NCBI GenBank assembly: GCA_913057955.1
Contig: CAJXOB010000012.1
Span: 1-34,309 of the forward strand
DNA length: 34,309 nt
Direction of reading: 5' to 3'
Source: an uncultured Gammaproteobacteria bacterium
Lineage (GTDB): Bacteria; Pseudomonadota; Gammaproteobacteria; PS1; Pseudothioglobaceae
Part shown: positions 1 to 34,309 of the stretch, piece after piece
Layout of the letters: every line of letters begins with the position of its first letter
How positions within the stretch are numbered: the first letter of the stretch is position 1
Position numbers and translations under genes: made by a program
Notes under the pieces: generated by a model
Database searches by the model: none
The model's input: only the letters and a program-made list of their open reading frames with translations
Told to the model about the DNA's origin: nothing

Positions 1-59
1 TATTTAAACCACAAACAATCTACTAGCACATTTATTTTAAGCTATTTAAATAACTAAAA

Positions 60-278
60 ATGAAGCAAAAATTCCTTTTACCAATCTTATCTATGCTTGT
101 TTCTGCTACTTTTTCACAAAATATAGCAGCTAAAAAACCGATGCTATTAAAATCTACAATTACTTCTGTAGGTTCTTCTACTGCTTATGTAAATGTAAAT
201 AAATATACAGTGCAGCAAAGTATTGGCCAAAGTGGTATTATAGGTAAAGTAAAAAATAAAAAAACTATAACGCTTTAA
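60..278 (+). CDS. Short secreted-protein-like ORF, Flavobacteriia-like, probably truncated at a junction
   Basis: The 72-residue product starts with a signal peptide (MKQK, hydrophobic core, cleavage near SFSQN/IAA). It continues with a segment containing KSTITSVGSS and VQQSIGQSG, a style I associate with the start of secreted or type IX-sorted proteins of Flavobacteriia. The ATG is preceded by an A-rich stretch with no Shine-Dalgarno site, which is usual in Bacteroidota. The reading frame ends 14 bases inside the aroK 3' end, on the opposite strand. In the relatives I have in mind the protein would continue, so this looks like a fragment whose last few codons come from aroK. It could be a true small gene, but a chimeric contig end is at least as likely. 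No function is assigned. Confidence 0.45.
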   Translation: MKQKFLLPILSMLVSATFSQNIAAKKPMLLKSTITSVGSSTAYVNVNKYTVQQSIGQSGIIGKVKNKKTITL

Positions 279-780
279 CAATTTCATCAATTACGTGATT
301 AAGTTTTTTTCTATTTGTATTAATAATGATTGAAGCAGCATCTTTATAAAGTGGATCTCTAGCTTGAACTATATTTGTAATAGTTTCTCTGCGGTTGGTA
401 CTTTTTTCAAGTAGAGGCCTGGTTTTAGATTGAGCAGTTCTCCTAAGGATTTGGTCAACGGAAGACGATAGATAGACCACAAAACCTGCTTGCCTCATTA
501 ATTCACGGTTTTCTTTCAATAAAATAGCGCCGCCGCCAGTAGCCAAAACAATATTAGGCATATTACATAATTTTTTTAATACATCAGTCTCTCGAACCCT
601 AAACCCTTCTTCACCTTCAACATCAAATATATGATCAATACTTACGCCCGTTGTGTCAATAATCTCATGATCTGAGTCAAAAAAATCTAGGCTTAAAACT
701 TCTGATAAACGCTTACCAATGGTTGTCTTACCTGAGCCCATAGGGCCAACTAAGATAATATTGTTAAGCTTTGATTGCAT
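265..780 (-). CDS. aroK: Shikimate kinase
   Basis: Phosphorylates shikimate to shikimate 3-phosphate with ATP, a cytosolic step of chorismate synthesis. The 171-residue length is normal for the family. Walker A is GPMGSGKT at residues 12-19. The D35-x-D37 pair, R61 and the triple glycine G82-G84 form the shikimate pocket, R121 lies in the lid, and R141 (RDPLY) contacts the adenine side. In most gammaproteobacteria aroB follows aroK directly, but here the sequence downstream of the stop is a plus-strand ORF of different character. The last codon or two may therefore be affected by a junction. Upstream, the zf-CHCC gene ends 18 bases away, so aroK is probably co-transcribed with ilvE. No good ribosome binding site is seen. 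Confidence 0.95.
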   Translation of the reverse strand: MQSKLNNIILVGPMGSGKTTIGKRLSEVLSLDFFDSDHEIIDTTGVSIDHIFDVEGEEGFRVRETDVLKKLCNMPNIVLATGGGAILLKENRELMRQAGFVVYLSSSVDQILRRTAQSKTRPLLEKSTNRRETITNIVQARDPLYKDAASIIINTNRKKLNHVIDEIVKAL

Positions 781-798
781 TGGTTAGGGCAAAAGTAA

Positions 799-987
799 TT
801 ATTGATCTAATTGATAATTAGCGCCGCAGTATGGACACTTTGACTTTCCATCACTAGAAAATGAAAGAAACACCTTAGGGTGCATATTCCATGTTTCCGA
901 GTCTTTTGGCGGGCAATGAAAAGGAATTTCATGCTTTGTTACTACAACATAAGAAGTGGCAGGACTATTTGATTGGGTCAAGAGCAT
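799..987 (-). CDS. zf-CHCC zinc-finger domain protein
   Basis: A 62-residue protein of the zf-CHCC family, related to the zinc-binding part of the complex I subunit NDUFS6. The ligands C25, H36, C51 and C54 sit in the family pattern (FHCPP...W..HP...CPYCG). Its bacterial role is not established; the gene is often found beside ilvE in proteobacteria, as here. The ATG at 985-987 follows a GGGAG with no spacing. The TTG three codons in (979-981) has that GGGAG six bases upstream and overlaps the ilvE stop as TTGA, so the true start may be 981 with translation coupled to ilvE. The protein would then be 60 residues with all ligands intact. Confidence 0.85.
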   Translation of the reverse strand: MLLTQSNSPATSYVVVTKHEIPFHCPPKDSETWNMHPKVFLSFSSDGKSKCPYCGANYQLDQ

Positions 988-1910
988 CTCCCATTTTCAA
1001 TCCAATGTAAAAATTCGTCATTACGGCCATGGACGCAATCAAAATATAAAGATTGAAGTTTTTCGGTAATCGGTCCTCGTGACCCTATGCCTATTTGATT
1101 TCCATCTAAGTCTCTTATCGGCGTTACCTCTGCAGCGGTACCCGTAAAGAAGGCCTCATCAGCTTGATAGATATCTTCACAAGAAATTTTCTTTTCAACG
1201 ACCTTATGCCCTAAAGATTTTGCCAAAGTAAAGATAGTGTCTCGAGTGATTCCTGGTAAAGCTGAAGACAAATGAGGCGTATAAAGAACCTCATCTTTAA
1301 TAACAAAGATATTCTCCCCGCTTCCTTCTGAGACAGAGCCCTCTACATCCAGCATTAAAGCCTCATCAAATCCGTGGGATTGTGCCTCTTTAAGTGCCAT
1401 TATTGAATTTATGTAGTTACCATTCATTTTTGCACCACTTAAATCAGGGTGGGCATGATGCCTAATATACGATGACTTTCGAATTCTAATGCCATTTTTC
1501 ATGTTATCGTCACCCAAATAAGACCCCCACTCCCAGGCGGCTATCATTACGTGTACCTTTAAATTATCAGCCCTTAAGCCCATGCCCTCGGATCCATAAA
1601 AACACATTGGCCGTATGTAGGCAGAATTTAGGTTATTTTTCTTAACAACATCTCTTTGTGCTTGATTTAAAGTATCCGAGTCAAAAGGAATATCCATTCC
1701 AAGAATCCTGGCTGAATTAAATAAACGCTCAGTATGCTTTTCAAGTTTAAATATTGCAGGCCCATCTGAGGTTTCATAAGCGCGAACACCTTCAAATGCT
1801 CCCATTCCATAGTGCAGGGTATGAGTTAGGACGTGAACTTTTGCTTCTCGCCATTCAACCCATTCTCCATCCATCCAGATGAAGCCATCTCTGTCTTCCA
1901 TTGTCATCAT
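978..1910 (-). CDS. ilvE: Branched-chain amino acid aminotransferase
   Basis: A class IV PLP-dependent aminotransferase that catalyses the last step of valine, leucine and isoleucine synthesis, using glutamate as amino donor. The 310-residue product has the N-terminal HYGMGAFEGVR motif (33-43), the PLP-binding lysine K161 in GAKMNGNYINS, the EGSGENIF segment and the C-terminal GTAAEVTPI phosphate-binding loop. These match IlvE rather than D-amino-acid transaminase or aminodeoxychorismate lyase. An AAGG lies a few bases before the ATG. It is the first gene of a minus-strand unit ilvE-zf-CHCC-aroK and has a good promoter upstream at 1967-1996. Confidence 0.95.
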   Translation of the reverse strand: MMTMEDRDGFIWMDGEWVEWREAKVHVLTHTLHYGMGAFEGVRAYETSDGPAIFKLEKHTERLFNSARILGMDIPFDSDTLNQAQRDVVKKNNLNSAYIRPMCFYGSEGMGLRADNLKVHVMIAAWEWGSYLGDDNMKNGIRIRKSSYIRHHAHPDLSGAKMNGNYINSIMALKEAQSHGFDEALMLDVEGSVSEGSGENIFVIKDEVLYTPHLSSALPGITRDTIFTLAKSLGHKVVEKKISCEDIYQADEAFFTGTAAEVTPIRDLDGNQIGIGSRGPITEKLQSLYFDCVHGRNDEFLHWIENGRCS

Positions 1911-1966
1911 AAAAAGCCTTAATTTTTAAAAATTAAACTATATGTTTCTTAGATATTTATCACGAA

Positions 1967-1996
1967 ATTATACCCAGCAATTTATGAAGTTTTCAA
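1967..1996 (-). promoter_or_regulatory. Sigma70-type promoter of ilvE
   Basis: Read on the minus strand, TTGAAA (1991-1996) and TATAAT (1967-1972) are separated by 18 bases. Transcription would start near 1959, giving a leader of about 50 bases before the ilvE ATG. The -10 matches consensus fully and the -35 at five of six positions. Prediction only. Confidence 0.62.
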
Positions 1997-2022
1997 TATC
2001 TAATATATGTTAAATCACTAGG

Positions 2023-2028
2023 TATAAT
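2023..2028 (+). promoter_or_regulatory. Possible -10 element for the M48 protease gene
   Basis: A consensus TATAAT lies 36 bases before the ATG at 2065 on the plus strand. The bases at -35 spacing (around 2000-2005) are a poor match, so this is a weak prediction. Confidence 0.3.
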
Positions 2029-2064
2029 TAGTTTTAAAACTTTTTACCTTCTAAATTAAAAAAA

Positions 2065-3309
2065 ATGGAATTCAACTTATTTACTTTTATTTTTTTATTC
2101 GCAATTTCAACGTCAGTTTTATCATTACTTTGGCTTAATTTTAGACAAGATAAAGCAATAAACAACTCCTTTAACGCTGTTCCAGAAGGCTTTACTGAAT
2201 CAATTAAGCTAGAGGATCATCAAAAAGCGGGTAATTACACTAAAGCGAAGCTTCTTTTAAATCATTTTGAAATCATTTTTTCAACGATTGTCCTTCTTGT
2301 GTGGACGCTAGGTGGGGCCATGAATTCACTGGACTCTTTTTGGAATCAAAGAATTTTAGATCCTGTTTTAATGGGAACAGTTTTTGTTCTCAGTATTATG
2401 CTAATTGCAAGTCTAATTGACCTCCCCTTCAGCATCTATCGCACCTTTGTTCTTGAGCAAAAATTTGGTTTTAATCGTATGACAGTTAAGACTTTTATAG
2501 GAGATCTATTTAAAGAGATTTTATTAACTTTAATTTTAATGCTGCCTCTTATCTACGCAATCTTATTTCTTATGAATATTGAAGCCATTGGGAATTACTG
2601 GTGGATTTATGTTTGGTTAATTATCAGCCTATTTTCACTCATAATGATGTGGGTTTACCCCTCTTACATTGCACCAATTTTTAATAAATTTAATCCTCTT
2701 GATAACGAAAATCTTAAAAGTAGAATTACAAACCTACTTGATCGAACAGGTTTTGGTAGCGATGGAATATACGTTATGGATGGATCTAAAAGATCCTCAC
2801 ATGGAAATGCATACTTTACAGGTATTGGTAAAAATAAAAGAATAGTGTTCTTTGACACCCTGCTTAAAGGCATGGAAGATAATGAAATTGAAGCTATTCT
2901 GGCGCATGAGTTAGGTCACTTTCACCATAAACACACTCAAAAAAGAATGATTAGCTCTTTTATATTTAGCTTTGCTAGTCTTGCCTTATTGGGCTTCTTA
3001 ATTAACCAAACATGGTTTTATAATGGACTTGGAATAGTCGAGCCTTCATCTCATGCCGCGCTAATTCTTTTTACTTTGGCGCTTCCAGTCTTCAGTTTTT
3101 TTATAACTCCAATAAGTAATCTTGCTTCAAGAAAACATGAATTTCAAGCTGATGCTTTCGCTGCGAGACATACAGATGCTAACGATTTAATTTCATCTTT
3201 AATCAAGCTTTACAAAGATAACTCATCGTCACTATCTCCAGACAAATACTACTCAGCCTTTCATGACTCACACCCAAGTGCAGTTCTCAGAATCGCACGC
3301 TTACAATAA
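2065..3309 (+). CDS. M48 family membrane metalloprotease (CAAX prenyl protease/Ste24 type)
   Basis: A 414-residue integral membrane zinc protease. The N-terminal part (about 1-210) has several hydrophobic helices and matches the M48 N-terminal CAAX-protease domain; the C-terminal part is the M48 catalytic domain. The zinc motif is HELGH with H281, E282 and H285. The third ligand is E359, in HEFQADAFA, followed by D363. Ste24-type length separates it from the shorter HtpX proteins. In bacteria these enzymes are thought to act in membrane protein quality control; the substrate is unknown. No clear Shine-Dalgarno site is visible. rsgA starts 15 bases downstream, so the two are probably one transcript. 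Confidence 0.92.
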   Translation: MEFNLFTFIFLFAISTSVLSLLWLNFRQDKAINNSFNAVPEGFTESIKLEDHQKAGNYTKAKLLLNHFEIIFSTIVLLVWTLGGAMNSLDSFWNQRILDPVLMGTVFVLSIMLIASLIDLPFSIYRTFVLEQKFGFNRMTVKTFIGDLFKEILLTLILMLPLIYAILFLMNIEAIGNYWWIYVWLIISLFSLIMMWVYPSYIAPIFNKFNPLDNENLKSRITNLLDRTGFGSDGIYVMDGSKRSSHGNAYFTGIGKNKRIVFFDTLLKGMEDNEIEAILAHELGHFHHKHTQKRMISSFIFSFASLALLGFLINQTWFYNGLGIVEPSSHAALILFTLALPVFSFFITPISNLASRKHEFQADAFAARHTDANDLISSLIKLYKDNSSSLSPDKYYSAFHDSHPSAVLRIARLQ

Positions 3310-3324
3310 CGAATTAAGCACTTA

Positions 3325-4287
3325 GTGGCTCTTACTAGAAGACAACAGTGGCGCATCGATAAGGTTCAATCCGAAAAAATTGCTCGCGCTAATAAAGCGT
3401 CCATCAAAGCAGAGTCAGATATAGAGAGTAGTGAAACTGAACACAAAGGCTTGGTGATTACTCGATATGGTCAGCGCCAGCTCGTTGAGCTTGATAGCGG
3501 AGAAGTTTTACAGACAGTGAGTCGTCAGAATATTGGTTTTTCAGTTGCAGGGGACCGAGTGCTCTTTCAAGCAACCAAGGAAGGCGAAGGAATAGTCACA
3601 GCAATATATCCCCGGAAAACAGAACTAAGAAGACAAGACCGCTTAATAGCAGCCAATATTGATCAGCTTTGGCTAATTGTTGCTGTTGAGCCTCACTATC
3701 AGTTTGAGCTTATAGATCGTTACCTTGTAATCGCAGAGGACTCTAATCTTCCAATTAATATTGTTGTTAATAAAATTGAACTTTCAAAAAATAGTGAGCA
3801 ACTCATAAATGACTTTTCACATTATGAGGCTCTTGGTTATGGCGTCCACTTTTTAAGTGTTAAAAATGAGACAAACTTAAAGGAATTCAAAACAAAACTT
3901 GTTAATAAATCGCACATTTTTCTCGGTCAGTCTGGCGTTGGAAAGTCATCTCTAATTAACTCACTTATTCCAGATTTAGAGCTAAGAGTTAATGAAATTT
4001 CTAGTAAGAGCAAGCTTGGCAAACATACAACAACAAACACAACTATTTATCATATACCTAGTGGCGGTGATTTAATTGACTCTCCAGGAATAAGAGAGTT
4101 TCAATTAGACAACCTTTCTGAAAGACAGATAGTTAATGGATTTAGAGAATTTAAGTCACTAGCAGGTGAATGCAGGTTTAGAAACTGTCACCATATTAAT
4201 GAGCCCGGATGCGTAGTTAAAAATGCCGTTGAACTCGGAGTAATAAACTCTAATCGCTATGAAAGCTATCTTAACATCCTTCCTTAA
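3325..4287 (+). CDS. rsgA: Ribosome small-subunit biogenesis GTPase RsgA
   Basis: A circularly permuted GTPase that acts in late 30S maturation. The 320-residue product has an N-terminal OB-fold region (about 40-105) and then GTPase motifs in permuted order: G4 NKIE at 149-152 (E replaces the usual D), G1 GQSGVGKSS at 201-209, and G3 DSPG at 252-255. A C-terminal zinc finger has C283, C288, H290 and C296 with the spacing seen in other RsgA proteins. The start is GTG at 3325; the residues after it (LTRRQQWRI) resemble the basic N-terminus of gammaproteobacterial RsgA, which supports the choice. The stop codon abuts the stop of the convergent methyltransferase gene with no bases between them. 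Confidence 0.96.
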   Translation: MALTRRQQWRIDKVQSEKIARANKASIKAESDIESSETEHKGLVITRYGQRQLVELDSGEVLQTVSRQNIGFSVAGDRVLFQATKEGEGIVTAIYPRKTELRRQDRLIAANIDQLWLIVAVEPHYQFELIDRYLVIAEDSNLPINIVVNKIELSKNSEQLINDFSHYEALGYGVHFLSVKNETNLKEFKTKLVNKSHIFLGQSGVGKSSLINSLIPDLELRVNEISSKSKLGKHTTTNTTIYHIPSGGDLIDSPGIREFQLDNLSERQIVNGFREFKSLAGECRFRNCHHINEPGCVVKNAVELGVINSNRYESYLNILP

Positions 4288-4932
4288 CTATTTTTTTTGG
4301 AAGAAAACCACCCTTTCTGAAATAAAATAAACCTCAATATTCAAATAGCTTGCTAAGAAACTTAGCGACTTTTTAGTAAAAAAGCCTATATGAGATGGGT
4401 CATTCTTGTAATACCATGAGCTAAAGTCAATTTGAGGGGTTAATATTTGGGTCATTACAGCAAGGTGACCTTGATTATTAAGCATTTCAATAAGTCTGCT
4501 TATCTCTGCCATAGGCTCACTCAAGTGCTCCACTACTTCAGTAGCAGTAATAAAGTCATACTTTTTCTCAAATACAGAAATATCATTAGCATAGAACTTG
4601 TCATAGAGATCCACAGAGTGTCCACATTCTTCAAGCATAAGAGAAAGCGTTGGGCCAGGGCCTGAGCCGAAATCAAGGCCATTTGATTTTTGTTGGATCC
4701 TTTCTAAAAGGGGCACTAATAGTTGGGATAAGAAGTGGCGATAACGATGATCATTAGGATCATTATTATGGGTATCGTATCTTGATTTTTCCTCAGCATC
4801 TGAGAGGTGATACATTTTTGGAACAAAAATAAAATCACAACTTAAACAGCGTAAATATTCGCAAAACTTCTCTTTATAGAATTTAGAGCTATTAGTTGTC
4901 TTACATAGTGGACAAGCAATCTTATTAATCAC
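4288..4932 (-). CDS. Class I SAM-dependent methyltransferase with N-terminal zinc ribbon
   Basis: A 214-residue protein. The first 35 residues hold a CPLC...CLSC four-cysteine zinc-ribbon-like motif. The rest is a Rossmann-type methyltransferase with motif I LDFGSGPGP (about 86-94) and an acidic motif in EVVEHL. This matches the broad Methyltransf_23 group; the substrate cannot be told from sequence. Homologues of this shape are often annotated only as class I methyltransferases. The start is GTG at 4930-4932 with a weak GCGGA five bases before it. The gene lies 26 bases beyond the slyD stop and may be read through from slyD. Confidence 0.83.
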   Translation of the reverse strand: MINKIACPLCKTTNSSKFYKEKFCEYLRCLSCDFIFVPKMYHLSDAEEKSRYDTHNNDPNDHRYRHFLSQLLVPLLERIQQKSNGLDFGSGPGPTLSLMLEECGHSVDLYDKFYANDISVFEKKYDFITATEVVEHLSEPMAEISRLIEMLNNQGHLAVMTQILTPQIDFSSWYYKNDPSHIGFFTKKSLSFLASYLNIEVYFISERVVFFQKK

Positions 4933-4958
4933 TTTAGTCCGCTAAGAGTCATATTTAT

Positions 4959-5444
4959 TTAGTGGGAGTGTCCGCCAGCAGAGTGAGCATGCCCATGAGA
5001 AACCTCCTCTTCCAATGCATCTCTAACGTCTTCAATAGAGACTGAGAAGTGAAGAGTTTCTCCAGCCAAAGGATGGTTTGCATCAACAGTAATCTTTTCG
5101 TCATCCATCTTAATAACAGTCACAACAAAAGGGCTTCCATCTTGGTCTTGAGATTGGAGCTGCATCCCAATAGTTACCTCATCAATTCCTTGTAGGGCAG
5201 TTCTTGGAATTTCTTGAATTGCATCATCCATTTTAAGGCCATAACCCTCTTCAGGCTCAATAGAAACCTCAACCTTATCACCTTTCTTAGAGCCCTCTAA
5301 AGCTGTCTCTAATCCTGGAATTATGTTTCCATGACCCTGTAAAAAGTCCATAGTTTCTTTGCCTTCAGACGAATCAATAACGTCTCCCGCATCATTCTTA
5401 AGGGTGTAATGCATTGAAACGACTTTATCTTTAGTTACTTTCAT
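4959..5444 (-). CDS. slyD: FKBP-type peptidyl-prolyl isomerase, SlyD type
   Basis: A cytosolic prolyl isomerase and chaperone that also binds nickel and other metals. The FKBP domain is split by an insert-in-flap region, as in SlyD. The motifs LQGHGNIIPGLETALEG and GEEYG-like PEEGYG are present. The C-terminus is a short histidine-rich tail (HGHAH...GGHSH) that would bind metal. The chosen ATG (5442-5444) has GGAG five bases upstream; an in-frame start 13 codons earlier would add MGGLFFVLNFGED, which is atypical for SlyD and lacks a ribosome binding site. That gives 161 residues. A predicted terminator-like hairpin sits in the leader. Confidence 0.93.
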   Translation of the reverse strand: MKVTKDKVVSMHYTLKNDAGDVIDSSEGKETMDFLQGHGNIIPGLETALEGSKKGDKVEVSIEPEEGYGLKMDDAIQEIPRTALQGIDEVTIGMQLQSQDQDGSPFVVTVIKMDDEKITVDANHPLAGETLHFSVSIEDVRDALEEEVSHGHAHSAGGHSH

Positions 5445-5465
5445 ATCTTCTCCAAAATTTAATAC

Positions 5466-5495
5466 AAAAAAAAGACCCCCCAAGATGGAAAGTCT
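5466..5495 (-). terminator. Terminator-like hairpin in the slyD leader (possible attenuator)
   Basis: In minus-strand RNA the segment folds as AGACUUUCC / GGGGGGUCU with an AUCUU loop, including three G-U pairs, and runs straight into eight U residues. The G-U pairs exist only in the minus transcript, so the signal is directional. The gene upstream already has its own terminator at 5574-5595. This hairpin therefore lies inside the slyD leader, between the likely promoter and the GGAG ribosome binding site. Confidence 0.5.
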
Positions 5496-5529
5496 AAAAG
5501 TAATTCTTTGTTACAGGGTGAATCTCAAT

Positions 5530-5535
5530 ATTATA
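5530..5535 (-). promoter_or_regulatory. Possible -10 element of slyD
   Basis: TATAAT on the minus strand, in the interval between the upstream terminator and the leader hairpin. The -35 region is poor. A start near 5522 would give a leader of about 78 bases. Confidence 0.35.
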
Positions 5536-5573
5536 TTTTATCATATACCAAAGAAACTTCAGACTAAAGCATT

Positions 5574-5595
5574 AAAAAATCTTACTAAGTAAGAT
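5574..5595 (-). terminator. Rho-independent terminator of the hemH/TIGR01777 operon
   Basis: On the minus strand ATCTTAC and GTAAGAT pair perfectly (7 bp) around a TTA loop and are followed by a run of T. The stem overlaps the stop codon of the TIGR01777 gene. Confidence 0.62.
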
Positions 5596-6427
5596 CATCT
5601 ATTGCACTCTTAATATCTGGATAATCAAAAATGAAGCCTTCCTCAAGTATTTTTTTTGGGATAACAGATATACTCTCTGTCAATATTTGTGAGCCACTTC
5701 CAAAAAGTAGTTTTAACTGCCATTCCCAAAGCGGCACTAAAAATGGTCTTTTTAAAGCACTAGCAAGAGCTTTACCCAATACCTTTTGAGGAATAGGCTC
5801 TGGCGCAGTAATGTTATACACACCCTTAGCTTTTGGATTATTTAAAATAAAATTAACAGCTCTTACAAGATCTTTTATGTGAATCCAAGAAAAACATTGG
5901 TTTCCACTTGCAATTGGACCGCCTAATCCAAAAAAATAAGGCCAATAAAGCTTCATAAAAGCGCCTCCACTCCTTGAAAGAACAACCCCAAACCTTAAAA
6001 TTATGGTGTCTTCTGAAATTGACTTTGCAGCGCTCTCCCATGCCACTGAAAGCTCAGCAAGATAACCCTCGCCTCTTACGCCACTCTCAGAGTGAGGGCT
6101 TCTACAATCTGATTCAGGATAAAAACTAACCCCTGAAGCGCACATTACCCTTGGCTTGGTTGTCATCATGCTTATTGCTTTTGAGAGCATTTGAGTTGTA
6201 TCAACCCTACTCTCCCAAACTTCTTTTAGATGACTCTTAGTCCATCGCTTTGCAATAGTCGATCCAGACAGTTGAATAACAAGATCACTATCTTTTAATG
6301 ACAATGATAAAGTGTCTAAGGATTTAAAAACGCTTCTATTTAAGCACTGAACTTCATGACTAACTGAAAGATTTTTTGCAAGCGCATTACCAATTAATCC
6401 CGAACCACCAAAGATGACAATCTTCAT
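5585..6427 (-). CDS. TIGR01777 family NAD(P)-binding epimerase-like protein
   Basis: A 280-residue extended short-chain dehydrogenase/epimerase fold protein. The nucleotide-binding motif GGSGLIG is at residues 7-13. The internal motif with RFGVVLSRSGGA and the C-terminal DUF1731 part (PVPLW-like FLVPLWEWQLK and ILTESISVIPKKILEEGF) mark the TIGR01777 family, which includes E. coli YfcH. The reaction is not known. The gene follows hemH after 4 bases and is surely co-transcribed with it. A terminator overlaps the stop codon. Confidence 0.92.
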   Translation of the reverse strand: MKIVIFGGSGLIGNALAKNLSVSHEVQCLNRSVFKSLDTLSLSLKDSDLVIQLSGSTIAKRWTKSHLKEVWESRVDTTQMLSKAISMMTTKPRVMCASGVSFYPESDCRSPHSESGVRGEGYLAELSVAWESAAKSISEDTIILRFGVVLSRSGGAFMKLYWPYFFGLGGPIASGNQCFSWIHIKDLVRAVNFILNNPKAKGVYNITAPEPIPQKVLGKALASALKRPFLVPLWEWQLKLLFGSGSQILTESISVIPKKILEEGFIFDYPDIKSAIDDLT

Positions 6428-6431
6428 CTTA

Positions 6432-7463
6432 TTACATCCACCCTACTGCATTTTTTAGTAAAAGCTGTGTTAGAAATTCGATATGGTCTTTTCTGTCATT
6501 AAGTGCTGGAATATAGCCAAATTTTTCACCGCCTGACTCCATAAAATAATCATGATTTTCTTCACTAATCTCTTCAATCGTCTCAAGACAATCTGCAGAA
6601 AAACCAGGACAGATAACTTGAACATTTTTCACGCCTTTGGCTGGAAGTGCCTTTAATGTTTTGTCAGTATATTCCTTCATCCATTCGCCAGCTCCCAGTC
6701 TAGATTGGAACGTCATAGTATATTCATTAGGCTTTAAATTTAACTTAGAGGCCAAAAGAAAGGTAGTTTTACAACATTGGCATGGATAGTTATCTCCCTT
6801 ATCAAAGTAGCGCTTTGGGATGCCGTGATATGACATAAGGAGGAGGTCTGGCTTACCATGAGCAGCCTGATATTCTTTAACGCTATTTGCCAAAGCTTCA
6901 ATATATAAATCTTCTTTACTGTAGCTACTAATAAACCTTAAGTCAGGAACATTTCTCCAGTTCATCAACTCTCTAGCAGCTGCATCAAAAACTGAACCAG
7001 TTGATGCCCCAGCATATTGAGGATATAAAGGTAAGATGATAATATTATTACATCCCTGAGCCTCAAGCTCGTTTAGTGCAGAGCCCATTGATGGATTTCC
7101 ATAGCTCATACCTAAAGACACAGCAAACTTACCCGGTGCATTCTTCTCAAGCTCAGACGCTATTGCATTTTTTTGTTTTTTTGCAATCGATAGAAGCGGA
7201 GAGCCTTCTCCATGAGTATCCCAAACGGTTTTGTAGGCTTTTGCAGATTTTTTGGGTCTTAAATTCAGAATAACAGCATTCAATATAATTTGCCAAATCC
7301 ATCTAGGCGGAGGAGGCTCAATGACTCTAGTGTCTGATAGAAACTGCCTTAAGTAGGGTTTAACTGCTGCCTTAGTAGGCGCATCAGGGGTGCCCAAATT
7401 AGACAAAAGAATTCCAATTTTTGTATCACCGACAGATTCATGAATTGAAGTACATTGGTACAA
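6432..7463 (-). CDS. hemH: Ferrochelatase
   Basis: Inserts ferrous iron into protoporphyrin IX, the last step of protoheme synthesis. The 343-residue product has SNLGTPDAP near the N-terminus, the active-site histidine H213 in SYHGIPKRY, the segment QSRLGAGEWMKEYTD, and the CPGFSADCLETIEEI motif (285-299) with the conserved acidic residues. The start is TTG at 7461-7463. It has GAGAG six bases upstream, and no ATG occurs in frame before the conserved region, so TTG is well supported. It forms an operon with the TIGR01777 gene and is divergent from cbiX, another tetrapyrrole chelatase. Confidence 0.96.
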   Translation of the reverse strand: MYQCTSIHESVGDTKIGILLSNLGTPDAPTKAAVKPYLRQFLSDTRVIEPPPPRWIWQIILNAVILNLRPKKSAKAYKTVWDTHGEGSPLLSIAKKQKNAIASELEKNAPGKFAVSLGMSYGNPSMGSALNELEAQGCNNIIILPLYPQYAGASTGSVFDAAARELMNWRNVPDLRFISSYSKEDLYIEALANSVKEYQAAHGKPDLLLMSYHGIPKRYFDKGDNYPCQCCKTTFLLASKLNLKPNEYTMTFQSRLGAGEWMKEYTDKTLKALPAKGVKNVQVICPGFSADCLETIEEISEENHDYFMESGGEKFGYIPALNDRKDHIEFLTQLLLKNAVGWM

Positions 7464-7591
7464 TTTAATCTCTCAAATTTAATTTTCAACGTGATAAGAT
7501 ACCCTATAAAGTGCCTTTCACTGTAAAACATCTTAACAGTATCTATTGTAGTTACTTAACCATTCTCACTAACATTATTATATAAATAAAT

Positions 7592-7960
7592 ATGCATATA
7601 TTGTTACTAGTTGCACACGGAAGCAGAAGGCAAGAATCAAACCTTGAGATTGAATCTTTATCCAAAAAAATTGCAAAAATTGAGTCAAAAGAATTTGACA
7701 AAGTAATGCCTGCCTTCCTAGAGTTTGCTTCACCCTCAATACCAGAGGCAATAAAAAAGTGCAGTGAAATTGGTGCAGCTAAAGTAACAATATTACCGTA
7801 CTTTTTATCTGCTGGCGTTCACATCACGCGAGACATACCCAATGAAATTAGTGAGGCCTCTCAAAACACCCCAGGTCTTGACATTCAAATTGCAAATTAC
7901 TTTGGATCAAGAGATGAAATTGCTGAAATTCTAATGAAGACTGCTCTAGATATTAAATAA
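7592..7960 (+). CDS. cbiX: Sirohydrochlorin chelatase, short CbiX type
   Basis: A 122-residue single-domain class II chelatase. The metal/porphyrin histidines H9 (LVAHGSR) and H77 (LSAGVHITRDIP) are present. Short CbiX proteins insert cobalt (B12 route) or iron (siroheme route) into sirohydrochlorin; the metal cannot be told here. If the host is a sulfur oxidiser, siroheme for reverse dissimilatory sulfite reductase would be a natural use, but that is inference. It is divergent from hemH across 128 bases (7464-7591), in which I see only AT-rich sequence and no convincing promoter. The start lacks a clear ribosome binding site. Confidence 0.87.
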   Translation: MHILLLVAHGSRRQESNLEIESLSKKIAKIESKEFDKVMPAFLEFASPSIPEAIKKCSEIGAAKVTILPYFLSAGVHITRDIPNEISEASQNTPGLDIQIANYFGSRDEIAEILMKTALDIK

Positions 7961-7998
7961 GCTTGATTTTTTTATGCGCCAAGGGATCAATATAAATC

Positions 7999-9003
7999 TT
8001 AGACTTTAAAGCCTTTTTGCATCCAGTAGTTATTGATTTCGTAAACGGTGCCGATGAGGCCCATGTTTTTCTTTTTAGACAGGTACACCGGAATATCTTC
8101 AAGAACTGGCTGGAGTCTTCCTTTACTCTCAAAGCTTTTTTGGAAGTCACTTTCAATAAATAGATCTAAAAAATTTCTAACTAGGTCGCTTGTAATATAA
8201 ACGCCGCCTAAAGCGCCAACTGTTAACGCCATACTCCCCGCGACTGAGCCAAAAATTTTACAAAACATTTGAATCGTTTCATCAGCAATTGGGTCAGCTC
8301 CAGCATTAACTGCAGCGGCAGTTATCTCAGAGGGTGTTGTATATATTCTGTCTTTACCATTGATTTGGCAAAGCGCCTCATATAGATTCATAATTCCAGG
8401 GCCAGATAGAATCCTCTCTACGGCAACATGGCCAAACTTTTTAGCGAGTAACGTTAATATTTCATATTCAATACTAGTGTTTGGTGCAAAATCCGAGTGA
8501 CCACCTTCACCTGCAATTGGAAGCCAGCCCGAAGGAGACATGATTAACCCACAAACACCAAGCCCCGTTCCTGGGCCTATAACCAACCTTAATTTTTCTG
8601 GTTCAACAATACCTTTATTTAAAGTAATAACTTCGCTATCAGTAAGAGTTGTGGTTGCAAATGCTTGGGCTGTAAAATCATTAATCCATTTAATGGTCAC
8701 TCCATTTAAAGTTTTAGCGACATCTGACTTGTTTATAGTCCAGTGGTTATTAGCAAGCTTAAAAACATCTAAATGAACCGTACCAGCAGTAGCAAAGCAT
8801 GCTGAAACAATGTCAAGCTCTAAAAACGAAGAGATGTAAAAACTGATTGCGCTCTGAATGTTATCAAAATCTTCACATTTAAGACTCTGAATGTTTTCGA
8901 TGTCTGACGAGCCAGGAGCCACAAGAGCAAACCTTGCATTAGTTGCGCCTATATCACCAACCAAATTATAAGACTGCTTGCTGATGGTTACAGTCTCCAG
9001 CAA
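7999..9003 (-). CDS. glk: Glucokinase (Glk family)
   Basis: Phosphorylates free cytosolic glucose with ATP. The 334-residue product fits the Glk family (PF02685) rather than the ROK family. The phosphate-binding motif GDIGATNAR spans residues 16-24. The catalytic aspartate is D109 in WINDFTAQAFA, and GPGTGLGVC and GEGGHSDFAP form the glucose site. The longest in-frame start is TTG at 9001-9003, four bases after the cupin gene, without a clear ribosome binding site; the exact start is uncertain. It is the last gene of the gnd-zwf-pgl-cupin-glk unit. It would phosphorylate the glucose released by the nearby GH13 and GH1 glucosidases. Confidence 0.94.
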   Translation of the reverse strand: MLETVTISKQSYNLVGDIGATNARFALVAPGSSDIENIQSLKCEDFDNIQSAISFYISSFLELDIVSACFATAGTVHLDVFKLANNHWTINKSDVAKTLNGVTIKWINDFTAQAFATTTLTDSEVITLNKGIVEPEKLRLVIGPGTGLGVCGLIMSPSGWLPIAGEGGHSDFAPNTSIEYEILTLLAKKFGHVAVERILSGPGIMNLYEALCQINGKDRIYTTPSEITAAAVNAGADPIADETIQMFCKIFGSVAGSMALTVGALGGVYITSDLVRNFLDLFIESDFQKSFESKGRLQPVLEDIPVYLSKKKNMGLIGTVYEINNYWMQKGFKV

Positions 9004-9006
9004 TAG

Positions 9007-9342
9007 TTAGGTTTTGTAAACATTTTCTCGATCTCCATCAAATATACAAACCATATACAAATCACCTTCGCACGTATTATGAACGCGATGAAAAACGCCG
9101 TCCTCAATTAGAACCATATCACCACCCTCGATTAGTATAGTCTTATCATCAAGATCCATTTTTCCACTTCCACTCATAATCATGTAAACCTCTTCTTTGC
9201 CAACATGGTTATGACCCTTTGTTGATTTACCAGAATGAAGCGTTGTTGAGCTTATGACAAAGTTTTTTAGGGAGGTATTGTCCTTAAGAATATAAGTTTC
9301 ATTATCTTTAACAACTTCACCATCTATATTATTAATTTTCAT
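9007..9342 (-). CDS. Small single-domain cupin protein
   Basis: A 111-residue cupin. Motif 1 supplies H44 and H46 (GHNH) and E50 or E51. Motif 2 (GGDMVLIEDGVFHRVHN) supplies H85. These form a complete 3-His/1-Glu metal site. The family is too broad to name a reaction. It lies between pgl and glk, four bases from glk and 94 bases from pgl. A sugar-phosphate or sugar role such as isomerase, epimerase or mutarotase is therefore plausible but unproven. The 9343-9436 gap holds no clear terminator and only a weak TAATAT element. Confidence 0.8.
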   Translation of the reverse strand: MKINNIDGEVVKDNETYILKDNTSLKNFVISSTTLHSGKSTKGHNHVGKEEVYMIMSGSGKMDLDDKTILIEGGDMVLIEDGVFHRVHNTCEGDLYMVCIFDGDRENVYKT

Positions 9343-9436
9343 AAGTATATTTAATTGATTCTAAAAGAGCTATATTATCCATTGCTTTTTTAAGAAAATA
9401 AAGCACATTAAATCAGATTACAAAAAATAAAATAAT

Positions 9437-10156
9437 CTATGGACTCCAGTAAATGCTCAGCCCACTTTTTAAAAACTTGTAGATTGGCATTTTGCTTGAA
9501 TCTTTATATTCCATTGCACTTTCCAGAGTATGGAGCTTACTGGAGCCATTCAGATGTAGAAAGACATTTTTAGCGTCCATAATTACTTTTGCAGTAAGAC
9601 TTAAACGCTCATAAGGTGCAGTTTTTGGGGACGTTGAAATTAAGTAATTTGGGTTATTTAAGTCCATACCATCAGCAAGCTCATCCGAGCACGGGAAAAG
9701 TGAAGCAGTATGTCCATCAGATCCCATTCCTAAAACGACAACATCAAAAGGCAGTGTAAAATTTCCCAGCAATACTTCAGTTTGTTTTTGCCCTTCTTTG
9801 GCAGTATTGGAATCGTTTTTAAGCGGAGTAAAATTAACCTTGCTCGCATTATTTTTGATAAAGTGTGTTCTCACTAGTAACTCGTTACTGTCAGCGCTCT
9901 TAGGCTCGACCCATCGATCATCAACCAGTGTTAAATCAACTTTAGTCCAATCTATGCTTAATCGAGAAAACTCTTCAAATAGCTGGACAGGAGTGCTCCC
10001 ACCAGACACAGCCATACTTGCACGGCCCCTTTTTTTGATTGCTGCAGCAAGTATTTCACCAATGCTATTACACAAATCTACCGCTAAAGATTCACTACTG
10101 TTCGTGCTATAAAAACTAACAGTGTCTGGCAAATAATGGGTTTTACTGCTATTCAT
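9437..10156 (-). CDS. pgl: 6-Phosphogluconolactonase
   Basis: Hydrolyses 6-phosphogluconolactone, the second step of the oxidative pentose phosphate pathway. It has the DevB-type motifs VSGGSTP, VDDRWVEP and LGMGSDGHTASLFP. The chosen ATG (10154-10156) has AGGTGG just upstream and overlaps the zwf stop by 8 bases, giving 239 residues. An upstream in-frame start at 10192 would add 12 residues and a 44-base overlap with zwf, which seems less likely. It is translationally linked to zwf. Confidence 0.93.
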   Translation of the reverse strand: MNSSKTHYLPDTVSFYSTNSSESLAVDLCNSIGEILAAAIKKRGRASMAVSGGSTPVQLFEEFSRLSIDWTKVDLTLVDDRWVEPKSADSNELLVRTHFIKNNASKVNFTPLKNDSNTAKEGQKQTEVLLGNFTLPFDVVVLGMGSDGHTASLFPCSDELADGMDLNNPNYLISTSPKTAPYERLSLTAKVIMDAKNVFLHLNGSSKLHTLESAMEYKDSSKMPIYKFLKSGLSIYWSP

Positions 10157-11618
10157 ACCACCTATGCCCATCACTCTGGATAAGTAATTCACTCTCTCTT
10201 GGGCCGTTCGAGCCTGCGGGATAACAATACAACTCTTGATCTGATTTTTTGTGAGACTCTAAAGCGTTGTCACACCACTGCCAGGCTAGCTCAACCTCCT
10301 CTTTACAGAGAAATAAGCTTTGGTCGCCCTGCAATATGTCCATCAACAAACTCTGATAGCCACTGGGAATATTTAATAGTTTCTGAGTTTTTATGAAGTC
10401 TAGGCTCATAGGGTCAGACCTTAAGCCTTTATTATTATCAACACCATGAGGTTTAGTATAGACCTCCAGAGAAATGCTTTCAGTAGGATGCAAACTAATG
10501 ACCAGTGTGTTGCCTTTTAATTTTTCACGCTTTTGATCAAAAATATAGTGGCCATCGGATTTAAATTGAACGACGATTTGAGTCGTTTTACTGGCCATTC
10601 GCTTCCCAGTTCTTAGATAAAAAGGAACTCCAGACCAGCGCCAATTTTGTATTTCAGCCTTGATGCTTACAAAGGTTTCAGTTCCGCTTGCATTTTGTGC
10701 ATTTTTCTCATTAGTATAGCCCGGCACTTTAGTGCCTAAAATTTCACCATCTGCATACTGAGCGGTAACAAAGTTTTTTTCAATTTCAGCCTCGCCAAGA
10801 GGCTTTAAAGACTCTAAAACTTTCACTTTCTCAGAGCGAATACCTTGATCATTAAGTCGATTAGGAGGCTCCATTGCAATCAGACAAAGAAGCTGGAGGA
10901 TGTGGCTTTGGACCATGTCTTTCATTTGCCCTACACCATCAAAGTAGCCCCAGCGATCTTCAATTCCAACAGACTCGGCAGCTGTAATTTCAATAGACTC
11001 AATACCCTTGTTGCTCCATTGACTTGAGAATAGAGAGTTTGCAAACCTTAAGGCTATAAGATTTTGTACAGTCTCCTTTCCAAGGTAGTGATCAATTCTA
11101 TAAATCTGTGACTCAGTAAAGTGCTTTAATAATTTTGAATTTATTTCTTTTGAAGACTCAAGGTCATACCCAATAGGCTTTTCAACAACGATTCGGCTCA
11201 AAGAAGTTAAAATATTAATACTGTTTAAGCCATCACATACCTGCTCAAAAAGGCTAGGTGAAATTGCTAGATAATAAGCAATTGGCTTACTCCACCCCTT
11301 TAGGCTTTGCTCTAAATTTGGATAACTCTCTGGCCTCTGCAAATCACAACAGCAGTAATCAAGGCGACCTAATAACTTAGTACAGACATCATCGTCTAAA
11401 TACTCTGAAGCCACGAAAGAGTTAAGCGCGCCCAAGATTTTCTTTTGAAACTGTTCTTTTGTAAGATCTTGGCGAGCAACACCAAGAATTTTCAATTCAT
11501 CGCTAAGCATGTTTTCACGCTCGAGATAGTACCAAGCAGGAATCAGCTTGTGTAAAGACAAATCGCCCAGGGCGCCAAACAGAACAAAACTAGTGATATT
11601 TTCAGGCGATTTAGACAT
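10149..11618 (-). CDS. zwf: Glucose-6-phosphate 1-dehydrogenase
   Basis: Oxidises glucose 6-phosphate to the lactone with reduction of NADP. The 489-residue length is standard. The coenzyme motif is GALGDLS at 15-21, EKP is at 146-148, the substrate motif RIDHYLGKE is at 174-182, and the catalytic base is H239 in DMVQSH. It lies 24 bases after gnd and overlaps pgl. The ATG lacks a strong ribosome binding site. Confidence 0.97.
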   Translation of the reverse strand: MSKSPENITSFVLFGALGDLSLHKLIPAWYYLERENMLSDELKILGVARQDLTKEQFQKKILGALNSFVASEYLDDDVCTKLLGRLDYCCCDLQRPESYPNLEQSLKGWSKPIAYYLAISPSLFEQVCDGLNSINILTSLSRIVVEKPIGYDLESSKEINSKLLKHFTESQIYRIDHYLGKETVQNLIALRFANSLFSSQWSNKGIESIEITAAESVGIEDRWGYFDGVGQMKDMVQSHILQLLCLIAMEPPNRLNDQGIRSEKVKVLESLKPLGEAEIEKNFVTAQYADGEILGTKVPGYTNEKNAQNASGTETFVSIKAEIQNWRWSGVPFYLRTGKRMASKTTQIVVQFKSDGHYIFDQKREKLKGNTLVISLHPTESISLEVYTKPHGVDNNKGLRSDPMSLDFIKTQKLLNIPSGYQSLLMDILQGDQSLFLCKEEVELAWQWCDNALESHKKSDQELYCYPAGSNGPRESELLIQSDGHRWYE

Positions 11619-11642
11619 AATTTTAATTGGTAGCCATTAAAG

Positions 11643-13073
11643 TCATTTGTCTTTAGAGATCCATTCCGTATGAAAAAATTCACCTGAATTTCCATCTAGA
11701 CGCTCGTAGGTGTGAGCGCCAAAATAATCGCGCTGCGCTTGAAGTAAGTTGGCGGGTAATCTCTCTGTTCTATAACCATCAAAATATGAAAGGGAAGATG
11801 TCATTGCAGGTATTGGGATGCCATGACTAATTGCCATTGAGCAAACTCCGCGCCAGCCACCTTGTGATTTGTTGATCTTATCTTTGAAAAAAGGATCTAA
11901 CAATAAATTTTGTAACTCCGAATTAGTGTCGTACGCATCTTTTATTTTAGTTAGGAAGGCCGATCGAATGATGCAGCCACCTCGCCACATAAGTGCAATA
12001 CCGCCGTAGTTAAGATTCCAATTGAACTCTTTAGCAGCCTTTGTAAGTAAGGCATAACCTTGAGCATAAGAAACGATTTTTGAGGCATACAAAGCGTCAT
12101 GAATGTCATTAAGTGCTTGCTCCCTATCCCCTACAAATTCTAGGCTTGGCCCGCTCAACAGTTTCGATGCCTTAGTGCGCTCTTGCTTAATGGATGAAAG
12201 GTAGCGTGAAAACACCGCCTCTCCAATTAGCGTTAGAGGCGTGCCAAGCTCAAGGGCAACCGTTGCGGTCCATTTACCAGTTCCTTTTTGGCCCGCAGTG
12301 TCTAAAATATTATCAACAAGATAAGTGCCGTCTTTATCTTTAAATTTAAGTATGTCTGCAGTTATTTCTATTAAGTAACTATTTAACTCACCCTCGTTCC
12401 AATCTTTAAAGACTTTATGCATTTCATCATTAGACATCCCTAAGACATCCTTCATGATCTGATAAGCCTCACAAATAAGCTGCATATCGCCATATTCAAT
12501 ACCGTTATGAACCATCTTAACAAAATGGCCGGAACCGCCTTCTCCTATCCAATCGCAACAGGGTTCGTTATTTTCAACTTTAGCGGATATTGATTGAAAG
12601 ATACCCTTTACCTCAGGCCAAGCAGAAACTGAGCCTCCTGGCATGATTGAAGGACCCTTTAAGGCACCCTCTTCGCCTCCAGAAACGCCAGCACCAATAA
12701 ATTGAAAGCCCTTGTCTTCTAGCTCTTTAGTTCTTCTAATAGTGTCGGGGTAATGAGAGTTGCCACCATCAATAATGATGTCACCTTTGTCAATAAGAGG
12801 AATAAGTTTATTAATGTAATCATCCACAACGGTTCCAGCAACAACCATCAGCATAATTTTTCTTGGCTTCTTGATAGAATCAACAAAGTCATTGAGATCA
12901 GAAAAACCTAAGATATTGTTCTTTTTAGAACGGTTATTTACTAAATTATCTATTTGTGGGGACGTGCGATTATGAACAGAGACTCTGTAGCCATTACTCT
13001 CCATATTCAAAGCAAGACTAGATCCCATTACACCTAGCCCTATTAGGCCAATATCCGAATGCAGTTTATTCAT
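11643..13073 (-). CDS. gnd: 6-Phosphogluconate dehydrogenase (decarboxylating)
   Basis: Converts 6-phosphogluconate to ribulose 5-phosphate, CO2 and NADPH. The 476-residue product is the long, dimeric form. The nucleotide fold GLIGLGVMGS is at 9-18, and NRT (35-37) is typical of NADP preference. The substrate motif SGGEEGALKGPSIMPGG is at 131-147. The catalytic residues are K186 and E193, with H189 and N190 in between. It is the first gene of the glucose operon; a candidate promoter with a repeat element lies at 13124-13163. No edd or eda is found here, so in this window the route is oxidative pentose phosphate rather than Entner-Doudoroff. Confidence 0.97.
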   Translation of the reverse strand: MNKLHSDIGLIGLGVMGSSLALNMESNGYRVSVHNRTSPQIDNLVNNRSKKNNILGFSDLNDFVDSIKKPRKIMLMVVAGTVVDDYINKLIPLIDKGDIIIDGGNSHYPDTIRRTKELEDKGFQFIGAGVSGGEEGALKGPSIMPGGSVSAWPEVKGIFQSISAKVENNEPCCDWIGEGGSGHFVKMVHNGIEYGDMQLICEAYQIMKDVLGMSNDEMHKVFKDWNEGELNSYLIEITADILKFKDKDGTYLVDNILDTAGQKGTGKWTATVALELGTPLTLIGEAVFSRYLSSIKQERTKASKLLSGPSLEFVGDREQALNDIHDALYASKIVSYAQGYALLTKAAKEFNWNLNYGGIALMWRGGCIIRSAFLTKIKDAYDTNSELQNLLLDPFFKDKINKSQGGWRGVCSMAISHGIPIPAMTSSLSYFDGYRTERLPANLLQAQRDYFGAHTYERLDGNSGEFFHTEWISKDK

Positions 13074-13123
13074 AAAATCGCTAAAAAATATTTAAAGTAG
13101 AATGCAAAAACTTTCTAAATTTT

Positions 13124-13163
13124 AAACTATGAGATTTTTTAATTTGTGTCAAAGTGTCACAAT
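13124..13163 (-). promoter_or_regulatory. Candidate promoter and repeat element upstream of gnd
   Basis: On the minus strand TTGACA (13147-13152) is followed 17 bases later by the weak -10 TAGTTT (13124-13129). The -35 lies inside an element at 13143-13163 with outer TTGTG/CACAA arms and a TTTGACACAA unit. Closely similar elements lie before two of the sugar-binding-protein genes (27098-27118 and 33501-33521). Confidence 0.42.
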
Positions 13164-13227
13164 TTATTACCTTTAAGACTACTTTTATAAGCTATCTTTA
13201 GTTATTTTATCTACCTAGCAAGTCAAT

Positions 13228-14310
13228 TCATTCATAAATAGATAAACCATCTTCATTGAATACGTGAATATTTTCAGATTGCGCACCGAGGCAAACATCA
13301 TCAGAAACATTAAAGCTAAGTTTAATATCCACTTTAATACAAAGCAATTCTTGCTGCGGAATTCGAATATAGATTAAATTGTATTCTCCTAAATATTCAA
13401 TTATTTCCACGCTGCCATTAAACAAGCAATCTCTCTGTGAAACAACAGTCAAATTCTCAGGCCTAATTCCTAGGCTTAAGCCTTGGTCACACTTTACATT
13501 TTGAAACGAAAAATAACTGTCTATTACCTTATCTAAAATATTTAATTTGCATCCTTTTTTATTCACTTCAACAACTTTAGCATCAATAAAATTCATTTTA
13601 GGAGAGCCTATAAAACCAGCAATAAATTTATTTACCGGCTTAAAATATAATTCCATAGGTGTTCCATATTGTTCCACAACTCCTTCATTTAAAACTACTA
13701 TTTTTTCTGCCAAAGTTAGCGCTTCAACTTGATCATGAGTTACATAAACCATAGTTGCCGAAATTGATTGATGAAGTTTTGCCAACTCAATTCTAGTGTT
13801 AACTCTTAATCCTGCGTCCAAATTCGAAAGTGGCTCATCAAAAAGGAAAACTTTTGGCTCTCTAACCATGGCTCTTGCAATGGCAACTCTTTGTCGCTGA
13901 CCGCCCGAAAGCTGCTTGGGTAATTTATTTAACTGATCAGAAAGCTCTAAAGCGCTAGCAACTTGACTGACTTTAGTCTTTATTAGATCTTTATTAAGCT
14001 TTGCAATCTTAAGTCCAAAAGCAATATTCTCAAAAACACTTAAGTGAGGATATAAAGCGTATGACTGAAAAACCATAGCAACATCTCTCTTAGCTGGTTC
14101 AATATCATTTACAACCTTTCCATCAATCAATACATTACCATTAGTGATCTTCTCAAGTCCGGCAATCATTCTAAGCATCGTTGACTTTCCACAACCTGAA
14201 GGGCCAACTATAACAACAAACTCTCCAGACTTAATTTCAATATTGACGCCCTTAATAACATCAATTTCACCATATTTTTTTGTTAGATTATCAAGCTTTA
14301 TAGATGACAT
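13228..14310 (-). CDS. aglK: Alpha-glucoside ABC transporter ATPase (MalK/AglK type)
   Basis: A 360-residue ATPase of the CUT1 family. Walker A GPSGCGKST is at 36-44, Q-loop Q82, signature LSGGQ at 134-138, Walker B VFLFDE at 154-159 with catalytic E159, and H-loop H192. A C-terminal TOBE/regulatory part (about 235-360) follows. It starts 2 bases after the glucosidase gene and is the last gene of the aglE-F-G-A-K unit. CUT1 ATPases can serve more than one permease pair, and two close paralogues lie nearby, so exchange is possible. No clear terminator is seen in 13074-13227. Confidence 0.9.
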   Translation of the reverse strand: MSSIKLDNLTKKYGEIDVIKGVNIEIKSGEFVVIVGPSGCGKSTMLRMIAGLEKITNGNVLIDGKVVNDIEPAKRDVAMVFQSYALYPHLSVFENIAFGLKIAKLNKDLIKTKVSQVASALELSDQLNKLPKQLSGGQRQRVAIARAMVREPKVFLFDEPLSNLDAGLRVNTRIELAKLHQSISATMVYVTHDQVEALTLAEKIVVLNEGVVEQYGTPMELYFKPVNKFIAGFIGSPKMNFIDAKVVEVNKKGCKLNILDKVIDSYFSFQNVKCDQGLSLGIRPENLTVVSQRDCLFNGSVEIIEYLGEYNLIYIRIPQQELLCIKVDIKLSFNVSDDVCLGAQSENIHVFNEDGLSIYE

Positions 14311-14312
14311 AA

Positions 14313-15977
14313 TTAATCCTTAATAGTTGACTTCAAAATCGCAAAGCCATATGGCCCTAATTCGAGACTATCTTTTTGTAAAGTGTATTCTTGACCTAAC
14401 AATTCATCATAAACATATTCATTAAGTTGGCCATAAATATTTTTTGAATCGCTCAAATTAAAGATACAAAGTGAGGATACATCCTTTAAATTCCTTTCAA
14501 AAACAACTAAATTATTATTTGATTTTTTTAAAGTAAGGTCGCCTCTTTGAAGTGAGGGGTTTAATTTTCTTTTATTAATCCAATATTTGTATTGACTTAA
14601 AGTACTGTTATCATTGTTTTTCTGAAGATTGACAGACAACTTTCCATGATCCGCTTGAACTGGCAACCATGGCTTAAAGTCAGAAAAACCATAATATTTA
14701 TGCGAATTTTTCCAGGGCATTGGCGTCCTACAGCCATCCCTTCCGAAAAAATCTGGCCAAAATTGAATGCCATATGGATCCCTTAGGTCCTCAAAAGATA
14801 TTTCACTTTGAAGCAAGCCAATCTCTTCACCCTGATACAGGCAAACTGACCCCTTCAAACACAGCAATAAATTGAGCGCCATGATTGTAAACTGAGATTT
14901 ATACGATTCATTGTATTGCCAGCGAGATAAGTGCCTCTCAACATCATGATTTGAGTATGAATTACAGAACCAAGCGCCTGAAGAATATACACTTATGGTC
15001 TCTATATAATTTTTGATTTTACTTGCACTCAATTGCCCTCCAAGCAGATCAAAACCATAACACATATTAAGGTACTTGTTTGATGAAGTGTATTGTTCCA
15101 TTAATTTAAAACTTTTAATTCCGTCTTCTCCAAGCTCTCCTAGAGTCATTAGACCTTCATATTTGTCAAGTTGATTTCTAATTTTTTCAAAAAAATCGAG
15201 AGACTCTGGTTGGCTTTTGTCGTAGAGGTGGTCTTGCATCCCATAGGGGTTTATTTTTGGGACTGTTAGAGGCTGAGAGTCATTAGCGAAAAGTGGATTA
15301 TTTCGTAATAACTGATCATGAAAGTAAAAATTTACTGTGTCGAGTCTAAAACCATCTACTCCCCGTTTAGACCAAAAATCTATTACATCTAATTGCTCTA
15401 TCTGAACATCCGGGCAATGAAAATTTAGATCAGGCTGTGTTGTCAAAAAATTATGTAAATAGTATTGATTCCTTGACTCAGACCATTGCCATGCGCCTCC
15501 TCCAAATAAACTTAGCCAATTATTTGGAGCTGAACCGTCTTCCTGAGCATCAGCCCAAACATACCAGTCAGATTTAGAATTATTTTTAGAGGATGATGAC
15601 TCTATAAACCATTCGTGTTGGTCGGATGTGTGACTTAGAACCAGATCAATAATCACCTTAATTTTTAGCTTATGAGCTTTCACTATTAACTCATCAAAAT
15701 CGTTCATATCACCAAACAATAAATCAATCGCCTTATGATCTTTAACGTCATACCCCATATCAAGCATTGGGGACTCAAAGAATGGAGTCAGCCAAATCGC
15801 ATCAACACCTATTGATTTGACATAGTCAAGCTTATTAATGATGCCTCTTAAGTCACCAATACCGTCATTATTTGAATCGTAAAAAGAACGGCAATAGATT
15901 TGATATATTACACAACCCTTCCACCATTCATTTATGGCGCTAACTTCAACAATCTTAATATTGTTATCTTTAAACAA
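14313..15977 (-). CDS. aglA: GH13 alpha-glucosidase (AglA type)
   Basis: A cytoplasmic glycoside hydrolase family 13 enzyme, expected to split imported sucrose, trehalose or maltose-like alpha-glucosides to glucose. Taking the TTG at 15975-15977 as start, which has AAGGAG seven bases upstream, gives 554 residues with no signal peptide. The first conserved block is WWKGCVIYQIYCRSF. The catalytic triad is nucleophile D213 (GFRLDTVNF), acid E281 (TLGELGEDG) and D345 (SNHDVERHLSRW). The longer frame starting at 16007 would only re-read the end of the permease gene. The gene follows aglG by 4 bases. The narrow substrate range cannot be fixed from sequence. Confidence 0.92.
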   Translation of the reverse strand: MFKDNNIKIVEVSAINEWWKGCVIYQIYCRSFYDSNNDGIGDLRGIINKLDYVKSIGVDAIWLTPFFESPMLDMGYDVKDHKAIDLLFGDMNDFDELIVKAHKLKIKVIIDLVLSHTSDQHEWFIESSSSKNNSKSDWYVWADAQEDGSAPNNWLSLFGGGAWQWSESRNQYYLHNFLTTQPDLNFHCPDVQIEQLDVIDFWSKRGVDGFRLDTVNFYFHDQLLRNNPLFANDSQPLTVPKINPYGMQDHLYDKSQPESLDFFEKIRNQLDKYEGLMTLGELGEDGIKSFKLMEQYTSSNKYLNMCYGFDLLGGQLSASKIKNYIETISVYSSGAWFCNSYSNHDVERHLSRWQYNESYKSQFTIMALNLLLCLKGSVCLYQGEEIGLLQSEISFEDLRDPYGIQFWPDFFGRDGCRTPMPWKNSHKYYGFSDFKPWLPVQADHGKLSVNLQKNNDNSTLSQYKYWINKRKLNPSLQRGDLTLKKSNNNLVVFERNLKDVSSLCIFNLSDSKNIYGQLNEYVYDELLGQEYTLQKDSLELGPYGFAILKSTIKD

Positions 15978-15981
15978 TTTA

Positions 15982-17139
15982 TTACTCCTTGACTGAGCCT
16001 GCAACAAGGCCTTTTACAAAATATTTTTGAAGCCCTAAAAAAACAAGCAAAGGGACAATTATCGTAACAAATGCGCTTGCTGTTAATATTTGATAGTCGC
16101 CACCATAAGTTCCCATCAATTGTCTTAATTTAGTTGTCATTACTACTTGGTCCGAGGAGGACCCTAAAAAAACTATAGACACTAGCAAGTCATTCCAAAC
16201 CCAGAGAAACTGAAAGATAGCAAAAGAAGCAAGAGCTGGGAGGGATAACGGAAGCACAAGTTGACTAAATATTTGAAAGTGAGAAGCACCTTCTACACGC
16301 GCTGACTCAATTATCTCTTTAGGAATTCCTACCATATAATTCCTCAACAAATAAATTGCTAGTGGGAGCGCAAAAGCAGTATGTGCAAGCCAAACGCCAG
16401 GATAAGACTTAGCTGAAATATTTAAAAAAGCTCCGATTGAGCTATAAAGACTCAGCAATGGAATTAATGACATCTGAAGAGGAACTACTAACAAACCAAC
16501 AATGACTATAAATAACATTTTTCGCCCAGGAAAATCCATCCATGAAAACGCATAAGACGCAAAAGCTGCAAGGAGTATAGGAATAATTGTGGCTGGGATT
16601 GTAACAGTAAGAGTATTTAAAAATGCCTTCCCTAGTCCTTCAGAAAATAACACGTAATCATAATTATCAAATGAAAAATTAGGCTCAACTAAAACATTTA
16701 TAAAGACTCTTTTGCCATTTTTATGACTAAACGAGTTTTCAGATGTCCAGCGATAACTTCCATTTTCATTAATCATTAATTCTGAAGAGTCTTTGAGCTT
16801 TATAAAAGTACTCGCTTTATTGTCTAAAAAATTATTAAAACTGTCACCAAAATTAATAACTTTAGTGCTTTTGTTGCTCAGAAGTTCTCCACTAATAACA
16901 TACTTGCCATCTATTAATTCTTGTAAATTAGCCTCCCCCAATCTCACCCTTTTATTTTGTGAACTACTACTTAATGAGCTCCACCAACCTGTTGAACTAA
17001 TTTCGTCAGCAGAGCGAAAAGAGCTAACAAATAATCCTAGTGTAGGAAATGTCCAAGCAACCACCAAAATAATCAATAAAAAGTGGGTTAGTAGGCGCAA
17101 TGGTGACGCTAAATACAAGCCTTTTAAACGAGTCATCAT
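15982..17139 (-). CDS. aglG: Alpha-glucoside ABC transporter permease (AglG/MalG type)
   Basis: A 385-residue inner-membrane permease. One N-terminal helix (about 17-37) is followed by a periplasmic stretch of about 120 residues (roughly 40-170) and then the usual five-helix permease core. The EAA loop is EIIESARVEGASHFQIF. MalG-type permeases without the insert are about 280 residues; the insert is a feature I associate with AglG. It starts with an ATG that overlaps the aglF stop by four bases and has GAGGAG five bases upstream. It would pair with AglF and AglK. Confidence 0.92.
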   Translation of the reverse strand: MMTRLKGLYLASPLRLLTHFLLIILVVAWTFPTLGLFVSSFRSADEISSTGWWSSLSSSSQNKRVRLGEANLQELIDGKYVISGELLSNKSTKVINFGDSFNNFLDNKASTFIKLKDSSELMINENGSYRWTSENSFSHKNGKRVFINVLVEPNFSFDNYDYVLFSEGLGKAFLNTLTVTIPATIIPILLAAFASYAFSWMDFPGRKMLFIVIVGLLVVPLQMSLIPLLSLYSSIGAFLNISAKSYPGVWLAHTAFALPLAIYLLRNYMVGIPKEIIESARVEGASHFQIFSQLVLPLSLPALASFAIFQFLWVWNDLLVSIVFLGSSSDQVVMTTKLRQLMGTYGGDYQILTASAFVTIIVPLLVFLGLQKYFVKGLVAGSVKE

Positions 17140-18116
17140 ATTAACTCCTCTTGCCTCAAGCGTTTAATATTCCAAAACATTATTGGAATAACTCCGATCA
17201 TAATTATTAAAGCAATTAAGCTACCCCTTCCAAAGTCGCCACCAACAAACATCCAATTAAACATTAAGTTTGCCAATACACCCGTATCCCATTGACCATT
17301 TGTCATCGTAACAACAATATCAAATACCTTAAGCACGATAATTGTAATTGTTGTCCAAACCACCATTATTGTAGAAAGAATTTGTGGAATCATTATTTTA
17401 TAAAATATTTGAAATTCAGATGCACCATCCATTCTTGATGCCTCAATAACTTCAGAGGAAAGCCCTCTTAGTGCAGCGCTCAAAATTACCATTGCAAAAA
17501 CAGTTTGAATCCAAATAAGTATAATCATGAGAAAGAAATTATTCCAAAATGGAATAGTAATCCAAGCCATTGGTTCGCTACCTAACTTAACCAATATAGC
17601 ATTTAGTAAACCAATTTGATCAACATCTATTGGCCTCAAATCATAAACAAACTTCCAAATTACACTTGCACCAACAAATGAAATGGCCATTGGCATAAAT
17701 ATTAATGTTTTTGCAAATGTTCCCCACCAAACTCTATCAGCCAATACTGCTGCAACTAGTCCAATGCCAGTGCTGATTGTTGGAACAATGAATAACCACA
17801 TAAAATTATTACGAACGGCAACTTTCACTTCATCATCTCCAAGAAGCCATATGTAATTATCTAGCCCAACAAAACTTCTTCCTGAATTGTTATAAAAACT
17901 TAACCTCACAGTCTCAATAATTGGGTAGATCAAATACAAACTGACGAGAAAAAGTGCTGGAAAAAGAAAAACCCAAGGCTTAAATTTTTCCGGTAAGCTT
18001 GAATTGCTTTTTTCACCCCAAAGTTTAAGAATCCAGTTAGCGGCAACAAAGTATCCAATACTTATAGTTACAGCTAAAAAAACTACTAAAATAGACTGAA
18101 GTACCTGCGAAAACAA
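17136..18116 (-). CDS. aglF: Alpha-glucoside ABC transporter permease (AglF/MalF type)
   Basis: A 326-residue inner-membrane permease. Several hydrophobic helices and the EAA loop EVIEASRMDGASEFQIF (about 232-248) are clear. The start is TTG at 18114-18116 with GGGGA five bases upstream, and no better start exists near it. It is separated from aglE by 76 bases that contain a strong terminator, so its expression should be lower than that of aglE. Confidence 0.92.
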   Translation of the reverse strand: MFSQVLQSILVVFLAVTISIGYFVAANWILKLWGEKSNSSLPEKFKPWVFLFPALFLVSLYLIYPIIETVRLSFYNNSGRSFVGLDNYIWLLGDDEVKVAVRNNFMWLFIVPTISTGIGLVAAVLADRVWWGTFAKTLIFMPMAISFVGASVIWKFVYDLRPIDVDQIGLLNAILVKLGSEPMAWITIPFWNNFFLMIILIWIQTVFAMVILSAALRGLSSEVIEASRMDGASEFQIFYKIMIPQILSTIMVVWTTITIIVLKVFDIVVTMTNGQWDTGVLANLMFNWMFVGGDFGRGSLIALIIMIGVIPIMFWNIKRLRQEELI

Positions 18117-18141
18117 GACTTTCCCCTAATTTAAAGTGAAT

Positions 18142-18172
18142 AAAAAAAACGGGCAACTAAAGGGCTGCCCGT
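18142..18172 (-). terminator. Intercistronic terminator between aglE and aglF
   Basis: On the minus strand ACGGGCA and TGCCCGT form a perfect 7-bp stem with a 10-base loop, followed by seven or more T. It lies inside the operon just after the binding-protein gene, so partial readthrough is needed for the permease genes. Confidence 0.85.
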
Positions 18173-18192
18173 CTATAAAGTAATCAAAAATC

Positions 18193-19554
18193 TTACTTGA
18201 TTGCATCCCAACTTTTCTGAATAGTATTCGCAACATCCATTGCGCTTTTACCACTCGTATAGTCTACCATACCAGTCCAAAACGAACCAGCACCAACTGC
18301 ACCTGGCATCAAGTCTGAACCATCAAAACGGAAGGTAGTTGCATTTTGCAAAACTTTACCCATGTTTCTCAAGCCATCATTTGCGTAAGCATCTAGATTT
18401 GCACCATTATGAGCCGATAAAAAACCTGTTTGAGCCATCCAAATTTCATTAGCTAAAGGAGTCTTAAGAAAATGCATTAAAGCTGAAGCCGCTGAACTTT
18501 CTTTTGTTACGGCCCAAAGCGTTCCAGCACCTAACACAGGCTTACCTAAATCTAAACTGTCGAATGCAGGAAAGTAGAAGAAGTCCGCATCTACACCAAC
18601 TTTAACATCCTCCGGAAAGAAGGCTGGAATGAAGCTAGCTTGGCGATGCATATAGCAGCGAGGTGGTACAGTAAATAGTCCCTTTGGACTATCACGGAAA
18701 TCTGTTGAAGCAACAGATCCAGCCCCACCATCATTATAAGAATCATTATTAGCAAAAGCTCCAAATGTTTCAATTGCATTCACAACACGTGGATCATTAA
18801 ATGGAATTTCATTACTAACCCATTGGTCATAAACGCTTGGTGATTGTGTACGTAACATTATATCTTCAACCCAGTCAGTAGCTGGCCATCCAGTCGCACC
18901 ACCTGAACCCAAACCAATACACCACGGAGTACCGCCATCAGAAACTATTTGATCACTAAGTGCAATTAGTTCCTCCATACTATCAGGAATAGAATATCCA
19001 CCATCTTCAAAATTTTCAGGTGAATACCAAACTAAACTTTTAAGGTCAGCCTTAAAGAAAAAACCATATAAATTATCATCACCATTTTCATTAGGGAAGG
19101 TTCCAAGATCAACCCAAGATTGACCAGCAGAATAGTTTTCTCGTACCCAATCCGCTGTTCTTTCACCGAGTGGAACTAAAGATCCTCTCGCAGCAAAGTC
19201 AGCCGCTAAGCCTGGTTGCGGAAAAACAGCAATGTTAGGTGGGCTTCCACCTTCAACATCAATTCTAATTTGTGTCTCAAAATCATCAGAACCAACATAA
19301 TCAACATTAGCACCAGTTGCTTCGGAAAAATAATGAAAAACACTTTGAACCATTTCTTGGTCTGGCCCTAGCCAAGGGCCAAAAACTTTAACAGTTTCGC
19401 CAGAAAAATCCATTGATTCAAACATAGCTAGGTCGCCCCAATGAAATTTACTATCTCCTCCTACCGTGAATTTAGCATCTGCTTGAACAGATCCAATAGT
19501 TAGCATTGACACACCAACAGTTATTCCCAGCAAGGTTTTTTGTATTTTTTTCAT
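18193..19554 (-). CDS. aglE: Alpha-glucoside substrate-binding protein (AglE type)
   Basis: A periplasmic binding protein of 453 residues. A signal peptide covers about residues 1-25 (MKKIQK, hydrophobic core, SVQA/DAK). The mature part has the segment VKVFGPWLGPDQEMVQSVF, the QIRIDVEGGSPPNIAVFPQPG region and late TRP/tryptophan-rich ligand positions typical of CUT1 family binding proteins of the AglE group. GGAGT lies seven bases before the ATG. It is the first gene of the operon, under a near-consensus promoter with a LacI-type operator. Confidence 0.9.
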   Translation of the reverse strand: MKKIQKTLLGITVGVSMLTIGSVQADAKFTVGGDSKFHWGDLAMFESMDFSGETVKVFGPWLGPDQEMVQSVFHYFSEATGANVDYVGSDDFETQIRIDVEGGSPPNIAVFPQPGLAADFAARGSLVPLGERTADWVRENYSAGQSWVDLGTFPNENGDDNLYGFFFKADLKSLVWYSPENFEDGGYSIPDSMEELIALSDQIVSDGGTPWCIGLGSGGATGWPATDWVEDIMLRTQSPSVYDQWVSNEIPFNDPRVVNAIETFGAFANNDSYNDGGAGSVASTDFRDSPKGLFTVPPRCYMHRQASFIPAFFPEDVKVGVDADFFYFPAFDSLDLGKPVLGAGTLWAVTKESSAASALMHFLKTPLANEIWMAQTGFLSAHNGANLDAYANDGLRNMGKVLQNATTFRFDGSDLMPGAVGAGSFWTGMVDYTSGKSAMDVANTIQKSWDAIK

Positions 19555-19658
19555 ATCTAAATACTCCTTTTTTTATATTTTTTTTTATATGCCAATCTAA
19601 TTAACTTAAATTAGCTATTTTTATTGTATCCCCTTTATCAACACTCCCATGATTAAAA

Positions 19659-19672
19659 TGGAAGCGCTTCCA
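19659..19672. promoter_or_regulatory. LacI-family operator of the agl operon
   Basis: A perfect 14-bp palindrome, TGGAAGCGCTTCCA, with the central CG typical of LacI/GalR operators. It abuts the -10 of the aglE promoter and would cover the transcription start, so bound repressor would block initiation. The regulator is most likely the divergent aglR. Confidence 0.85.
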
Positions 19673-19702
19673 ATTATAAACATAAGTATATTAAACTGTC
19701 AA
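19673..19702 (-). promoter_or_regulatory. aglE promoter
   Basis: On the minus strand a consensus TTGACA (19697-19702) and a consensus TATAAT (19673-19678) are 18 bases apart. Both hexamers are perfect, so this should be a strong promoter when derepressed. Confidence 0.8.
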
Positions 19703-19752
19703 GATATAATTTAAAATATATAAATAAATAACGAAATACCTATTTTAAGTAC

Positions 19753-19758
19753 TATAAT
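19753..19758 (+). promoter_or_regulatory. Possible -10 element of aglR
   Basis: TATAAT on the plus strand, 32 bases before the aglR ATG. There is no good -35. The rest of the 236-base divergent region (19555-19790) is AT-rich and otherwise empty. Confidence 0.38.
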
Positions 19759-19790
19759 ATAACCAATTTTGAATTTTTATATTTATAAAT

Positions 19791-20807
19791 ATGGCAACAA
19801 TTAACGATGTAGCAAAATTAGCTGGTGTTGGAATTGGAAGTGTTTCCAGAGTTATTAATGGAAAAGGCTCAGTCTCAGAAAAAACCAAATTAATAATTAA
19901 TAAAGCTATCAAAGATTTAAATTACAAGCCTAACAATTCTGCCCGCTCTTTAGTTTCGAAAAAATTCAATACTATAGGCATATGGGGTACTGAATCTGCT
20001 GGAACCTTTAACAGTTCAACTCTTAAGCTTATTGATCATGAGCTTATATCTCATGGTAAGCACTGCCTTATAACTAATGGCGATCTCAGCTCCAAAGAAA
20101 ATCCTAATGCTGCAATTAATTCTGTGGATGATTTAATAAGCAAGGGCTGTGATGGAATAATTTTTTGGGGGACTGACATTTCAAACTTTGATATTGCTTA
20201 TATTGAAAAATATTTCCCAAATATTGTACTTCTTAATAACAAAATCGAATCAATTGAGCACAAGTGTTTTTATTATGATCATTACAAAGCTGGGTACTCT
20301 GCTGGCCAGCACCTTCTAGATAAGGGACATACTAAAATTGCTTGTATCACAGGTGACTTTAGAACTGAAGATGGAAGAACGAGACATGAAGGCTTCTTAG
20401 ACTCATTAAATGACAAAGGTATTGTCATTAATCCTGAACTAATAGTTGAAGGAAATTATAGCTTCATTAAAGGTCAAGAAGGCGTACTTCATTTAATCAA
20501 TACAAATCATGAGTTTACTGCTATATTTTGTGGAAACGATCAAACTGCAATGGCAGCTATATCTACCTTGTCTAGTAATGGTTATAGCGTCCCTAACGAT
20601 ATTTCTATTATAGGATATGACGACAATAGTATCGCCTCCTTTCTTTCACCTCCATTATCGACTGTACGCGTTCCTTTTGATAATATGGCGCTTGCAGCAG
20701 TAAGATCATTGCTAAACAAATGCTACAACATGGAGTTGAGTTTAGAAAATAACTTTCCTGTCGAGTTAGTTCAGAGAGAAAGCGTTAAAAACTTAATCAA
20801 TAACTAG
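19791..20807 (+). CDS. aglR: LacI-family repressor of the agl operon
   Basis: A 338-residue LacI/GalR regulator. The helix-turn-helix is at about 4-25 (INDVAKLAGVGIGSVSRVING), and the hinge helix near 47-58 (NNSARSLVSKK) carries the leucine that inserts into the central CG. The rest is a periplasmic-binding-protein-like sugar domain. It is divergent from aglE and close to its operator, as in the rhizobial agl locus. It is a clear paralogue of the regulator at 27209-28240 (shared GIWGTE, HYKAGYSAGQHL/HYQAGYLAAKNL, HTKIACITG and FTAIFCGNDQ segments). No Shine-Dalgarno site is visible. The inducer is probably an alpha-glucoside or a breakdown product, by inference. Confidence 0.93.
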   Translation: MATINDVAKLAGVGIGSVSRVINGKGSVSEKTKLIINKAIKDLNYKPNNSARSLVSKKFNTIGIWGTESAGTFNSSTLKLIDHELISHGKHCLITNGDLSSKENPNAAINSVDDLISKGCDGIIFWGTDISNFDIAYIEKYFPNIVLLNNKIESIEHKCFYYDHYKAGYSAGQHLLDKGHTKIACITGDFRTEDGRTRHEGFLDSLNDKGIVINPELIVEGNYSFIKGQEGVLHLINTNHEFTAIFCGNDQTAMAAISTLSSNGYSVPNDISIIGYDDNSIASFLSPPLSTVRVPFDNMALAAVRSLLNKCYNMELSLENNFPVELVQRESVKNLINN

Positions 20808-20830
20808 CCTATAAGGTGGTTGTAGTTATT
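20799..20830. terminator. Weak bidirectional hairpin between aglR and the GH1 gene
   Basis: AATAACTA and TAGTTATT pair over 8 bp around a 16-base loop that itself contains CCT/AGG. It overlaps the aglR stop and lies in the 32-base convergent gap. The T-tracts are poor, so this is a weak call. Confidence 0.33.
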
Positions 20831-20839
20831 TGTTAATTG

Positions 20840-22309
20840 TTAGTCTAACAACCCTTGCTTTCGAGCCTTTAAAAATTCCTGGAACTTAATAGCACTTCGC
20901 TTAAGCGTTCTATTCTGAGTTTCATAGTCAACATACACAATACCAAAGCGCATTTTATAGCCTTCTGCCCACTCAAAATTGTCCATCAGGCTCCATGCAA
21001 AATAACCTCTGATATCAACACCTTTATTAATTGCTTGATCAACCATAGATAAGTGGCTTTGATAATAACGGTAACGCTGCTCATCATCTACAACACCATC
21101 AATTAAATGATCATCCACTGCAGCGCCATTCTCGGTAATATAAATTGGTGGCAAGTTGTATGTTTCATGAAGATCCGTTAACAATTTGAGAAGCGCATCT
21201 GGGTGGACTTCCCAACCAATATGAGTCCGCTCTACCTCTTCTAAATCAACACTCTTATAGTGAGAATTTTTTTGATTCATTAACTTTTGTAACTGCTCAG
21301 CTTTAGTGTCCTTAGCAGAAACATCATCAGATTCATGGAGGCGAAGTTCTGCACGCTCGATTTTTTTCAAAATAGTATCAGAAACCTTTCCTTGTCTTCC
21401 GCTCTCAACCATACTTCGAGAGTAAAAATTTACCCCCAAGAAGTCAATTTCTTTACTAATAATAGCCATATCATTCTCTTCAATAGTCGGCATTACATCA
21501 ATAAAATGTTGGAATACAGATTCAGGATACTTCCCCTCCATGATTGGCTTAATGAACCAATGGGAATGCTCATCGTCTGCAAACTTTGCAGCTTCGATAG
21601 CGGAGTCATCGACAGGATAATTAGGCGTAAAGTTTAGTACTATTCCATGCTTAGAGTTTGCGGCATTTTTTCTTAATATCGGCATTGCCATGCCATGAGC
21701 TAGTAGCAAGTTATGGCAAGCCAAAAAACCAGATTTATCACCTACAATACCTGGGGCATGGATCCCATAACGATAGCCATGATAAGCGCTACACCACGGC
21801 TCATTCAAGGTAACATAAAAATCAATTCTATCGCCAAAATAGGAACTCACAACTTCGACATACTCAGCAAATTTAGTTGATGTTTCTCGGTTTAACCAGC
21901 CACCCTCATCCTCTAAATATTGAGGCAAATCCCAATGATAAAGAGTAGCCATTATTTTAATATTTTTTTCCTCTAAGGCGCTGATTAACCTATCATAAAA
22001 ATCAAGCCCTTTCTGGTTAACACTCCCATCAAGTTTTATAATACGAGGCCATGCAATTGAAAGCCTATACGCGTCAACCTCTAAAGAAGAAATTAAGTCA
22101 ACGTCTTGCTGATATAAATTGTAATGATTGCAAGCAACATCGCCATTGTGCTGTTTATAAACCTTGCCTGGCGTAGCGCAAAAGGTATCCCAAATTGAAG
22201 TGCAGCGCTCGTCAACGTTTGTTGCGCCTTCTATTTGATAGGATGCAGTTGCAACACCAAAAAGGAATTTAGGGTCGTTTAATTGCGAATCTTTAGGAAA
22301 TTTATACAT
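20840..22309 (-). CDS. GH1 beta-glucosidase
   Basis: A cytoplasmic glycoside hydrolase family 1 enzyme, expected to hydrolyse imported beta-glucosides such as cellobiose-type disaccharides. The chosen ATG (22307-22309) gives 489 residues with no signal peptide; AGG lies nine bases upstream. The N-terminal FLFGVATASYQIEGA is typical. The acid/base is E170 (TLNEP) and the nucleophile is E393 (YITENG). Between NFYSRSMV and IGWEVHP there is a charged, helix-prone stretch of about 60 residues, longer than in the GH1 proteins I know. It is the last gene of the second importer unit, 31 bases after the ATPase gene. The exact beta-glycoside is not determined. Confidence 0.94.
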   Translation of the reverse strand: MYKFPKDSQLNDPKFLFGVATASYQIEGATNVDERCTSIWDTFCATPGKVYKQHNGDVACNHYNLYQQDVDLISSLEVDAYRLSIAWPRIIKLDGSVNQKGLDFYDRLISALEEKNIKIMATLYHWDLPQYLEDEGGWLNRETSTKFAEYVEVVSSYFGDRIDFYVTLNEPWCSAYHGYRYGIHAPGIVGDKSGFLACHNLLLAHGMAMPILRKNAANSKHGIVLNFTPNYPVDDSAIEAAKFADDEHSHWFIKPIMEGKYPESVFQHFIDVMPTIEENDMAIISKEIDFLGVNFYSRSMVESGRQGKVSDTILKKIERAELRLHESDDVSAKDTKAEQLQKLMNQKNSHYKSVDLEEVERTHIGWEVHPDALLKLLTDLHETYNLPPIYITENGAAVDDHLIDGVVDDEQRYRYYQSHLSMVDQAINKGVDIRGYFAWSLMDNFEWAEGYKMRFGIVYVDYETQNRTLKRSAIKFQEFLKARKQGLLD

Positions 22310-22340
22310 AAATATCAACCTATGTTATTAAAAAAATTAC

Positions 22341-23426
22341 TTATAGCCTATCTTCACTCTCAAAGTCAAAGATAGAAATATGAAGAGGATCGAAACCTAA
22401 GTTAATTTTTTCGCCTATATTTATAACTTTATTTCCGTCAACAGTAAATCGAAATTCATGACCATTAAAGTGTGACCAAACAAGTGTATCGGCGCCCATA
22501 GGCTCTATAACCTCAACAACTACATCAAAATTAACGGGCAGACTTTTATTGCCGTCATTCACCACTATATTTTCGGGTCTTACTCCAAGCCATACAGGTC
22601 TTTTGTCCTCAACGACTGTTTGAAAGTTATAGCCATTTAATTCAAATATAGTATCGTCAATTTGAAAGCTTACATTGTCTTTATTATTAATATGTCCTTG
22701 AAGAAAATTCATTCCTGGAGAACCAATAAACTCTGCAACATATTTATTAATAGGAAAATTATAAATATTTTTTGGGTCATCCAATTGTAATATTAAGCCG
22801 TCTCTCATAATTGCTATACGATTTGCCAGTGTCATTGCTTCAATTTGATCATGAGTTACATAAATCATCGTATTGTTTAACTTGTGATGAAGCCTTTTAA
22901 TCTCAACTCTTAGCTCTGTTCTTAACTTAGCATCTAGGTTAGACAAGGGTTCATCGAATAAGAATACGTCAACGTCTCTTACTAAAGCTCGCCCAATTGC
23001 AACGCGCTGACGCTGGCCACCAGAAAGTGCCGCAGGTTTCCGCTTTAAAAGATCTTCAATTTGAAGGATCTCTGAAGCATTCTTGACTCGTCTATTAATC
23101 TCATCTTTAGCAAGTTTTGCATTTTTTAAACTAAACGAAAGATTGCCTTCAACTGTCATCTGTGGATAAAGTGCATAGGATTGGAATACCATCCCAATTC
23201 CCCTCTGCGCTGGCTCAAGCCAGGTAACATTTTGCTCATTGATAAAAATCTGACCATCCGTAACATCCAGCAGACCGGCGATGCAGTTCAACAACGTTGA
23301 TTTGCCGCAACCTGAGGCGCCTAAGAGAACTAAAAACTCTCCTTTTTCAATCGTTAAATTAAGGTCTTTAAGTACTTTAACATCACCAAAATTTAGTGAA
23401 AGGTTTTTAATTTCTATGCTATTCAT
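22341..23426 (-). CDS. CUT1 sugar ABC transporter ATPase (beta-glucoside system)
   Basis: A 361-residue MalK-type ATPase. Walker A GASGCGKST is at 36-44, LSGGQ at 134-138, and VFLFDE at 154-159, the same positions as in the two paralogues of this window. A TOBE-type C-terminus follows. The ATG at 23424-23426 was chosen because the residues after it (NSIEIKNLSLNFG) begin the domain as in the paralogues. An upstream TTG at 23471 would only re-read the end of the permease gene. AAAGG lies 12 bases upstream, which is rather far. The gene is 19 bases after its permease partner. Confidence 0.92.
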   Translation of the reverse strand: MNSIEIKNLSLNFGDVKVLKDLNLTIEKGEFLVLLGASGCGKSTLLNCIAGLLDVTDGQIFINEQNVTWLEPAQRGIGMVFQSYALYPQMTVEGNLSFSLKNAKLAKDEINRRVKNASEILQIEDLLKRKPAALSGGQRQRVAIGRALVRDVDVFLFDEPLSNLDAKLRTELRVEIKRLHHKLNNTMIYVTHDQIEAMTLANRIAIMRDGLILQLDDPKNIYNFPINKYVAEFIGSPGMNFLQGHINNKDNVSFQIDDTIFELNGYNFQTVVEDKRPVWLGVRPENIVVNDGNKSLPVNFDVVVEVIEPMGADTLVWSHFNGHEFRFTVDGNKVINIGEKINLGFDPLHISIFDFESEDRL

Positions 23427-23445
23427 TTTTTTAATTATCCTTTTT

Positions 23446-24354
23446 TTAGCCTTTAACTGCGCCTGCAGCAATACCGCGCACGAAGAGCTTTCCTGAAATA
23501 AAGTAGATAGCCAAAGGTACCAGTCCCGTCAACAAGGTAGCGGCCATATTTACGTTATATTCTTTAACCCCTTGAACTGAGTTCACAATATTATTTAGCT
23601 GAACAGTCATTGGATAATTTTCTGGTTTTGTGTAGATCACACCAAACAGAAAATCATTCCAAATACCCGTAACCTGCAACACAATAGCGACGGCAAATAT
23701 TGGCAGTGACATTGGCATCATTACTCGGAAGTATATTCCCCAAAACCCGGCCCCATCGACTCTCGCTGCTTTAAAAAGTTCTTCTGGGATGGTCGTGAAA
23801 TAATTACGAAATAATAGCGTTAAAATAGGCATTCCAAAAATAGTATGAATAAGAATTAAGCCAGGTAATTTTGTATAAAGTCCCAAATCACGCAGCAGTA
23901 TTACAAGTGGATATATCATAATCTGATAAGGAATAAATGCGCCAAATATCAAGATTGTAAAAAATAGATTGGCCCCCTTAAAGCGCCAGTTTGCCAAAGC
24001 GTAACCATTAATTGATGCGATTACTATTGATACAAAAACTGAAGGAATAGTAATCTTTACTGAATTCCAAAAACCTCTAGATAATCCGTCACAATTAAGA
24101 CCAGTACAAGCCTGTGCCCATGCCTTTACCCAGGGCTCAAAAGTAACCTCAATTGGCGGTGAAAAGATATTACCTAGACGAATTTCTGGCATCCCTTTTA
24201 ATGAAGTAACAATCATTACGTACAGTGGAACTAAGTAATATATGGCAACAAATATAAGCGTCCCATAAAGAATAATATTTCTTCGACTTAGAATCTTACG
24301 TGGTTTTGGTCCTCTAGGGCCATCTGTAGTTTTCATATCTAAAGAATTAGGCAT
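23446..24354 (-). CDS. CUT1 sugar ABC transporter permease, MalG type (beta-glucoside system)
   Basis: A 302-residue inner-membrane permease with about six helices and the EAA loop ELFKAARVDGAGFWGIY. The periplasmic loop after the first helix contains ACTGLNCDGL, a cysteine pair also present in the third system's permease and able in principle to form a disulfide. The ATG at 24352-24354 has GGGAGG about seven bases upstream and overlaps the stop of the preceding permease by 8 bases, so translation is coupled. The C-terminus FVRGIAAGAVKG is shared with the third system. Confidence 0.93.
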   Translation of the reverse strand: MPNSLDMKTTDGPRGPKPRKILSRRNIILYGTLIFVAIYYLVPLYVMIVTSLKGMPEIRLGNIFSPPIEVTFEPWVKAWAQACTGLNCDGLSRGFWNSVKITIPSVFVSIVIASINGYALANWRFKGANLFFTILIFGAFIPYQIMIYPLVILLRDLGLYTKLPGLILIHTIFGMPILTLLFRNYFTTIPEELFKAARVDGAGFWGIYFRVMMPMSLPIFAVAIVLQVTGIWNDFLFGVIYTKPENYPMTVQLNNIVNSVQGVKEYNVNMAATLLTGLVPLAIYFISGKLFVRGIAAGAVKG

Positions 24355-25648
24355 TTTTACGCCTCCCAAATTCTAAATAAGTAAATGGAATTAGTACAAT
24401 TAAAACAGAAACTAACATCATTGTTGAGGCAGCAAAGCCTTGAGCTAGATTTTGTGCACCAAACATGTAATCGTATACATATTTTGCGGGGACCTCTGAA
24501 GAAATTCCTGGACCACCTGAAGTCTGCGCAACAACCAAGTCGTATACCTTAATAATTCCAGCAGCAATGATAACAAGTGTTGTAATAAAAACTGGTCGCA
24601 TCATTGGAATGACAATTTGAATATACGTTTTCCACATTGGAATACCATCAATTCTTGCAGCCTTCCATATTTCTTGATCAATACCGCGAAGACCGGCCAA
24701 CATTAGGCACATTATAAAACCTGTGCCCTGCCAAAGCCCTGCTGCTAGAATTCCGTAGATAACAATATCCATATTGTAAAGTGGATTAAACACAAATGAA
24801 TCAAACCCTATCGATCGAACAATTTTTTGAACACCATAATCTGGGTTTAAAATCCATTGCCACACTAACCCTGTAACAATAAAACTAAGGGCAAAAGGGT
24901 ATAAAAATATAGTTCTGAAAGTATTTTCAAATCTTGTTTTTTGATCCAATAAAGCCGCCAACATAAATCCAATTAATAGAGAAAAAACTAAAGAGCAAGC
25001 TCCATAAATAGCTAAATTCTCTATAGACATATACCAACGATCAGAGTTCCACAGGCGTTCGTACTGTGCAAGTCCAATAAATTCACTTTTTGGAAGCATG
25101 CGGCTATTTGTAAACGAATGATAAACCGTCCACAAGGTTGCTATAACAAAAACACCAACAGCAGTAAACACCATAGGTAATGCTGCAATTTTGCTAGACA
25201 AATTATGAACAAGGGAGCGCTCAATAAATCCTGGGCGCTCTAATTTAGAGTCTCTCGAGCCAACAATAAATAATATCAAGGCAAATAAAATAAATACAAC
25301 AGTTGCAAACAAAGCAAAAGGTTCAAGTGTATTCCAAATCTTTCTAAACTCCTTAAGAGCTGGAAATACTAACTGAGTGCTTTTTTGAGCAAATGACCAA
25401 AGTGCTGTTGAGAATGTTGCTGCAATAAGCCAACCCACCGCTCGGTTGCGGAGTCGATTCGTAATAATTTCGAATTTACCTGCTTTAAAACCAACCCAAA
25501 TTACTAAAAGGAGGGATGCAAGTAATATTAGAAACTGAAGATTTTGAAGCAATTGAGGCTTAATACCAACAGTAGTCATGATTAATAATGCAAAGGCCAA
25601 CATAATTGAACCAATAAATAATCTTTCAGGATGAACTTTTGTAAGCAT
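24347..25648 (-). CDS. CUT1 sugar ABC transporter permease, MalF type, with extra N-terminal membrane region
   Basis: A 433-residue permease. The C-terminal 290 residues are the usual MalF-type core, with EAA loop EIWKAARIDGIPMWKTY, and resemble the 290-residue permease of the third system. The first 140 residues are additional and carry about four hydrophobic segments (near 10-30, 35-55, 70-90 and 110-130). I know extended N-termini in MalF, but not whether this one belongs to a described subgroup. The start ATG has no clear ribosome binding site and lies downstream of a terminator that separates it from the binding-protein gene. Confidence 0.9.
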   Translation of the reverse strand: MLTKVHPERLFIGSIMLAFALLIMTTVGIKPQLLQNLQFLILLASLLLVIWVGFKAGKFEIITNRLRNRAVGWLIAATFSTALWSFAQKSTQLVFPALKEFRKIWNTLEPFALFATVVFILFALILFIVGSRDSKLERPGFIERSLVHNLSSKIAALPMVFTAVGVFVIATLWTVYHSFTNSRMLPKSEFIGLAQYERLWNSDRWYMSIENLAIYGACSLVFSLLIGFMLAALLDQKTRFENTFRTIFLYPFALSFIVTGLVWQWILNPDYGVQKIVRSIGFDSFVFNPLYNMDIVIYGILAAGLWQGTGFIMCLMLAGLRGIDQEIWKAARIDGIPMWKTYIQIVIPMMRPVFITTLVIIAAGIIKVYDLVVAQTSGGPGISSEVPAKYVYDYMFGAQNLAQGFAASTMMLVSVLIVLIPFTYLEFGRRKNA

Positions 25649-25718
25649 AGGTATTAATATAATTTACACGAAAATGGTTAAAAAAAATTATTAGAAACTA
25701 GGGTTACCAAATAAAGAA

Positions 25719-25754
25719 CTGCCGAGCCCCTAGTTAAGCTCGGCAGCTTTTTTT
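25719..25754 (-). terminator. Intercistronic terminator between binding protein and permease genes, system 2
   Basis: CTGCCGAGC (25719-25727) and GCTCGGCAG (25738-25746) form a perfect 9-bp stem with a 10-base loop. In the minus direction it is followed by TTCTTTATTT, a moderate T-tract. The plus side carries seven T, so the hairpin could also stop plus-strand transcription. Confidence 0.75.
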
Positions 25755-25763
25755 ATTTAATGC

Positions 25764-27005
25764 TTAGTCAGCACTTGCAATGATCTTAGCATATTTAGCT
25801 TGAGCATCCTCAGCACTCATATACAAATCACTCCAAAATGTTGTCATCAGTTCATTAATCTGATTGCTTGTATCGGGTGAAAGAAGAATATCGCCTGAAG
25901 GCAGAACATTTCCACCTGCAAGAATCTTCAAACCTTTCTGCATACAATCATTCGCAGTTGACATATCGATGTCACCACGGATTGGCAATGAACCTTTTTT
26001 CAAGTTAAAAGCGACTTGAACTGCTGGAGATACAAGAAGTGCAGCAAGCTCTTTTTGAGCTGCTTCGACATCCGCATCATCCTGAACTGGGAAGTAAAAA
26101 GCGTCTCCACCAGTGTCCAGTATTTCACGATTTCCTAAACCAGGAAGACATGAATAATCAGTTCCAGCAACAGAGCCAGCTACGCTAAACTCACCTTGCG
26201 CCCAGTCTCCATGAATTTGACCACCTGCTTTACCAGTTATTACTAGATTAGTAGCCATATTCCAGTCACCAACGTTTGATCCAATAGCCATTTTACGGGC
26301 ATCATCAAAAGCCTTCCATACACGAGCGTATTCAGAACCACCCGCAACTGTAGCGTCTTTATCACGATTAACTGCGTACCAAGCATCTTCACTAACTAGT
26401 GCTGTAGCTAATACACCAAAAGTTAGGCCAGTTTGCCATCCCTGCTGACCTTGGGCCAAAGGAACGATTCCGTTAGCACGAAGTGCAGGACCCGCAGCAA
26501 CAAACTCATCCCAGTTTGATGGAACAGCTACACCAGAACTTTCATAAGCTTCATGACTTAGCCACAACCATTGAGCTGAGTGAATGTTCACAGGCGCACA
26601 ATAAACACGACCATCAACAGTACATGCGTCTAGTAGATTGCTTGGATAGATAACATTTCTCCAGTTGTTTTCTGAAGCAACATCAGTTAAATCCAAAAGT
26701 AGACCAGCTTCAATTAATTCTTCAGCTTGACGTCCATGGTTAAGTTGAGTAGCTCCCATTGGCTCACCACCAATGATTCTACTGATAATAATAGGTCTTG
26801 CAACACCGCCTGAACCGGCAATCGCACCATCAACCCATTTGTTACCAGTCGCATCGAAAGCTTTAGCAAGCTCTGCAACGGCATTTGCCTCTCCACCAGA
26901 TGTCCACCAGTGTGTAACTTCTAGTTCAGTTGCTGATGCTACATTGACCACACCTGTTATAAGCGCAGTTGCAACAAGAGCTGACCTTTTTATCATTTTT
27001 CTCAT
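25764..27005 (-). CDS. CUT1 sugar-binding protein (beta-glucoside system)
   Basis: A periplasmic binding protein of 413 residues. The signal peptide covers about 1-25 (MRKMIKR, core, NVASA/TEL). The mature start LEVTHWWTSGGEANAV is typical of glucose/mannose-type CUT1 binding proteins and is shared with the third system (VEVLHWWTSGGEAASV). The ATG at 27003-27005 has AGGAGAGAG a few bases upstream. A longer frame from a TTG at 27077 runs through the operator and is not a real start. Co-location with the GH1 enzyme suggests a beta-glucoside ligand. Confidence 0.92.
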   Translation of the reverse strand: MRKMIKRSALVATALITGVVNVASATELEVTHWWTSGGEANAVAELAKAFDATGNKWVDGAIAGSGGVARPIIISRIIGGEPMGATQLNHGRQAEELIEAGLLLDLTDVASENNWRNVIYPSNLLDACTVDGRVYCAPVNIHSAQWLWLSHEAYESSGVAVPSNWDEFVAAGPALRANGIVPLAQGQQGWQTGLTFGVLATALVSEDAWYAVNRDKDATVAGGSEYARVWKAFDDARKMAIGSNVGDWNMATNLVITGKAGGQIHGDWAQGEFSVAGSVAGTDYSCLPGLGNREILDTGGDAFYFPVQDDADVEAAQKELAALLVSPAVQVAFNLKKGSLPIRGDIDMSTANDCMQKGLKILAGGNVLPSGDILLSPDTSNQINELMTTFWSDLYMSAEDAQAKYAKIIASAD

Positions 27006-27062
27006 AGTCTCTCTCCTAATTTTAATTAAAATACAAAAATTGTTCCAGAAGACAATAACTAA

Positions 27063-27076
27063 TGGAACCGGTTCCA
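27063..27076. promoter_or_regulatory. LacI-family operator of importer system 2
   Basis: A perfect 14-bp palindrome, TGGAACCGGTTCCA, abutting the -10 of the binding-protein promoter. It differs from the agl operator only by the symmetric G/C pair flanking the central CG. Likely bound by the divergent LacI protein at 27209-28240. Confidence 0.86.
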
Positions 27077-27107
27077 ATTATAAATAAATAAATAAATCAC
27101 TTATGTG
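27077..27107 (-). promoter_or_regulatory. Promoter of the system 2 binding-protein gene
   Basis: On the minus strand a consensus TTGACA (27102-27107) and a consensus TATAAT (27077-27082) are 19 bases apart; a TTTATA at 17-base spacing is an alternative. A second TTTGACA unit lies 10 bases upstream of the first, forming the repeat element described in the findings. Confidence 0.72.
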
Positions 27108-27173
27108 TCAAAGTATGTCAAATTGTAATGTTTAATATCAAAATTAAATTTAAGATATAGCTAAAATAAACCC

Positions 27174-27179
27174 TATAAA
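27174..27179 (+). promoter_or_regulatory. Possible -10 element of the second LacI gene
   Basis: TATAAA on the plus strand with a weak TTAAGA 18 bases upstream, 29 bases before the ATG. Weak prediction. Confidence 0.3.
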
Positions 27180-27208
27180 ATAACATTTATTCATGAACAA
27201 AAAATTTT

Positions 27209-28240
27209 ATGTCAACAATTAGAGATGTAGCAAAGTTAGCAGGTGTTGGAATTGGAACTGTTTCCAGAGTGTTGTCTGACAATGGATCTGTTTCTCAAAA
27301 AACCCTCGCAAAAGTTAATGATGCGATGGCCGCACTTAACTTTACGCCCAACAGCTCAGCTCGCGCATTATCCTCAAAAAAATACAACACAATTGGTATC
27401 TGGGGCACTGAAACTTCTGGTGAGCTTGACAGGAAAACTCTTATAAAAATTGAACACGAGCTTGAGCCATTTAATATCAAAATAATTGTTACTGATGGTG
27501 ATAAAAAATCTACGAAAAACAATACTCATAATAGCCCTCGAACAACACACAGAAAATCTATTGAAAATATTTTTAGAAGCGGTTGTGATGGATTAATCAT
27601 ATGGGGATCTGATATTCCAGATCTTGAGATTATTCAAATTGAAAATGAACACCCTAATATTGTCCTACTAAATAATAAAATTGACCTTCTACCAAATAAA
27701 TGCTTTACTTTTGACCATTATCAGGCAGGTTATCTTGCAGCTAAAAATTTAATTGATAATGGCCATACAAAAATTGCATGCATTACTGGTTGGCTTGATA
27801 CTGATGATGGAAATCTGAGGCAACAAGGATTTTTAGACGCCCTTAATGACAATAATATTGACATCCCAAACACTTTAATTTTTGAAGGAAATTACACTTT
27901 CCGCAAGGGCTATGAAGGCGCGCTACATTTATTAAATCAAAAAACTCCCTTTACTGCTATTTTTTGCGGAAATGATCAATCTGCTATGGCAGCGATTTCA
28001 GCTCTTACAAAGAAAGGATTTAATGTGCCAAATGATATTTCAATTATGGGATACGATGATATGAATATCGCATCCTATACCTTGCCTCCATTAAGTACTA
28101 TTCAGATGCCTTTTCAGAAAATGGCTATCTCTGCAACTAGACGTCTATTAAATCTATGCTATAACTTAGACCTAGAAGTTAATTATGATTTTCCAATTAA
28201 ACTAATTAACAGAGAGAGTGTCAGAAATTTAAAGGATTAA
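27209..28240 (+). CDS. LacI-family repressor of importer system 2
   Basis: A 343-residue LacI/GalR regulator. The helix-turn-helix is at about 4-25 (IRDVAKLAGVGIGTVSRVL), with hinge NSSARALSSKK and a C-terminal sugar-binding domain. It is divergent from the binding-protein gene, whose operator lies 130 bases away. It is a close paralogue of aglR. In the recognition helix the two differ at one position, GIGT here against GIGS in AglR, and they also differ in the hinge. The stop codon lies 2 bases from the stop of the convergent aldo/keto reductase gene. Confidence 0.93.
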   Translation: MSTIRDVAKLAGVGIGTVSRVLSDNGSVSQKTLAKVNDAMAALNFTPNSSARALSSKKYNTIGIWGTETSGELDRKTLIKIEHELEPFNIKIIVTDGDKKSTKNNTHNSPRTTHRKSIENIFRSGCDGLIIWGSDIPDLEIIQIENEHPNIVLLNNKIDLLPNKCFTFDHYQAGYLAAKNLIDNGHTKIACITGWLDTDDGNLRQQGFLDALNDNNIDIPNTLIFEGNYTFRKGYEGALHLLNQKTPFTAIFCGNDQSAMAAISALTKKGFNVPNDISIMGYDDMNIASYTLPPLSTIQMPFQKMAISATRRLLNLCYNLDLEVNYDFPIKLINRESVRNLKD

Positions 28241-28249
28241 GTCTAATCC
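28234..28249. terminator. Short hairpin at the LacI/aldo-keto reductase convergence
   Basis: GGATTA and TAATCC pair over 6 bp around a 4-base loop, covering both stop codons. In the minus direction it is followed by TTTAAATTT. A weak terminator at best. Confidence 0.3.
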
Positions 28250-29103
28250 CAAGGATAAACCAATTCATTTGGCTCAAGATTTGGAACAAGTCTTTGATTT
28301 CTTGCTAAATTATATATTTTGTCCATATCGCTTTCAGCAATATGAAAGTCATAAACGTCGATATTCTCTTTTAATCTATCTGAATTGGCAGTCTTCGGAA
28401 TTGCAACAGCATTTTGCTGAATAATCCATCTTAATGCAATTTGTGCAGGTGTTTTATTATATTTATCCGATAAATTGATAATGACATCATCTTTCGCAAC
28501 ATCTCCCCGGCATATTGGGCAATAAGCTACTGGAATAACATCTAAGCTCTTCATTGTAGTAAGAAGTTTAGATTGTGAAAGAAATGGGTGATACTCTATC
28601 TGATTGCAAAAGAGGTCATTGAAGCCGAAATTTACACATTCTTTTAATAAATTAGAATTGAAGTTTGCAACACCAATTTCTTTAGCTTTTTGACTGTCTT
28701 TAATTTCATACATTATCTCAAGCATGTCAGCTAAGTTAGTTTCAAACCTCGGCCAATGTATTAATAACAAATCAACATAATCAGTCTTCAAATTTAAAAG
28801 ACTCTTTTCAAAGGATTGAATAATACTTTTATTTTGTAACAGAGGTCCCGACCCTCCTGAAGGAGTCCAGCTTATGGTATTAATTTTTGTTGTTAAAAAT
28901 AACTCTTCTCTATCAATTTTGGAGTCAATTATTCCAGCACCAACCTGAGATTCATTTTCATACATTGCTGCAGCGTCAATGTGGCGATAACCAAGATCTA
29001 ACGCTTCTGATACAACTCTTGAGCATTTCTTTTGATCAAGGTCCCAAGTGCCAAGACCTATTAAGGGTATCGCTAATCCAGCTTTTGTAAGGGTTTCAGC
29101 CAT
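28243..29103 (-). CDS. Aldo/keto reductase
   Basis: A 286-residue NAD(P)H-dependent oxidoreductase of the aldo/keto reductase family. The catalytic tetrad is D43, Y48, K73 and H116. The cofactor-phosphate segment AIPKTANSDRLKEN fits NADPH use. Similar proteins reduce sugar aldehydes, 2,5-diketogluconate or methylglyoxal; the substrate here is unknown. It is 19 bases after the ATPase gene, the last member of the third importer unit, so a sugar or sugar-derived carbonyl is the likely substrate by context. Confidence 0.9.
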   Translation of the reverse strand: MAETLTKAGLAIPLIGLGTWDLDQKKCSRVVSEALDLGYRHIDAAAMYENESQVGAGIIDSKIDREELFLTTKINTISWTPSGGSGPLLQNKSIIQSFEKSLLNLKTDYVDLLLIHWPRFETNLADMLEIMYEIKDSQKAKEIGVANFNSNLLKECVNFGFNDLFCNQIEYHPFLSQSKLLTTMKSLDVIPVAYCPICRGDVAKDDVIINLSDKYNKTPAQIALRWIIQQNAVAIPKTANSDRLKENIDVYDFHIAESDMDKIYNLARNQRLVPNLEPNELVYPWD

Positions 29104-29122
29104 ACTGGAATTATAATCGACT

Positions 29123-30220
29123 TTATCGTATTCTTAAACCTGAGTTAGGGTCAAATAATATGGCCTTACTGGTATCTACTTGAAGTTCAAATCCCTTACC
29201 CGCAGAGTTTCCAGATTCCGGACTTAATCTTGCCATAACCTCATTTTCATTCCATTGACCTATCGCTACAGTATCTGCGCCCATAGGCTCAATAACTTCA
29301 ACATCAAATTTAATTTTTTGAACAAATGAATTATCAGCAGCCGAAGGCTGTATTTCAGTAAGCATCTCTGGTCGAATCCCCAACAAAACAACATCTAAAT
29401 TTGATTTAATTAGAGCCTCAGTACATGGGATTATTAATTCATATTTTTGTCCTCCACTCTCAATTACCAAGTTTTGGTCTTTAACAATACATTCAATGAA
29501 ATTCATTCCAGGTGAACCCATAAAATCAGCAACAAAATGACTTACTGGATCATTATATATTTCATAGGGAGTGCCTATCTGTTGCAACTCTCCATCCTTA
29601 AGGACTGCTATACGGTCTGCTAAAGTCATTGCTTCAATTTGGTCGTGAGTTACATAGACTATAGTTGTTCCAATGCGTTTGTGTAATTTTTTAATTTCAG
29701 TGCGCATTTCAACTCGAAGTTTTGCATCTAAATTTGACAAGGGCTCGTCAAAAAGAAAAACTTTTGGTGAGCGAGCGAGCGCCCTTCCCATTGCTACTCT
29801 TTGGCGCTGACCACCTGAAAGTTGTCCTGGCTTTCTGTCTAGCAAGTGATCAATTTGCAGAAGTTCAGACACCCTTTTAAGAATAGATGCCTGTTCATCT
29901 TTTGGTACCTTATTCATTTCCAAGCCAAAGCAAATATTTCTTGCAACACTCATTGTTGGATACAAGGCATAAGATTGAAACACCATGGCAATGTCTCTAT
30001 CTTTTGGAGACTCTTCAGAAACATTTTTTCCATCAATGATAATCTCACCGCTATTTAAATCTTCAAGCCCAGCAATCAAGTTCATTAGCGTAGATTTTCC
30101 GCAACCTGAAGGACCAATAAGAATTAAAAACTCACCATCTTTAATATCAAGATTTATATTTTTTAGTACTTCGGTTGAACCAAATGATTTATTAATTCCA
30201 TTAAGACTTATGCTTCCCAT
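29123..30220 (-). CDS. CUT1 sugar ABC transporter ATPase (glucose/mannose-type system)
   Basis: A 365-residue MalK-type ATPase. Walker A GPSGCGKST is at 36-44, LSGGQ at 134-138 and VFLFDE at 154-159, followed by a C-terminal TOBE-type region. AGGA lies seven bases before the ATG. A 75-base gap (30221-30295) of AT-rich sequence separates it from the permease gene; no promoter or terminator is evident there. It is a close paralogue of the ATPase of system 2. Confidence 0.93.
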   Translation of the reverse strand: MGSISLNGINKSFGSTEVLKNINLDIKDGEFLILIGPSGCGKSTLMNLIAGLEDLNSGEIIIDGKNVSEESPKDRDIAMVFQSYALYPTMSVARNICFGLEMNKVPKDEQASILKRVSELLQIDHLLDRKPGQLSGGQRQRVAMGRALARSPKVFLFDEPLSNLDAKLRVEMRTEIKKLHKRIGTTIVYVTHDQIEAMTLADRIAVLKDGELQQIGTPYEIYNDPVSHFVADFMGSPGMNFIECIVKDQNLVIESGGQKYELIIPCTEALIKSNLDVVLLGIRPEMLTEIQPSAADNSFVQKIKFDVEVIEPMGADTVAIGQWNENEVMARLSPESGNSAGKGFELQVDTSKAILFDPNSGLRIR

Positions 30221-30295
30221 TTTGTTATCCTGTTTTTATTATTTATTTTAATTTTCTATATTTAAGATGACACATTTAATCTATAAATTTACTAT

Positions 30296-31165
30296 TTATC
30301 CCTTTACTGCGCCTGCAGTAAGGCCACGAACAAAATATTTACCTGCAATAACATACACAGCTAGAGTTGGGAGCGCAGCAATAATAGCTGCAGCCATATC
30401 CACGTTATATTCTTTGCCACCAACTGACGTATTCACTAGGTTGTTTAGCGCTACAGTAATTGGCTGCGTTCCAGAGCCTGAATACACAACTCCGAATAAA
30501 AAATCATTCCATATTTGAGTGAACTGCCATATTATTGTTACTACAAATATTGGGGTAGACAAAGGAATAAAAATATGCCTAAAAATTGCAAAAAATCCCG
30601 CACCATCAAGTTTTGCCGCCCTTACTAGCTCTGTTGGTATTCCGACATAATAGTTACGGAAAAAAAGTGTTGTAAAAGCGACTCCGTATATAACATGGAC
30701 TAGTACTAAGCCTGTCACTGTGTTTGCTAAGCCCAACATTCCTAACAACTTTGCCATTGGTAATAGAATAACTTGGAATGGAATAAAACAACCAAACAAT
30801 AGTGCTCCAAACAAAAACTCGCTACCTTTAAATTTCCATTTAGCTAAAGAATAGCCATTAAATGCACCAACAATAGTTGAAATTATGACTGCTGGAAAAA
30901 CAATGCGAACACTGTTCCAAAAATATGGTGCTAAGCCTCTGCAATCACTTCCAGTGCAAGCTGATGACCAGGCTTTTTTCCAGGCATAAAAGGTTGGATC
31001 GATAGGAAGCGCCATCAAATTTCCACTTCGAATTTCTTCAATATCCTTAAGAGATGTTGTAAACATGACGTACAAAGGCGCTAGATATATAAACGCAAAG
31101 AAAATCAGTATCGAATAAATAAATGTGCGACCAATATTATATTTTGTCAGCTTAAGGCTACTCAT
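30296..31165 (-). CDS. CUT1 sugar ABC transporter permease, MalG type (glucose/mannose-type system)
   Basis: A 289-residue inner-membrane permease with about six helices and EAA loop ELVRAAKLDGAGFFAIF. The periplasmic loop has ACTGSDCRGL, matching the cysteine pair in the system 2 permease. The ATG overlaps the stop of the preceding permease by four bases (ATGA), so translation is coupled. The C-terminus FVRGLTAGAVKG is typical. Confidence 0.93.
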   Translation of the reverse strand: MSSLKLTKYNIGRTFIYSILIFFAFIYLAPLYVMFTTSLKDIEEIRSGNLMALPIDPTFYAWKKAWSSACTGSDCRGLAPYFWNSVRIVFPAVIISTIVGAFNGYSLAKWKFKGSEFLFGALLFGCFIPFQVILLPMAKLLGMLGLANTVTGLVLVHVIYGVAFTTLFFRNYYVGIPTELVRAAKLDGAGFFAIFRHIFIPLSTPIFVVTIIWQFTQIWNDFLFGVVYSGSGTQPITVALNNLVNTSVGGKEYNVDMAAAIIAALPTLAVYVIAGKYFVRGLTAGAVKG

Positions 31166-32034
31166 GATTTTTTCTCTCGTAATTCAGAATACAAATAAGG
31201 AATTAAAATGGCCAACACGCCAAACAACATAATCATAGCACTTGAAGCGCCAAGACCAATTTGCGCCCTATTGAAGGTAAATGTGTACATAAAATTAGCT
31301 GGTAAATCAGAGGCATATCCTGGGCCACCTCCAGTCAGCGCCTGAACTAGATCAAAACTCTTGATAGCTATATGAGTAAGAATAACAATAGCACTAAAAA
31401 AAACTGGCCTCATTAGAGGCAATATAACATGCCAATAAAGTTGAATGGTTGATGCGCCGTCGATTTTAGCGGCCTTAGTTAGGTTTTCATCTACTCCACG
31501 AAGCCCTGCCAAGAAAAGTGCCATTACAAAGCCACTTGATTGCCATACAGCTGCAATAACAATGGTATAAATTGCCATATCTTGTTCAACAAGCCAGCGA
31601 AATTCAAACCCTACAAAGCCCCAATCATTCATTAGCTTTTCAATTCCTAAGCCGGGGTTAAGGATCCATTTCCATGCCGTACCTGTGACAATAAAAGAGA
31701 TCGCCATTGGGTATAAATAAATTGTTCTTATTGCTCCTTCGACCCGAATTTTTTGATCAAGGAAAATTGCTAAGAGCAAGCCTAAAACTAATGCAATAAC
31801 AATAAATAAAATTAGAAAGATAAAAAGATTGTCAACTGCTACGTCCCATCGAGGGTTAGCAAATAAACGTCGATATTGATCGAGACCAACAAAGTCCCAT
31901 TGAGGCATCATTCTGCTTTTGGTTAACGACAGTAAACCAGTCCAGACAATGAAGCCATACATACAAATAACCATTACAATCGTAGTTGGTGCTAATACAA
32001 TTTTTGGTAGGTTTTTTTCTAGAAAATTTAGCAC
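31162..32034 (-). CDS. CUT1 sugar ABC transporter permease, MalF type (glucose/mannose-type system)
   Basis: A 290-residue inner-membrane permease with EAA loop NLTKAAKIDGASTIQLY. It has the standard length and lacks the N-terminal extension of its system 2 counterpart. The start is GTG at 32032-32034, without a clear ribosome binding site; no better start is in frame. It lies after the strong terminator that follows the binding-protein gene. Confidence 0.92.
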   Translation of the reverse strand: MLNFLEKNLPKIVLAPTTIVMVICMYGFIVWTGLLSLTKSRMMPQWDFVGLDQYRRLFANPRWDVAVDNLFIFLILFIVIALVLGLLLAIFLDQKIRVEGAIRTIYLYPMAISFIVTGTAWKWILNPGLGIEKLMNDWGFVGFEFRWLVEQDMAIYTIVIAAVWQSSGFVMALFLAGLRGVDENLTKAAKIDGASTIQLYWHVILPLMRPVFFSAIVILTHIAIKSFDLVQALTGGGPGYASDLPANFMYTFTFNRAQIGLGASSAMIMLFGVLAILIPYLYSELREKKS

Positions 32035-32058
32035 AATGAGTTATTATATTATTTAATT

Positions 32059-32089
32059 AAAAAAATGGGGCGCCTAATTTAGGCGCCCC
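32059..32089 (-). terminator. Intercistronic terminator between binding protein and permease genes, system 3
   Basis: GGGGCGCCTA (32067-32076) and TAGGCGCCCC (32080-32089) form a perfect 10-bp GC-rich stem with a 3-base loop. On the minus strand it is followed by an A and seven T. It is the strongest terminator in the window. Confidence 0.9.
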
Positions 32090-32161
32090 TAATCTAAACT
32101 TCAACCAAAAGTAAGGAGACGAATCAAAACTTTTGGTATTAATTTAGAAAACTAACAACTT

Positions 32162-33409
32162 TTACATTGCAGCCTTGATTGAAGCAACTAGCTGAGCAAC
32201 ACCATCCGCAGCACTCTGATCAGAGTTGAAGAAGTTTGTTGCAGAGTCTGTTACCGCACCACCTACTGCTGAAGACATCGCCATACCGTGAGCAAAACTT
32301 GGTACTAGAGATCCACTAGCAGAAGCTGAAACAAATGCGTCCATTGAATCATGAGCACACGTATCGAATTCAGCTCTTGAAACGCCTAAACGTGCAGGAA
32401 TAGATCCCTTGTTTAGATTAAATACTGTTTGGAAATCAGTACCTAAAATTTCAGCTGCCATTACGTTTTGAGCTTCAGTGCTTGCTGCATCTGATTGCGC
32501 AAAAAATGCAAATGAGTCTATGTTAAACGTATGAGCACCAGAAGTTCCTGGAGCCGCAGTACATACATAGTCAGTTCCAACGCTCTTACCAGCTACTTTA
32601 AATTCGCCTTTAGCCCAGTCACCCATTATTTGACTACCCGCTTTACCTTCAATTACCATTGAAGTCGCAACGTTCCAGTCACGTCCTGGTGAGTTTGCAT
32701 CAACAAATTGACGTAAGTTTCCGAAAGTTTCGAAGACTTTTAAAGTTGTAGCACTGTCTAAAGCGTCCATATCTAGATCAACAAAAGCCTTGTTATAGTA
32801 ATCAGCACCACCAACACCAAGAACAACTGCTTCAAATACAGTTGCGTCCTGCCATGGCTGTCCACCATGTGCTAAAGCGATAAAGCCAGCATTTTGAAGT
32901 TTTTTCGCTTGAACCATGAAGTCATCCCAAGTTGTTGGAATAGTAGCACCTGCGTAAGCATATACTTCAGGATTAGACCACATCCAATTTACACGGTGAA
33001 CGTTTACTGGAGCGGCAACATATTTACCGTTGTGCTTCATTACATCAGAAACAACTGCAGGCAATAAATTGTCCCAGTCATTTGCTTGTGCAACGCCATC
33101 AATGTCAGCTAAAAATCCTAAATCGCCCCATTCTTGGATTGATGGACCTTTAATTTGAGCAGCAGTTGGAGGATTACCAGAAATAGCTCTAGACTTTAAA
33201 ACAGTCATCGCATTTTCACCACCACCACCAGCAACAGCGAAGTCAGTCCAACCAACTCCAGCTCCACTTAGTTTTTCTTTTAGATAATTTACACTTGCAG
33301 CTTCACCACCACTTGTCCACCAGTGTAATACCTCAACTTCTGCAGCACTTACTGCAGCCGAACTTGCTAGAAGCGCTGTAGCTGCTAGCGTAGATATTGT
33401 ATTCTTCAT
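32162..33409 (-). CDS. CUT1 sugar-binding protein (glucose/mannose type)
   Basis: A periplasmic binding protein of 415 residues. The signal peptide covers about 1-22 (MKNTIS, core, AAVSA/AEV). The mature start VEVLHWWTSGGEAASV and the MVIEGKAGSQIMGDWAKGEF segment are typical of glucose/mannose-type binding proteins such as GtsA of Pseudomonas. The ATG at 33407-33409 has GGAG six bases upstream; the longer in-frame start at 33448 lacks this. No GGAA-N4-TTCC operator is found upstream, unlike the other two systems. Confidence 0.92.
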   Translation of the reverse strand: MKNTISTLAATALLASSAAVSAAEVEVLHWWTSGGEAASVNYLKEKLSGAGVGWTDFAVAGGGGENAMTVLKSRAISGNPPTAAQIKGPSIQEWGDLGFLADIDGVAQANDWDNLLPAVVSDVMKHNGKYVAAPVNVHRVNWMWSNPEVYAYAGATIPTTWDDFMVQAKKLQNAGFIALAHGGQPWQDATVFEAVVLGVGGADYYNKAFVDLDMDALDSATTLKVFETFGNLRQFVDANSPGRDWNVATSMVIEGKAGSQIMGDWAKGEFKVAGKSVGTDYVCTAAPGTSGAHTFNIDSFAFFAQSDAASTEAQNVMAAEILGTDFQTVFNLNKGSIPARLGVSRAEFDTCAHDSMDAFVSASASGSLVPSFAHGMAMSSAVGGAVTDSATNFFNSDQSAADGVAQLVASIKAAM

Positions 33410-33480
33410 ATTTTTCTCCATTGAAATAATATTAACTCCGCCCATCATTGAGCAGAATTACGAATTAGTTTATTACTGAC

Positions 33481-33521
33481 TTTGTATCGCAATGTGTTGA
33501 TTTGTTACAAAATATGACAAA
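33481..33521 (-). promoter_or_regulatory. Candidate promoter and repeat element of system 3
   Basis: An element at 33501-33521 with TTTGT/ACAAA arms resembles those upstream of gnd and system 2. Read on the minus strand its inner half gives TTGTAA, with TACAAA 18 bases further on as a weak -10. The rest of the 209-base gap (33410-33618) shows no clear terminator or LacI-type operator. Confidence 0.33.
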
Positions 33522-33618
33522 TTGAAGCGAAACGACAAGCGGAAGAATCTATTGGAGAAAAGTCATCCTGACTATGAATCTGGGTTTAACTTTCATGAAT
33601 AAGTTTATTGTTAAAGAG

Positions 33619-34023
33619 TTATTTACTTATGTCGAACTCAAATGGTACCCTAGAAGAATGGTGATGCCTAATTGGTGAGTCACATGACAAATCAATTAAA
33701 AAACTATACCAGGAGATGTATTTTTTATCGCCCTTACTTTTCAAGTTAAAAACATAGCTTCCAGTTAGCAAGTAAACACTTCCTGGTAACTCTTTTTTTA
33801 TAGTTTTATTAATATCGACTTCGACTGAGGCTTGGCCTTTTATAGCTAGTTCAAAATAACCTTTTATTTGCTCTTGAGTCGATAATAATCTTGGGATAAA
33901 AGTAGGTAAAAGCGTACTATCTTTATGATACATACTCAAAATACCTTTTAAATTTCCATTATTAAAATACTCAGCCCACTGGCTAATAATGCTTTCAGGA
34001 CTCACAATTTGACTAGTTTTCAT
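33619..34023 (-). CDS. NTF2-like (SnoaL/CaMKII-association-domain type) protein
   Basis: A 134-residue single-domain protein of the NTF2-like superfamily. The N-terminal helix (SIISQWAEYFNNGNLKGILSMYHKDSTLLPTF in outline) and the C-terminal RHHHSSRVPF match the family of bacterial proteins related to the CaMKII association domain. There is no signal peptide and the function is unknown. It lies between the sugar isomerase and the third importer, 108 bases after the isomerase stop, but may be an unrelated bystander. No ribosome binding site is obvious. Confidence 0.75.
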   Translation of the reverse strand: MKTSQIVSPESIISQWAEYFNNGNLKGILSMYHKDSTLLPTFIPRLLSTQEQIKGYFELAIKGQASVEVDINKTIKKELPGSVYLLTGSYVFNLKSKGDKKYISWYSFLIDLSCDSPIRHHHSSRVPFEFDISK

Positions 34024-34131
34024 AAAAAAAATTCTAAAAAATTATTGCTATTTTAAACTAGGTTCCACAATCTATCTACAATTAACCATTCAGTTGCTCG
34101 GCATTAATTGGACGTTTAAGTTAATTTTAAA

Positions 34132-34309
34132 CTAACCCAGATTTAGGACCTCATAGCAGGCGCCCATAGTATGGTAATCAACTTTGCCTGCAGGACTTTT
34201 AAGGTTGTCATATTTCATATTTTTGGAGTCTAAAATTCTAAACCAAGCCCCATATTCATGATCAACCATATGCTTCCAACTAAATTCCCATATACGCTCA
34301 TACCATTCC
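34132..34309 (-). CDS. AGE-family sugar isomerase/epimerase, C-terminal part (cut by window edge)
   Basis: The last 58 codons of a gene running in from the right edge; the 5' part is outside the window. The readable part includes YERIWEFSWKHMVDHEYGAWF and ends with a KVDYHTMGACYEVL segment, a pattern typical of the C-terminus of N-acylglucosamine 2-epimerase family proteins, which include mannose and sulfoquinovose isomerases. The specific reaction cannot be told from the fragment. Position beside a glucose/mannose-type importer suggests aldose-ketose conversion of the imported sugar. Confidence 0.8.
   Translation of the reverse strand, partial: EWYERIWEFSWKHMVDHEYGAWFRILDSKNMKYDNLKSPAGKVDYHTMGACYEVLNLG

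Follow-up and report, generated by a model that had tools for sequence, protein, structure and literature searches.

A conserved operator-like site within the recognition-helix codons of LacI-family regulator genes from an uncultured gammaproteobacterium and its relatives

Two LacI-family regulator genes, R1 and R2, quite probably encode repressors having, besides an external operator, a conserved internal one serving autorepression, an arrangement of the purR and galS kind that here appears frozen in the codons of the recognition helix. Judged from sequence comparison, each regulator gene would probably double as a switch for itself. Both genes are located in a stretch of 34,309 nt (the window), i.e., contig CAJXOB010000012.1 of assembly GCA_913057955.1, from an uncultured Gammaproteobacteria bacterium of the Pseudothioglobaceae; the host is a marine sulfur bacterium. 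The features are collected in Table 1. The family set consists of the regulators whose start is intact, 14 in all (13 from the genus plus G032, R1 and R2 being counted in); they share 50–96% protein identity.

Table 1. Regulators, transport genes, promoter elements and operator-like sites in the window.
Feature	Position	Strand	Basis
Sugar-binding-protein gene, named aglE in the first-pass annotation, divergent from R1; external operator after its -10	18193..19554	-	weak family matches only
External operator of R1, TGGAAGCGCTTCCA, directly after the -10 of so-called aglE	19659..19672		motif scan
-10 hexamer TATAAT, aglE-side promoter	19673..19678	-	promoter listing
-35 hexamer TTGACA, aglE-side promoter, 18-bp spacer	19697..19702	-	promoter listing
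R1, LacI family, 338 aa	19791..20807	+	ORF and profile match
Operator-like site inside the R1 gene (codons 15–20, I G S V S R), TGGAAGTGTTTCCA	19835..19848	+	motif scan
System 2 sugar-binding-protein gene	25764..27005	-	weak family matches only
External operator of R2, TGGAACCGGTTCCA	27063..27076		motif scan; directly after minus-strand TATAAT
-10 hexamer TATAAT, system 2 binding-protein promoter	27077..27082	-	script listing
Pair of TGTCAAA boxes (TTTGACA on the minus strand) repeated at a 10-bp interval, at 23 and 33 bp from the -10	27106..27122	+	by eye, script
R2, LacI family, 343 aa	27209..28240	+	ORF and profile match
Operator-like site inside the R2 gene (codons 15–20, I G T V S R), TGGAACTGTTTCCA	27253..27266	+	motif scan

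Both R1 and R2 match PF00356 and PF13377 (LacI helix-turn-helix and sugar-binding-like domain) above cut-off, which places them in the LacI family, and the alignment agrees with the first-pass annotation that the divergent regulators are paralogues. The closeness it ascribed to them, with one difference in the recognition helix, is contradicted by the alignment: 191 of 341 residues are identical (56%; pairwise alignment) and, as counted by hand, 22 of the first 60 differ. A recently duplicated module is not borne out either by identities or by the tree, R1 being closer to orthologues elsewhere (74–75% to G017_C24 and G018) than to its paralogue R2 (56–57%). As genome G017 harbors one regulator of each operator type, the R1/R2 split is not recent. 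Regarding the transport gene divergent from R1, the family search returned only weak sugar-binding-protein matches, far under cut-off.

Each external palindrome lies next to a minus-strand TATAAT, directly after the -10 as first described. A TTGACA with a spacer of 18 or 19 bp had also been described for both promoters, which is correct on the aglE side, where all 12 bases match TTGACA-18-TATAAT, and incorrect for system 2, whose TTGACA sits 23 bp from its -10, within a 10-bp direct repeat; the promoter scan gives no TTGACA/TATAAT pair there at 23-bp spacing. The system 2 TGTCAAA boxes are perhaps an activator repeat rather than a normally spaced -35. Among the ten C-type operators, the first TGTCA box is found 22–23 bp from the -10 in eight cases and 16 bp in two. 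The direct-repeat finder, at its settings, reported none in either promoter; the 10-bp boxes were spotted by eye and listed by script. Near-duplicate modules differing only at two operator bases can be recognized over about 24 bp (operator plus -10), whereas the remainder of the two promoters aligns poorly. In the 14 regulators, the external sites always have a CG centre, with a perfect palindrome in eight and one unlike pair in six.

A second operator-like site, with one central mismatch to TGGAANCGNTTCCA, can be found by sequence within the coding region of all 14 regulators, and in the stretch scanned each regulator has a single external and a single internal site. In R1 and R2 the internal site matches TGGAANCGNTTCCA at 13 of 14 bases and coincides with codons 15–20, that is, the recognition helix. 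The first-pass annotation overlooked these internal copies. The window holds seven matches to TGGAANCGNTTCCA at ≤2 mismatches against 1.15 expected, a number attained in none of 100 shuffles. The widened motif TGGAANYRNTTCCA is nearly confined to these places in the organism's own genome, its four exact occurrences being accounted for by the promoter pair and the internal pair, as against one occurrence for the reversed control. Across 29 genomes of the genus it occurs at 45 sites, as compared with 17 in the control; 26 of them are external (13) and internal (13) sites of these regulators, and the remaining 19 are about background. The internal centre is TG in all 14 regulators, against CG in every external site, while an ACC or AGC codon would give a CG centre with no change of residue. 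Internal and own external site differ by one base in five regulators and by two in nine, the centre always being among the differences; at the variable base, the left half of the internal site agrees with the external operator in 13 of 14 cases and the right half in six.

The silent bases of these codons are frozen. Over the 14 genes, 18 of the 332 codon columns show no change at the third base, and six consecutive ones make up codons 15–20, the longest such run in 200,000 shuffles being five; of the 57 four- or sixfold degenerate codon columns with an invariant amino acid, five are codon-invariant and four of these five fall within the site (hypergeometric 1.3e-5), although the genes share ancestry and are not independent tests, and both the shuffles and the hypergeometric ignore the tree. 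With the peptide fixed and codons used as in 25 other genes of the window, the exact 14-mer is expected by chance at 5e-4 and 1e-3, and 19 and 40 of 5000 synonymous recodings contain, anywhere in the gene, a match to the regulator's own operator that is no poorer than the real one. In the other genes of the window 4.8% of serines are encoded by TCC, yet this codon is used at the site in all 14. The genus has another LacI group; in the 19 of its 22 genes that were examined, the helix third bases vary and TCC is never found at the aligned Ser (0/19).

Two E. coli genes with internal operators provide the nearest comparisons. Like R1 and R2, purR is a LacI-family gene with a similar site before it and another, GAGCAAACGTTTCCAC, inside its helix-turn-helix codons, which is the second PurR operator; an internal purR operator is in print, reportedly from Rolfes and Zalkin (1990). 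The internal-site codons are partly frozen among purR relatives as well (45 of the 59 genomes with a match, plus E. coli K-12): in the 29 genes with N12, site codons 11, 13 and 14 rank 3–5 of 114 for third-base conservation and the site is kept in 25. However, this freeze is weaker than that of the R1/R2 family, the register differs (codons 10–15 instead of 15–20), and the genes without N12, 17 out of 46 examined, have lost the site, whereas the site described here is invariant in all 14 regulators. The galS operator OI (2241611–2241626) occupies codons 15–20 (V A T V S R), the codons also used in R1 and R2, but its centre is shifted by 1 bp and its codons are unconserved in 31 galS genes (E. 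coli K-12 and 30 of 44 matching genomes), where third-base entropy over codons 15–20 is 1.53 versus a median of 1.25. Because galS, with a published operator there, shows no freeze, an operator in those codons need not leave one, which loosens the connection of frozen codons with operators of this type. In E. coli galR, a LacI-family repressor gene likewise combining an external and an internal operator, OI lies in codons 78–83, outside the helix codons. In PMC5110547, galS OI is listed for a GalR-bound ChIP-chip region and the purR internal site among GalR-bound regions, where GalR sites overlap PurR operators.

The external sites resemble those of LacI-family local sugar regulators, i.e., an even palindrome with a CG centre near the target promoter; autoregulation is described for 72% of the local regulators studied (PMC4052901). 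Two figures of that survey speak against the TG-centred internal sites, in that 1173 of the 1251 regulators having even motifs show a CG centre and <1% of the family's sites lie in coding regions (PMC4052901). The arrangement is not general in the family: of 49 distant LacI loci (28 + 2 + 19), 15 were dropped as the helix motif failed, and ten of the 34 scanned have an upstream CG-centred palindrome (putative operator), none of which has an internal match at ≤3 mismatches in a crude scan. Among 30 loci scanned for an I/V/L-G-T-V-S-R helix, seven fit (L160 of these looks non-LacI); none of the seven shows the frozen codons or, at the chosen threshold, a CG-centred palindrome.

As to function, the divergent sugar-transport promoter would be overlapped at its start by the external operator and shut directly by bound repressor. 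The internal operator, downstream of the regulator's own promoter, would repress its own gene, most likely by a roadblock to transcription, possibly with help from contact with the external site. The downstream purR operators of E. coli exert a roadblock of this kind. Because the internal centre remains TG throughout although ACC or AGC could restore CG, the internal site is presumably kept weaker and would act when repressor is plentiful.

Other explanations of the internal match fare less well. A coincidence of the G-S/T-V-S-R peptide with codon bias is barely credible and already disfavoured: GGN ACN GTN TCN does spell most of the operator, and the window genes most often use ACT and GTT for the residues in question, but the rare TCC at every site and the unfrozen helices of galS and the second LacI group argue against it. 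That the silent bases are instead frozen for an mRNA hairpin (UGGAA-NUGU-UUCCA) affecting translation or stability is very improbable. A self-complementary site is a small RNA hairpin too, and the isolated 17-mer folds at -4.2 to -4.5 kcal/mol; however, the hairpin is absent from the predicted folds of five 60-base stretches (five of the 14 genes), whose structures differ, its stem bases do not vary among the 14 genes and offer no compensatory change in its favour, and the resemblance to the promoter operator is left unexplained. A gal-like repressor bridging both operators into a DNA loop of 176–237 bp around the regulator's own promoter is unlikely, though less so. The two sites flank the regulator start in all 14 loci, and GalR dimers on two operators are described as associating into a loop with HU (PMC5110547). 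Against a loop, the spacings across the 14 loci scatter from 0.10 to 0.90 of a 10.5-bp turn, with no helical phase in common, and the alignment of R2 (343 aa) to LacI (360 aa) ends at residues 337 and 328, respectively, with only six residues of R2 beyond it, so that R2, the one regulator considered here, is without a tail. The C-terminal tail of LacI makes tetramers, and helical phase counts less at such distances.

The first-pass annotation explained the paralogues differently, as duplicated modules whose specificity was split through recognition-helix residue 17 (GIGS/GIGT) and the hinge, internal copies being irrelevant. A pair whose operators are distinguished by a single symmetric position (NT-2, counted from the centre) does exist and recurs in G017, but 56% identity is hardly a minimal change. 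The co-variation it had proposed looking for in relatives was found for residue 5, which fits the operator base in all 14 regulators (R in all ten C-type cases; N, I, I and K in the four G-type ones), and for residue 17 in 13, the exception being G032 with T17 and a G-type operator. Hinge residue 55 was discarded as a determinant of that base, showing no association among the 14. Specificity set by residue 17 or the hinge is accordingly not well supported, and the explanation as a whole, which also ignores the frozen codons, is improbable. In a family-wide study NT-2 is tied to residues 55, 15 and 5, and highly conserved positions, residue 17 among them, are beyond the reach of its method (PMC2978694), so residue 17 may yet be a determinant. 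The operator classes fall into few clades of the tree of 14 regulators, suggesting that the class switch reflects one or two evolutionary events and is no proof of a residue link.

The direction of causation may also be reversed. The variable base of the internal site is at once the second base of codon 17 (19840 in AGT, Ser, of R1; 27258 in ACT, Thr, of R2), and the S/T17 difference is the same base change as that between the operators, so the residue may follow the DNA site. It is tentatively conceivable that, the 14 recognition-helix bases being an operator of the same protein and AGT/ACT setting both residue 17 and the variable base, a change of promoter class in this lineage pulled the internal site along and left S17 as a by-product. 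G032, with a G-type promoter operator and ACT inside, might represent an intermediate. In G000 and G017, where both paralogues are present, every internal left half carries the base of its own promoter operator, which is compatible with insulation, chance agreement not being rare. If such a by-product is real, the protein sequence of a regulator is partly dictated by a DNA site that its gene must hold.

The literature searched, which covered few subscription papers, yielded no description of such an internal or recognition-helix operator, either in general or for LacI regulators of Thioglobus/SUP05; one may still be published. Compared with purR and galS, what sets these probable operators apart is the freeze in recognition-helix codons. 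A site search limited to non-coding DNA would miss such operators; one survey first searched non-coding upstream DNA and also regions including the first 50 coding bases (PMC2978694), and another searched to +100 (PMC4052901). A recognition-helix difference between paralogues need not mean changed specificity. In these regulators one stretch of DNA would be under two constraints from the same protein, since it codes for the helix that reads DNA and is probably also DNA which that helix reads.

Both paralogous LacI-family regulator genes, R1 and R2, contain a predicted operator-like 14-mer within their own coding sequence, in addition to the palindrome in front of the divergent sugar-binding-protein gene; neither internal site was mentioned in the first-pass annotation. 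The two sites occupy nucleotides 45-58 of their genes, i.e., codons 15-20 (I-G-S/T-V-S-R); PMC2978694 numbers the recognition helix as residues 15-22. Each internal site has two mismatches to its own promoter operator and shares the left variable base of that operator (G for R1, C for R2). Genome-wide (1.57 Mb in 79 contigs, the window being contig 12), TGGAANYRNTTCCA occurs four times, namely at the two external and the two internal sites, against one occurrence of the reversed control. In the 29 genomes of the genus, 45 sites were found versus 17 for the control; R1/R2-type regulators account for 26 of the 45 sites, 13 external and 13 internal. With G or C allowed at the variable base, the internal form has one further occurrence in the genus, a single TGGAAGTGTTTCCA at G026:C2:41200-41213 (locus L088), perhaps by chance; an R1/R2-type regulator was not found in that genome. 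A third sugar ABC system, including a binding protein of its own, is also encoded in the window; the motif scan found no exact operator motif copy there, and no third LacI-family gene is present in the window. The substrate of the GH13-like enzyme of system 1 is uncertain.

Features of the window discussed in the text
Feature	Position	Remark
System 1 GH13-like enzyme	14313-16007	NCBIfam NF051899 (named beta-galactosidase BglA), 749 bits, below cut-off 900
External operator, aglE side	19659-19672	palindrome
R1 gene	19791-20807 (+)	338 aa
R1 internal site TGGAAGTGTTTCCA	19835-19848	one mismatch to TGGAANCGNTTCCA (motif scan)
External operator, system 2	27063-27076	palindrome
TGTCAAA-type boxes TGTCAAANNN	27106-27122	10-bp spacing, first box 23 bp before -10
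R2 gene	27209-28240 (+)	343 aa
R2 internal site TGGAACTGTTTCCA	27253-27266	one mismatch to TGGAANCGNTTCCA (motif scan)
Third sugar ABC system	29123-33448	

At E 1e-40, relatives are found in 13 of the 83 family genomes (15 genes); as the gene of genome G022 lacks a start, 14 were compared, including R1 and R2. Each of the 14 regulators has a single external site and a single internal one, the left variable base being identical in both for 13 (the exception is G032) and the right one for six. Protein identity among the 14 is 50-96% (median 61%). Codons 15-20 read [ACG]TT GGA A[GC]T GTT TCC AGA in every gene, the final T of codon 15 being retained even where Leu or Val is encoded, and codons 11-14 and 21-24 are variable. 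Third bases are invariant in 18 of the 332 aligned codon columns, codons 15-20 providing six consecutive ones, and six-codon windows clear of the site contain at most two. Shuffling the 18 flags 200,000 times gave no run longer than five, a length reached 13 times; both statistics use 14 related genes and ignore the tree. In 25 other window genes, TCC makes up 4.8% of the serine codons.

The genus has a second LacI group, comprising 22 genes in 21 of the 29 genomes. In the 19 genes examined (L003, L004, L099-L109, and L111-L116), the helix is S-Q-S-A-V-S-R, third bases vary at the aligned codons, TCC is never used for the equivalent serine (0/19), and no CG-centred palindrome was detected near the gene start at the threshold used. 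The purR gene, which encodes a LacI-family repressor, harbors an internal operator. As expected for such a site, third-base conservation places the site codons 3rd to 5th of 114 in the 29 of 46 purR genes with N12, 25 of which keep the site; AACGTT is found within the first 90 bases in none of the 17 without N12, and pooling all 46 averages the signal out. In E. coli, galR and galS have a second operator within their own gene (PMC5110547), and that of galS (NC_000913, L179) falls in recognition-helix codons 15-20, a point unstated in the accessible part of that paper. These are the same codons as in R1 and R2, one base out of register. However, the galS site is unconserved among 31 galS genes (V/I-A-T-V/I-S-R; third-base variety in the site codons 1.53 vs. 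a median of 1.25), whereas the internal site of the R1/R2 family is fixed. Since galS codons vary despite the published operator, an operator in this position need not be conserved. The third-base signal is stronger in the R1/R2 family than in purR or galS.

The two regulators had been described as close paralogues. Both do belong to the LacI family, but they share only 56% identity; R1 is 74-75% identical to the regulators of G018 and G017 (G017_C24), and R2 96% identical to that of G009. The tree groups R1 with G017_C24 and G018 (99/99) and R2 with G009 (100/100), but gives no firm position to G032 and no firm branching order among the groups. Because R1 and R2 each group with regulators of other genomes, and G017 has one of each type, the R1/R2 split is, on this phylogeny, older than these species. 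Regarding operator specificity, a family-wide study ties the operator position NT-2 to residues 55, 15, and 5, conserved positions being beyond its judgement (PMC2978694). In the left half of the promoter operators NT-2 is G in four cases (G type) and C in ten (C type). Residue 5 follows this division throughout (R in 10/10 C-type regulators; N, I, I, and K in the G-type ones), although the comparison rests on few independent changes. The proposal that residue 17 sets the operator base has limited support, T being present in 10/10 C-type regulators but S in only 3/4 G-type ones, and hinge residue 55 is rejected as a determinant, as both of its forms (V or S) are found with both types. Within the internal site, the G/C operator difference and the S17/T17 difference come down to a single base change, so residue 17 may follow the DNA site; the independent changes being so few, this is a suggestion only.

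Both palindromes lie where first reported, each directly after a minus-strand TATAAT, and the promoter scan recovers a perfect TTGACA-18-TATAAT on the aglE side. On the system 2 side, the distance is 23 bp instead of the 18 or 19 originally claimed, and the promoter scan reported no promoter with that pair. The supposed near-duplication of the two modules thus extends over the operator and the -10 but not beyond. The system 2 TTGACA box is repeated 10 bp further upstream. The same TGTCAAANNN boxes are observed in system 2 type promoters at L008, L010, L011, and L013-L016, in two to four copies as listed, with fewer in L010. In 8/10 C-type promoters, 22-23 bp separate the first box from the -10, and 7 of these 8 have a second listed box at 32-33 bp; in the G021 and G017_C16 promoters the first box lies 16 bp away, and the G016 promoter has four consecutive boxes. 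This row of boxes resembles an activator array, not a -35. Given the 23-bp distance and the repetition of the boxes across C-type promoters, the system 2 promoter may be dependent on an activator.

The -10 of the transport gene is immediately followed by the external operator, so a repressor bound to it should block this promoter. In 12/14 regulators, a TATAAT-like hexamer is present 30-60 bp upstream of the start codon; uncontrolled and in AT-rich DNA, this is a weak indication. If this hexamer were the regulator promoter, the external site would be upstream of it and the internal site downstream, where it could act as a roadblock; autorepression would be the simplest use of the putative site. 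Looping between the external and internal sites is possible, but the spacings of 176-237 bp have no common phase and R2 lacks the LacI tail. The centre is CG in 14/14 external and TG in 14/14 internal sites. Because TG is found in all 14 although synonymous ACC or AGC would give CG, a weaker internal site seems to be favored; ACC and AGC are rarer here than ACT and AGT, which may contribute to the TG centre.

Second operators that lie within a LacI-family repressor's own gene have already been published. What appears to be new, as far as the literature searched goes, is a paralogous pair whose putative site is fixed at all silent positions of the recognition-helix codons, with each gene in this genome carrying the left base of its own operator.
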